From: Nymphaea colorata
Taxonomy: Eukaryota; Streptophyta; Magnoliopsida; Nymphaeales; Nymphaeaceae
Length of the DNA: 64,000 nucleotides
NCBI RefSeq assembly: GCF_008831285.2
Contig: NC_045143.1
Coordinates: 21,228,854 to 21,292,853 of the forward strand
Reading direction: 5' to 3'
The notes beneath the pieces are model-generated. The model worked only from the letters and a program-made list of their open reading frames with translations, had not been told where the DNA came from and searched no databases. A program made the translations under genes and the position numbers. Positions 1 through 64,000 of this stretch are shown piece by piece (the first letter of the stretch is position 1; every line of letters begins with the position of its first letter).

Positions 1-143
1 TGTAGAAGCCCATTGCTGGTGATCCTCGTCGAGCCGTCTATAGTCAGGTTCGCCCCTTGGAAGCCATTGAAGATGAAGCCAGCTTGAATTGCAGAAGAAG
101 CAGGTTGAACAACCAAAAGAATCAAAAGGAACAAGAAAGCCAT
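1..143 (-). CDS. L-type lectin receptor-like kinase, 5' end only (cut by window edge)
   Basis: The frame starts at an ATG at 143 and runs off the left edge, giving about 47 codons. It encodes a hydrophobic signal peptide rich in Phe, Leu and Val, then the first strand of a legume-lectin domain (GFIFNGFQGANLTIDG). The same strand opens the two complete lectin kinases at 37301 and 60763. The 5' leader (144-180) is GA-rich on the coding strand, like the leader of the gene at 37301. By family knowledge the product is a plasma-membrane receptor with an extracellular lectin domain, one membrane span and a cytoplasmic Ser/Thr kinase. Only the secretory and first lectin residues are visible here, so it is not known whether the rest is intact. 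Confidence 0.85.
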   Translation of the reverse strand, partial: MAFLFLLILLVVQPASSAIQAGFIFNGFQGANLTIDGSTRITSNGLL

Positions 144-3100
144 CGAGAACGAGGGCTTGTTGCTCCCTCTCTCTCTCTAATGGGAGAATCTAGTGGCAGT
201 GTTCGTCTTCTATGAAAGGGGAGTCGCTAGTCCGAAATGGCGGCGTCTCTGTTCTAGGTGGCACTTCCTTGACTTCTTCTTCAGCAAGGAACCGCCATTT
301 TTGTCCTCATGATTGTCAAACTTTCAAATTGTTGGCTCGTGTGGACGATAAGACAACGCGCTTGAAGTCAAGCCGCATTAATTCCGCAATTTGGGTCTTT
401 CTAATTAGCATCATGATCAAAGCACCAGAACTGTCTTTGGGATTCCAACTACATCAACCTTTTGAGCCTAACAATCTGAAAAACAACTGCACGTATATAA
501 ACCAAGGCCAGGTTTTAATCTTGTTTATATGAAGTTCGTCAAATCTTTGATAACTAAGGGAAAAGAAGTTGTTTAAGAGTTAAAAAATCGATCGTTTACA
601 TCCAATAGTACTTTTCGCAAGATTTTTTTTTTTGTGTTTTCAAAATAAATTAACCTAGTACCTAAAGTCTAGAGATTGAACATTTTGTTGGTGAAAAGAA
701 AACGAGAGATGAATCTTGGAAAATCTACAGGAGATCGAACAATGGGTACGAGCCAAAACATTAGTTACGTGTAAAGTTTTCAACATGATACATTTGTTTA
801 ATCAATCAAACACGTTACCAGAAGAGCCTAACCCGTGGTGGGACATAAGAAAAAACATGTTCTAAGTTTGAAACTTTTTGAATTATCTGGTCTTTGGTGG
901 ACGGCGAGTCGGCGACTGCTGTCTTATGCCCTTAAACCCACCCGATGGGGTTCAGCCAGTTCGTTTAAAATTGGAAAGACAAAAGCATGTTTTGACTTTT
1001 GGTTGCTTCACGTTTTCTGTTTTGTTTGTTTTTTGCTAAAGTTCTGGCCTCTTTTGCTCTACATAAATTTTGAAAGACGCATTTAAAGAATAGACAATAA
1101 TTAAAAATACACGTAAATTTGGGAAAGCCCCTTCCTTTCCTTTGTTAAATAGGAAAATCATGATCGGGATAGCGCGACACAAAGTTATGGAACTCGGCTA
1201 TTGTTTCAATGCACCATACAAGTCTTTTCAAGGACAGTTACAAACACTGAAAATAACTCTTAAATTGCTGAAAATTGTTATTTTGCTCTCTTCAAAAAGC
1301 ACAAGAAATATACGTAATTTTGCAAATATGCTTATGATTTTCTTGCATGACTTCTTGACATTAAAAAAAAGACCAAGTACTTTTGGTATAAAGAAAATAT
1401 AACTAATTTAGACATATTTAAACGTGAAACAACTAGCATTTGGTACATATAAAAAGACGGGAACATGTTATTTCTTGGGTTCCTGACACGGCAAATTGTT
1501 ATGTTACATCCTTTATGTTTAACGAAAAGGACTCCTTTTTAAAAGGGCAACATTGAAAAGAAACAAAAAATTACCTGTTTTGCATTGGAACGTCCATCTC
1601 TTCTCAAACCTACCCCTTCCACAAGAAGGGACAAAGGGGACAAACCAGTTAACATGTAATGTGTTTATGCTAAAGGTATTTTAGTTAATTTATCTCATTA
1701 ACCTAGGTCAAGTTTTTCATAAGGATTTAATTGATTAAAATTTCATTTTTATGAACAATAGAAAAGATTGTGTGTGTTTTATAAATATCAAAAATTTGTT
1801 AGCAGCGTTTCTTATTATTGCTAAATCCTTAGGACTGATACTGAAAATTTCTTATCCTTTTTATTGGCAGTTTGTGCGTGAGAGATTATTTCCAAATCTG
1901 TCGCCCCTACGACCATACGCAAATATGACAAGTTTCTTTCGGAAAATGATTTGTTGTATGACTTTTTTTGAAAGTGGCAATAAATTGACAAGGGGAGTAG
2001 TCTTCACGATATCATTTGATTTCCATGGTCGAAATTATCGAGTAAGATAATGTTATTCAGGTAAGTTACTCAAGATGCTCTTCTTTCAAGAGGAAGAAAC
2101 AAATCTTCTTCCTTTGGACTTATCACATCAAGACAAGTAATGGAGAATAAAGAAAGCGACCACGACGATAAGACTGCTGAACTCAGACTTAGACATATGA
2201 ACGTGGAGCAGGTGAGAGAAGCTGGAAGTGCGCCTTAATCTGAGCAGCTCTGCGTGCAGTTTCTTACCTTCTAAAGAATTCTTTAGGTTAATTTGGTGAG
2301 AGATCTTTTTTCTTAACAGCAAAACTCTATTCTATTGCATGTGGTCTTTGGATGCGCAAAAGGTTAACAACTCCACCACCCACAAAGACTCGAATGACCC
2401 TCGATGAATGTTAGGGTATACCTTTCAACTTGAGTGTGGTCATCTTATTTTTTAGAGTGTAGATTCTACCATCAGCTTGGTCAACCAATTATGCTGCACC
2501 CCTTGAAGCTATTGCGTGTTGTATCTTAAGATGCCCAAAGTGTTAGGAATTGTCTTGCAAACTATAAAAGAACACATAATGTCCCTGTATTTTAGCAAAG
2601 AAAATGGCAGCTGAACTACTAATTAGGGGATATTGCTTCATATTAGAGATAGAACCGCATAATCAATCTATGCTAAAATCTAAAAGTGTTTCATTTGGAA
2701 CTAACTTTGTTCTATGAAATTGAAGAAAAGAGATTGACGGACTTGTTACAAACAATGGGCATATATTACCACCGAAATTTTTTATTTCTGTTGCAATTTC
2801 ATTTAATCTTCTACCACCCTACTTCCATGGTGCCTTTGGATGTTGGTAAAATTTGACTTGTGTAAGTTTGTAAAGGAATGATCGCTTGTCTCCATTCTGA
2901 ACATGGAAATAGCAAGTCCCTCTTGGAGGGAACACATTGTCCTCGCTTTAAGGTGGATGAGCTACAAGGAGATGTTTTGGGCTAACAGTTCTCTCCAGAC
3001 TTTACTGATCATGAAAGGTTGAGGACCACCCGAAACTGATGCATGCCAACATTTACCTCCAAGTTACCAGGTCCATATGGGAGTGAGTGCGCCGCTCGGT

Positions 3101-3490
3101 GGATGCAACAAAAATACACCAAAAGAAAAAGAGTAGGTAGTTGGGATATTTTGAAAATTATTTTTAAAAAATATCCTTTTTAGTCTTTTCATTTTTTAAT
3201 TTGTTTTTTTTTTATCTTTCCATTTCTTTTTTTCCTTTTTTTATTAACCAGGGCATTCTCTTTGTTGACCATACTGGTGCACTAAATTTTTGGGCACCAG
3301 TAGGGCGTACAAAACCAACTTCGGGTCCATATCGCAGCCAGTGCACAACAACATTGGCAGGCTTTTAATCCACTCGTTCTCCAAAAATATCCGAAGCTAT
3401 CAGGTCTAGTCAATGTCGTGCCATTCATCTATCAACCATACCAAAAGATAAAAGACTTAATTTAATTAATTGGTCAGAACCACTCATTTA
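144..3490. other. AT-rich intergenic stretch, no gene recognised
   Basis: Beyond the leader of the truncated lectin kinase I see no coding region with a recognisable domain. ORFs here are short, AT-rich and lack codon bias. A small inverted repeat (ACTGGTGC...GCACCAGT) lies near 3270-3298. The stretch from about 2280 to 3120 has a somewhat different composition and could be an old retroelement remnant, but no motif supports that. Confidence 0.5.
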
Positions 3491-3496
3491 TGGTCC

Positions 3497-3652
3497 TTAA
3501 GGCTATTTGGCGGTTGTAACAAATTGTTATTATTTTATGAATTTACTAAAAATTATGCTAGATTTATAACACAGTATTCTATGAAACCAACTCAATTTTT
3601 TTGAGCAAGTTCATCAAAAAATAATAATATAATACTGTTACCAAACCAACTC
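3497..3652. mobile_element. MITE-like element
   Basis: A short AT-rich unit is bounded by TTTGGCGGTTGTAACA on the left and the approximate inverse TGTTACCAAACC on the right. The interior has no ORF. Similar sequence (gaacaatttgttattattatatgaatg) recurs near 35390. The size and termini suggest a non-autonomous DNA transposon. The target duplication is not clear. Confidence 0.4.
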
Positions 3653-3654
3653 TA

Positions 3655-3878
3655 AGGGATGGTTTGGCAAGAAGGATACTATGTGTCTGTCCTATGAATT
3701 TGTTCTAAAAATTAGACCAGATTGATGAAACATTAGATTGTCTCATGAATATGTTCCAAAGGTTAGGCCAAATAAGAATTAGGCTATAACCACAAAACAA
3801 TAGTTCGGGCACAATCTTTGGAGCAGATTCATAAAACACTCATATAGTGTATCTTACTTGCTGTCAAACGATCTCTGA
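3655..3878. mobile_element. MITE-like element
   Basis: The left end (GGTTTGGCAAGAAGGATACTAT) and the right end (ATAGTGTATCTTACTTGCTGTCAAACG) are imperfect inverted repeats of about 25 bp. There is no coding capacity. It lies directly beside the preceding MITE-like unit. A related unit is at 28208-28533. Confidence 0.45.
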
Positions 3879-4009
3879 GGGGCAAGTTTCAAGAGCTTCA
3901 ATTTGAAAGATCTAAATTGGGACCCATGTAAACTAGCCTCTATATGAACATTGATGCAAATTCAGCCGTACTTCATCAAACCGTTGCCAGGGGTCTTATC
4001 CCCCACTTT

Positions 4010-4345
4010 TACTAATCAATGAATTTATGTATACAAAAGATACAAATCTAAGGATATCAACAGATCTTATATGAATCAGATTATCCTTAATTGAATCCAA
4101 TTTTCGGTTATTTACATATTCAGATTCAAATACAAAAAAAAAAATGTCATATGTGAATCCGAAATTCAATTTCACAATCTGCATCCGATCTGATTCTAAT
4201 TTTTGCATTCATATTTGAATCTAAATCTGAATTTGGACCGAAATCAATTGATTTTCAAAATGTAAAAGCATTAGATATAGAATGTCTGTTGAAAAATAAA
4301 TCCGATCTGAATTCGTATCCAAATCCAAATCCAATTGGATGTTGA
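4010..4345. repeat. Degenerate repeat related to the Ac-like hAT subterminal family (reverse orientation)
   Basis: The tract is built from variants of AATCTGAATCCGATC-type words. It shares the segment ATTTTCAAAATGTAAAAGCATT with the reverse complement of 26800-26880. The same vocabulary makes up the subterminal regions of the 17-kb hAT element (7540-7760 and 24340-24660), so it is probably a decayed non-autonomous relative. The terminal inverted repeats are not preserved. Confidence 0.45.
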
Positions 4346-4683
4346 ATAGTCTCTCTTCGCTTTAATTCCAAGAAAAGGTCTTAAAATAAACATTCAACTA
4401 ACTGTTGGCAGGCTTCAAGAACTCTAAATTATTACTAACTAACAACTTATTGTCTACTTATGCACACAAAATTACAAAAACCTTTCATTAATGTTTCTTA
4501 TAGATACGGCAGTCATCATTAATCACGATGAATTCATTGTTCACTCCATTATTCCTTAAGGCCACAAATAAGCTGTTCGAGCTAGCATTCCCTGCAATCA
4601 TAACCTCTAGCAACTAATCCATTGATTCACATAGATTTTTCCATTGAGAGTTTCATGCATTGAGGAAAGTTGTATTAGTGTCC

Positions 4684-4925
4684 AATAATGGAATGCATGA
4701 TACTTTGGATCTAGTCGACCTACCTCATCCTCTCTGTGGAAACATTTTCAGATACTTGTTTTTCAATAAGCTTGGGCATTGGGCGGTTAAGGAGTCGACT
4801 TTAGTGCACCAAATAATGGAATGCATGATACTTCGGATCTAGTCGACCTACCTCATCCTCTCTCTGAAAACATTTTCAGAAACTTGTTACTTGTTGTTTT
4901 TTAATAAGCCTGGCCATCTGAACGT
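4684..4925. repeat. Tandem duplication, period about 128 bp
   Basis: The unit beginning AATAATGGAATGCATGATACTT occurs at 4684 and again at 4812 with few differences, including the segment GATCTAGTCGACCTACCTCA in both. It has no recognised function. Confidence 0.7.
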
Positions 4926-5735
4926 GACATGAAATAGACAAACGGTGGTAATCTTCAATAACATGAAACACAATCATGCCATCAAAAGCCAGCCTTTAGT
5001 GACGCTAAAGGAGAACACATCATTAAAGGCAAACTCTTCTCTGACATAAGAGTTGATATCATTACCAAAGATTGAGCTGGCACAATCTCCAAGAAATTAA
5101 GTGGTTTCATCACTAAAAGTTGTCTTTAATGGGCATTTGGTATATCTAGAATCATGGAATTTTAGAATCAAAATGCTTGTTTTTTTAAGAAATTGGGAAT
5201 ATTAAACAAACATGGTATTTTGTTTTTGAAATTAAGAAAGTGAAACTTTGAAACTTTGATTCCATTTCAGTTTGAGGAGCAATTATGATTCTGAAATTTT
5301 CATTATTCAATGAAAATTCGAAACCATCAAGCCCCGCTAAAGGTTGAGTTGGCATGGTTTTTAGTGATATGGGTTGCTGTTGCATGGCCCAACTTGTAGT
5401 CTTTAACGACGTGGAAAGCAGTCATGTCTGGTCTGGTTTTCGGTGATGCAGAGCTAATGTGTTGCTGAAGGTTGAGCTTGGCACTCTTCCAGCGTGTTCT
5501 TTAGTTACAAGTTTTCAGTAATGTGTGCAACTGTGTCACTAAATATTGTGCCTCCCATGGACTTCAATGACCCTGATTCAAGTAGCATCTTATAGGTTGA
5601 ATTAAAAGGTAATGGTTCATGTGGTCTTTAACAACACTTACAGGATAACGTCACTAATGTTTTTCATAGGCGTCATTTGTGATTGTTCATTTGCATTACA
5701 GACGCATTTTCAAGAAAAGTTGCAAATGATCTCAG
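4926..5735. other. Intergenic stretch, nothing recognised
   Basis: No coding region or RNA gene is seen. The part around 5130-5310 has the self-complementary agaattttgattc-type composition also seen at 40380-40720, which suggests an old MITE. Confidence 0.4.
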
Positions 5736-5837
5736 CCAGTTATATAGCGGCAGTGAAGATTGCCCATCCATGAACAACCCCCACTCCCCCCTTTATTTTC
5801 CCGCCCTTTTTTCCTCATCGCCACCACCGCTTGCCCT

Positions 5838-5858
5838 GTTCTCTCTCTCTCTCTCTCT
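5838..5858. repeat. CT microsatellite
   Basis: A run of CT dinucleotides immediately precedes an ATG. Pyrimidine-rich tracts of this kind are common in plant 5' leaders. Confidence 0.8.
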
Positions 5859-6224
5859 ATGGAGGAGACGCACAGAGAGCGGAAAACACGACTTAGAGCA
5901 CCAGAAACTGTCCTGATTAAGCACAGATCTTCTCCCTATTCACTGGCTTCCTTTCTTCATTTGCGCACCCTGTTTTATCCATACCAGAATGACCCGTTTC
6001 CTTGACAAAAACAGAAAATATTTGATTTGCCTTCTGCTTCGAGTGCTTTCAGCCTATAGTAATTTGTTTTTGTCAGAAATCGTGATTTTGATCAATACCG
6101 TAATTGCCTTCCTTTTCTTTTACTGGTTCCTGTAAAAGATGATGGTGGACTCCGGAACAAAGAAGCGAAAGGGAATCGTTTTCTTTCTTTCCAGTCTCAT
6201 TGTTACTCTTATGCTAATCCTTTA

Positions 6225-6596
6225 GGGCGTGTTTGGATGACACCGTTTCACATAACTTGGTTTCCCCCAAAACATCGGTTTTTTGGGGGAAGGAATGGAA
6301 AAAGCAACTCCTCAGCTTCAAAACAAAAGTATGGCTGGTACCTACTGCAACTTGGGCAATGGTTGACTTGTTTTCCCCTCTTCCCGATATCCTCATTTGA
6401 GGCAACCCTTTCATTGGTGAGAGGCTATGGTGCCGATAGATCGATGCAGACGATCTGACACAATGCTTCGGTTTCTTCCCCTCCATCTGAATGCACCTAC
6501 CCTTCCCTTTCTAAGAGGCCATCATAAGGGCCTTTTCTTTTGATGCAAGTGAGCATGTGAACCCTTACTGGAAATCAATGATTCTGTCATCCAAAC
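6225..6596. mobile_element. MITE-like element
   Basis: GTTTGGATGACA at 6231-6242 is perfectly inverted as TGTCATCCAAAC at 6585-6596. The left outer sequence GGGCGT follows a TTA, as in PIF/Harbinger-type MITEs. The outermost right end has diverged, so the target duplication cannot be confirmed. No coding content. Confidence 0.45.
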
Positions 6597-7452
6597 TGGA
6601 GCTCCTCAATCGTGGATTAGGGCAATTTTTACTAGGCAAGCACATGTAAAGGGATTAGGGCTTTTAAGGAATTAGAAGCCTCTGCATATTTTCAAATAAT
6701 TCAATATTTTCTTGATACATGCCATCCAAGTGCAATCACACTGAGTTGTACTTCATATCTGTAGAAAACATGCACGGTGTATGAGCAGATGAGCATTGAA
6801 AATATGGTTCTGCCTTCAAATTGATTGACAAGACTTTCTTTCTTCAAGCTCTCTAGTCTATTCCGTTGTCTTCATGTGAACAAATTCCATGTGCTGTTGA
6901 TGTACTGTTGTGTGATTGCAAACTTTAGCGTAGAATATTTGAGAAACCTTTTAGCTACCAAACCTTAATTTTGTCCATCTTTTTTATGCAAATAAACAAT
7001 GATGAGACGAATACATGGAAATCAACAACTGGATTTATAGCATAGGATTTTTCATTTTTAGTGCCAACCAACTTTCAATCAGCTTACCCTCCCAGCCAAC
7101 TTGCTCATTCAATTTTGAAAAGGTCAGGAAATGGGAGTGTTGTGCTTCTGTTAGTGGCATTCTGGCTTTAAAAGTTTAAATTCTTGTTCCCTCTGTGCAG
7201 CAAAGGTTGGTGGGAACCTCTGCAGCAAGTAAAGGTGAGTGGTTTTTCTTTTGTGGTTGTGAATTTTTTTCTCCTTGAAGAACAATTATTTTGATTTGAT
7301 ATATCCTTAGCTAAGCTGCATTTTCCACATTATGCCTCAGCTGGTTGAACCAACTTTGGAAGAATTTGGCTTGTGAGTGGACCAAGGACAATATTCCCTC
7401 CAACTCTGTTTTTCTTTTGTGGAGATCATAGGGATCATGGGGTTGGTCCACT

Positions 7453-7460
7453 GCCATATG
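7453..7460. repeat. Left target-site duplication of the 17-kb hAT element
   Basis: GCCATATG immediately precedes the left terminal inverted repeat and is repeated exactly at 24705-24712. Eight bases is the target-duplication length of the hAT superfamily. Confidence 0.85.
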
Positions 7461-7765
7461 TAGGGATGTCAATGGATTGGATTCATACTGGATATCCATC
7501 CAAATTGCTTTAAAAAGATCAGGTATGAAAAGAAATTTAACATCCCATCAAGAAATCAAATCGGATTTGGATTTAAGAAATAACATCCGATTGGACTCGA
7601 ATTTGAATCCAAACTGTAACTTGATGTCGGAATCCAAACCATAAGCTGATATCCGAATCCAAATTGTAACATGATATCCGAATCCGAACCATGAGCTGAT
7701 ATCCAAAGTGAGATGGTATATGAATTCAAACTGTCACCTGACATCCGAATCCACAATCTTTAGAT
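7461..7765. repeat. Left terminal inverted repeat and subterminal repeats of the hAT element
   Basis: After the terminal repeat, words of the type GATATCCGAATCCAAA and CTGTAACTTGATGTC recur in both orientations about every 30 bases between 7540 and 7755. The same vocabulary occurs at 24340-24660. Confidence 0.65.
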
Positions 7766-7769
7766 GTTT

Positions 7770-8094
7770 TGGGCAAGAGGTCTATCCAAACGTACCAACT
7801 TAACATCATTGTATGATTAGAATGTAAATTTTCTATTAAAAAACCCCTACTAGTTGCTAATGACTTTCATGGAGTTATGAATAATAATGGCCTTATAGTT
7901 GCCATATACAGAATTTGACTTAAAATATTTACAATTACATCATACAAAATAATTTAAATTAATTAATTGACATTTACATTTTTATGTAATCAAGTCAACT
8001 AATATAGTTAAGAAATCAACTAAGCAGGATATCTTAAATAATGTATTTATTTAATTACAAATAATAATGAAAACTTTAATTAAGGAATTTCAAC
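7770..8094. other. AT-rich interior of the hAT element
   Basis: Very AT-rich sequence without a coding region or recognisable repeat. Confidence 0.5.
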
Positions 8095-8622
8095 AAAATT
8101 GACATTTTAAGAAATATGAAAATTAATATCAAATAAATATATTTAATATGAAAAAATTGTAGAACCAATTTGTTTGAAAGATAAACAATTCAATGTGCAA
8201 ATGGATCAATTTATAAGTTGTTGTAATTATGTAATTAAGAAAACTAATATATTAAGAGGGCGAACCCAAAGAGCTAGTGATGATGTGGAATGAATAAAAC
8301 TTTGACATCATTGAACACTCTTTATGCATATGTAAAGCAAATTATTTAATCAACTCAATGAAATGAAAAAATTTCCTTAAACAATGTATTTTGTAATTGA
8401 GAACTAATATGGGTCACCTGATTTAATAATTATCAATAAGTGATAATGAAAAAAAGTTGTCTACTAAATTAAATTTGTTGTTATTTTAAAATATTAAAAT
8501 CATAGTTCAATATGCACAGACAATATGGAAAAGTATGAAAGCCACATGAATAATTTATTTATTCAACAAACTATTTTAAGAATTAATCAAATATATCATT
8601 TTTCTATAGACATGCGACCTGA
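8095..8622 (+). repeat. Left copy of a 530-bp direct repeat bounding the viral block
   Basis: This segment and 18172-18699 have the same length and orientation and differ at only a few positions per 60 bases. They share, for example, AGAGCTAGTGATGATGTGGA and GAACTAATATGGGTCACCTG. The left copy ends where viral reverse-transcriptase sequence begins. The right copy starts just after the last viral remnant. The copies lack the TG...CA ends of LTRs and contain no ORF. A target duplication produced when the viral DNA was captured during break repair would explain them. Confidence 0.8.
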
Positions 8623-8625
8623 TAA

Positions 8626-8750
8626 TAAGTAGCAAAAGGACACAATTCTTCTGAAAACACAGAGAATATCTAGGTGTAGAAATTGGTGAAGGAAAAATTA
8701 AATTACAACCACATATAGCCACAAAAGCTTTAGAATTTGAGGTACATGAA
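8626..8750 (+). pseudogene. Endogenous pararetrovirus reverse transcriptase fragment (copy 1)
   Basis: A short piece of the region C-terminal to the polymerase active site is recognisable (LGVEIGEGKIKLQPHI in one frame, preceded by a frameshift). The same piece recurs at 13220-13315 at the end of the longer reverse-transcriptase remnant. Both copies then pass into the same GA-rich non-viral-looking sequence. Family: Caulimoviridae reverse transcriptase, which copies pregenomic RNA into DNA. The fragment is not functional. Confidence 0.6.
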
Positions 8751-9215
8751 GGGGGCCAAAATTGCACAAAAAAGCCCCGGTTCACTTTTACGGCATGGGA
8801 GGCAGAGGAGAAGAGTGGAAAGGAAAAGAAGAGGAAGGAGGAAAGGAAGAGAGCAGGACAAAGCACTTGTAAGTACTCGATTCGGGGGGGGGGGGGGGGG
8901 GGTGTTGCTAGATGAGGTGGCAGTCGATCGTGTCCAAAAGGTCAAAAAGTGCTATAGTGCGTAATAGTGTCTGCCCCAGTGCTACAGTGCACTACAGTGA
9001 CTGCTACAGTAACTGCCTTCACTTTTTCTCAAATGAGACGCCGCGTGTCTTGTTACTTTCACTTTTTTGATGTGTATGAGATTCTTTCGTCTTTATTTCC
9101 TTTATCTCCACGCAACGTTGCTTTATTTTACATAAAGAAAGTCAGCAACTACAACAATCTTCTAGAGGCTCCTTGAGATGATTTGCCTTAGGATATGACC
9201 CAGTGCTTATCTTAT
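8751..9215 (+). other. Leader-like non-coding segment with repeated CTACAGT words and a G19 run (copy 1)
   Basis: This is homologous to 13316-13930. It contains a GA-rich start, a run of 19 G at 8884-8902 that copy 2 lacks, and several GCTACAGT repeats at about 8951-9015. A CACTTTTTTGA...ATGAGATTC block follows and is also in copy 2. It may be a viral intergenic or leader region, but no tRNA primer-binding site (TGGTATCAGAGC type) is seen, so this is only an inference. Confidence 0.45.
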
Positions 9216-9220
9216 AGGGT

Positions 9221-9496
9221 ATGTCACAGGGTAAATTTTTATTCCAAAAATTTACAAACGTAAAACTCATACTTATCTTGGAGCGTTTTTCCAAGGCAGA
9301 TTTTGAAGTGATAATCTACAATACAAATCCTATTTTTAATTTGGGAGATTTTCCCAAAGATACATTTATTACGTACATTCTCAAACGGATGATGCTTAAG
9401 TTTTACATGGGAAGCACTATACCCATGGGAAGTTTAACTATTACTTGCAAGGGCCAAGTTTTACCGATCCTGGAATTTTACATTTACAAACATTAG
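9221..9496 (+). pseudogene. Pararetrovirus movement protein fragment (copy 1)
   Basis: A 91-codon open frame contains the core that is also present at 14990-15175 (FNLGDFPK, LKFY.GST.P.GSLTITCKGQ). In the second copy this core follows an N-terminal part with the layout of a badnavirus-type movement region, so I assign it to the 30K-type movement domain of Caulimoviridae, which modifies plasmodesmata. The N-terminal half is missing here: about 1 kb present in copy 2 is deleted. The frame is followed within 50 bp by the end of the oppositely oriented ORFX. Confidence 0.5.
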
Positions 9497-9529
9497 GGTA
9501 GGACTCAGCAGCTTCGTCCCTACTCCTTT

Positions 9530-10745
9530 TTAGTTATTTCCCATTTCTTCTACAATCTCTTCTTCATATTGTTCGTTATTATCCCATCCTCCTTCATCAC
9601 CAACATTCCACTTGTCTTCATTGTCATCTCTCTGGATGACTGCTCCAACATTCTGATCGTCACCTGCCCATTCTGCTAGGTTACTATCTTGGACTTGACA
9701 AAAATGTTCACAGATGCCAGGGTTTATACATAAGACACTTTGGTAAGGGATGCAAAATTTTTCAGTAACCCAATTGTCTAGCTTGCAGGGGAAAAAATGA
9801 AGTGTTTATATTGATCATAATTTCCTGTTTTGCTTCATATGGGTATTCATAAGAGGGAGGAACAGATTCAATGTCTAAGTTAACATAACCATAAGGTTTT
9901 ATATCTCCAATTTTGAACATTCTTCTTACCATATATGCCAACCGCCAATGAAAATCAATATGTTTTACTTGCTCTTCTTTGGTAATCATGATCCGGTTCA
10001 AAATCCTTGCTCTAGAAGAGTCTTGGGAGAAAGTTTTACTCCCTGGATATCCTGGTCTTGCCACTTTCTAAGGTTAAGGGTGGCTTGTATAATTGAAAAT
10101 CTTTTTTCACATTCACAGAAAAAATTATCTACATGGTGGTCATGTCTGTATTTAATCAAAGCAAATTCCAAACTAGGCTTCCTCTTTTTTGAATTTCATG
10201 CTATTGTCCTTTGTAGATTCTTCATATTGACTTGTTCTTTCCTTTTTGCCTTCAGCACCAAACTATAGATCTGCTCCTTGACTTGTGGAATATTTGGGGG
10301 AACCATCTCCCTTTTTTCTCTTAATTTTCTGATTTCTTCCTCAGCGTATTCCCTGAGGATTCTGTTTTCTGACTCTACAGCTTGTATTTTTTCATTTAGC
10401 TCTTTGTTTCTTTCTTTCGCCAACTTATCTCTACTTGGGCTGCATTTAAGCTTCTTTCTAGAGTAAGATAAGCATCCAGGCTTTGCGGACAGAGGGGTAT
10501 ATGATCCATGGAGAGTTTTGGATTGAAGTTGCTTGTTATTTAGGTTTAAATGGCTGGCTAATAAGGAAAGGATTTTTAGGTATGAGGGATTTCATTTTTT
10601 TTGCCAGAGCTTGTCTAGAAGGATGGATATGGTCATTTAAATCAAGGATGAGGCCTGGTGAGGTTCGAAACACCAAATTTGGATGAGGAGAAAAGATTGA
10701 TAATCATAGGTCTGGGTCAAGAGGCAATTGGCTCGTAGAGGCCAT
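9530..10745 (-). pseudogene. ORFX, unrecognised coiled-coil ORF linked to the pararetrovirus (copy 1)
   Basis: The ATG is at 10745 (MASTSQLPLDPDL, then a stop) and the final stop is at 9530. Between them the frame is broken several times. Visible parts are an N-terminal segment matching copy 2, a charged coiled coil (10196-10423, for example NEKIQAVESENRILREYAEE), a CECEKRF...LRKW segment, a WRLAYMV...GYVNLDIESVPPS block and an acidic C-terminus ending EEEMGNN-like. Copy 2 at 15229-16534 has the same order. It lies downstream of RNase H on the same strand, the place occupied by ORF4 of tungroviruses and the transactivator of caulimoviruses. The tungrovirus product also has a leucine zipper, but I cannot show homology. 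Function unknown. Confidence 0.55.
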
Positions 10746-10858
10746 CTTGTCCTGTAGTAAGAAAAATGATAAGTGAAACAATGCATTCTATATTGTCTAG
10801 CATAGTTAATGTCTATGTGGAGATAATTTAAATCATTCCTACATGATGTGGGGTATAG
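10746..10858 (-). other. Conserved leader of ORFX (copy 1)
   Basis: The sequence before the ORFX ATG shares ATAGACATTA...TAGACAATATAGAATGCATT with the corresponding region at 16555-16620. The leader is therefore part of the original unit and not a chance junction. Confidence 0.5.
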
Positions 10859-11095
10859 TTATCTGAAACCAATAGAGGAATGACATGAGGATGCTCGAAC
10901 TCTTACTTGTTTCATGGCGGCGACTAACTGTTGCATACTTAAGAGAACATCTAATAAGTTATCACTAACTTTCCTTATTTCAATGGAGAAGGCATGGTCA
11001 AGGTCATGTAGTCTTTCTCTAGATTGGTCAAGATAGCTTATATTTTTATTAAGTCTTCTAATCTCGGATTCATAAACATCAATGTCTCTATTCAT
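10859..11095 (-). pseudogene. Short coiled-coil ORF between RNase H and ORFX
   Basis: This is a 78-codon frame on the minus strand directly after the RNase H remnant. The product is charged and heptad-like (ESEIRRLNKNISYLDQ, then RERLHDLDHAFSIEIRKV), so a coiled coil is likely. The start methionine follows the RNase H region by only a few codons. It may be the C-terminal tail of the polymerase polyprotein or a small separate ORF. No second copy is seen. Function not known. Confidence 0.4.
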
Positions 11096-11515
11096 CTTTT
11101 TTATGTCTACTTAACATATCGGCTGGACAATTGTCTTCTCCCTTTATGTATTCAAATGTCACTTTATAATTCTGATTTATAAGGGTATCTTTAAAGGATA
11201 TCCATCTTCTTTAGCTTCTTTTTTTTGAATTCTTATTTTCATAGAATTTTACAATAGCATCACAAACTGTTCTAACTACTATTTCTTTTTTATTGAGCAA
11301 AAACAAGCGAAAACTGTTTAACCCATGTATTACAGCAAGGATTTCCTGGTCTATACTACTAGAAAGTCCTTTTTTTTTTGTAGTGGCCATTGTTGTATCT
11401 GCAAATGACCTCTGCTACTTTGGAAGCATATTTGTTGGGCTTCCTTTTTAACACTGCTCCCCATCCATTAACACATCCATTCGTTTCAATTATTAAAGAA
11501 ATCTGAATCTAAAAG
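11090..11515 (-). pseudogene. Pararetrovirus RNase H domain, broken, with altered catalytic residues
   Basis: Translated on the minus strand, the first strand reads IETNGCVNGWGAVL, where the usual catalytic Asp is Asn (codon 11479-11481). After a frameshift follow SSIDQEILAVIHGLNSF with the conserved Glu, then VRTVC with Val where an Asp is usual, then FEYIKGEDNCPADMLSR with the C-terminal Asp. An in-frame stop lies in the basic KKRS.RRW segment. This is the type-1 RNase H fused to reverse transcriptase in Caulimoviridae, which degrades the RNA template. Two of four catalytic acids are changed and the frame is broken, so it is inactive. Confidence 0.75.
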
Positions 11516-11539
11516 GAGTTACATATTTCGAAAGCTTTA

Positions 11540-11869
11540 GCTAAGATAGAACATAAACATGAACATAAATTGAAACATAGATCAGGAAGTAGTGACCACT
11601 CATGCATATTTTGTAATGGGTGTCCTACTATAGAACTTAGATTACAATGTAAAATTTGTATGGCTGAAACATGTAAATTCTGTTTGGAAGAAAGACTGTA
11701 TCAATTTATTCTAGAAAAGACTACAGGACAAAAAGATGACACTATAGATAAAATAATCCTTGTAGCAGAAAATAGAATGGATGACATAGAAAAAGCACTA
11801 GCTGCAGTAGAAATAAAGATAGGATCTTTAGAAAAGAAAGTAGTACAGCTTGACCCAACAGGATCCTAG
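11540..11869 (+). pseudogene. Badnavirus-type coat-protein C-terminal cysteine-rich domain
   Basis: The open frame has Cys spacing C-X2-C-X11-C-X2-C-X4-C-X2-C at 11603-11683 (CIFCNGC...QCKICMAETCKFC). That exact spacing is the second cysteine-rich motif described for badnaviruses and tungroviruses and is absent from most other caulimovirids. A charged, helical segment follows (VAENRMDDIEKALAAVEIKI), then a stop at 11867-11869. The sequence upstream of 11540 is the inverted RNase H remnant, so the N-terminal coat domain has been lost from this copy. Confidence 0.75.
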
Positions 11870-12445
11870 ATGCCGAATACCAACAACAAAGGTAAAGGCA
11901 TAATTCTAGAAAAAGGTGAAAGACCATTGACCACAATAACTTTTCTTAATGTGAATCTTGACCATAAAGAACAAAGGAGAACATCTATAAGAATTCCTTG
12001 TATATTCAAAACAGAGAAGTGAAAATTAGAAATAGATGCCTTAATGGACACCAGATGTAGTGTTTTTGTTAGATAAAGTGTTAGTCCCTTTAATATATTA
12101 TAGGAAGCTAGACCCTGCCTCTCAATTTTGGGTAGAACAAATGGACGGATATTTGCATAAATATGATGAAGAGATATGTAAATATAAAATAGCTTCTAGG
12201 ATCTCATAGAAGAGCATACTGCCTACCAACCAGGGCCCAAGACATTTATCAAATATATGCAATTGTATGATAGTACAAAATGCATTATAGGACTAAATTT
12301 CATTCTGAGAAATATGGCTGGATGTGTCATCACTAGGAAAGGCCTTTCTTTTCTTAATAATCAAATCCCTTGGGTAACAAAAAGAAAACCAGATGAAAGT
12401 AAAGTTTGTAAATGTAAACTTCCAGGAGCCTGTAAAGAAAGATAG
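11870..12445 (+). pseudogene. Pararetrovirus aspartic protease region, broken
   Basis: After several stops the protease active site reads IDALMDTRCSVFV, with the catalytic DTG changed to DTR at 12047-12055. A later conserved block (STKCIIGLNFIL, about 12278-12313) is the C-terminal part of the retropepsin fold. The open part 12257-12445 ends in a cysteine-containing tail. The family cleaves the viral polyprotein. With a lost active-site Gly and frame breaks this copy is dead. It lies between coat and reverse transcriptase, the normal badnavirus order. Confidence 0.6.
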
Positions 12446-12447
12446 AC

Positions 12448-13315
12448 TTGGCATACTTAGAAGAAGAAGATGACCTAGATGATTTAGAAATGACTCTTGA
12501 ATATAGTCCTATAGATATGCAAAAAATTTATAATAAACTAGAAACATGTGGCACAAAAATAGATGATTTACTCAGAATATTAGAAAAAGAAGAAATTGTA
12601 GGGGAAATACCTACAAAACAGTGTGATCGTAATAAATAGAATGCATATTACAAATAAAAGATTCAAGATTTACTATTTCCAATAAAAAGATAAATACTAC
12701 TAATAAAAATATCAAAGATTTTGAGACACATATAAATGATTTATTGAAACTAGGAGTCATAAGAAGAAGTATAAGCCCCACAGAAGCCCTGCTTTTGTTG
12801 TTAACAAACACCGTGAACAAGTTTGGGGAAAATCTAGAGTTGTCATAGATTATAGACAACTATACAATAGACGACTCTTATGACATACCCAACAAAACTG
12901 AATTAATCAATAGCATACAACATAGTAAAATATTTAGTGCAAATCTGGATTTTTATAGATAAAAATGCATAAGGATAGTATTCAATGGACTGCCTTCACT
13001 TGTCCTTTAGGAAATTTGAATGGTTGGTCATGCCTTTCAGCTTGAAACATGCTCCTGCTACATACCAATGAAAAATGGACTTGGTATTTGGCCAATATAA
13101 GGGATTTGCTTGCATTTATATAAACAATATCCTCGTCCATAGTAAAACCCAACTAGAACATGTAGGCCACCTAAGAATAGTACTTGGAGAACTTTTACAA
13201 AATGGAATTACAATCAATAGCAAAAAGGCACAATTCTAGGTGTAAAAATTGGTGAAGGAAAAATTAAATTACGACACATATAGCCACAAAAGCTTTAGAA
13301 TTTGAGGTTCATGAA
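12448..13315 (+). pseudogene. Pararetrovirus reverse transcriptase, broken, YxDD changed to YINN
   Basis: An acidic linker (12448-12639) leads into the polymerase. The N-terminal finger motif (LLKLGVIRRSISP), the VVIDYRQL block in another frame, motif B (FEWLVMPFSLKHAPATYQ, followed by a stop) and the catalytic strand YINNILVHS at 13117-13128 are visible. The canonical double Asp is double Asn. At least three frame changes and several stops interrupt it. It ends in the fragment that is duplicated at 8626, with the RNase H missing. Order and motifs fit Caulimoviridae polymerase. Confidence 0.75.
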
Positions 13316-13944
13316 GGGGGCCGGATTTGCACACAAAGCGCTGGTTCGCTTTTCCAACATGGGAGGCAGCGGAGAAGAGTGGAAAGGAAAGGAAGAGGAA
13401 GAAGGGAAGGAAGATAGCGGAACCAAGCACTTGTAAGTACTCGATAGAGGGTGTGGAAGTAGAAGAGGATGATCAATACAAACGCCAGGGTGGTGCTTAT
13501 ATAGGCACCGGACTTCAAAACAAATTACAACTTGAGAAAGGAATTGGATTCCTTTCCGAACAAACTAAACACTAACAAACAAAAACTGTTATATTCGAAG
13601 GAACTCGAAAGAGAACAACTGTTGTGTACTAGATGAGGTGGCAGTCGATCATGTCCAAAAAGTCAAAAAATGCTACAGTGCATAATAGTATCTGTCGCAG
13701 TGCTACAGTGCGCTGCGGTGACTACTACAGTAACCACCTTCACCTTTTCAAAAACGAGAAGCTGTGTGTCTTGTTACCTTCACTTTTTTGACACGTATGA
13801 GATTCCTTCGTCTTTTATTTCCTTTATCTTCACGCAACATTGTTTTATATTACATAAAGAAAGTTGACAACAACAACAATCTTTTAGAAGCTCCTCACGA
13901 TGATTTGCCTTAGGGTGTGACCTAGATCTTATCCTCAAAATAAC
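13316..13944 (+). other. Leader-like non-coding segment with promoter-like TATA (copy 2)
   Basis: This is homologous to 8751-9215 but longer. It has a GA-rich start, a TATA-like word in GCTTATATAGGCACC (about 13497-13511), GCTACAGT repeats at about 13672-13735 and the ATGAGATTC block. The G run of copy 1 is absent. It precedes the inverted repeat at 13945 and the small ORFs, which suits a viral intergenic or leader region. The ORF at 13327-13575 is not convincing as a gene. Confidence 0.4.
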
Positions 13945-14045
13945 CTTTTGATTTCTAAGCCGTGTCTGTTTAAAAACTTAACAATATTAGATACACTATA
14001 TCAAATACATTTACACTAGTTAAAGTTAGAATTAAATTTGTGATT
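13945..14045. repeat. Left arm of a 100-bp inverted repeat in the viral block
   Basis: The sequence around TTAACAATATTAGATACACT matches the reverse complement of 17640-17740 with few differences. The arms enclose 3.6 kb containing the small ORFs, movement protein, ORFX and coat remnant. Confidence 0.7.
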
Positions 14046-14110
14046 ACTTATTAAGCAATATAAAAGGACTTATTTTACTTAACTTATAAGATTTTCTATC
14101 ACACCATCAT

Positions 14111-14221
14111 ATGAATAGATTAGAATATTTGAATCCAGAAACATACCCAAAGCATAAGACACTAAAAACAAGCAAACTTTACAAATCATGTCTGTTTTTA
14201 TTATACTTATTATATTTTTAA
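14111..14221 (+). CDS. Small viral ORF1 (36 codons), intact
   Basis: The frame opens at ATG 14111 about 50 bp after a TATA-like TATAAAAGG (14058-14066) and ends with TAA immediately followed by the ATG of ORF2 (TAAATG). The product starts MNRLEYLNPETYPKHKTL and ends in a hydrophobic run of Leu, Tyr and Phe that could insert in a membrane. Badnaviruses and tungroviruses have small ORFs in this position, usually longer than this. No homology can be shown for so short a peptide, so the assignment rests on position and compact spacing. Confidence 0.4.
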   Translation: MNRLEYLNPETYPKHKTLKTSKLYKSCLFLLYLLYF

Positions 14222-14555
14222 ATGGGTGATAAAGAAGACATCTACATAGAGAGTCCAAAAGACACAAGAACCTATTACCCAGATACCGAAGGACTAAGCA
14301 AATATGATCCAACTAGCAATTCTGATGAAATAATAGTTGGACAATTAAACATGATAATTATTATGATAACAAAATTAAGCCAGAAAATTAGCCAACTCGA
14401 ACGAACTTTTGGTAAAAGACCAGATCCACACAGAGCAAATCTAGATGAACTAACAAAAAACTAGACAATCTAAATATAGGAAATGGTGGAATAAAACACA
14501 CCCTACTCCTAACCCTATTCCCAAAAGTATTGCTTTTCTAGAAGATAGAAGATAA
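14222..14555 (+). pseudogene. Viral ORF2-like (virion-associated-type) frame with one frameshift
   Basis: The first 80 codons are open (14222-14464). The product is acidic at the N-terminus and has a heptad-like segment (GQLNMIIIMITKLSQKIS). A shift in an A-run near 14457 moves into a second frame with a basic, proline-containing tail (KTHPTPNPIPKS) that stops at 14553-14555, overlapping the next ATG by one base (TAATGA). The coiled-coil plus basic-tail layout and the stop/start overlap are features of badnavirus ORF2, whose product associates with virions and binds nucleic acid. The assignment is by architecture only. Confidence 0.45.
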
Positions 14556-15186
14556 TGACTACAAGACATTCCTTTTCCTATATTAGTAGAACCCTTAGTA
14601 ATACTAATGAAATAAGACAGATAGATGAGAATCTATTAACTAGAATAATCCAAAGTTAAGGTCCTAGCTCCATAACGTTAGAAGAAATAATAGATGTAAA
14701 TAGAGATTTAAAAATTTACAATAGCTATCAGTTAACCCTATTAAATCCAAGAACATTATATAGGACAGGCTTTTGGAGCATAAATCCGCAATTAGTTAGG
14801 ATAAGTAGAGAAGAAGAAGTTTGTGTAACTACTCAACATCAAAATATTGGCATCGTGAGTTAAGAAAGTATTAATCGATTATTCCAAAATCATAATAGGT
14901 TTATTCATCTTGAGTTAATAATTATCAGAATTAAAGGATTAGCTAGAAGAAACTTAGCGACAAAAGTTTAAATCACTTTTCCAAGGTAGGTTTTGAAGTG
15001 ATAATCTACAACACAAATCTTATTTTTAATTTGGGGGATTTTCCCAAAAAGAAGTTTATCACGTACCTTCTCAAATGGATGATGCTTAAGTTTTACATAG
15101 GAAGCACTGTACCCATAGGAAGTTTAACCATAACTTGCAAGGGTCAAGTTTTACCGAACTTGACAAACATTAGGCTGCTGGGTTAA
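14555..15186 (+). pseudogene. Pararetrovirus movement protein region (copy 2), broken
   Basis: The ATG at 14555 overlaps the ORF2 stop. An N-terminal part with stops (35th codon and later) includes LLNPRTLYRTGFWS and FIHLELIIIRIKGLARR. A frame change near 14985 leads to the core FNLGDFPK...LKFYIGSTVPIGSLTI. The arrangement at the start of the large ORF matches badnavirus ORF3, which opens with a 30K-type movement domain. The coat domain that should follow is missing. Instead the sequence meets ORFX in the opposite direction within 45 bp, exactly as in copy 1. Confidence 0.6.
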
Positions 15187-15228
15187 GGACTCAACAACTC
15201 CATCCCTACTTTGATTAAATAATGTCTA

Positions 15229-16534
15229 CTACCATGCTGGGTCCATTTCTTCTTCAGTATCTGAGTGCTCGTTGAAGAAGGGAACCGTCAAAGCACAGTC
15301 TTTACCATGATCTCCTAGTTCATGAATTTGCCATCCTGTATTGTTTTGGGCAAAATGATCTCGTAATCCTGGCTTCATGCAAATATGGTTTTGAAAGGGT
15401 ATGACCATGGATACATCCTTAGAGTCAAAAACATATATTCTGGTATTCCTATCTTCTACAATGAGGCTATGTGGGTGTTGCCATTTTTTCAATTGTTGTG
15501 ACATCTTGAATTCTCTCCATCTTGTGAGCTCATCATACCATTCGTCTAAAGGTGCTCCTGGCACTTTTGTAAGAGGCAGGGTAACTTGTGAAGGGGTAGC
15601 AAAAGAATATGTCCAGATAACTATTTTTTGTTTTTCGTCACACATATAATTATGTCGGAGGAACTACATCAATTTCTAGATTTACAAAGCCTTCTGTAAC
15701 CCAGTCGTTACTGAATATTTGTTCTACTATGTGAGCTAGACGCCAATTGAACCTTATCATACGAGTCTGTTCTACTGCTATTACGATAATCTTTTTTAGG
15801 TATTCTTGTTCCATGAGATTCTGTAAAGAAATATGCATATCAAACACCTCCATATCTGTCCATTTTTTTAGATTACTGCTTGTTAAGATGATCCCAAATC
15901 CTTTATAACATTCACAAAAGGAATTGTCTACATGTTTTTTCTGCTGAAATTTGACTAGGCAGAATTTTAGTCCCTTTTTTCGTAATCCAAAGTTTCTGGC
16001 AAGGAATCTTAATAAATCTTGGATACGTCCTTGCTCCAACCTTTTCTTCTGGAGTACTATTTTGTAGACCTATTCTTTTACTGTGTCTATTTTCAGGGGA
16101 AAGCTTTGTCTTTTTTCTTCCCACTGTTTTTCCATTTTTTTCCCACTGCTCCTTTAGTAATTTTGCTTTGGCTGTTGACTGCTTCAATTTTTCAGTCATA
16201 TCTTCTAATGTTTCCTTAGATAGATTTAGTTCTTTACAAGTATCTTTCAACTTTAGGTTCAGTCTAGAAAAACAGGGGTTTGGGTAGGATCGAGAAAGAG
16301 CTTGATTTGGCTTTGTGTATTCTTTATGCTGAGGTAGGTTGCCAAGATGCTTAGAATTTTAGAAAATGTTAGGTTTTTCCTATTGTGCCAAAGGTTGTCT
16401 AATAAAACATGGTCTTTTTGGTCAAGGGTCATGCCGGGTAGAGTTAGGAAAGAAAGATTGGAATCTGAAGGAAATATAGGCAAACCTAGATCTGGGTCTA
16501 TTTGGACTAGTTGGGTTTGATTGGAAGAGGCCAT
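15229..16534 (-). pseudogene. ORFX, unrecognised coiled-coil ORF linked to the pararetrovirus (copy 2)
   Basis: About 435 codons run from ATG 16534 to TAG 15229-15231 with three frame breaks (segments 16534-16259, 16250-15912, 16039-15650, 15645-15229). In order it has an N-terminal region (MASSNQTQLVQIDPDLGLP), a coiled coil (KETLEDMTEKLKQSTAKAKL), a basic KKTK segment, CECYKGFGII...NLKKW, FNWRLAHIVEQIF...GFVNLEIDVVPP and an acidic end (EHSDTEEEMDPAW). Copy 1 has the same order and a shared leader. No domain is recognised. Its position after the polymerase in copy 1 suggests a viral accessory protein. Confidence 0.6.
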
Positions 16535-16840
16535 ATTTCTTGAAACAAAACTTTATATTAGGTAAAAGAATGCATTCTATGTTGTCTATTGTGCCTAATG
16601 TCTATTCACAAAATATCAACAATTCTAATCATATAATGCAAAAATCATTTAAACAAACTACTAGTCACCATTCATATTATCTAACATGTATTGTAGGTTG
16701 GTTGAAGTTGACACTTTGTTTTGGACTTCTTCACCATACTTTTTGTTTGATTCGAGTATATTGTGACTGATGCGACTATTAACGCATGGTTCTTCATCAG
16801 AGGAATTATCATGACATGGATCACCTATTGAAACAATGCT
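16535..16840 (-). other. ORFX leader and coat-protein C-terminal tail
   Basis: The part at 16555-16620 carries the leader shared with copy 1 (TAGACAACATAGAATGCATT on the minus strand). The rest continues an acidic coat-protein tail (for example DNSSDEEPCVNSR). Confidence 0.4.
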
Positions 16841-17640
16841 ATAAATGCTTTTTGTATCACTAATATATTCATCTTAGGCTAGTACATCTTCATTTACATA
16901 GTTAACTAAGATTGAGGCTTTATTATATAGATTGTTTTGTTTAGAACAATCTCTAGCTAAATATTCAGGAATTCCACAGGTAAAGCATGTTAATTTGTTC
17001 TTATAATCTCGCTGGGTATTATATTTGCTAACCAGTCTATGTTTGTCTAGGTATGGCTTCCTAGCATTATATTTTCAAAGGTAATATTTTCTCCTTTTGT
17101 CTTTTGTTTTATATGTTTTTGAGCGTCTAGGTTCTTTATCATATCTTTGTGGTGCATATATTTGTTTACAAAAACTATATTCTCCTTTTAATTGTTGAGT
17201 AATGGTTATTTCAGTACACTTTTTACCAATTCATCGATAATAAATTGGATCCTTATGCTAATGTTATCTAATTGAGGTATTTGTTTCTTTTTCTTTGTAT
17301 TTTATATGAATTTCAGAACCCAATGGATTTGGTAGTTTAAGAAATAAGTTTTCTCCTATTTTCTTATTATAAAAACATCGTGATAAAGAGCTATATTAAA
17401 AGAAATCTTGTAAAAAAGGTTTTTATATATCACCAGTCTTTGATTTGGAGTTGTTCTAATTTTCTAATCGAATTTTGCTTTTGTTTATCAAATCCTATGT
17501 TTGGTTGATATAATAATAGGAGTAATTGTATTTTATTTGTAAAATTATAAATGTTTTTTCCTCATAGAATTTCTTTTTGTAAGTCTTGAGGATGTTCTCC
17601 TAAAGACTTTTCTGCCCAAGTATATTAAGAATTCTCGAAT
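16841..17640 (-). pseudogene. Pararetrovirus coat protein, broken
   Basis: Fragments in all three minus-strand frames match the conserved core of caulimovirid coat proteins: a KLEQLQIKDW.YIKTFF block near 17440-17490, a KLPNPLGSEI-like block near 17330, and a zinc knuckle CFTCGIPEYLARDC at 16946-16987. In the knuckle the usual His is Tyr, and the first Cys of the badnavirus-type C-X-C-X2-C pattern is Leu. Frameshifts and stops are numerous. It lies upstream of ORFX with protease and polymerase deleted between them. The family forms the bacilliform or isometric capsid and binds pregenomic RNA. Confidence 0.6.
17207..17285. repeat. Inverted repeat arm within the coat remnant
   Basis: The sequence around TCGATAATAAATTGGATCC is repeated inverted at 17880-17955 nearly without change. 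It corresponds to part of the coat reading frame, so a coat fragment was duplicated in the opposite orientation. Confidence 0.8.
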
Positions 17641-17740
17641 TTACTTCTAACTTTAACTAGTGTAAATGTATCTGATATAGTGTATCTAATATTGTTAAGT
17701 TTTTAAACAGACAAGGTTTAGAAATCAAAATGTGTGCTAA
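17640..17740. repeat. Right arm of the 100-bp inverted repeat
   Basis: Reverse-complement partner of 13945-14045. Confidence 0.7.
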
Positions 17741-17879
17741 TTTTAACTAGTTCAACTATTGGATGAAAGATAATGGAGAAAACAGATGACGTAAATCCCA
17801 TTCATGTTCATTTAATTTTGTGATTTCAACACCATAAATGTCATTTGTATTTATACAAACTTGAGACTTGTACCCCATC

Positions 17880-18000
17880 CAGTTAGATAACATTAGCATA
17901 AGGATCCAATTTATTATCGATGAATTGGTAAAAAAGTGTACTGAAATAACCATTACACGACAATTAATGTATGAATATAGTTTGTATAATGTAAAGAAAA
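17880..18000 (+). pseudogene. Inverted duplicate fragment of the coat protein
   Basis: In the plus direction the frame reads DNISIRIQFIIDELVKK, the same coat segment found on the minus strand at 17207-17285. It is a short remnant near the right boundary of the viral block. Confidence 0.6.
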
Positions 18001-18080
18001 AGAGTAATTGTTTAAAGTGTACCCCATTCAGTTAACATTAGATATTTAAGGTGTACACTTTATATGAATTGTATACTTTA

Positions 18081-18157
18081 GATGAATGGTATGTGAGCTC
18101 ATCATGCCATTCGTGTGAATATCTAGACGAATGGTATGTGAGCTCATCATACCATTT
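18081..18157. repeat. Two 31-bp units derived from ORFX at the edge of the viral block
   Basis: GATGAATGGTATGTGAGCTC at 18081 and GACGAATGGTATGTGAGCTC at 18126 begin two units with a 45-bp period. The second contains TGTGAGCTCATCATACCATT, identical to 15523-15542 inside ORFX. Each unit is nearly palindromic. They mark the last viral-derived sequence before the right direct repeat. Confidence 0.6.
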
Positions 18158-18171
18158 GATTAAATTTATGA

Positions 18172-18699
18172 GAATTGGCATTTTCAAAAATCTGAAAATT
18201 AATAACAAATAAATATATTTAATATGAAAAAATTGTAGAACTAATTTGTTTGAAAGATAAACAATACAATGTGCAAATGGATCAATTTATAAGTTGTTGT
18301 ATTTATGTAATTAAGAAAACTAATATATTAAGAGGGCTAACCCAAAGAGCTAGTGATGATGTGGAATGAATGAAGATTTGACGTCGTTGAACACTCTTTA
18401 TACATATGTAAAGCAAATTAGTTAATCAACTCAATGAAATGAAAAAATTTCCTTAAACAATGTATTTTGTAAATGAGAACTAATATGGGTCACCTGATTT
18501 AATAATTATCAATAAGTGATAATGAAAAAACGTTGTCTACTAAATTAAATTTGTCGTTATTTTAAAATATAAAAATCATAGTTCAATATGCACATACAAT
18601 ATGTTAAAAGTATGAAAGGCACATAAATAATTTATTTATACAACAACTATTTTAATAATTAATCAAACATATCATTTTTGTATAGACATGCAACCTCAT
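18172..18699 (+). repeat. Right copy of the 530-bp direct repeat
   Basis: Same orientation as 8095-8622. The copies diverge by scattered substitutions only, which suggests they were once identical. Confidence 0.8.
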
Positions 18700-21340
18700 A
18701 AAAATTTTATTCAGTTGATAAAATAGTTGTTTAGATAAGTATTTAGAAAAAGAGAATAACTTAAAATTTCCACATCGGGAATTAAACCCAAGTTTTATTA
18801 AACTATTTATGTAGTTACAACTATTTAGTTAAACTAACTTATGCAATCAGTGAATGCATCAAGGAATGTTCTTTGCAATAGCTTAGCCTTCGTGAGAAGG
18901 AGAACGACTCAAATTCGCTCTCGTTTATAAAACAATCGAGCTCGAATTTAACGTATACTTGAATTGTTAAACAAGTCAAGTTTGAGTTATAAGAACACAA
19001 CTCAATTAAGCTCGCTTGGCTGGACTTGTAATTAAACCAATGTTGTCAAAATTATTTTTTAAATCAAATCAAAAAGTTAAAAAGTTCACAGTATCAATAA
19101 ATCAAATTAGAATAAGAATTAAAATGGGATACCAGGCCAGGGGCTCGTCGGGCTTTCAGGAAGACAGGCCTAGACCTTGAAAATGCACTGAGGGCAACTG
19201 TGCCTTGCAAGAAACCCCACCGCACTTGGGCTCGTGCTTGGGTTGACATTTGGCCGAGTCTTATTTCAGTTATTTTTATTAATTTTAAATGTAATTATAT
19301 ATATATATGCATATAATATAAATATATTAATTTTTCATACTAAATTTGAAATGTGCCCAACCACACTTAATTGAAATCACTTGTGAAATGGGATGGTTAA
19401 AAATGTATTTTGATTAAAAAAAATTTAAAAGTATTAAAAAATAAAACATATATTAAAAAAATTTAAAAGTGATGTAAAAGCTTTATCATATTGAAAAAAA
19501 ATGGTAAAGAAGCTTCACACATATTCCCCTTTGGTTGTAAAAAAGTTTTTCTTTCTATTGGTGGTTGATGTACGTTTCGTTTCTTCCTCAGGAAAGAGGG
19601 ATTGCTGAAAGAGAAGGATAACAATGGAAAGAGTGACACTCTTCCTCTCTCTCTCTATTCTTTGTGTTCCTTGTTTAGTTGTTTTTTTTTTTTTTTTGCT
19701 ATTTGTTTTGTTCTTGGGTTGATTTTGCTCTTTGTTCTGTTCTTAGGTTCTCTCTCAAACATTTTTTTTTGTTTTGTTCTGTTTGCTCTTTGTTCTGTTC
19801 TTGGGTTGTTTCACTTCTGCCTTTTTCCATGTATGTTCTTTCTTCTGATGTTAGTTTTTGTGGCAAAGCTGCATGTTTGAAAAAATGTTTGGTTCTCATG
19901 AACAAGTATGATTTCTTGATCTAAAGTTTTATAACTACAAGAATGGGAAAAAAATCTTGGGGGTACTAAAGATAGAGGAGCCATAACTTTTAATGATCAT
20001 TTGAAGCCAAAAAACATTATTAGCAGAGCAATGATTAGATATATTAGATAACTACATGAATTCTTGATGCTTGTGCAGCCAGATCTAAATTTTTTATGCT
20101 AAATTGCTAATGGTAGCTTGTTGTTGATGAGTCCAAGGACATGCATGAGAAATAGTGTCGTCACTTCCTTTTCGTTGACTTGACGTTTGAATTGTCGATC
20201 ATTTGATCTTGATACGGCTTGTGCTTTTATATAGAATTGTTCATTGTATGCTTGTTTAAATGCTGGTTTGGTACCATAATCATGTAGTGTCTGTTCCATT
20301 GGGTTTTTTTTTTAATTTTTATTTCTGCAAAGTACTGTTTTTCTTTGGCAAGACATGAATCACATGATTCATCAGTAAGCAATGAGTTACTAATTTCCTG
20401 TTTCTGTGTTATTATTTAATTTACTAATACTCCCCTTTCTGTTTGCTTAGTTTCATTTTTTGAAACAAGCTAGATTCCATTAATGAATGGCTCTCATAAT
20501 TTTTAAAATGTATGCTTGCCTTCTTCTGCTTCATATTTCCTTCTCATGTTCTTTTCGTCTATGAATTGTTTGAATAACAAGTATGAATGAGGTGAGAGGT
20601 ACTTATTATCTGTAAATGCTTAGGGGCCTTTTAATCTTGGGCTATGTGTTAGATGCTGTTCATCTTAGCATCAATTGCTCTAGATCTTTATGTGGACCAT
20701 CCAAAGCATAAGGAATCCATGAATGGTCCTTAATGCCCTTTGTGGTGGATGGGGGGCGTCCAAGGGACTCTTCACTTGATCTCCACCCTCACATGTTATA
20801 TTTAGCTTGACTCTTATAAAATGATAATTTCACCAAAAGGCATCAACATCTATGAGTTCAAGGATTCATGGAATATTTTTTGTCTTCAGCCTTTGGCCTT
20901 TATTTTTTGGCCGATACTACTATTTTATAATCCCATTTTCTTGCTTTCTGCAGAACTATATAATTGTAGAGTAAATTGTGTATGGTTGAAGTGGCTCGTT
21001 AGTGTTTGGGGTGATTTTGATGTGAATGGCAATAGGCCTTTACGGTACAATAAACTTTGTTTTTCTATTAGTTCTTATCTAATAGAATTTTAGATAAATT
21101 TTATATTTATGTGACGTATCTTGTCAAAATCTCAGCATGGCTTAGTAGAGAAATATTTTAGGCAGGCCTAGACAAGCAAGAAAAGTAAATAAAGGAAAAA
21201 AAATATTGACGATGATGGAGGAGGCAGAGGAGAAGATATTCGACAACCAAAAATAGGTTTGTTTCTCTCTACATCCATGAACTTTGCAAGTGTATGTTAT
21301 TTCTTGTGAAGTATTAGATGTTCAACAATTTTACCGTTTG
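18700..21340. other. AT-rich interior of the hAT element with repeat remnants
   Basis: At 18885-19040 there is a GCTCGAATTT-type repeat. At 19130-19260 there is a GC-richer fragment with GGGCTCGTCGGGC wording. At 19725-19806 a TGCTCTTTGTTCTGTTCTT word is repeated. The pyrimidine-rich part at 19600-19830 could be the leader or first intron of the transposase gene. No separate gene is recognised. Confidence 0.4.
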
Positions 21341-21348
21341 GTAATTCC

Positions 21349-23510
21349 ATGTCAAAAAGCATTAATCTTGCTAACACAGAATCAAGAGATGATAGTCATC
21401 AAACTCCTCAATTGGTAAAATATTTATTTAATTTTTTTGTGGGTTTATCATTAATTATTCATTTACTTATTTCTATTTTTTATATATGCAACATATGGAT
21501 TCTACAATATCTAGTGCCAATGTTTCTAGTTTTGTCTCTGCTAACAATACAGAAACTGACATGCTTCTTATAAAAGCCAAGTCACTAAGATCAGCTATAT
21601 GAAAGGAGTTTAGCAGGACAATAAACGAAACAGGTATTCAACGTACTTTTTGTCAGTACTGTAAGGTGTCAACTGATTGCAATTGTAAGATGAGCACCAC
21701 ACATTTAAAGAATCATTTAAAGGCATGTCCTAACAAACCTAACTTAGAACTAGGCCAACAACGACTTGCCATTGGTGGAAAGACTAATGATGGAAAATGT
21801 ACTATTGGTACTTTCAAGTTTAATTCACATAAAAGTTGACTTGATTTAGCTAATATGATGATTTTTCATGAATATTCATTTTGTATAGTTAGTCATTCAA
21901 GCTTTCAAAAGTTTATTAAAGGATTGCAACCACAGTTCAAACTATTGTCACGTAACACTATCAGATCAAATTACATACACATTTATGAAGATGAAATGAC
22001 AAAATTACATAATAGTTGGACAAGCTTAATAGGAGGATTAGTCTCACATCTGACATAAGGACTTCATCTTGTCAGAGTTGCCATTTTTGTTTAATTGCAC
22101 ATTACGTTGATAATAGTTGGGAAATACAAAAGAAGGTTCTCAACTTTGTTACTGTTGAAACACCTCATATAAGAGAAAAACATGCATCAATCATCAAAGA
22201 TTGTTTATTAAAATGGAACATTGATCGAAGTTATTTTCAGTTACATTAGATACTTGTTCGACAAATGGTATCAGGGTTATAAAATCAATAGAGTGGCTTC
22301 TTGAAAAGGATGCACTTGTTTGTAATAGAATTTTTTTTTAAGTTAGATGTGCTCTCATATTCTTAATTTGGTTGTGCAAGATGATGTCAAAGAAATAAAT
22401 GATGTAATTTACAAGATGAGACAAAATATTAAATATATCAAGGAATCTCCAACTCGATGTGAAATTTTTGATCGAGCAACGAGTCATGTCAAAGTTACTT
22501 ATGAAAACAAATTATGTCTTGACGTTCCAACCAGATGGAACTCAACATTTCTTATGCTTGATGTAGCTTTACAATATAAAGAAGCTTTTGGTAGTTTCCA
22601 AGAACTTGATTGTCATTATTATTCGACACCGACTAAGGACGAGTAGAAGAGAACTACTATTATTCAAAACAGTTTAAAAATATTTTTTATAATACTACTA
22701 ATGTCATTTCCACAATAAAGTATCCAACCTTTAAGAGTTCCGTGAGATAAAGATGGAAACTGAAAAATGTTTTCAAGTTCAGATATTTGCCTTTCAAATA
22801 TGGAAATGAGGATAAAAACAAAGTTTGACAAATATTGAGATATATGTAATTTAATTCTAGCAGTTGCAGTGGTTTTTGATCTTCATTACAAGTTAAAAGT
22901 AATTGAGTTTATTGTAAACAATTTTATAAAGATGAAGTATATAGATATGTCTCTGCAATGAAGAACTACATTTGTGATCTTTATGAGTAGAATAAAACTA
23001 CTTATGCATCGAAGACACTCTTTACTGGTTATATTGTTGATGTTGAGAAGGATCGTGATGCATCTAGCTTTACTTCTTGATTGAATTTTCTTCTCATAAG
23101 AAGCCTAGAATAAGTGTACTAGATGACTTTATTGAAGAATCATTACAGTGCTAACGCACAAAATCAGCATGTGAGCTTTGTGAGTGATTGCACAAAGAAC
23201 TCGCAAAGCTTATCAGACTTTGCTTTGGCTCTGCTTACAGTTGTGTGCTGACCTTTCAATTGCACAAAGCATAGATTTGGAATTGTATTTGGAAGAACCT
23301 ATTTATCCAAAAAACAATCCTATTGACATTTTGATATGGTGCAAGGTCAATGCACCTAAATACCCATTGTAATCTAAAATGTGATATTTTTGCTCTTTCT
23401 ATATCATTTGTCGCATCAAAGTTAACATTTAATATAGGTGGACGTATTCTTGATTTAAACAAAAGTAGTGATTTGTGCGTAAGATTGGTTGCGGGATCAG
23501 GCTAAAGGTA
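21349..23510 (+). pseudogene. hAT transposase (BED finger, RICESLEEPER-like), decayed
   Basis: Parts in order: a short first exon; a BED zinc finger at about 21585-21735 (TFCQYCKVS...THLKNHLKACP) with a stop just before it; MIFHEYSFCIV and LLSRNTIRSN; SDIRTSSCQSCHF, the first catalytic-Asp block with Trp changed to Arg; a second Asp block reached only after a frameshift near 22245; CSHILNLVVQDDV; LDVPTRWNSTFLML at about 22520-22560; and the C-terminal dimerisation region ELYLEEPIYPKNNP (about 23275-23320) with stops after it. The order and motifs are those of plant hAT transposases. Many stops and shifts rule out function. It belongs to the enclosing 17-kb element and has the orientation expected for its source gene. 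Confidence 0.8.
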
Positions 23511-24335
23511 ATTAATTTATTATTAATGTTTTTAAACATATTTTTATGTTTCTTATTTATTCTTTTCGTAGATTATTCTGATTTGCCTACATCTTTGCCT
23601 AAAAAAGAAGCGCCATTTGTATCTGTATACTTTGAAACTGAATTATAAGTTAGAGATGTATATTCTTTTGTACCTATATGCTTTCTTTACATCAATTAAA
23701 ACCTATAATTATTTGTATCTAAGATGTTTATTTAGTTGCAATTTTCATTTGCATAATGCAAGTTAATTTGATAGCATTATCCTCAATATAGTGTCAACAT
23801 GGTTGAAGTATATATCAACATACAAAGAACACATCGATTGTGGCAAATGGAGATATTGAAAGAAAATTTTTGCAAGCTCATACTATATGGTGAGATGTTT
23901 TTTTTTTTATTGAATTTGTCAAGGATGACTCGTCTAGTCTCTTGTTGCATCAGCAAACAACCACCAATTATAATTTTGAAAATTAAAATTTGTCTACTCT
24001 AGAGAATGAAGATTGATGATATAGTGTAATTGATACATACTTTTTTGTTTATTCTTTCTTCCTTTTTTTCGCTCTCTCTTAATCAGCTTGACAATTATCA
24101 TTAGCTGAGTTTGGGCTAGTGTAAGGTTAAGATTGAGTTTCATAGTTCATTTAGTGTTTACTGTATATTTTTCATACATATTACTTTTATAATTACTTGA
24201 ATACATTTCCTCATTATTTACTCATTACTTCAATATTGGTACACGTTAAAAAAATAATTTTTTGGCTTATTTTATTATATTTGGCTAGTATCCAAATTAT
24301 GAATGTGGATACATATTTTTAAAATTTCACTAATT
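23511..24335. other. AT-rich 3' interior of the hAT element
   Basis: No coding region beyond short chance frames. Presumably the 3' untranslated and spacer part of the hAT element. Confidence 0.5.
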
Positions 24336-24339
24336 AATA

Positions 24340-24704
24340 AAATTACATTTCGAATCTGATAGTATTTAAGAGTTAGATTTGGATCAAATTTCCATATTGC
24401 TTAAAAGTCATATTCCTATCAGATTTAGATGTGACTTAAAAGTCGGATTTAGATGGATTCAGACATAACTTAAAACTCGGATTTAGATCAAATTTTAATA
24501 TAACTTAAAAGTTGGATTCGGATTGGATTCAAATATAACTTAAAAATCGGATTTGGATGTAGTTTTTGAAGTCGGATTTAGATATGGTATAAGCTTTTTT
24601 CATCCAAATTCAAATCCAAATCCGAATCTGAATATATGAATATCCGAAAAATCGGATATGATAAAAGGTATATCTGATCTGAATCCGATCCATTGACATC
24701 CCTA
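24340..24704. repeat. Right subterminal repeats and terminal inverted repeat of the hAT element
   Basis: Words such as AACTTAAAAGTCGGATT recur at 24395-24570, followed by CCAAATCCGAATCTG words. The terminus CCATTGACATCCCTA is the inverse of the left end. Confidence 0.7.
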
Positions 24705-24712
24705 GCCATATG
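24705..24712. repeat. Right target-site duplication of the hAT element
   Basis: GCCATATG, identical to 7453-7460. Confidence 0.85.
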
Positions 24713-26580
24713 TCAGGGTTGACATTCTCATTATATTGTTCCTTTTCCATTGTAATTTGCAGTGTTCTGATTTAGATTGTTATAAAAGATGCCATAACAG
24801 TTGAAACATTTTCTAATTGATGAGACCTGTGAATTAGAACTTTTCCTATAGGAGTTTCTATCTTTTTTGCATTTTTGAAAAAGAATTTCTGTCCTCTTAT
24901 GGCATTCTTGTGCATTCCTTGCAAAAAAGTGCTGCAAAAGAGTCATATAGATCTTGGGTTTTACATCATGTACGACAAGTATTTTTTAGTTTCGGATAAA
25001 GCTGTTTATTTGGGCCATGTACATTATAACTCCTATTATTTTAGCAAATTTTTTTGTATAAAACAGGGCCGCCATTTCTTTTGAGATATTTCTCAATTGT
25101 CACTAATCAAGACTGTTCTTGGCTGTGTTCGAGGCCTTGTATTGGTGCAGACATCTTTCCAATTCAAAAAGCAAGGATTTTGCTAGTACAGTCACAGACA
25201 AGGCTCCTGAGATATTCTTAATCTCTATGTTCAAAACTTCAAATGAAAAATCTACCACTTAAATAGCACTAATCAGGTCTGGGGTCACGTACGAGTAGCC
25301 AAATCCAACAGTTAATCATATGCATGTTAAAGAGTGCAAAATTTAGTATATACAAATGATTAACTATTGCAATATGTAACATGTATAGTGGAGCTTGAAG
25401 CTGGATTATATATGTTTTTTCTTTATTTTTTTTTAAAAGATATGAAACATGTATTTTGCCTCCTATGTTGGGTTTCATACTTCAAGCGAACTGATAAGTG
25501 TATGCAGGCGAGCCCACACTTAGTCTCTTATCTTTGCACCAAACGACCAAAATAACAGCGTACTTTTAGCCGCCTTAGCAAAGAAGCAAAGGTGCTTGAG
25601 TGATGACCTTTTATCACATAGGGAGAGCAGGTTATGGATCTTAGGTAATGACTTTTCTTTTTTTGTTGTCATTCTTCGATCCGTTAACGCATTCATGGTT
25701 GTTTGTTCTCGCTTCATTAGGAGATGTTATATAAATTTAAGCACAACAAAAGGACTGAAACTACTGACACTAGTATTAACTAACATTTCTATTGACACTA
25801 TTTTAAGCATCTGCAAAAAAATGTCACGGATGCCCGTCACAGACGAAAAGTGTGCTTTTCAGTGAAGATACTCTAACTGACGCTATTTTCGCATCGAGAG
25901 GAAAAAAGAGAAAAAACGTGGTAGAAGGCAGCTAGTAGGTGGGTAGCCCTCTAGACAAGTAGCTAGCTCATGTTAGCTACTTAATTTTCTTGGTAGCTTC
26001 AAATATTGGAAAGAAACTACAAACCACATGCTCTTTTATTAAACAAACAAATTATGGAGCCATCCCAGTCAATTTGTTACTGGTTTAATTGAGTAAGAGC
26101 ATTTCTAATTAATTAGCAAAGCGCAAGGGCCCTCCATGTGCATGATTTTATGATAGGCTTGCCCTCTAAACAGGAAAAGAACCCTAGCATGTGAAATTAT
26201 TTATAGAGAGATTAGACCTATTATGGCGGAGTCGGGGCACTCGTTCACAGATTTCCATATCCCAAGGGGCACTCACATGCATAGCACAGAAAATGTTTGA
26301 AGGTTGTTAATGTGAGAATAAAGAACATTGAGAGGCTGGTGTGAGCCCATATGTAGTTTTACCACTGATTTCAAGGACGCTATCCTTTTTACAGACGTGT
26401 GATCCAATAATTGTAAAGAAAATGGCAAACGATCTAAAAATAATAATTACTTTAATAATGAGGATTACCTGGGTTGTTTTTTGGCTGTCTCCAACATTCT
26501 CCACAAATTTTCTCCTCTATCCTTTAAGATTATACATAATTAGGCTCCCTTGTTTTCAAAGTTTTTTGTCATTCATATGA
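24713..26580. other. Intergenic stretch, no gene recognised
   Basis: Short frames only. A splice-acceptor-like ttgcag at 24760-24765 follows the hAT insertion and might belong to the same host transcription unit as 5738-7240, but no exon identity can be shown. Confidence 0.4.
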
Positions 26581-26583
26581 AGT

Positions 26584-26998
26584 TAGGGATGCCAATATAT
26601 CCGACTTAGATTAGATATCCTATCGAACCATTTCTAAAAAATCAGGTATGGAAAACAATTTAATATCTGATTAAGCGGATCAGAATCAGATTTAAAGAAT
26701 GACTTTCGATTGGATTCAGATTCAGATATACATAAATATCCGATCAAATATAGATATAGATTCGGATCAGATTTATTTATTTTTTATAAAATTCCATATC
26801 CAATGCTCTTACATTTTGAAAATTTGCCAAATTTGGTTTAAAATTAGGATTCAGATTTGGATATGAACATAAAAAATAGATTTGGATTTAGATTAAGATA
26901 TGAATTTTCTTTGTTTATATTGGAATCCGAATATATGAATGTCCAAAAAAGTGGATATGGTGATGGGTAAATCTAATTCGAATATGATCTGTCTCAAT
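26584..26998. mobile_element. Degenerate non-autonomous relative of the Ac-like hAT family
   Basis: It begins TAGGGATGCCAATATATCCGA, close to the left terminus of the 17-kb element, and continues with AGATATCC and GGATCAGAATCAGATTT-type words. The right terminus is not recognisable. It shares a segment with 4010-4345 in inverse orientation. Confidence 0.5.
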
Positions 26999-26999
26999 T

Positions 27000-28200
27000 A
27001 AATTTATAAGGTAGATTTTATCCTCTTCTTACAAACATCACTATGCAACAATAACTTGCAGACATCTCACCCCAAAAAGCCTGTATAAAGCTAATTCTGG
27101 ATGCTTCTAGCATTTGCAAATATTATTTAATGAACCAACATGATGGAGTGATCGGTATCGACCTAAATCCTTGAACAAAGGGCACTACAAAACTTAAGTT
27201 TATCAAGAAAAACAATTCAAAATTCAATGAATTGGAAAAAGAAGCTTCAAGTGCATCAACTTGAAATCTCCAATGAGCCAGACGCATATGCATCAGGCAT
27301 CGAAATATAATTTATATTGGCTTGTAAACCTAGATATGAATGAACTTTGGTATCATATCAAATTTCATCCAAAGAATGACAAGCCCGGAACCTTAATCAA
27401 ATATAATTTTTGTTGGTCTGTTACCCAAGCTAGAAGAAAGTCATTTTTTATAACAACAAAACATAAACCTATTTTACAAAACTTTTTTTTAGACAATATT
27501 TATATTCGTTTTTGCTAATACTGAGTAATAACATTACCACTGACATGGGATACGTTAGATTACTTTCTGTACAATTTGGCCCATTATTAAACATGCTTCC
27601 AACATTAAGGCTGGCAAGTTATTTATTGACTCAATATTTATATATCTCGACAAGCTATTAATGGTAGACCTGGATGATTCAATCTTCTCTGATCTCCTCA
27701 TTCATTGTTCTGTAATGAACAATTAATTTTTGCACTGGATGGGGATAGTGAATATGAGAGAGTGCATGTTGTTGAGTTTTCTGAATTGGATATTCAAGTT
27801 ACAGTTACATTTAACTGCGTTTACCATTTTACCTGCACATTCATTCCCATGCACTAGGTCCAGTTCGTTGCGTGAAAAAATCTGAAATTTTTATTATAAA
27901 AAAATTTAGTACAATTGAATATTTTTCGGGAAGAACAAGCGCTGACAATTAAATATCTAATCCAGTACATATTTTTAAATAAATAATGAACGCTATAAAC
28001 ACATTTAATTGTTTAAATTGGTGTTGGTAAGCGAGTCCTCCAGATTGTGTTCATCATAGGAGTCTATTGTGAGAAACTAACCAAAATCCATATTAATTAA
28101 TACAGAAATAATATATCTCTTCTTAGGTGTTATAGAGACCATACATTAGATTCATGAGCATAAGTATTGTCTTGAGCATGTGGTGTGGTAAGGGAAGTAA
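27000..28200. other. Intergenic stretch, no gene recognised
   Basis: An 85-codon plus-strand frame at 27261-27518 has no recognisable domain and AT-rich codon use. I do not support it as a gene. Confidence 0.4.
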
Positions 28201-28207
28201 ACTTTAA

Positions 28208-28533
28208 AAGATTGTTTGGTAGCTTGGACACCCTGTGAGTGTTTGAATCTACCACAGAAATTGAGGCAACAAATTACTAGAACTAGTATTTCATGTACTT
28301 GCCTTAGCTTTTGGGCAGATTTATTGGACACTAACAGACAACAGGTGACCCTTTAAAGATTGTATTGTATCGAAGATACTATGGGAGCATTCTGTGAATC
28401 TGCCCTAAATCTGTCCTTAGAGTAAGACATATTCACATGTCAATAGAATTAATGTCCTATGAATACATTCCAATGTTTGTAGCAAATTCATGAGACACTA
28501 CTCTCACAATTTTCCTACTACCAAACGACCCCC
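28208..28533. mobile_element. MITE-like element
   Basis: GATTGTTTGGTAGC on the left and CTACTACCAAACGACC on the right form imperfect inverted termini. The interior word ATGAATACATTCCAATGTTTG resembles the unit at 3655-3878. There is no coding content. Confidence 0.4.
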
Positions 28534-28894
28534 AGACGCCCCTTTGGCAAATGGAATAGTTTGCAACTGTTCTATTAATCTCCTCCAAAAGTTGTGGCAG
28601 ATTCATAGTGTTCCATGAATCTGTCCCCCTAATCTTTGGGCCATATTCGTGAAAAAGTTGCACATTATTTTGTTTGCTAAATAGATCTTAAAATACCGTT
28701 TGGTTGCAGAAACAAGTGTTCTTGGAACATATGTCCTTGGAACATGTGTTCTAAGAACAAGGAGTTCTTGTTCATGTGGACAAGTTGTAATTTTATTTGG
28801 TGTTGTTTACTTAGGTAGCATATTCAACTTCTTGTGCAACATTCATTTGAATCACTGGAGTGACATATCTAACACATAGCTTGCATCCCTCTCT

Positions 28895-29475
28895 CTCTCT
28901 CTCTCTTTCTCTCCAAACCGTCAAACATCTATATATAATGTAAAACACATAAAAAATATATGAACTAATAAAAAATATTTTTCTCTCTATTCAATGAACA
29001 ACCTAAAATTCACATATGATGAAAAATATTCTCTCTCATTCCCTTTCCCTCTCTGCACATACAAGACACCTAAACTCAACATACAGTGAAGAAAATGCCT
29101 AATATCTGAAACAATAAAAACAACTCTATCATGCTCTTTCTTTGTATAAATATGAATGATCTAAAAAGACAAATATGTTATAAAAAATACTCTCTGTCAC
29201 GCTCATCTGTCACACTTTCTTTTTTCTCTCTCTACCCATATAAATGACCTAAAATTCACTATATGAAAAGAATGTAAACTAATCAAAATATACTTTTTCT
29301 TGCTTCTTCGTTCTCTCTTTTGCTAGTTCACTCTCTATAAATACAAACAACCTAAATTAACACTATAAAATATATGAAAAACATACAAGCAAAAAAAAAT
29401 ACTGGCCCTGTCGTCTTTTCTCCTTTTTTCTCTCCACCTCTCTTTCTACAAATACAAACGACCTAAAAATCTGAA
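28895..29475. repeat. Degenerate minisatellite, about six units of 90-110 bp
   Basis: Each unit has a CTCTCTCT-rich part, then ATACAAATGACCTAAAATTCAC-like sequence, then a TATGAAAAATA-like part. Recognisable starts are near 28984, 29058, 29143, 29235, 29335 and 29448. Units differ strongly in length and sequence. No gene. Confidence 0.6.
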
Positions 29476-30220
29476 ACAATTACTTGGCTATTGCTCACAC
29501 AAGCTCAATCATACCTCCACCACCGGTGTTCAAGGTCGGCATATTTTCTACTGTATTATTGACCGATTTTGTTCTTAGTTAGCTTTTCCAAATTCAATCT
29601 CTTAGAAACGTATGAGACGTACGGGTATTTAGCTTTGGCGTTTCATCACTAAATCCAAATTTGACCGCATGAATACGCCAGAATGGCTGATGCGCTTGTA
29701 GGATCCGAGCCCGGCTTAGGTTGGACACACTTTTACCGTGGTCAAATTTGTGTCGGCAGCAGCCAAACTTTCCTTTATATCCCCTTTTATTAGTTTGACT
29801 CGATCAAGTATTTGAATAGTTTTATCGTATTTTTTGGACCTTTTGAAACTATTTACCATTCTTCATTTATTTAATCTGTACGTTATATCTTGCCTTCCAA
29901 ATTAAATTTTTGAATTTCGTGAATATTCCTTATGATCTGGATTCTCGACAATTTGTTGAGATTTTGGTGACCTAGAGGCCATTTGCTCCCTCCCATATAA
30001 TAGTAAACTGTTTGATCAGTGATAAATTAATCAAGATTTTCTTAAAAATAATAAAATATTCAAGCTAATTTTATCAAGGAGTTAGAATTTCTCGTCTAGG
30101 TAAGGACACTAATTCAATCAATTTTAGAATCGTAGGGGCATTAACATAAACAAACGAAAAAAATGTTGAAAGCATCAATATATAAATGGAGAAATTTCTA
30201 CAGGAGGCATCAAAAATTGG
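29476..30220. other. Intergenic stretch, nothing recognised
   Basis: No ORF with coding character, repeat or RNA gene identified. Confidence 0.4.
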
Positions 30221-30224
30221 GAAC

Positions 30225-31000
30225 AAGAAGATGGCACAGTGGCAAAAGGTGAGCAACATGGACTCTAGACTTTGACAATGCATTTTTGAATGGTTATCTT
30301 GATTAAGACATCTACATGGCCCAACCTGATGGTTTCTTTGATCCTCAACATCCCACCTATGTTCGCAAACTTGAGAAATCGCTCTATGGGCACAAACAGA
30401 CACCAAGAGCATGGTATTCTCGATAGTTGTCATTTACAAAATCTTGGATTCTAGATTTCTTGATCTGATCCTTCGCTCTTCATCTATACTAAAGGAGAAG
30501 TAAGATTATTTTTGTTAGTCTATGCTGGCGATCTTATCATTACTAGGTCCTCTTTCACTTGTATTTCCAAAATAATTCAACAGCTTGGGCAAGAATTTTA
30601 TGTCAAGGATTTAGGAAAATTATCCAATTGAAATCACTAGAAAGACAAATGCTTTATATCTATGTCAACGACAATATATCAAAAATATTATCTCCCGAGC
30701 AAGCATGAGTACATTCAAAGCATCTATCTCTCCAATGAACCCAACTAACACTAAAAAAAGGGATGATCAATTGTTTCCTGATCCATCTCTCTATTGCAGC
30801 ATAGCTAGGGCCCTGCAATATGCTATCCTTACATGGCCCGACATTGCATTTGCTATCAACCGAGTGTGCTAATTCATGCATGCACCTTTGGCTTGTCATT
30901 GGACTACAGTGAAGCGAATCCAACGCTATCTTAACAGAACCAATCAGTATTCTCTTAGACTATTTTCGTCTCCATCGCTGCAGCTGTACTACTTCTGAAC
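30225..31000 (+). pseudogene. Ty1/copia reverse transcriptase fragment, decayed
   Basis: Plus-strand frames contain FDNAFLNGYLD, DIYMAQPDGFFDP, KLEKSLYGHKQTPRAWYS, then after shifts YAGDLIITRSS at 30521-30543 where the usual YVDD catalytic pair has its first Asp changed to Gly. QEFYVKDLGKL and LTWPDIAFAINRV follow. These are successive motifs of the copia-type polymerase domain. Integrase, RNase H and LTRs are not seen, and several stops interrupt the frame. Confidence 0.8.
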
Positions 31001-31427
31001 TACCAGAAATCCCCATTTTGGTATGAACATAGGATAGTTTTCTAGTTTCATAAGTAGCCCAAGTATGGAGTTTGTACTTGAGCCTCCGATTGTAGATGTA
31101 AACCTCCGAAGCATGACTTCGGAAGAAAGTGAATCGGAAATAGTGGTATGTAGTTTTTTTATGTATGTTATGTTTCAGTCTATGGAATAATGGAATAAAA
31201 TCTTTTTTTCCTGAAAGACTTTTGGTTAACGTTAGTTTCTTAGTATGTTTGTTTGAGTTTTAATTTGATATTGCACGCATGAGTTGAATGCTGAGGTATA
31301 GTATAAAAATCATTGGTAATAAGGAAGATCTTAAAGTTCTGAAACCCAACACACAAAGGCATTGGTGAGTACCCACTAAGGGAGAGGCCGAAAGGGGAAA
31401 ACAATAGCCATATGGTGAGGGTAAGAT
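31001..31427. other. Short intergenic stretch, nothing recognised
   Basis: Sequence between the copia remnant and the hairpin. No coding or repeat identity found. Confidence 0.4.
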
Positions 31428-31531
31428 GATGGACCGAAGATCTTAGAACCATGGACGACTATCCATTATTTCTTTTTATATTCATCTATATATAGTATAG
31501 TCATCCATGGTTCTAAGATCTTCTGTCCATC
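31428..31531. repeat. Near-perfect 34-bp inverted repeat (hairpin)
   Basis: The arm at 31428-31461 (GATGGACCGAAGATCTTAGA...) pairs with 31498-31531 (...TCTAAGATCTTCTGTCCATC) with two mismatches, separated by 36 bases. A transcript would fold into a long stem of small-RNA-precursor size. It could also be an inverted duplication left by a rearrangement, since the second pararetrovirus remnant starts about 100 bp away. Confidence 0.7.
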
Positions 31532-31638
31532 ATGTATAGATTAATATGAAAATTTTAAATTGACGACTTAGTTCTTGTTGTATTATTTGTTTATATTTTG
31601 TTTTACATTCTTATGTGAATTCTTTGTCACCGGTTCTT

Positions 31639-32000
31639 TTAATCATCTAGGTCTCGTGGGATTATAATTCTTTTTCCTAGTGTTTGTATTTCCATTATTT
31701 CTTTTTCTGTTCTGTAATTATCATGTTTATTCAGCCATTTGCTTCCTAGGATTATATCAATTCCTCCATCCTTTCTAGGTTCTTGAACTTCAAATGAAAT
31801 CATAAATCTATAATTTGATATTATTACTTCTTTTGTAATACTTCCTTTACTGTTTATTATATTGCCCTGTATGTCTTTGTATTTATGGCTGCTCAGGAAC
31901 GTTAAGTCATTTTTTATTAGGTCAGGTGTCATATAGTTTTCGCCTGATCTTGTGTCTATTAATATTCTTCATAAGTTATCATCGATTACTGCTTTAATGA
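31639..32000 (-). pseudogene. Pararetrovirus aspartic protease region (second virus lineage)
   Basis: The minus-strand frame has ILIDTRSGENYMTPDLIK, with the active-site DTG changed to DTR (31948-31956), then GGIDIILGSKWLNKH, the IILG block of retropepsins, ending DLDD and a stop at 31639. The frame is open from about 31950 downwards. It follows a movement-protein region on the same strand. The missing active-site Gly predicts no activity. Confidence 0.6.
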
Positions 32001-32132
32001 AAAACTGATCTACTTTATAGCTAGTTTTTGCTACCTGGCTTGGTTCACTTATGTTTAGTCTGTGTTTTATTATTTCTAATTCATTTGTTTCATTTTCTAA
32101 GTAATAAGGTTTGTTGTCATGTTCTATAGTTA

Positions 32133-32609
32133 TTAGTTATTTGAAATTTTGAAGGGATTATCAAGCTGGATTGTTTCATTATTTCTTCGCTTGGCTCTAA
32201 TTCTATGTTTATTAGTTATTATGTACAAGTTTTTTCCTTTAATTGTCATAACTTTACATCCTTTTTCTAGTTTAATTCCTGTTATTTTCCAGTATAAGAC
32301 TAGGCTTTTGTCTATATGGTTGTGTGTTAATGCTATAGCAAAATTTGGTTTTATTATAAACTTTAGTTTTTGGTATATTAGATTTTCTTTTATTTTTGCT
32401 ATAATGGCTTTTCTCAGCTGGATATATTATTTATCATTTGCTAAGTATAGTTCTAGTGGAGTATCTATGCCTTCTTTGAAACATGCTTTTATCATAATTT
32501 CAATCCCTCCAAAATATACATATTTTATTGGGGTTTTAAGTTTTAAATGTTTAAGTTCTTCATTAATTCCTATACTGCTAATTAAAGGTACTCGTGTGGT
32601 TCCTGTGGC
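32133..32609 (-). pseudogene. 30K-type movement protein (second virus lineage), two in-frame stops
   Basis: One frame runs through two stops. It reads TTRVPLISSIGINEELKHL, then IKYVYFGGIEIMIKACF, EGIDTPLELYLANDK, then a basic C-terminal part ending ISNN. The IKYVYFGGIEI...EGIDTP core is the most conserved part of caulimovirid movement proteins, which target plasmodesmata. It lies downstream of the coat zinc knuckle and upstream of the protease. Confidence 0.65.
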
Positions 32610-32858
32610 CTAATCTATGTCTACAACATGTTTTCTTTGGTTTATTATGTAATATTCTTCAGTATTTTTCTTGAGTAAATTTTTTATTCCTGGTATTTTT
32701 CTTATGAGTGGGAATTCAAATATTTTATTCTTGTCAATATTTATCTCTTGGTTTTCTAATTGTCTAAAAACTTTGTCATCAAATATTATTCTCTGCACTG
32801 TTAGTTCTTCTTGGCACTTTATTTCCTGAGGTGTTTCTACTTCTTTACTTATTTTCAT
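32610..32858 (-). pseudogene. Linker region between coat and movement domains (second virus lineage)
   Basis: The open frame has a charged product (for example EFPLIRKIPGIKNLLKK) and is in phase with the movement region after a single stop at 32610. It is probably the inter-domain part of a coat-movement polyprotein. No domain recognised. Confidence 0.45.
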
Positions 32859-32950
32859 TTTTATTGGTTCTTATGTCTGATTCTGTAGTGGTCTCAAAAA
32901 TTGTCTCAGTTGGTCACTTAATAGATGTCTGTCTATGAATTCTTCATCTA

Positions 32951-33235
32951 TTATGTTTGAGATTTCCTTTTAATTTGTTGTTTACATTCTTCAGCTATGT
33001 GTCTCAATTTTCCACAATTATAGCATCTACATGTTTTTGCGTTTTTAGGATATTTATTTCTATTTTTGATGTAATATTTTTTCTTCGGATTTTGTTTTTT
33101 ATATTTTTTATATTTGTTAAAATATCCTTTTAATTTTCTATATTTTTTCTCACTCATCTTTCTGTATGTTCTATTACATCATAATTGTGGAGTTACATAT
33201 TCCTCACAACATCTAAAAATTTTGTCTTTTGAGAC
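32951..33235 (-). pseudogene. Pararetrovirus coat-protein C-terminus with zinc knuckle (second virus lineage)
   Basis: A lysine- and tyrosine-rich basic stretch (YFNKYKKYKKQNPKKKYY) precedes a complete zinc knuckle, CRCYNCGKLRHIAEEC, at 32984-33031. The spacing C-X-C-X2-C-X4-H-X4-C is the coat-protein knuckle typical of Caulimoviridae. FRCCEEYVTPQL upstream is joined through a stop. The knuckle itself is intact, unlike the one at 16946-16987. Confidence 0.75.
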
Positions 33236-33299
33236 TGTGAGTGGACGACGGGAGGGAAGGAAGAGCTGCGAAGAAGATGTATAATTTATTTGACAAAAT

Positions 33300-34640
33300 A
33301 TGTGGACAGCGAAGGAAGATCTGAGGATGAGAGTTTTCCTTAGATGAGTTCAGAGGATCGAAAGTCAACTAAGATGGATAGTTGCCCAACTTCCGTTAAA
33401 GTATCTTGGGATGCCCCTTCAAAACAAGCGTCTAAGTGACAGCCAATGTAATGTCCTTCTCATCAAAATTGAACAAAAACTCAGCTTATGGAAACAACAG
33501 CTTTTTTTCGTTTGCTGGTAGGTTATGTTTGATAAAGTATGTCCTAACTTCGATTCTTCAATATTGGGGGATGGTGTTGTGCTTGGTGCTCAAGTACCTT
33601 CGGAGAGTAGAGAGCCTTTGTGCTCATTTCCTATGGGGTGAGAGTGGTAGTGTTAAAAGAGTCCACCTTGTCAAATGGGACAAACTCTGCTTACCCAAAA
33701 GGGAAGGGGGTGTTGGATAAGGAAAATCAACAAAGTTAACCAAGCTAATCCGCTTATCTAGCTTGCAGAGCTCTCAGCTCCAACAACATTTGGTCTGTCT
33801 ATGTAAAGGAAAAATATACCTCAACAAGCATAGTTTGTAGAGCGCCAGTCTTCAATCTAGTTGCGCCCATATTTGGAAATCCATCGTCCTAGCTTGAAAG
33901 CGCATCAGAAGTATGGTTTCTTGGTCAGTCTATTGTGGAAGGAATGTCAAGATCTGATTCGACAGATGGTCAGGGAGACCTATAGTGGAAGATGTGGAAG
34001 CTGACCATCCTCTCTATGGACAGCTAGATAAGACAACAACGGTTCGGAGATCCTGCAAGACGATCACAGCCAAATGAAGAACCTTGTCATCAGACTAGGC
34101 CAGAGGTGATCAACATACTTCTGGAAGAGGAGCGTCTAGATAAGCTTATTTGGTCAAATGAGTTGAGCTCTGAGATAAGCAGAAAGTTGCTATTGGAATA
34201 ACACCAGAAACAAACAGGATGAAGAGAAATGGAGGGACAGCCTCTGGGTCAAGCATGGCTTCCCTAGAGCACTATGGACTACGAACATATCGTGTGAGGG
34301 CGGAATCATGTCAGAAGTTAAGCTTGAAAGGCTTGGAACTCAACTTGTGCCTTGCTGCGTTCTCTGTCTAGGGCTATAGAAGACGAAAAACATATTTTTT
34401 TCAATTGCAAAATAGCAAGGGACTGCAGGAGTTTTGTGGCGGATAAATTCCAGCAACCTCCGCTTAGAGCTAGGAACGTCAAATGTGGACTGGAATGGTG
34501 GTGTAAGCAAAAAGTTAGAAGGAAACCTTGGTCTGTTCTTTGGAAAACAACCTACCAGTACCACCTGGTGATATGGCATCTTTAGCAGCTTAGAAATGCG
34601 AGGAGACAGAGAAAGGACAGTATGATGAAACAACGTCGAT
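33300..34640 (+). pseudogene. L1-type LINE ORF2 C-terminal half, decayed
   Basis: Plus-strand frames contain LPLKYLGMPLQNKRLSD, KIEQKLSLWKQQ, SFAGRLCLIKYVLTSI, AHFLWGESGSVKRVHLV and WDKLCLPKREGGVG, all of which have counterparts in the LINE at 42965-49533. A cysteine-histidine zf-RVT-like region follows in broken frames up to about 34600. It is 5'-truncated and full of stops. Confidence 0.7.
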
Positions 34641-35290
34641 TGTTTGTGGCTGGTCCGTAAGAGCAATATCAGAATTCTAACTTGTCTTGGATGGACAAGA
34701 AGAAGAGTGAAGTGTGGCTGCTACTTGGCATTGTTTCAGATTATTAGAATTTTGGGGACAATATTTGCTTCAATATTCCTATTGTCTCATGGCCAAATGG
34801 GCGTCTCAGACGCTTTGTTGTTCTAGTTCGCAGGAAATCAGGTGAGTGTATACATGGTGTTCGTTGCTGGACAAAAAATGGGGTTTCTGTTTTCGAAAAA
34901 CTGGTTGCTTAACATATGCCTGAGAAAGATTCCTTTAGCACAAACTCAAATCTCAATTCAGGCGAGCAATCACAGGTGGAAAAACTGGACAAAAAGGGTG
35001 ATTCAAGGGATAGTTCCTGCTGCAGACAGGTTCCTGCATTTACAGCAGAATTCTGAAAGACTAACGTTGTCTAACAAGCAACCTGCTATGGAGGTCTGGT
35101 ACATGATTTTGATCAGTTCCGGTGACTCTGGTTTTAAAGAGGGAGGGATGGGCGATGACGATTGGGACCCTAGTCATCTTTTGTTTTGGAAGTGATCTTC
35201 CCATCATGAGACTGAAAATTTTGCTGTAAACAGTCATTTTCTTGGCAATAAAGGTTGTTTCACCAGAAATGAAGAAATTTTGTGAGATTG
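34641..35290 (+). other. Unassigned sequence, possibly the 3' end of the LINE
   Basis: There is a 117-codon frame at 34842-35195 ending DDDWDPSHLLFWK and an AATAAA word near 35250. It could be the RNase H and 3' tail of the preceding LINE, but no motif proves this. Confidence 0.3.
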
Positions 35291-37160
35291 ATGTGGATAA
35301 ATGTCTACACTAGACTACATGTGGCTCTGCCACTGGTAATGAATAAGCAATGATATTCGTTATTTTTTGTTCACGTTTTTGTTAATGAGAACAATTTGTT
35401 ATTATTATATGAATGTATCTCAAAAATTGAGATAAAGAGATATTGTAACATAGTATTCCATAGTCTAAATCTTTTGCTAAAAAGCAAAAGTGCCCCCTCG
35501 TTAGTGACATATTTTTTTGCAGTACATTTCCAATGGAATACTTTTCTGCTTTTTCCATTTTCGTGTGTTTTCAGGAGCAGAGATTTTTTTTCCCCTTATT
35601 TCGTTTTCATCTGTTTCATTGCATGAAACAAAAAAGTGGGAAAATTTGATTTTCATATAATCCAAGTAACAAGATTAAGAGAAAGGAAATACCAGGAACA
35701 TAATATATATCCAATGAAATGGGTTGTCTCTATATGGGTTCACTTGATGGATGAGTAGTTGTGAAAGCTGAATTAAGGACAGTTTGCAGGAAAAAAGTGG
35801 AATACCGGCAGCCGGAGCTTGGTCCACGATGAGTTGCAAAGGCCGGTCAGGTCGTGAGCAGTATGAAGATAAATTGTTCAATGAAGATTAAAATTTGGAT
35901 GACCAGGTGACCTTTCAAGAGTCCTAAGCAAAGGCAGAACCACACATATATCTATGAAGATGACCCTTTTGCTTTATGCCTTTACAAACACTTTGCCAGA
36001 GCTACTAAGTGGTCGTTTGGCAACAGTAACAAACTAATAGTTGATTGAGGAGACCTCATTTTAAATCGTTTACTCCTTATTTGTGATCCCATTGGATTCT
36101 GTCCTTATCTAATATAGTTCATCTCTCGGTCTACGCCCTCTATGCAATCTGTTTTAACACAAGGTGAAATATGTGAGAAAACTAGAACCAGCTCTCATGA
36201 ATATAGGCACTAAAACCGTATGTTTTTTTTCCTTATGTGCATGGTGGCATTGCTTGCACCAGATTGGTAACATGGGTGACCTCCCACAGCTCCTCATGTG
36301 CAACACTGAAAATATTCAGGAGATCAAGGGCAGAACTAAAAATTTCTGCTTAAGGACAACAGTTATAAAATTTTAAAATTTTCAAGCGTATATCAATGCG
36401 CAAATGAAAAGAATTATACAGAAATATCAATTCCAAAATAGTCAATTTTTAGTATCAATTTGGTAATAAACTTTTTTTTTTGTGGGTTTGGACTGGAATG
36501 GGTCCGCCCCTGAGATTATTATGCACACATACTCTTTCATTCGACGTTATTAATGCATTTTCCATATTGAAATGGTCATAGTCAGGATAGCTACATTGTA
36601 CCAGCCAATGAAAAGGAACTTGCTTGAAGTAAAGACAAGGGTACTTGACTTCTAGTCAACCTCGGTTACTTCCCTACAGTCCTTTACCTCCATTTGTAGA
36701 GGAAACGATTTACCTCCCTTTGAGTGTGTGAACGCATGACCATGACATGGGAAAAACATTCTTTGGTTTTAGTAGTTTTCGGTGTTCATGTATTATTTAC
36801 ATGCTTGCAGTCCTCTACAGTTATGCTAACCTTTGTCTAAACATTTTTTTTTCTTTTTGGCCAAATACTTGTTGGTTTTTCTTTTTTCTTCATAAACTAA
36901 TTTCTATTTTTTGTTTGACAATTATAAATTAATTAATTACAGAAGGTGAAACAAAAATATGTTTTCTTAGATGGATAAAATTGATTAGTTAGAAAGACAT
37001 AGCATGAGAATACAACGTATACAAAGTACAAAAACTTAATTTCTTGGCGGTGGCTATTGGTTTGAAAAAGGAAGGCTCTGAACCTTGCCAAGTTATAAGG
37101 GCGAGAGCGTTTTTGGAAAATTGTTACAGGTCACTTAAACTTTGGGAGGATTATCTGGAA
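35291..37160. other. Intergenic stretch with MITE-like fragments
   Basis: At 35390-35465 there is a relative of the 3497-3652 unit. At 36010-36070 (GTCGTTTGGCAACAGTAAC) there is another MITE-like end. No gene recognised. Confidence 0.4.
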
Positions 37161-37300
37161 TCCAGACTTAAAACTTTATATTATATTCTCTTGTTGCTTG
37201 TCATCAACCGGGAACGAGACAGAGAGGGGTGGAGGGCTATATCCGGCAACTTCTTCGGGTCCTGTGAAAAAGAGAGAGAGAGACAGAGAGCTGCTTCTCC
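37161..37300 (+). promoter_or_regulatory. Probable core promoter and GA-rich leader of the lectin kinase at 37301
   Basis: A TATA-like tract (TTTATATTATATTC, about 37172-37185) lies about 115 bp before the ATG, and a GAGAGA-rich leader covers 37268-37290. Similar GA-rich leaders precede the other lectin-kinase start at 143. The transcription start is inferred, not seen. Confidence 0.4.
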
Positions 37301-39319
37301 ATGGCGTTTCTCCAGCAACTGGTTCTGGTTCTGTTCCTTCTTCGTCTGGCGTCCTCTGCCACCGACAGATTCATCTTCAATGGCTTCAAAGACGCAAAAC
37401 TTACCCTGGACGGAACTGCAAAAATTACCTCCAACGGCTTACTGCGCCTCACGAACGAAATCCACAATCTCACCATGGGCCATGCCTTTTACCCTTCCAA
37501 CTTCCGCCTCAAGATCCCTTCTTCTTCCTCCCCAAACGGCACGGTTCTTTCATTCAGCACCCAATTCGTCTTTGCCATCAGAACTAAAGCCTTTGGCACC
37601 AGCGGTCATGGCCTTGCCTTCGCCCTCTCCCCCAATCCCTCCATTATCGGAGGCAGAGGTGCCAACTACCTTGGCCTCTTTAACCAAAACAACATGGGAA
37701 ATTCCTCTGAACACATCTTCGCCGTCGAGTTCGACACCGCTCAGGACGCAAGCTTCAATGAGACCGACGAGAACCACGTCGGAATCGATGTAAACAGCCT
37801 CGTCTCCACCGTTGCTGCTTCTGCGGCTTATTATAGAGCAGGCAACACCAGTGCTCGAGAATCGATTTCCCTGGTCAGTGGGACTGAAATTATCGCCTGG
37901 ATAGACTACCGAAGCGATCTCCAGCAAATCAACGTCAGCATATCCCCCATTACAGATCCTGTCAAGCCCCAGAAACCCCTTCTCTCTGCCACCTTGAATC
38001 TGTCCTCTGTGCTCAAGGATTTCATGTACGTTGGCTTCTCCTCTTCCACGGGGAAGCTCTCTAGTGAGCATTACATCCTTGGCTGGAGCTTTCGCGTCAA
38101 TGGAGAAGCCCAACCCCTTAATCTAGCCCTACTGCCGCCGCTCCCCACCGACGGGTCTAGAAGGAGGCTGGCGGTGATCATTGCCTATTCTTTTGCCGCT
38201 GGAGTGCTTCTGGTATCCGTGTTGGCAGCTACCGCTTATGCTGTTTACAAGAGAAAGAAGAAGCTCTCGGATATAATGGAAGGCTGGGAGTCGGAGTACC
38301 CGCATAGGTTCTCTTACAGGGTACTGTACAAGGCAACTAAGGGGTTCAAAGAGAAGGAGCTACTTGGCTCCGGTGGCTTCGGCAGCGTGTATAAAGGGGT
38401 TCTCCCGAAAACTTCAGAGACGGTTGCGGTGAAAAGAATCACACAGAATGCGAGGCAGGGATTGAGAGAGTTCGTAGCAGAGGTATCGAGCTTGGGGCGG
38501 TTGAGACACAGGAACCTCGTTCAGTTGCAGGGATGGTGCAGGAGACAGAATGATCTGCTGCTTGTGTATGATTTCATGCCGAATGGGAGTCTCGATTGCT
38601 TCCTTTTCGACGACGAGAAGGCCAAGAGCTTCGACTGGGAGAAAAGGTTCAAGATCCTCAAGGGGATCGCCAGTGGGCTGCTGTATCTGCACGAGGGGTG
38701 GGAGCAGGTGGTGGTTCACAGGGATGTGAAGGCCAACAACGTCCTCTTGGACGCAGAAATGAACGGGAAGTTGGGAGACTTCGGGCTGGCCAGGCTGCAC
38801 GAGCACGGCCAGAATCCGCAGACGACCCGGGTTGTTGGCACTCTTGGCTACATGGCACCGGAGCTGTCCCGGACGGGGAAGGCCACGGCCAGTGCCGATG
38901 TGTTCTCTTACGGCGCCGTGCTTCTGGAAATGGCTTCAGGGAAGCGGCCCATTGAGACGATGGTGTCCGAGGAAGAAGGAGAGATGGTGTTGGTGGAGTG
39001 GGTGCTCAAGAATTGGCAAGGTGGGGGCATCTTGAGGGCCATGGACTCTCGGCTTAAGGGGAAGTTCCTGAGGGAGGAGGCGGACTTGGTGCTGAAGCTT
39101 GGCGTCCTGTGCTCGCAGGCAGTCCCTGATAAACGACCCACCATGCGACAGGTGGTTCAGTACCTTGATGGTGATGCTTCGCTGCCGAAGGACCTGATAC
39201 TGAACTCCATGGTGCTGCACGACGACCTTGGCTTCGACCAGCTGGTGCTGCCTTATCCTCATTCCGGACTCCAATCCTCTGATTCTTCCGGCACAGCAAA
39301 ACAGTTCACATCTTATTGA
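37301..39319 (+). CDS. L-type lectin receptor-like kinase, complete, single exon
   Basis: The product has 672 residues, normal for the family: signal peptide (1-20), legume-lectin domain (about 22-275), one membrane span (about 290-316) followed by KRKKK, then a Ser/Thr kinase domain. In the lectin domain the metal-binding region VEFDTAQDASFN...HVGIDVNS keeps the usual acidic and His positions. The kinase has a GSGGFG loop (356-361), AVKR Lys378, HRDVKANN (473-480) and DFG (493-495), so it is an RD kinase with all catalytic residues. Such proteins sit in the plasma membrane and link the cell wall or extracellular ligands to defence and development signalling. The ligand is unknown. The overlapping 249-codon frame is a shadow. 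Paralogue: 60763-62883. Confidence 0.95.
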   Translation: MAFLQQLVLVLFLLRLASSATDRFIFNGFKDAKLTLDGTAKITSNGLLRLTNEIHNLTMGHAFYPSNFRLKIPSSSSPNGTVLSFSTQFVFAIRTKAFGTSGHGLAFALSPNPSIIGGRGANYLGLFNQNNMGNSSEHIFAVEFDTAQDASFNETDENHVGIDVNSLVSTVAASAAYYRAGNTSARESISLVSGTEIIAWIDYRSDLQQINVSISPITDPVKPQKPLLSATLNLSSVLKDFMYVGFSSSTGKLSSEHYILGWSFRVNGEAQPLNLALLPPLPTDGSRRRLAVIIAYSFAAGVLLVSVLAATAYAVYKRKKKLSDIMEGWESEYPHRFSYRVLYKATKGFKEKELLGSGGFGSVYKGVLPKTSETVAVKRITQNARQGLREFVAEVSSLGRLRHRNLVQLQGWCRRQNDLLLVYDFMPNGSLDCFLFDDEKAKSFDWEKRFKILKGIASGLLYLHEGWEQVVVHRDVKANNVLLDAEMNGKLGDFGLARLHEHGQNPQTTRVVGTLGYMAPELSRTGKATASADVFSYGAVLLEMASGKRPIETMVSEEEGEMVLVEWVLKNWQGGGILRAMDSRLKGKFLREEADLVLKLGVLCSQAVPDKRPTMRQVVQYLDGDASLPKDLILNSMVLHDDLGFDQLVLPYPHSGLQSSDSSGTAKQFTSY

Positions 39320-41345
39320 CACATATAATGGCCATCATGTGTTTGTAATGATTTGATTCTGAAAGGAAAATTACAGGAAAACTGTATGAGAGAATGCTGA
39401 AACAATTTCCTGGTGCTATGGATCAGGAACGTAATTACGTACGGCAAAGATCCTAGACTTGATTTGTAGAATCGGGACAAGAAATTCTTTTCTATGTGAT
39501 ATAGTTGGTGATTATCTCCTATTGATCTGGTGAGCTGCAGCCTGTGGAAACTGTTTTGTTTAGTTCCTGATAAAAATTTTACGTGATTGACTGTATCGGT
39601 TCTACGGGTAGATGTCATTCGTATGTACCCAAATGCTCTTGCACCTAAGAGTCTCATTCCTGCTTATAAAAGGGCAGCTGACAAATTAAGTTGAGCACAG
39701 GGGGGAAAAGAGTGTGGTTTATGCAAGATCACAGCCGGCGGGAAGCCACGGGACACAAACTCCTCTGTATGCCTTTCTGCTTGATTTGTGTCTTAGGAAT
39801 GTTGTCCAATTGAGTGAAGAGGGAAAGGAATGGAAAGAAAAGTTTTCATGTGTTTAGATGACTAGTTAATATGGAGGGAAATGAAATGAGTTTTTAATGT
39901 AATTCCAATCCCATAAAAAATCAAGAGATTTGATGGAAAAGAAATGGATAATCATTTTCTTTCTTTTTTTCTCTTTTTCTTCCTTATTTTTTTTTTTTTC
40001 CTTTCCATCCATTCATTTCCCTCTCTTTCCTTTCATCTAAATATAACGTGAATTTCAGTTTTATACTTTTTTATATTTGAATCTGAATCTAATGCTGAAT
40101 CGAATTGAACAGCATCAAAAAAGTCCGGCATGAAAGTGTAGTATCTGATGTGAATCTCGCTAATCATTTTCTGTATATGAATCTGGATGTCGTTACAAAT
40201 TAAATTGAGAAACGTTGTAAAAAGTCAAATCTGACATGCGTGTGAAAAGGACGGGAGAGAAAGAAATCTCCCACCGAGACTAACTTACTCGAAATATCGG
40301 TGAGGTCAGTCATTGAGAAAATGATTTGCAGGTGTCATTCGTTGATTTTCATTTTAGGGGTCGTTCGAAGGCTTAGAATTTTGAATCTAGAACTAAAATT
40401 CTAGAAAGAAATTTTCACATCAAAATCGACTTGGAACAAAAATTTCAGTTTTAGTTTTCCTACGTGTTTGATAATTTGAAATTTTGATTCAAGAATTGAA
40501 AATGACGTGTTTCAAAAAAAAAAAAATTGAAATTCTAAATTGATGAATTGAAACCATCAAAACATGTGCCCTAAAGATACACTAAAAAATTTTAAAATTT
40601 TGGGGTCAATAATTTCATCCCTTAAGTAGAATCATGATTCTAGAATTTTGATTCAAAAATCAGCTTATAATTCTGAAATCAAAACTTTGTGTTTGATAAC
40701 ACAATTCCTATTTCATCAAAAACAAGAATTTTAATTACAGAATTGCACAAATCTGGGCTCATAAAAGATCCCCAAGAATAATGACATGCATATCAAACTT
40801 TAGTGACAAACTACTTGCGTTATATGAAAAACATAGCACATGCTACTCGATCTTGTCTTTTCTTGGCCAATATTATTGGTAGCAAACTGAGCGTGGGATT
40901 CAGTAGTATGAAAGATTATAACGTATATCATCTGCAGAAGTCAAACATTTAATCATTTTCTTGGACGACAGCCCGTTCCCATCATCTTTTAATTATGACA
41001 TTAAGATTTGCTGAATTGGTTCAACAATAAACATCAGGCAGCTAGAAGTTGGATACCTCCCTGCAAACAAATTAATTGAGGAAAATATATATAAAGAATG
41101 TAGAAGACCATCTTTCCCCGTCGCGTTCCTGCTGTAGCATCTTCTTCTTTCTCATCTTCATTCATGACCACTTGAAGAAGGTGGAGAAACGGGCGACTCT
41201 TTCACCCCATCGACCTCCAAACAGGCGGCAACTGGTATTTTAGCTCCTTTAGCAGTCCTTAAATTAGGTTTAACTTGGGTCTTTCGGTTTACTTTATTGC
41301 TTTTAATTTGTTCCTTAATCTGACCACAAGGATCCACCAGTTGAC
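39320..41345. other. Intergenic stretch with MITE-like fragments
   Basis: Downstream of the lectin kinase. At 39849-40042 a unit bounded by GTTTAGATGA and TCATCTAAAT is MITE-like. At 40370-40720 repeated agaattttgattc-type words in both orientations suggest another. No gene recognised. Confidence 0.45.
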
Positions 41346-41354
41346 AGAATCATA

Positions 41355-41440
41355 TGTTCATAAGGTGGCAGTGTAACTGGCAATAAGCTTGCTCACACTC
41401 AATGGTTTCGAGATTCGAATCCCATAGCAGCTGTCAAGTT
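41355..41440 (+). mobile_element. Possible tRNA-derived SINE head
   Basis: AAGGTGGCAGTGTAACTGGC resembles a Pol III A box. GGTTTCGAGATTCGAATCCC, about 40 bp downstream, resembles a B box. TAAGCTTGCTC between them is a common plant SINE word. The fold of a functional tRNA is not present. The 3' end and target duplication are unclear. Confidence 0.35.
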
Positions 41441-42920
41441 TTATTAAATTATTGTTATGACTACAAACAATGGTAAGCACAACACCCAAGTTGAATGGTG
41501 CTTAAAGACAGCTGAAAACCGCTGGGTAATGCTCCCACACATCTATCCAGAAACAAGTATAGATGAAAAGACCAATCATAAGTCTCCAAGCAGACCAAAA
41601 CCTTAAAACATAAGTTTAAATGTTTTAGGGCCTTTCCCCTAAGTAAACATTAAAACAAACGTCAGCCCTTTTTATATAATTCAATAACAACTGCCTCTGA
41701 TAACGTCATTTTCGTATGCGATTTAGAGCTTTCAACTTGAATATTAAAAATTGATGTACGTACTTATAATTAAAGGTAAGCCTGTAGCTGTACTAAAGAA
41801 CAGACACAATGAGACCCTTGTTGATGTCGTAACCAAAAGGTGAGCCCCGTCAATACATACGTCCACGGTCATTTAATGCAAGGACCACTGAGGCGACCAC
41901 CATGGGAATGGCAAATGACCGTAGTGATAAACTTTCTAACGGTGCTCTTCTATGGAACCACTTTCCTCTTAACCTAAGAACAACATAGAGCCACTAATAA
42001 GAAATTGTAAAATTAGCTAGTTAATTATAATTCTAAGTAAAAAAAAAAAAAAAAAACCGGCAGGCCAAAGAATTTTCCTGCAAACAACAAGAGGGTTCAA
42101 AACCAAGTTTCCAAAAGTAAAAGAAAAAGGAGAAAAGCACCGAGAGATTAGAACTAGAACTGCCATAAGCTTTTGGTATCTGATTATCACGGCATACCTT
42201 ACAGGTCTTGTTTATATGCACCCGTACACAAGTTGGAGTTTTGGTAACCCAAGTTGGTGGATGAGTCAACGATTTAGGTTTGTTCATTTATCATGGCAAA
42301 TTGGAGACGTCTTCTTGATGTGGACCTACAGAGAGGCCGTGAAGACTTTCGGGGACTAGTTGTTGGATGATTCAATAATTTAGGCTCATCGCTGTCGTAG
42401 GGCCTTCATCTTTTATTGTGCTGATGTGAAAGAATATACTGTTTATCAATGAGCTTCTTAAATGGATGTCTAATACGGGCACAGCTACAATTTTTTTTTT
42501 AGTGGGGCCAAATAGCATTTTTTAAACTTTGTACACCAGCTCAAGAAAAGCCAAGTTAAATTTTTTCAATATATATATATATGTATATGTATATATATAT
42601 GTATGTATATTCCAAAACGTGAAAGGGAGGCCATGGCCCTGCCCTCCGCCCCCTGTCTAACCATCATTGAAACCTTGCTCATAGCCCTATTATAAGTTGT
42701 TAACTAATGGTCAACAAGTAGTTGTCATTTATATATTGAATTTAAGCTAGCTAGAATTCAAAATTTCACCAAACTGCGAGTGGTGAACAGGTGGTGAGAC
42801 AAGAATATGAAGGGTGTCGAGTTAAAAATTTTGGATAAAGTGCCATGCTGTCCTCATAAGCCTTGGTGGTTCCGGACAATGGCTGTGTGAGGGTTTGGCC
42901 CCCAACCTTTTATTGTAACA
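41441..42920. other. Intergenic stretch with AT microsatellite
   Basis: A (TA)n/(TATG)n microsatellite lies at 42573-42612 and an A-run at 42040-42056. No gene recognised. The 3' tail of the minus-strand LINE probably ends near 42900, with an AATAAA word on the minus strand near 42920. Confidence 0.45.
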
Positions 42921-43106
42921 AAATGAGATAATATGTACAACAAAAAATGTGTCCCCAGAGAACCTCAACTCATAGTGTGACTTTCGTTAAATGGATTCCA
43001 CATGTTGTCATGAGAAATCCATTTCCTATACAAACCATTGACCGAAATAGTAGACAAAAGGTGAGTAGCTTCAGCAAGCGGCCATCCCTTGCTAATGGAA
43101 AGCCTA

Positions 43107-43109
43107 TTA
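43107..43109. repeat. Left target-site duplication TTA
   Basis: TTA before the left terminal repeat, matched by TTA at 45633-45635. Confidence 0.75.
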
Positions 43110-43115
43110 GGAGGC

Positions 43116-43330
43116 GTTTGATGCATAGGGAAGAATTTAACGTGGTAAATTTTCTTGAAAAATTTTTCTGGAAAAAAAAAGGATGAATTTTAACCCTCTT
43201 CCTATTTGAGGTCATGTTTGATGCACGGGAAGAATTTAACCTGTTAATTTTAACTCTGTTTGATGCACAATGAAGAATTTAATCTGGTAAATTTAACCAT
43301 GTTTGATGTACATGATAGAAAATTTTAGGG
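43116..43330. repeat. Four subterminal repeats of the Harbinger-like element
   Basis: GTTTGATGCA-like words followed by GAAGAATTTAA start at 43116, 43216, 43258 and 43301. The last three are about 42 bp apart. The first overlaps the terminal repeat itself, so the terminus was probably copied inwards. Confidence 0.7.
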
Positions 43331-44654
43331 GACTTTTTTCAGAAATGAAATAAGTTGTATGACAACATTGCGGCCTTCAATTGATGAACTCCAAGATCGA
43401 TGAAAGCTCATGTTCCTGGATCATCTCATCCATGAGCAAATTCAATCACAGCTCTATCCATGTGATCTCTTTTGACATTGAAGTTCAACCCAAGAATTTC
43501 TTTTGTTACAAAATACCAATGATTTGGAATTTTTGTTTCTTTTAAATGTTGCCTTGACATATCTTATCGTAATGTCAAGATCGGGTCTTCCCTTTATTTC
43601 CATTAGTGAACTGTGGTCACTGCTTTTCCTAGTATGTGTCAAGTGTTGCAAATGGAGTTTCGAACTTTTGACCTCTTTCAATATGAAAAAGAAAAAGAGA
43701 GAAAGGAGACATGACAAGTCATATACGATTCTCAAGCATTCTTTCCCAAATCAACAACATTTATATAAAACAAGAATATCTAAAACAAAATAATATTACA
43801 TTTTTCATTTGGTAACTGAAACACCCTATAAACTCTACACCAATATGCCAAAAGTTTTATTTCTTCAGCACTCAAACACACATATAGTAACACTCATAAA
43901 AAGAAACAGCAACAGTAGCAAGGAGGGTTCTTATAGCAGAATCTATTGGTGCAACAGGGAGGTCTCTTCTTTCTCATTTTGTTTGAAGAGAAACAGGACT
44001 GCGCAGATTTCTCATCCAATGAGGGAAATGCCTTGGAGCAAGAGGGCATCAGCTAGCTTCTGGTTTGCTGCTTGTGTTGGGTGAACTGAATCTCAGAATA
44101 CATACTCACTGGCATTGGAGCATGTTCCAATAGACTTTGGATTGCACAAGATTCCAGTCTCCACAACTCCTGTTCCACAGCATCCCTTTCTTGTTTCAAA
44201 AAACCCTGCCATAGTTCCAATAGCAGTGGATGAGTCACAAAATCAACAGAATTATTTATGATGCCGCTGTCAAAATATTGGACCATGATTAGTGATGCAA
44301 CATATCATAAAAGCTAGAATTTTTTATTTTGCTCATGCCGCTGTCAATGAACTAATTTGAGTGTGATTCATGCTAGTGCCTGAATCACTTCAGGTGGCAG
44401 ATTGGACCATGTCATGTACAATATACATGATATTCTTTCATTAATTCCTTCACATATGCCTCCAAAACCTATTCTCAAGGAAGAAGATAAGCAATTTGAG
44501 CTTGACATCTGGAGCCCATTAGGCAAGTAACCTCTGCTGTTGGAGATGGCACAGTTTTGATGACCTTACTGTTGCCTCAACCATTAAAATGACAAGTGTA
44601 TAAGCTCTGCCTCTGCTTTTTCAGAATTGTCAACAGAACCTATTCATCTAATAG

Positions 44655-44790
44655 GAAGTGAAGTAGCAGATCTAATAACAGTGAGCAAATCAGATAAATG
44701 AGGTCTTTTGGAAGGGAAGTTGTTCCAACACTTCTGCATCAAAGACTTCAAAACAACAGGGCAGTCAGTCGGCTGGAGACCACAGGCGAC
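44655..44790 (-). pseudogene. Captured protein-kinase C-terminal fragment
   Basis: The minus-strand frame reads CPVVLKSLMQKCWNNFPSKR and then PHLSDLLTVIRSA. This is the last subdomain of a protein kinase, where the CW...P..RP pattern is nearly invariant and the Arg pairs with the APE Glu. An acceptor-like ctccag lies at its upstream side and a stop follows within 10 codons. The rest of the kinase is not seen. It resembles tyrosine-kinase-like plant kinases rather than the lectin kinases of this window. It lies wholly inside the Harbinger-like element. Confidence 0.6.
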
Positions 44791-45149
44791 ACATCAAACA
44801 CTTTGTAAACAGAGGATGGGCCAAACATACAAAACAAATAAGCTAATAAATATATTTCAATATATAAGGGCATGAGCAACTCAATCAGTCGTAACAAAGA
44901 ACAATGGAGGTGAAACGAAAATCTATGCTCTGCTGAAACAGAAGGGGATTTAAGACTCTAGCGATGTAAGGTGAAACGAGGGAATGCAGCCTTCTATGCT
45001 CTGCTAAAATCGCAACAAAGGGGATTTGAGAAATACCAGAAGTTGACAAAACGAGGGCAAAAGCAACAGCGACGGCGGATCGGAGGAGCGGCGACCGTGG
45101 CGTTGGCGGATGCTGCCCTGTCTTCCCTGCTGGTCAGATGCCAGAAATG

Positions 45150-45300
45150 AATATATTAGGGCAACAGTGAAAGGGAGAAAAGGAGGGCATCAGAGAGCAA
45201 GAGAGAAAGGGAGATGCCAACAAAACCTGCGAGCGATGGTGATTAGGGCACTGATTTGGGAGAAGACGAGGGCATCAAAGAGCAAGAGAGAAAGGGGGAA
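45150..45300. repeat. Tandem duplication, period about 82 bp
   Basis: GAGGGCATCAGAGAGCAAGA at 45184 recurs as GAGGGCATCAAAGAGCAAGA at 45266. On the minus strand the region is pyrimidine-rich like a plant 5' leader, so it may be part of a captured gene start. Confidence 0.6.
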
Positions 45301-45481
45301 AGATCACCGGCGACGGCGGAGTGGTGACGGTGGGAGCAGCCTCTGGTGCGACATTGAGAAGGCGGCAGGGTCGAGCGAGGAAGAGCTACGGGCGGGCGGA
45401 GGAAATGAGGGGGAAGGGTGTCGAGCAGGGGAGGGTGTCGAGCACGGGGGGAGATGTCGAGCGGGGGGGGGAGAGGGCGTC

Positions 45482-45505
45482 GAGCGGGTGGAATTCCACC
45501 CGCTC
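45482..45505. repeat. Perfect 24-bp palindrome
   Basis: The sequence equals its own reverse complement; the half-site is GAGCGGGTGGAA. A second stem (GGCGGGTGAA/TTCACCCGCC, 45559-45580) lies 53 bp further towards the element end. Both are inside the right subterminal region of the Harbinger-like element. Confidence 0.9.
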
Positions 45506-45558
45506 CCATTTTGCGTTAAACGTGGTGAATTTCACCCCGTTTGATGACATTTTAGTCA

Positions 45559-45580
45559 GGCGGGTGAATTTTCACCCGCC
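45559..45580. repeat. 10-bp-arm hairpin in the right subterminal region
   Basis: GGCGGGTGAA is followed after two bases by TTCACCCGCC. It shares the CGGGTG core with the palindrome at 45482-45505. Confidence 0.85.
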
Positions 45581-45632
45581 CGTACCATTTTTTCGGAAAA
45601 ATGCCACTTCAACCGGGCAATCAAACGCCCCC

Positions 45633-45635
45633 TTA
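45633..45635. repeat. Right target-site duplication TTA
   Basis: Partner of 43107-43109. Confidence 0.75.
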
Positions 45636-48600
45636 AGAAAGCTGTTGCTCATCATAAAAAGATTAGCAGTTGTTGTTTGACGTTCAGTGATGTTGCATAA
45701 GTGCTGCTTCCAATCTCCATCATTGGCCTGCAAATAAACGCACCCAGAGTTATCTTCAATGTTCAGCAGCTAACCAATGCATTCCAGAAGAACCTCTGTC
45801 TCCCACCACCTTATGTTGTTCCCGAACCAACAAGCCAAGCCAAACCAAAACCCTCCAGAGACATCTCTGATGAGGCCTGCGACTCCTCTTTTGCTGGCCT
45901 TGCACCACAAAGAAATGCTGATTTCAACCCATTTATCACCATAAATGACTCCATTGCTCCATCGAATCCCAGAGCGAAGCCAATTACGGATTTTGTTTTG
46001 TTGGGTTTTTTTCCAATGGAAATTTCACCAGAACTCACTGCAGTGCATCAAAACTGTGTCGCCAAGTTGCCGATGGGAAGATCGCCTTTATGCTTACTGT
46101 GATTACGAGTTTTCCAAATGAACCATATCGCCATATGGAAACTGTCTTTCCAACATTTATCAAAGCTTTTTTCCTTGAAGCCTTTCTTGTGCCCCCAGAT
46201 CAGACCTTGCATTATGTTATTGGGACTCTTATGCCACTGTTTGGCCCTTCCAAATTTATCAAAAATGCAATTCCAGATAGACCGGGATGCTTTACAGGTG
46301 AAGAACACATGTTTGAGGTCTTCGATCTCTTGCTGGCAAACAGGGCACCTCGAAGCTAAGGATTGACCCTGTTTTTGCACAAAACTATTGGTATGAAGGC
46401 GTCCTAAGACACCTAAATAAACAGTCCAGGTGGCTCTTGGAAGTCCTTTCCCTTTCCACACGAGCATATTGTCATTGTTCTTAAGACCTTTCTTCCTAAT
46501 CCTTTGCCAGAGTTCATGCCGATTGAAGTCCCTTTGATCTTCGTATCTCCAAACCAAGACATCTGCTCATCCTCAAGATCAGGACAGTTGAAAGGAATGT
46601 TTAATTTGGCAAGGAAGTGGCTAATGTAATCCCCATTCACTTCCATAATATCTTTAACATTGCACCCAATCATGTCACGAACCAAATGTAGATGGGAAGT
46701 TGGGATTTTATATATTAGTCGGTCTGCTTCCCACTGGTCAGTCCAAAATTTGGCCAGCTTACCATTGCCAATCTTCCATCGGACATCACCTTTAATCCTA
46801 CTCCAAGCCTGCAAAGCCCTATGCCATGCTTTGGACACTCTTTTTCCCCTTATACTGTTGTCCGTGAGGCCTTTTTGCTCATAGAAACGACCTCTGACAA
46901 GATCTTCTTAGGGAGAGGATTGCTGAGACATGCGATACACTAAGAATGCCAAGTAGGCCTGATTAGTTTCAGTAAGGTCTCTGAGTCCTACACCTCCCTC
47001 TGACTTAGGAAGACATAGGGTAGCCCATTTGATACGATGATGGCTTTTGTGGTCCGCTGTATCCCCCCATAAAAACTTGGCTGCCATTTTGTTCAGAAGT
47101 TTACAAGTGATGGCAGGACGTTTGACCACCAAGCTCCAGTAGGCAGGCATCATAGAAAGAACATGCTTTATAAGGCTGAGTCTGCCAGCAAACGAGAGGC
47201 ATTTTTGTTTCCAAAGAGTAAGCTTCTGAGATACGCATAAGACTAAATGCCTGCATTGTTCCTCAGTCACGTCGGTCGTCTGGAGGGGAAGACCAAGATA
47301 CTTAGAAGGAAGATGTCCTTGATGCCAACCAATTTCCTGCTCTATCTGAGTTTTAACCCAGTCATCCAAATTGAATGAAAGCACTAAACTTTTTTTATTA
47401 TTAATGACAAGGCTTGAGCGAGAGGAGAAGTCATCAAGACACGCTTTCAAGTTACGAAAATTTTTAAATCTTCCTTGAATGAAGAAAATGATGTCATCTA
47501 CCTATAACGTGGAGAAAGGGAATGTGTTACCAGCCCCCATGGAGGGAATCCTAATCTGATTGTTATTTACTTGAGCTTGAATGTTGCACGTGAGCATTTC
47601 CATCATTGGGATAAACAAATAGAGGGAGAGCAGGTCGCCCTGCCTGAGTCCTCTCTTGTTCTCAAACTACACTCCTTCCTTGCCATTGATTAGAAGAGCC
47701 GATTTAACTGTGGTAACAAAAATCATAATTTTCTTTACCCACAATTCATGAAATTCGAGGTAGCACAAGGTGGCTTGCAAGAACTCCCAATTCACTCTAT
47801 CATAGGCCTTACTCAAATCAATTTTCACACAAGCTTGCTATTTTGAAAAATGTGAACAATTTCTTGGCTGAGAAGAAAGCTATCCTGAATGCACCTCCCT
47901 GGGAGGAAGGCATTTTGGTTCTTGGAGATAATCCTGTTCAATATAGGCCACATACGTTTGACTATGATCCTGGTAATAAATTTCCTTATGCTGTTGCAGA
48001 GAGAGATGGGCTGAAATTTCTCCACCTGCGTCACACCTTGCTCCTTGGGTAGAAGAACAATGTGAGTCTTATTAACTAATTTCACCAGTCTGCTAGTAGA
48101 GAAAAACCCACGTATAGCCCCTCCCAGCGCCTCCTGCACAACGCTCCAATTGCTTTGAAAAAAACTATTCCCGAACCCATCTGGTCCTGGCGCAGAGTCC
48201 CTATCAGCGTCCATAACTGCTCACTTGATTTCCATCTCAGTGATAGGTTTAAGTAACTCATCATTTTCCTCAAGTGTCACAGTGAGACCTGGAGCGATAT
48301 ATGGAGGTAAGCATTCTGAGCCATGCATGGTCCCTAGCAGTGTGGCGAAATACTTGGTACAAGTTGAAAAAATGTCAATACTGTCTGTCGCAAGTTGACC
48401 CTCATGAGAGATAGTGTCAATCTTGTTACAGCGCCTCCTGCCATTAGCAATCCCCTAGAAGAATTTCGTGTTCATGTCTTCGTCCCTCCACCATTTAATT
48501 CTAAACTTTTGACGTCAAAGTCGTTCTTCAAGCTATAGGAGTCTAGATAGTTCGTGCTTAAGTCTGTATTCTTCTTCAATCACCTCAGGCATGTCACACT

Positions 48601-49599
48601 CACTTTGGGTTTGAAAGGACTTGATTTTGGTCTTTATCGCCATAATTTGATTAGGGAGATTATAGGCTTCACCCTTGCACCAATCCTTTAGCTTGATGAG
48701 CTTGATCATGGCGCAACCTCTAGTATTCACTGCCCAGGCTGAACGGAGCAGATCGCTATAACTTGCCATGTCCTCTCAATACTGAAAGTGGCGAAAAGGA
48801 GAGCGACCCTAAGTGTTGTACCTACATTTGGATATATGAAGCAAAATAGAATTGTGATCCGAGATGGTCCTCGGCTGCACTTCCAAGTGCAGGGTAAGTT
48901 CAGGATCATCCAACCAATCCTGAGAGACATAGCACCTATCAATTTTTGACATGACATTTTCTTGTCCCACTCGGTTGTTAGTCCAAGTGAATTTCATGTC
49001 AGGGCAGGATATTTCAACTAAGGCCGATTGCGAAACAAAATTAGATAGAGCTATACAGGTTTGGATAGTTGGTGCCCTCCCAGTTTTTTCATCGCTATTA
49101 GAGACAACATTGAAGTCACCCATGCAAATTACCGGCATACTACAGTGATTCACAACAGAGCATAGGTTGAAAAACAGGTCCTTGCTATTCTAAAATCAGT
49201 ATGCATATAAACTCCGGTAGCCACAAAATGCTGACCCGACTGAATTTTAGAGAAATGTAAAACGATCCAATGAGGATGAGCATACCAGCTTTGAAGGGAA
49301 ACCTCATAAGGGTCCCATAAAGTGATGATACATGCCCACGGTTCAGAAATATGGATGTTAGAAACAAGCTGCATCTCCAGAATCTTGTATTGGAACTTCT
49401 GAAGTTGTTCCATATTAACTTGAGGGTCAATTGCGAAAGCAATAGTGGTGTTCATATTCCTTAGAGTCTGTAAGAACTCGTGTTGAGCTGTGGGAGCCGC
49501 CAGCCCGCGGACATTCCAAGCCAGAATATTCATGATTAAGGGTGACCAAGCCCCCTCCCTTCTCAGCTGCCCAATCGGTCTGTCAAGGTATCGTCCTCA

Positions 49600-51371
49600 A
49601 GATCATTGTCCAAGGCTGAAAAAACCTTAGACATGACGTTGCTAACTTCTATTTCATCTGAAGGGGGTCCTTCCTTGAGCATCGGTGTAACCTCCACCAT
49701 AGTAAGGTCAGTGTTTTCCTGTATACACCCACCTGTCTATACATTTTTGTCGCTCTCCTTTGGTGGACTGGTTCTGTTTTTGGTGCCATTCACCTCCCTG
49801 TGTTTAAGAGTTCGTTTCTTCACCTTCTCAGACAAGTGGCTGTCTTTTGGCTCTAACGACAGGTTTGAATCTGTTGTTGCAGCATACACAAGGCGTTTTG
49901 GGATGCTTGGGAATGGCCCTGGAGGCATTGAGGCCGCTTGTGAGACTTGCACATCTTCACCGCCTTGCTGCGTGGGTAGTGCAACTGGAATACCTCCATC
50001 CTTTGCCCTGTTAGCAACCGACAAATTAGTTGAGCCCTTCCCCTTCCCTACTGTGCAATATGTATCCCTCCCACCAGGATGTTTGGCAGAGCTTTCCCCA
50101 TTCGTTTTCGTGTCAGCCCGAAGCGTAAGTGCTTGGAATCGGTTCTATTTTACGGGATCCTCTTTATCCTTGTTGTATGGAACACGCCTTCTGGTGGTTT
50201 TAACCAAATGCCACCCACTAGAGTGACCTTCTCCCCTTTCGTGGCTGCCTCTCTCACAGCGCAGGAACCTTCAAAATGAGTTGTGACCCATATTTTTGGC
50301 AGTACTTAACCTTGGTTTCATATTCAATGGCTTGAATGAAGATCTTTCCCCCTGAAATCTCCATCTAGATCTCTGATATAGGGCTGAACCCCAATGGTAT
50401 TTCAATCTTTATGTGAGCAAAGCCAAATCGATGAAGATGCCTGGTATATTCATCTGCTTCCACAAATGAGCCTCCTATTAACTCAGCAATGTCAGTGAAA
50501 ATGCAAGGATTCCATCATTCGACTGGTCAATCTGGCAGTCTAATCCATATGCGGACGCGGTTAGAACTCTCAATCCGCATGGGCATACCAGGGTGCCATT
50601 GATTTGCAATAAGAAGTCTCCCACCTACATACTATCTTTCAGGAGACAAGTTGAATTTAAGATCAGCTTCAGATGAGGTACGAAGAAGGAACATACCTTT
50701 CCCTATTGATGTGAATCTTAAATCAGCAACACCCGGCCATAAGCTTTTAAGGCTAGCAAAATGAAGCTGTAGTCAAGACGACCTTTACCAGCACCACCTG
50801 CAAGAGTAGCAATGGCACTGAACTGAAATGGCTGACACAAGACTTCATAAGATTCTTGTGATATAATCATTCGCTTCTTCTCTGATATCTCCTTCTCTAG
50901 CGGAGGTAATATCATCTCCGCCTCACCCCTTCCCCCACCAACTATGGATGCCCAAGACTTACCATGTAAGGGATATGTGGTTGACGGCAATCCCCCTTCC
51001 TGTTTGCGGACTCTGCTACTCCACTTAGAACCATGGGTTCTCCATTCCAGACTGGTTCCACCTTGTCTCCCCTGTTCACAGATTCTGTGACTCCACCCAA
51101 AACCATGGGTTCTCCCCTCTCGCCAGGACCCACCATATTCTCCACCATGTTCTGTTGTCCCTGATGGGCCAGAGGCCCACCGAGGCCAACTTCTGCTTCT
51201 ACCTCTTCCACAATCGCGAGCGCTCCTCAGCCCTAGGAGAGAGAGGGTCCTCCGTATTGTTAGGACAATGCCGGTTGCGGCTAGAAAGCACGAACCAATC
51301 GTGAATCCTAGTTCCCAATAGCTTTTTGAGGACAATCTAAAAACCAAAAACCCTAAACAAATCAAATACAA
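49600..51371 (-). pseudogene. LINE ORF1 (DUF4283-type nucleic-acid-binding protein), broken
   Basis: It lies directly upstream of ORF2 on the minus strand. A frame from about 51370 to 50718 contains PPLEKEISEKKRMII and QPFQFSAIATLAGGAGKGRL. In shifted frames follow FLLRTSSEADLKFNL, WHPGMPMRIESSNRVRIWIR and FGFAHIKIEIPLGFSPI. This series (FLLRF..., a Trp-Pro block, a xVWIRLP-like block, GFAHIKIEI) is the DUF4283 domain of plant LINE and transposon gag-like proteins. The C-terminal part to 49600 is low complexity. Several shifts and stops. The true ORF1 start is uncertain. Confidence 0.65.
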
Positions 51372-54300
51372 ATGAACTGCCCGGCCGGACAGGACCCCTG
51401 CGCAAACCCAATAGGAAAGGGATACAAGGGGGATTCCCGAAAATCCTAACTAGGTCAAACCTACTACAAAAAACTAAGGAGGTGTGAGGCAAGTACAATC
51501 GCGCGCGATACAAATACCACTCACAACACACTCACAAACCGCGACAAACCATGAACTAACGAGCAAACTACACCCGGATCCCACTAGGTAGGCTATGTCT
51601 TGGGCGGTTGTGTCTTGGGCAAGAGTGCCTCCGAGGTACCGTGGTCGAGAACAGTGGCCGAAGCCGGGCTCAAAGCAAATACAGAAAACAAACTAGCATG
51701 CACCCTAAAAACTACCACCCGTGAACTACAAGGGGCAAAGGAGAATATATCAGCCAAGACCGAACTTGGCTATGCCAAAAAAGTGACCACGGGGTGAAGT
51801 ACCAATCCCCGGGTAGCGCAGCTACGGTTCTAGAAGGCCGGTTGAGGAGAGCCTCCACGTAGACCGTTGGAAGGGGACTGCTGCCTGCAATCGGGACCCG
51901 TAGAAGTGGGCCGGTAGTAGCCGGGTGCTCAGCCGAGGAATGTCGGAGAAAACCGGGTCTTCGCAGCCACCTGCTGTCGAGACGCCTTGCGGAATGGGGC
52001 TGCCGCCTGCTGCCTGGTGCCGAGAGGGGCGACCGCCTGTCGCTAGGGTTGCAGCCTGGAATGCCGCCGAAAGTGTCGAAGGGGGCAGCAGCCAAAGAGT
52101 CGGCAGCGCCTACCTGCCTATCGCCTTGGTGGCTCGGCCACGCACGCCGGATGTGCCGACGGGAAGAAGGCAGGGCCGAGGAGGGACCCGAGTGGCCTAG
52201 GGGGTGAGCTAGTCCAATCGGTCAAGAACCTAGTCCTAACTAAGGCTAGGGTTGGCTTGGACAGGTTGGGCTCTATAGGTGGGCTAGGTCTAGGCAAGTG
52301 AGGTTAAGGGTTCGGTTTGGCTAAGTCCGGAGGCTTAGAAATTTGATGCGGGCGAACTGGACTAATGGGCAGGCTTGGGTGAGAGAGACTAAATGAGGTT
52401 GTTGACTGGGCGCGGGTCCGAGTTGACTAAGCTAGGTGGGTCTGAGTAATTAGGACTGAATTGGGTCAAGCGGGGCTCACGTGCTAGGCGCTGGCTGCTA
52501 GGGTTTCGCTAAGGGATGAGAGAGAGGCCGGCGGCTAAGGAGTTGCCTATTCGGACAAGGGAGGTTAACCGCTAGGGTTTCCTAAAATGATGGGTGAGGT
52601 GGCACGCGAGGACTTCCTAAGGGTGATAGGTTCGGCTAGGCTGGTCTTGCCTAGGTGGAGTGAGCCGAGATGAAGACACGTAGCACGATCAACGGCCACA
52701 AGAAAGTCGCTAGAAAGAAGCTAGCGAGAAAGGAAGGGAAGATCTGATTCTTTCCTAATGATTAGGAGAGATTTGGGGATAGATCCAAGGGATTTTGACG
52801 CGGGTCAAGGGGGAGCTTGCAAGATCTCCTCGTGCTCAGATGGGGACACATGGCGGGGATGGAGGGTGGAGTTGGCGTGTGGATTTGGGGAAGGATCTGA
52901 TAAAGGTGGCGATGGAGATAAAAAAGGAAGGAGGTTGCGTGCGGGTGGAAGGTTTCCACAAATGGCACCAAGGTGGAGCCGCGTGGATGCCACGTGGCGG
53001 AAATGCGTCGGACTGTGGGACTGGGTCAGTGAGGTGGCAAATGAGATGGCGGTCAAGGCCGTCGGATGCAGACATGTGGGGGTGATAAGGGGCTGGTGTG
53101 AGCTGTGGTTTAGGGTTTGCCTACGTGGAAAGGTGACAGAAAAAGAAAGGAGGGTGGCACGAGATATCTTTTCCTAAAGATTAGAAAAATGATATCGCAT
53201 GGGGATCTCGTAGATTTGGGTCGGGTTTAGGCGGGAGATGGAGGTCGGAAAGTTGGCGACGTGGCAATGATGAGGGCTCGGATGGGTGACACGTGGAGCT
53301 AAGGATGGCTGGGACGGAAGCAAAGGAGGAAAGGTCGGACTTACCGGTTTTGGGTGCTGGCGGCTAGGGTTGACTTCTAAAGCAAGAATGATCACAATGC
53401 CCTTGGTATTTCTGATCGGGACTTGGATGGTGCCGAGGGCAGAAATGTCTTCTTCACCTGGAGTTGCAGCGGTAGCCGGAAAAGATCCAACGGTCACCAA
53501 AAAACCAGAATTCCGTCCAATGACCGAAATCACTTTCTAGCGGTCCGATTGAGCCCGTTTTTGGGTATTTTGAACTCCTCACCAAGGCGATCGTTCTGAT
53601 TTAGTTTCTTTGATCAGATCTTGCCTAGAGGTTCTTCTTTTGCTGTTTCAAAGGCTGCTGGACCGAGAGTTAGAAGGGCAAGCCGATAACTTCTTCGATG
53701 GTTTCTAGAGGCTTTTCACCGTCTAAACTCTTTGAAACTTCCGTAGATTGAGCCTAATGATTAATAAGCCGCTCCAAGACATGTAAGAGATGTTCTAGGT
53801 AGATTGAGCCTAATGATTAATAAGCCACTCCAAGACATGTAAGAGATGTTCTAGAGAAGCTTTCACAGTAAAACTGAAGATCCAACTCTTGGGTATGCCG
53901 AGGGAGGAATCTAGCCAGTGAATGAACGCTCCGATAGATCGTCCCAACACAACTCTTGTAGATACTTAAGAATCTGAAGACTAACCTTTCCTTGATGTCG
54001 TTCTTGAAGGGGTGCGCCTAGATGTCCTTCTTCAAGCTTCCCGGTAGAGGATCTGTCTCTCAACACCCGTGGGGGTCGGATGAAGGCACCGAAGTCTTTG
54101 TTGCAATGCGGAGGGGAGATTCGTGGACCAAGTCACCGCTAGTCGCCGGAGCTCCAAGGGGTTCCTTGCCTTAAGTCCATTGGCCGATTGGGTAGAGGAA
54201 GAAGGTAGAAACCGAGAGGGAGAAGGAGGAGAAGCCGTCGGATGCTGGAGAAGATGCTTCCGCTTCCAAGGAGGACGCCGAGACACCAAAGGGATTCGGG

Positions 54301-54600
54301 AGAAGGAGAGCACCACGCGGGGAAGGGAGTGTGAAGGGAGAAGGGAAACACGCCTCGAGTTTGGGAGTGTGAAAGAGAGGAGAGAGCTCGAGAAGAGAGA
54401 GAGAGAGAAATTCACTATATGAATTCTTTACTTCAAAATTGCATGCTTTGTACATGGATCCAAAACAATATATACATCACCTAAGTGGACACGGTTCACA
54501 AGATCCGAACCGGTTCCTCTACCCAAAACCCAAAAGAATCAAATCGGAGCACAACCCGCTCCGTTCTTACAATGCTCGAAATCCAAATCCAAATGCTTAA
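51372..54600 (-). other. GC-rich unassigned tract, possibly retroelement 5' region
   Basis: GC content is clearly higher than elsewhere outside the lectin kinases, and many overlapping chance ORFs result. On the minus strand, sequence from about 54572 (TGTAAGAACGGAGCGGGTTG) contains a TATATATTG word and then a long CT-rich leader (54420-54330), like an LTR or a promoter plus leader. A donor-like GGTAAGTCC occurs near 53340. A 56-bp tandem duplication lies at 53744-53857. No second LTR, primer-binding site or domain was found. It may belong to the LINE or to a different element. Confidence 0.35.
53744..53857. repeat. Tandem duplication of 56 bp
   Basis: GTAGATTGAGCCTAATGATT occurs twice, 56 bp apart, with one difference over the unit. 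Confidence 0.85.
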
Positions 54601-55320
54601 AGGAAAATGCGCTAAGTGAAAAAACGGGCCTACTTGGTGATTGGTAAATCTTCATTGCAAAGAAAAATTAGGAAAGACAATTGAACATTATCTTGTAACA
54701 TCTCCAGAAGAGAATTGGCTTTAATAGTCTATGATCTGGAAAGCATACTTTTAGGTGGGAAATATATAGAAAGCAAAGATAGTTTTTTTAAAAAAAAAAT
54801 TAATTTTCAAAACCATGTTGGACGATGTAGATAGGAAAAATTAATTGAACGACACAAAACATTGTGATACCAAGAATACTTATGCATAGTTAACACTAGA
54901 CACAACCATTATAATGAAAATCATTTAGTGCCTACAGCCAATGCTGATAAGCTTAGCACACAAGAATTGTTTACATTATATAATTATTGTTCTAAAAATC
55001 ATGTATCATGTTCAATATAATAAATATGAAGGTACAATTGCTATAACTTGCCAACTACATCTGTTATTTATGTTTCAATGACCAATGAATATGCATTTTT
55101 CATAATTCAAGTTCCTTGTATGCATGACATTCCTAACTGTGCAACTATGGAAGCATATAGAGATTCCCACAACACCAAAAAAATATGTCCTTTTTTTTTT
55201 TTGCTTTTAATGCTTTCACATTACCAACATGATGGCAGTATAGATTCATTGTCGATGTTTGCCATGTTAGTTTTCTTACAACCACATAATATATTGAACA
55301 TCAAATTTTGATAGCTTTTA
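54601..55320. other. AT-rich stretch, nothing recognised
   Basis: The 87-codon frame at 55048-55311 shows no domain. No repeat or RNA identified. Confidence 0.4.
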
Positions 55321-55329
55321 ATTTCTGAT

Positions 55330-57870
55330 CAGCCCCATTGCTGGCTCAAGATAATCTCTGTACATGAATGCAACACTTTTGTTGCCGCCTTTTCAACACA
55401 ATGCTGAAGATTTGAGCGAACTACTTGGTTTCTGAAATACCACAACTTCCATGGTACCACATATAAACAAATTCTCTTGCAAATTTGAAGTTCTCTGTAC
55501 TTAAATTTGTTCCTGATCAGCCACTGAATTCAATTCCAAAATCTTTAAATAGAGATCTAGGGGAGCGAAATTTATTGCAAATAGATCTCCATATCTGTGA
55601 AGAAATTTGATATCTAAAAAGAATGTGATTTTGACCTTCCACAACTGCATTACATAACCTGCACTCAGAGGCTAGTGAAACACCACATCTCTAAAGTATA
55701 TTTTATGTTAGTAGTCTGTTATATCTTGAATATATGACAATCACCAAGCCCTTGGTAACATCTTAAAAAACCAGATTTGTTTTCGTCAAACCATAGGAGT
55801 TCCTTTTACTATAACATGCTCCATAATTGACTCAGAGAACTTCTAACTTTACCAGTCCCTTTCCAACAAAGGCAATCTTGTTGAGCCCTTAGATTCACCA
55901 GGAGGCTATCAAAAATGATTCGGACCTCAGACTAGTTTATATTTACGATGTCACTACTTGTCACCATATCTTTGGCCGAAGCACCATACACACCCATGAT
56001 TTCCCAATAACCTTAATGGGAATGTTGTTGACCAGAACTCATTCTTCCCATGAATCTATCCAATTTTTTTTACCAATTCACCATTTGAACTACCTATCAA
56101 ATTAAATTTTTTATTATGCTCCAAGTCTTAATGATGTCACTCTAGACAAAAGACTGAGTAGAGCAGACTCTTCTATTCCATATGCTTCTTTGGCTCAAAT
56201 AGTTCTTCCTGCAGCACTCAGCCCAAAACCAGTAAAGTGCTATCAAAATGAATCCAACTTGATCTAAAAAGATAGTTTGCATTATCAAAATCCAAAAATG
56301 CCCAAATGGAAGTCTGGCTCTATTAGAAAGCCAATCCAGTGCTATCGAAGCACCAATAGTACAAGTTCACATTACCAAAGTGAATTAAAGTCCAACTCTA
56401 TCAAAATAATAGTCTAATGTTGTCAAAATCCCAACGATACCGATCACGCACTATAAAAAACAACAATTTAGAAATACCAAAAAACTAGTATGATGTTGTC
56501 TAAATGCCTCACACGTAACATTGCTTGTCAACATGGTTGGATTTCCAAAGCCTAATGTGGCTTGCAATTGGGATCCCAATCCTTGTTTTTTTATAAAAGT
56601 TTTACATGGCTCATCATTGAAAGATGAACTCTAGTTTTGTAAACATGCAAGCTCAGATGAGTGTGCTACTAAAAATGCTAATATGGTGCTGCCTAGATGC
56701 TAGATAAGCCTAGCAAGGTTGTTATAAAGATATCAAGCTAATGTCCACATAATTTTTCTATCAATGAGTGCCTCACGTTGGCAAGATGTAGCATGATCAT
56801 AAGACTACAATAAATTGTACAATGCAATATATTTGAATCAGTTATACATATGTCAAAGTTTATAATCTTGTGCAAATCAACATTATTTAAGGTTAACCTT
56901 TTCGTGCAGTAGGTCTGCTAAATGGTCAAACTTCTTTGTATAACAGACAACGTTTGTGATGGAGGTGGTCATTAGACCAACGTAGTCTTATTCTGTCATT
57001 GCAAGCTTTTCATGAGCCCGATAGGTTTCTTACTAGATTTTTCTTTTCCACAATCTAAAAATAGATAATTATATGATAATGTCATACAAATGATATCATT
57101 AGTGTAACAATCAACATCGTAATGTCTTCCCACATCCACATAAACACCCCACACACGGACAATTTACACAACCCTCTCGATATAGAAAAAAACATCAAAT
57201 AGTAGCAAGTGACAATTTACTTACACAATTAGCTAGAAACCACATACTTTTGTTTGATTGATCCCTTCATAGTTACTTGCGTAGATGAACAAGTGAAGTC
57301 ATGCAGCAAACCTAACTGTCCATTGTTTCAAAGTTTATAGTGGATTAGAGGTACTAGGCAAGAATTCATTGCTCCAAAGCTGTCATGGTACAGACAATTG
57401 CCAAAAAATGACAACATAACTGCTTACAACTCTTTATCCAGCAAATGTCCTATTTTCTTGGTTGATCCTTTTTCAAAATGCCCCCCAATAGCCCATCTAT
57501 CATGGATCCAGTAGCAACATCCTTCAAAAGCTTGGACCAATCCTTCTTTGTAACCCTACAACATTTCATACCCATTCTTCATGTGATCATATTAGGTTGT
57601 CTCAACTCTCTGTAATCCAAGGTACTTAAAACTTGTATTGCATTGGACATCCTCTAGTATGATTGTCATCTCAAAGTCCTCAAACTAGAATATATTGATA
57701 ACCTAGTTCCACTATAGACATAGGACACAACACATGCAAAAGCCCATATGTGGGGGAATTTTGTCTAAAATTTTGCTGAAATGCATGACCATAAAAAATT
57801 CCTTTGAAAATCCGGTATGACAGGCCAACTACAACTGAATCACACACTTGTTCGTTTTTTTCCATGTGCA
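55330..57870 (-). pseudogene. LINE ORF2 remnant (reverse transcriptase C-terminus and zf-RVT)
   Basis: On the minus strand, FKYLGLQRVETT near 57600 matches the KYLG block of LINE polymerases. Further on, CGVSLASECRLCNAVVEGQ at about 55620-55690 followed by HILFRYQISSQIWRSICNKF is the zf-RVT zinc-binding region. Frames are broken throughout. It is divergent from the other two LINEs in the window. The AATCCAACT/TATCAAAAT-type repetitiveness at 56220-56450 is probably internal decay. Confidence 0.55.
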
Positions 57871-60600
57871 CTGAAAAAAAAAATCGCTAACTTTATAACA
57901 ATTTGCCTATGCAACAACATCTAACAAAAAAAGTAGCAAAGCAAAACATCTGTAATTTGCATTTTTCTATAGATAATCTCCTCAAAAAAATAGCAAAATC
58001 GATGCAAAGAAAACAAATTAGCGAAAAGACTATTAGAACAAAATTTTGAATATATATTGACATCAACATTAGCATGCTATGGCAGAACACCTGCCTCTAG
58101 CAGATTGATACTACAAACAACATCTAGGTTAACAGTGTATTATTATTAACAATGTCCATCATTATCATATTGATACAACAATGTCATTCATTATTGTCAT
58201 ACTACTATCAATATTAGCCATTATTAGATCAATATTAAGAAGAACATCTGCCTTTACTGACATATTACATACCTACCATTAGTAGCTTGCTACTATGAGC
58301 ATCATTTACTGTTACAACATGCTACTATCAACAATAAAATAGCAATTAACAGATGACACACATAACTCATGTGGAATCCTTGTTCCTCGTTATCTCATGT
58401 TTTTGTACACTCATTGTATTGCCATGATTCTTTTTGCCCTTTCTTTGACCATCAACTTCATCATCTTCCTTCCCCACCAAAACTTCCTCATCATCATCAT
58501 CTTCATGAACAAGCATGTCCTATATTTCTATTCTATCTCAATTTTTTTATTTCTTCCTTCTTTCCCTACTTTCACATCTATTGTCACACTCTCGTGTTAT
58601 GCAGTTCATTCTCTTCTAGTCTTCCTATTTTCTTTTCTAGGTTGCTTTGTTCCTCATTCAATAGCCTTTTTCTCTCATCCATCTTTTCAAACTACTCATG
58701 AGTCTCTTTTTCTTTTTCTTTTCCTACAATTGCTTTCCTCTAGACAATGATGCCCGATCTAGTGATCTCTTCAACTTTTCCCTCTGCAATGCTGAAGTAA
58801 TAGTGCAATTGGTAGGCAGGGAGTTGCTCCACGTTTCAAACTCCTTCTCCTTGATGGATGAGGATTTGCTAGATGATTTTCTGACTCCTACCTATAATTC
58901 CAAAATCAGAGTTGGTTTGTTTTCCTTCACTTCCTGCACCTCTAATTACGAAGGTATTGTGCCGGTTGTTCCCACCACTTCTTAGAAATTGCTAACATAA
59001 TGCACTTTATGTGTTCCTCCTTCTATTGCTTTTTGCTATTCTCTGCCAATGTTTTGCTACTAGTTGGCAGTGTACAGAGCATCTCCCTTAGCTGTTCATG
59101 GTAGAATTTACTGCTTGAGCCTCTTAAGAACTTAAAGCAATGGAGGTCTGCAGTTTCCATCTATCTCACTGGTAGATGTTTTAATACCCAATTTTGCCTC
59201 CGGTAGCAAAGTCTACAACTCTTGCACCTCAACAGTCAATGTTTTGCTACTTGCTATTGAAGTGTTGCTACCATTGGGATGCCCAAACTTTTCATCTTCT
59301 GTCCCTTGCCCTATGATGATGGTGGATGATGCTTCCCATGGCTGCATTTCATCCTCATTATGAAACTGTTTTGAATAAGTTTGTACCCACTAAGGCCCTC
59401 TATGTATCAGTGGTCAATTGTTCGTACTTCAACAACAGTGTAAGCCCCACCTTCTTCTGTGATTGCTCTTCTCTTTTTACATCTGGATGAATCTCCTCTT
59501 GTAAACCATTTATGCTGAGCTGCAAAAATAATGAAGGTGTGCAGAACATAGTAACAAAATCATAAAGAAAGCAGTAGAAGAAGGGGCATATCAGGAAAAA
59601 TAGCACCAAAAAATTATTTCACCTTGTTCTGGCTGGAAAATACTTCACCATGATCTTATGTTTTTCACCTCGCTTTTAGTATCCAATTTACATATGAATG
59701 GCTTCTACAGACATTCACGGACAGGTACATTGGAGCAAGAAGCAGATGAAGGGGCATTGCAGGGTAGGGTTTAAGGGCAAACTTGTTCAAGGAATGGCCA
59801 CTATGGGGAAAACTCATCCAATGAGAGGGCACTAAGGGTTCACAGTGGTAAAGTAAAAAGGCCAATTCATCCAAGGAAATGTAAGCTGCTTTCGTCAAAG
59901 GACATATTCGTCCAAAGGAAAGACAAGCCGTTCTTGTGGGAGGACTTGGTTCCGCTGCAAGGCCTACCCATTGTAGTCGTGGTGGGCAGTGGGATTCGAC
60001 CATGATCTTGAATGTCCGACCTTTGAGCATTTAATGTGCCGCACACAATAACTGGTGGCGCTTGGGGATGGTCTATCACTGGCTATTCAAATTTAGTGGG
60101 GAGGGGCATTTCAATGTACCGATGCTTGTGGACATTATTCTACTATTTCATTAATGTCTTCATTGACGTTAGATTGCTATATATTATAAGGAAATGAATT
60201 TTAAATTGGAAATGTTTGCCCGGTGATAAATTTAAAAAATATTGTGAATCAATAGTGTCCAACTTCCAAAAATTTTCAAGTTGCAAGTTGAAGCCCCCAC
60301 ACAAGTGGCACATGTATGTACACATAGCATATAATATATCTGTCAAGGGAGAGCATGAATTTTGACTGATCAATAAAAGGAGGCTTTCTAACAATCGATT
60401 TTTTATTCCGTTTCTCCATCATCAAGTAGGGGGTTAGGCAGACCTGCACAGTGGTTACACTACAATATCGCAAACCAGTTCATCTCATGATGTCCTTCGA
60501 TAAGTTCATCACAACCTATGGATGTGATCGACCAGCAACATTGCAATACTATATTAATACTGCACAATCGCGCGCGTCCGTAGTCAATAAGACTAATTTT
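57871..60600. other. Unassigned stretch, AT-rich to 58330 then mixed
   Basis: At 58090-58330 there is AT-rich, triplet-like low-complexity sequence (CATTATTA/CTACTATCAA words). From 58390 to 59610 both strands have frames of 70-117 codons without recognisable domains. The minus strand has charged segments that could be a LINE ORF1 tail. From 59650 to 60080 there is a moderately GC-rich piece without identity. No gene is supported. Confidence 0.35.
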
Positions 60601-60762
60601 AACTAGACGTTAAAATTGTACAGACCAAATCTACATATCCCAGTTTCAGACGACGAGGCCATCTTTTTATGTCTTCTGTCAACCAGCTGCTGCTTGTAAT
60701 AGCAGCGTGTCTTTCTCCATGGAATTTCTTTGTGAATGTCGATCCGAAGACAATGGTCGCTA

Positions 60763-62883
60763 TCAAATCTCGTATAATGGAGCCCAATCCTGAAAATCAG
60801 TAGAATCACAGGATGGTGCTCCCGAATCAGGATACGGCAGCACAAGCTGGTCAAGTCCAAGATCATCATGCAATGCCATGATGCTTAGGCTCAACTCCTT
60901 GGGAATGGACGCATCCCCATGAAGGTACTGAACCACCTGACGCATGGTGGGTCTCCTTTCTGCAACAGCCTGAGAACACAGAACGCCGACCTTGAGCACC
61001 ACCTCTGCCTCTTCCCTCACAAAATGGCCCTCCAGCCTCGAGTCCACAGCCCTTAAGATATCCCCACTTTGCCAATGTCTCAGCACCCACTCGACCATCA
61101 CCATCTCTCCTTGCTCTGAAGCCAGCAAGTCGCAGGGCCTCTTCCCCGTGGTCACCTCTAGAAGCAGGGCGCCATAAGAGTACACGTCGGCGCTCGCCGT
61201 GGCCTTTCCCGTCCGGGACATCTCCGGAGCGATGTAGCCTAGCGTCCCGACTACGGCCGTCGTCTGCGGATTCTCACCACGGCTGTAGAACCTAGCAAGC
61301 CCAAAATCGCCCAACCTGCCGTTCATTTCGGCATCCAGGAGGACGTTGCTGGCCTTGACGTCCCTGTGCACCACCACCTGCTCCCACCCTTCGTGAAGAT
61401 ACAGCAGCCCATTGGCAATCCCCTTGAGGATCTTGAACCTCTCTTCCCAACCCAAGCCCCTGGCCTTGCGGTCGTTGTAAAGGAAACTATCCAGGCTCCT
61501 GTTTGGCATGAAATCGTACACGAGCAGGAGCTCACCTTTTCTCCTGCACCAACCTTGCAACTGGACAAGGTTCCTGTGTCTCAACCTCCCCAAGCTCGAG
61601 ACCTCTGCCATGAACTCCCTCATCCCCTGATCGCCATTGTGCGAGAATCTCTTCACTGCAACCTCAGTGGAGGTTCCTGGAAGGACACCTTTGTACACCT
61701 TGCCGAAACCACCGGCGCCCAACAGCTCCACCTTGCTGAATCCATGGGTGGCTTGCGAGAGGTCCTTGTAAGGGAATTTCCGTGGTTGCTCCAATTCCAA
61801 ACCTTCCATTTGATCCGAATCATTTTTCTTCCTCCTCCTGCAAATGATGTAATACGTAGAGGCTAGAACAGATAGCAGCACGATCGCTGCAGCCCCAAGG
61901 GAACAGACCAAGATTACAAACAGATTGGTTTGATACTTGGGGGTTGAAAGGGAAGCCGGCTGAGAAAGATCAAGGGAAGGCAACTGTGAAATGTTAAGGG
62001 TTTGGGCTTCTCCGTTGATGCTAAAGCTCCAGCCAAGGATATAATGGTCGCTAGCAACCTTGCCGACTCCAGAAGAGAAGCCAACGTACATGAAATGTTT
62101 TAGTACAGAGGAGAGATCTAACTTGGTCGAGAGAAGGGGCTTCTTGGGCTTGATAGGATTCGTGATGGGGGCCATACTCACATTGAGCTGCTGCCAATGA
62201 CTTTGGTAGTCTATCCACGCGAGAATCGGCGACCCACTGAGTAGATTGATTGGCAGCTCAGGGGTTGAATCTGATAGGAAGTAGGAAGCCGGAGCAGAGA
62301 GGTTGGAGATCGGACTGTTTATGCCGATGATGCGAACATGGTTGCCACTGGCGTTGTTCGAGGTTGCACCCGCATCTCGTGCGCTATCAAACTCGACGGC
62401 GAAGATGTGGTTGGAGGAGTTGCCTATGTTGGAGATGTTGAAGAGACCAAGATAGTTGGCGCCGCTCTGCGCGTCGACGGTGGCCGGAGAAGGAACTGCA
62501 GCAAAGCTGAAGGCGTGGTTGCCCATGCTGGGGTCCGCTGTCCTCATGGTGAAAGCGAAGTGGGTGCTGAATGAAAGAACCGTGCCATTGGTGTCGTCAG
62601 CACCAGCAGCACCAGAAATAGGAGAGGAAGATGATGGAATAGGAGGAGACGACTGGTTTAATTTCAGTTGAAGAGGGAAACGGTAGAAGGCGTGACCGAA
62701 TGTGGGGTTGCTGGGATCGACGCTTAGGCGCAGCAGGCCATTGGAGGAAACATCTGCAGCCCCATCCAAGGTCAGGTTTGCCCCTTGGAAGCCATTATTG
62801 AAGATGAAACCGCCCGTCGTTGAAACTGCATGGACAGCAAGGGACAGAATCACCAGAAAGTGAAGCAGAAGTTTCATGGCCAA
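60763..62883 (-). CDS. L-type lectin receptor-like kinase, complete, single exon
   Basis: The product has 706 residues: signal peptide (1-22), legume-lectin domain (about 24-300), membrane span (about 321-345) followed by CRRRKK, and a Ser/Thr kinase domain. The kinase has GAGGFG (389-394), AVKR Lys411, HRDVKASN (506-513) and DFG (526-528), so it is an intact RD kinase. The extracellular domain differs from the paralogue at 37301: after VEFDS the metal-site region lacks the usual acidic residue and reads HVRIIGINS instead of HVGIDVNS. Metal-dependent sugar binding may therefore be weakened. It is expected in the plasma membrane, with ligand unknown. The start is supported by the signal peptide beginning at this Met. 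The kinase half is much more similar to the paralogue than the lectin half. Confidence 0.95.
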   Translation of the reverse strand: MAMKLLLHFLVILSLAVHAVSTTGGFIFNNGFQGANLTLDGAADVSSNGLLRLSVDPSNPTFGHAFYRFPLQLKLNQSSPPIPSSSSPISGAAGADDTNGTVLSFSTHFAFTMRTADPSMGNHAFSFAAVPSPATVDAQSGANYLGLFNISNIGNSSNHIFAVEFDSARDAGATSNNASGNHVRIIGINSPISNLSAPASYFLSDSTPELPINLLSGSPILAWIDYQSHWQQLNVSMAPITNPIKPKKPLLSTKLDLSSVLKHFMYVGFSSGVGKVASDHYILGWSFSINGEAQTLNISQLPSLDLSQPASLSTPKYQTNLFVILVCSLGAAAIVLLSVLASTYYIICRRRKKNDSDQMEGLELEQPRKFPYKDLSQATHGFSKVELLGAGGFGKVYKGVLPGTSTEVAVKRFSHNGDQGMREFMAEVSSLGRLRHRNLVQLQGWCRRKGELLLVYDFMPNRSLDSFLYNDRKARGLGWEERFKILKGIANGLLYLHEGWEQVVVHRDVKASNVLLDAEMNGRLGDFGLARFYSRGENPQTTAVVGTLGYIAPEMSRTGKATASADVYSYGALLLEVTTGKRPCDLLASEQGEMVMVEWVLRHWQSGDILRAVDSRLEGHFVREEAEVVLKVGVLCSQAVAERRPTMRQVVQYLHGDASIPKELSLSIMALHDDLGLDQLVLPYPDSGAPSCDSTDFQDWAPLYEI

Positions 62884-63205
62884 CAGAATCTCTCTTTCTC
62901 TGTCGGTAGTAGTTGCAGAAGGAATGAGACCTTAAATTGCAGGCAGGGTTTGTGGAGGAAGAGCAGCTCGTTAGCCGGAACAGAGAAAGGATAACCTCTT
63001 GCGTAAATGGCGAAGCCTCAAATTTAACTAACGTGGGCACCCGCCCACAATTGCACACTGCAACGAACGGTTGGCAGGCGCAAATGATTTGAAGTAGGTA
63101 GATGGGTCCTTATTTTATTATTATCTTTCCAAATGTTGTTTAATTTCACAAGTTACTTGAAAGACAATTACACATCCGTCCTCAGTTCCTATATGGCGAT
63201 GATAA
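62884..63205. other. Upstream region of the lectin kinase at 60763
   Basis: Presumably the promoter and 5' leader of the minus-strand gene. No clear TATA box or other element can be singled out. Confidence 0.35.
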
Positions 63206-63207
63206 AT

Positions 63208-63425
63208 AGGGCTGCACACGAGTCAAGCCGAGTCGAGCTCGACTCGGCTCAAAAAACTGAATCTCGAGCTTGGCTCGAACTTGAGTCGAGCTCCTTATAG
63301 CAAGCTCGAGCTTGACTCGACTATACAAAGTCGAACTCGACTCGTTTAACTCATTTAACTTGTTTAGCGTTAACTCATTAATCCATTTAACTTGTTTAGC
63401 TTTAGCGTTAACTCGACAATAATGA
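63208..63425. repeat. GAGCTCGACTCG-type dispersed repeat, probably a hAT-like MITE
   Basis: It begins TAGGGCTGCACACGAGTC and continues with self-complementary words such as GAGTCGAGCTCGACTCGG and GCTCGAACTTGAGTCGAGC. The TAGGGNTGNCA start resembles hAT termini. A related but more decayed tract is at 18885-19040. Confidence 0.5.
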
Positions 63426-64000
63426 GTCCAATTCTTGACAACCTGAGTGGAAGTTCTTGGAAGTTCTTGGCATTTTTTGGAGATGTTTTTGAATCTCATA
63501 ACCGAACTCGCCTCAATCAATTATGCTTTGGTAAAAGCCAACTGAAGGCTACCTTTTATGACTCTTTTGGTTAAAGGTCTTTCAACTTTAGATGAATGAA
63601 AAATTTTATTACCAAAAAGAAAACACCCATTTTAAGGCTAGGAAGGACTACATACTTGGGTTGTAAGAAACGACAAACGATGAAAGAAACAGAACAAAAG
63701 ACGGGCTTGGGTATAGTAATGAAGGAAACAAAGAAGAAAAAGACAATGCAGTGCAGCCTTTCGACAACTATTACAAAATTCAGATGCATCAAAGCTATTA
63801 TTTGTCGGTTACACCTTGGTGAGGCAAATTTTACCCATTAATGTTTATCCAAATAAATTTTTGGAATAAAAAATAAAAATATCAAAGTTGAAAAAAGGAA
63901 AAAGAGATTTGTCTACCTGATTAAGAGGTTATGAAAGGTAATACGACAGCATGGTGTCTGAATGTTCTAAGTCACACATACATGTACATGAAAATATGTG
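63426..64000. other. Right edge, nothing recognised
   Basis: Short frames only, with no domain or repeat identity. Confidence 0.4.

Follow-up and report, generated by a model that had tools for sequence, protein, structure and literature searches.

Caulimovirid DNA between duplicated segments of a hAT element in Nymphaea colorata: probable repeated capture of viral DNA in one part of a transposon family

The window analysed here (the whole stretch of 64,000 nucleotides from contig NC_045143.1 of Nymphaea colorata) contains an Ac-like hAT element of 17.2 kb (7461-24704), which encloses a rearranged caulimovirid block of 9.5 kb (Table 1). Most probably, a hAT element of about 7.2 kb here holds the block between two direct 543-bp segments of its own, the virus having entered after the lineage of this copy had split off, as filler in the repair of a break. 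Viral sequence occupies the corresponding part of three related copies as well; this region has therefore likely been a place where virus DNA landed repeatedly, and the element is less likely to have transported the virus. Taken together, the data would best be read as recurrent capture of viral sequence while breaks inside the hAT element were being repaired.

Table 1. Coordinates of the hAT element, the enclosed viral block and their parts in the window
Feature	Position	Strand	Remark
Target site duplication GCCATATG, left copy, 8 bp	7453-7460		Adjoins left inverted end
Left terminal inverted repeat (25 bp; differs from the right one at one position)	7461-7485	+	
hAT left arm with subterminal repeats	7461-8085	+	25/50-bp repeats at 7605-7704
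Duplicated hAT segment, left copy	8086-8628	+	Alignment to right copy
Left hAT/virus junction	8622-8628		hAT homology to 8628, viral from 8622, overlap up to 7 bp
Endogenous caulimovirid block, rearranged	8629-18161		Pieces on both strands, partial internal duplication
Decayed RNase H pieces	11088-11508	-	Inverted relative to reverse transcriptase; RT_RNaseH
Decayed reverse transcriptase pieces	12436-13239	+	RVT_1, ORF piece 13072-13239
Decayed coat protein pieces with zinc-knuckle-like motif	16874-17395	-	Caulimovir_coat_dom, piece 17264-17395
Duplicated hAT segment, right copy	18162-18704	+	Start set by alignment to a hAT copy
hAT right arm	18705-24704	+	Adjoins segment end directly in virus-free copies
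Decayed hAT transposase with many stops and one or more frame changes	21284-23502	+	80.5% to C13 copy
Right terminal inverted repeat	24680-24704	-	
Target site duplication GCCATATG, right copy, 8 bp	24705-24712		

Inverted ends starting TAGGGATG, an 8-bp target duplication and a hAT dimerisation domain are the defining features of hAT elements, and the window element shares all of them with Ac-like plant hATs, from which it differs in its length of 17.2 kb with viral block and extra segment and in its decayed transposase. The initial annotation had described ends inverted over about 25 bp with one mismatch and flanked by an exact 8-bp duplication; both descriptions hold, the ends being identical over 17 bp. 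The window contains exactly two copies of this 17-mer, inverted to each other, and up to three mismatches give 3 matches against 0.29 expected. The octamer GCCATATG is found four times in the window (1.46 expected) and counts as evidence solely because it adjoins both ends of the element. Terminal inverted repeats of this type are present here and the same ends recur in other copies. No inner end was found inside the element in a search allowing up to two mismatches, and a related virus-free copy carries the same two ends with an 8-bp duplication of its own, so both ends belong to one element and not to two separate ones. Copies related to the left arm are spread across many contigs of the genome (58 matches; 1103 candidates, 40 scored). 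The unusual size ascribed to the element applies to the whole; the 17.2 kb result from the viral block and the extra segment, and the coordinates sum to a modest 7.2 kb or so when these are subtracted.

A transposase remnant had also been recognised inside the element, and this identification is borne out by a match of 80.5% between 21284-23167 and a hAT copy on C13 as well as by two pieces of the hAT dimerisation domain (Pfam Dimer_Tnp_hAT), the better of which, at E 4.8e-4, lies just below the Pfam cut-off (20.3 against 21.4 bits), the other having an E value of 0.054. The N-terminal piece of the transposase gave no Pfam match, and a 99-aa ORF in its middle gave weak unrelated Pfam matches only and no PDB match. 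With its many stops and frame change, the element has no working transposase of its own.

The viral nature of the enclosed 9.5 kb, likewise proposed before, is upheld by three kinds of domain matches: RVT_1 (E 1.3e-4, below the Pfam cut-off), RT_RNaseH (E 2.1e-5, above it) and the caulimovirid coat domain PF22909 (E 2.2e-6, 28.4 bits against a cut-off of 27), the last resting on a single 43-aa piece. The zf-CCHC match in the coat region is weak (E 0.12). The reverse transcriptase piece has 44 matches in the genome, and in 11 other loci reverse transcriptase and RNase H run in the same direction, unlike in the window. Neither an integrase nor a movement protein was matched among the viral pieces submitted to Pfam (a part of all pieces), the first ten ORFs gave nothing usable in Pfam, and one viral ORF had no protein relatives and no phage match. 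In IMG/VR, the RNase H piece found no viral relatives; the reverse transcriptase piece hit one 6-kb locus, which we judged a chance match because other matches to viral pieces there were weak and scattered. Like endogenous caulimovirids in general, the block consists of coat, reverse transcriptase and RNase H pieces, belongs to a group with many copies and sits at an AT-rich insertion site; it differs in having a duplicated hAT segment at its insertion site.

This segment stands on either side of the virus as direct copies about 94% alike (93.8% identity between 8097-8628 and 18173-18704); the left copy is taken to begin at 8086 because an alignment with a hAT copy places the start of the right one at 18162. 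The two-sided arrangement was missed in the initial annotation. In virus-free copies elsewhere in the genome the segment is single and contiguous with the right arm. In other copies too, for example C4:3679, C6:14492, C13:15277, C7:4175 and C2:23928, that arm starts within 1-2 bases of the segment end. Both window copies of the segment lack the same stretch of about 227 bp (ref 914-1140), and this loss therefore preceded the duplication. Two direct repeats of about 540 bp around a block with reverse transcriptase and RNase H could also be read as the LTRs of a retroelement of which the viral block would be a part. We give this reading almost no credence: the repeats lack a TG start and a CA end, the single primer-site pattern tried gave two-mismatch matches only, at chance level and none of them after the left copy, and the LTR reading is ruled out by the virus-free hAT copies, of which the segment is a part.

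The duplication also allows the entry of the virus to be placed in relative time. The two window copies differ at 36 of 541 sites, and 12 further hAT segments, each with 400 or more sites available for comparison, differ from the window pair by 51 of 541 sites (9.4%) or more, which suggests that the virus probably entered after the lineage of the window copy had split off. The pair has 10 derived sites in common (16 and 17 are private) and receives a support of 95 in a tree of 12 sequences; in a tree of 21 sequences the support is 80, or 68 with the short C4 piece included. The order of events would follow from these comparisons, and the ages are relative only.

A copy of the element without virus, which would allow such before-and-after comparison, does exist: at C8, a copy 5,072 bp long has its two ends, is flanked by an exact 8-bp duplication (ACCACAAC) and carries a single segment that continues into the right arm. 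Further virus-bearing copies were found as well, at C4, C5 and C7, where direct hAT segments that overlap one another enclose caulimovirid DNA in the AT-rich zone also occupied in the window; the junctions of these copies differ from that of the window. Across the four virus-holding loci the duplicated segment measures 158 to about 573 bp, and its borders are ref 834-1606 in the window, 724-932 in C7, 643-1215 in C5 and 879-1036 in C4, all within the AT-rich zone ref 600-2000. The C4 insert holds a virus different from that of the window, so that at least two viruses are involved across the loci. About 2 kb were read from each end of this 7.7-kb insert; one end encodes viral protease and reverse transcriptase, and the other has no recognised viral match and a stretch shared with a C14 locus, so not all of the insert is viral. 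The array at C7 is complex: its second hAT copy stops at ref 1998, viral matches come next, and a third hAT copy starts near its own end. C5 fits the general picture imperfectly: its segments are only 89.2% alike and, with 2 shared sites against 35 and 26 private ones, resemble each other no more than they resemble other copies. Given this divergence, the entry of the virus may there date from the same time as the hAT burst, or two hAT copies may flank the virus. Tandem duplication also occurs in virus-free form, at C8:8142 (ref 1020-1314).

Direct overlapping hAT segments around the virus in four loci could each be explained by one crossover, if a viral circle had acquired part of a hAT, for instance through a hAT jumping into it, and had entered a chromosomal hAT by homologous recombination, thereby leaving that piece on both sides. 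We hold this to be improbable, as the borders of the segment differ in all four loci, at least two different viruses took part, and hAT sequence is present in the 1.5-kb flanks of none of 12 reverse transcriptase loci (the window's own included).

The initial annotation had further suggested that the transposon mobilised and spread viral DNA, for which we find no support. A query across the left junction (40 scored of 58 candidates) was crossed by the window alone, 11 matches covering hAT only and 28 virus only, so that no second site with the same junction was seen among those scored; the different junctions of the other virus-holding copies and the split of the flanking segments after the lineage split speak against it as well. 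It should be noted that the virus could have entered the hAT at an earlier site, the loaded 17-kb element having moved here later and thus carried viral DNA. A single pair of ends, bordered by an exact 8-bp duplication, does enclose the whole block, a jump of the loaded element would look identical at the window site, and cut-and-paste transposition leaves no copy behind and is thus compatible with a unique junction. Such a late move nevertheless appears unlikely to us: no second copy among the 40 scored shares the junction, the element's own transposase is now decayed, and the C4, C5 and C7 inserts each need a separate entry event because their junctions differ.

Repeated entry into one zone, as in our preferred reading, raises the question of a hot spot. 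Among at least 18 close hAT loci, four have viral DNA in one zone and 13 are without a virus-sized break there; by our own reading, virus interrupts the 828-bp segment stretch in 4 of the 18. In ten mapped hAT loci virus was searched by blastn with the viral block of the window only, which would overlook a virus as distant as the C4 one. For a control stretch of 866 bp in the right arm (40 scored of 134 candidates), 11 non-window copies are unbroken and a twelfth runs to position 703; C4:2547 and C10:9309 consist of neighbouring pieces, C6:9770 of pieces with some extra DNA between them, and C1:7443 and C5:4247 end early. The second C7 copy ends in this stretch, with viral matches about 1 kb beyond. 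The difference between segment and control stretch is not decisive. Random placement of the intervals on the 5,072-bp element yields a shared point with p=0.032 for the three loci not found via the segment and p=0.0018 for all four, C4, included in the latter, having been found through its interrupted segment. By numbers, a hot spot is thus a weak claim, and we infer one in the AT-rich zone at that strength. Tentatively, and with rather less confidence than in the account of the window itself, the AT-rich core might be a break-prone trap, in which two or more caulimovirids were captured repeatedly during infection, each leaving a long direct hAT duplication.

Mechanistically, a staggered break in the AT-rich core of the hAT could be followed by end joining guided by a few bases in common; the long direct hAT duplication would then arise through fill-in or copying, and viral DNA would be caught between the duplicates as filler. 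For plants, Schiml et al. (2016) reportedly described tandem duplications that follow adjacent single-strand breaks; these duplications resemble the window in being direct duplications at a repaired break, and by analogy may be linked to viral capture. In the review PMC10377300, break repair with viral filler DNA and microhomology figures as a widely held idea of how endogenous caulimovirids enter, (TA)n flanks, tandem arrays and rearrangements are noted, and the entry of caulimovirid DNA into plant chromosomes is called speculative. For florendoviruses, PMC4241990 reports that short stretches can be added or removed, and that the flanks in grape show very little redundancy. Virus joined to a DNA transposon is likewise found in the Teratorn composite of medaka, which measures 180 kb and includes a piggyBac-like transposon (PMC10175614); compared with a fusion of the kind described there, the window differs in that its transposon is a hAT and in that both transposase and virus are decayed.

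The mobilisation idea is directly testable in relatives, and the at least 18 loci offer paired sites before and after viral entry with relatively dated duplications, as a test of the break-repair model needs. If the AT-rich core does act as a trap, the hAT family would be a dispersed recording site for viral DNA.

The inverted ends that the initial annotation had placed at 7461 and 24704 were confirmed: they are inverted repeats of each other, identical over 17 bp and with a single mismatch over 25 bp, and the flanking duplication GCCATATG directly adjoins each of them. The terminal 17-mer occurs exactly twice in the 64 kb and, with up to three mismatches, gives three matches against 0.29 expected; no inner hAT end was found within the element at up to two mismatches. 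The right arm (18705-24704) carries the transposase remnant noted earlier, which has many stops, with matches to the hAT dimerisation domain in two of its pieces (E 4.8e-4 and 0.054); 21284-23167 is an 80.5% match to a hAT copy on contig C13. Close to the element, one on each side (4049-4340 and 26584-27000), are two short, worn relatives of hAT type, similar in their subterminal repeats; no clear target duplications were seen for them. Elsewhere in the window, two lectin receptor kinase genes (37268-39316, plus strand; 60766-62931, minus strand; Lectin_legB plus kinase, about 72% alike in DNA) run in opposite directions, each as one open frame, and decayed pieces of LINE-like retrotransposon type occupy 46051-49596 (minus strand), where zf-RVT scores above and RVT_1 below the cut-off.

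The viral nature of the enclosed block also held, its pieces matching RVT_1 (E 1.3e-4), RT_RNaseH (E 2.1e-5) and a caulimovirus coat domain (E 2.2e-6). The block is rearranged, since its RT is on the plus and its RNase H on the minus strand, whereas both face the same direction, about 165-205 bp apart, in each of the 11 further RT loci read; it also contains internal partial duplications (see table). With at least 44 genome matches to the RT stretch (51 candidates, 40 scored), the virus is multi-copy. The viral stretch 8906-9780 also occurs in local arrays, C2:32041482-32063212 and C10:13029138-13051410 (searched genome, G000), each comprising six matches in a span of about 22 kb, several of those on C2 being spaced about 4.4 kb. 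Solendovirus-like and yendovirus-like RT sequences (PMC9794742) and a lineage named OTU 21 (PMC13308828) have been reported from Nymphaea.

On both sides of the virus lies a direct copy of one hAT segment: 8097-8628 is 93.8% identical to 18173-18704, and alignment to a hAT copy takes the right one back to 18162, for a length of 543 bp. On the left, viral homology begins at 8622 and hAT homology reaches 8628, with up to 7 bp shared. None of the viral loci compared at length matched the 120 bp that precede 18162; as these include a repeat similar to the block's own 15510-15551, we take them as probably viral.

In the genome searched, which contains the window (407,766,735 bases, 783 contigs), a 248-bp query from the hAT left end found at least 58 matches (40 of 1103 candidates scored). 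Among those listed, the best by score after the window itself is 75% identical; the family is thus large, and no near-twin of the window copy was seen among these matches. A short tandem array of left ends occurs at C1:7623269-7624265 in G000 (five matches about 180-190 bp apart; L003, L011). The virus-free element that had been looked for exists on C8 (left end C8:5744742): a 5,072-bp copy (the reference, "ref", for positions below) with both ends, ACCACAAC on either side and a single segment continuous into the right arm. Searching with the segment (828-bp query) gave at least 81 matches (252 candidates, 40 scored), and among those listed 18 close loci were counted. Four hold virus (the window on C6, C7, C5 and C4:3679543-3688103), and 13 show no interruption of viral size along the query, C13 among them carrying about 0.4 kb of extra sequence and C4:6607 a loss; at C8:8142 the segment is tandemly duplicated with no virus between (L046, C8:8142400-8143900; direct repeat of ref 1020-1314, 94.9% alike). 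A further close copy, C1:7482685-7483647, surfaced only in the left-junction and right-arm searches. The right arm starts at the segment end, give or take a base or two, in C4:3679, C6:14492, C13:15277, C7:4175, C2:23928 and C8:5743.

Further virus-bearing copies, likewise looked for, were found. From the left-end search, with its 57 matches other than the window, ten loci were followed across about 20 kb apiece, and virus recognisable with the window's block is present in two of them, C7 and C5; C4 was located through its interrupted segment. C7 is an array: beyond the second hAT copy, which stops at ref 1998, viral matches set in about 1 kb further on, and a third copy begins near its own end. 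The C4 insert measures 7.7 kb, of which about 2 kb were read from each end: pieces of protease (Peptidase_A3B, E 3.3e-9) and RT (E 7.8e-13) lie at one end and, where alignable, share 66-70% DNA identity with the virus family of the window, thus coming from a different virus. The other end gave no viral match but has a stretch resembling two places in a C14 locus (L044 801-1997 against L020 and L021, 75-86%), so that the insert is mixed.

Positions of duplicated sequences and identity of paired hAT segments
Feature	Locus	Position	Paired-segment identity	Sites
hAT sequence common to both insert sides	window	ref 834-1606	94.2%	531
hAT sequence common to both insert sides	C7	ref 724-932	92.1%	214
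hAT sequence common to both insert sides	C5	ref 643-1215	89.2%	586
hAT sequence common to both insert sides	C4	ref 879-1036	95.7%	139
Tandem segment pair, virus-free	C8:8142	ref 1020-1314	94.9%	294
Internal partial duplication of viral block	window	8669-9211 with 13235-13933		
Internal partial duplication of viral block	window	9287-9467 with 14977-15157		

No sign was found that the transposon had spread viral DNA, as had been proposed: among the best 40 of 58 candidates for a left-junction query, only the window crosses the junction, 11 ending on the hAT side and 28 on the viral side. A single, later jump of the already loaded element may have occurred. The two window segments differ at 36 of 541 sites, and for the 12 other hAT segments with 400 or more comparable sites the difference from these two is 51 of 541 (9.4%) or more, counted without the C4 pieces and two outgroups; segments of shorter overlap differ at 9 of 63 (C7_1), 16 and 21 of 142 (C5l) and 28 and 31 of 254 sites (L046a). 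C5 is the exception, its segment pair being no closer than unrelated copies. With 10 derived sites shared by the window pair and 16 and 17 private, the duplication and the virus would have been present for roughly 60% of the time since the window copy became separate, a rough estimate based on few sites.

The most likely explanation is that a staggered break within the hAT element's AT-rich core was closed by end joining, viral DNA serving as filler, and that fill-in or copying during repair produced the direct segment duplication. GC content is 0.20-0.29 across ref 600-2000, against 0.31-0.41 for most of the other bins; a bin at ref 2201 and some close to the right end are low as well. Titles and abstract openings among the matches listed, from literature on endogenous pararetroviruses or caulimovirids with hAT, nested DNA transposons, Nymphaea and integration sites, do not report caulimovirid DNA inside hAT copies. 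Viral DNA as filler in break repair is already an existing idea (PMC10377300), the available part of that paper making no mention of long target duplications. Such a break-repair origin is consistent with the few bases that hAT and virus have in common at the left junction and with the tandem duplication lacking virus at C8:8142, and the mixed make-up of the C4 insert agrees with filler DNA.
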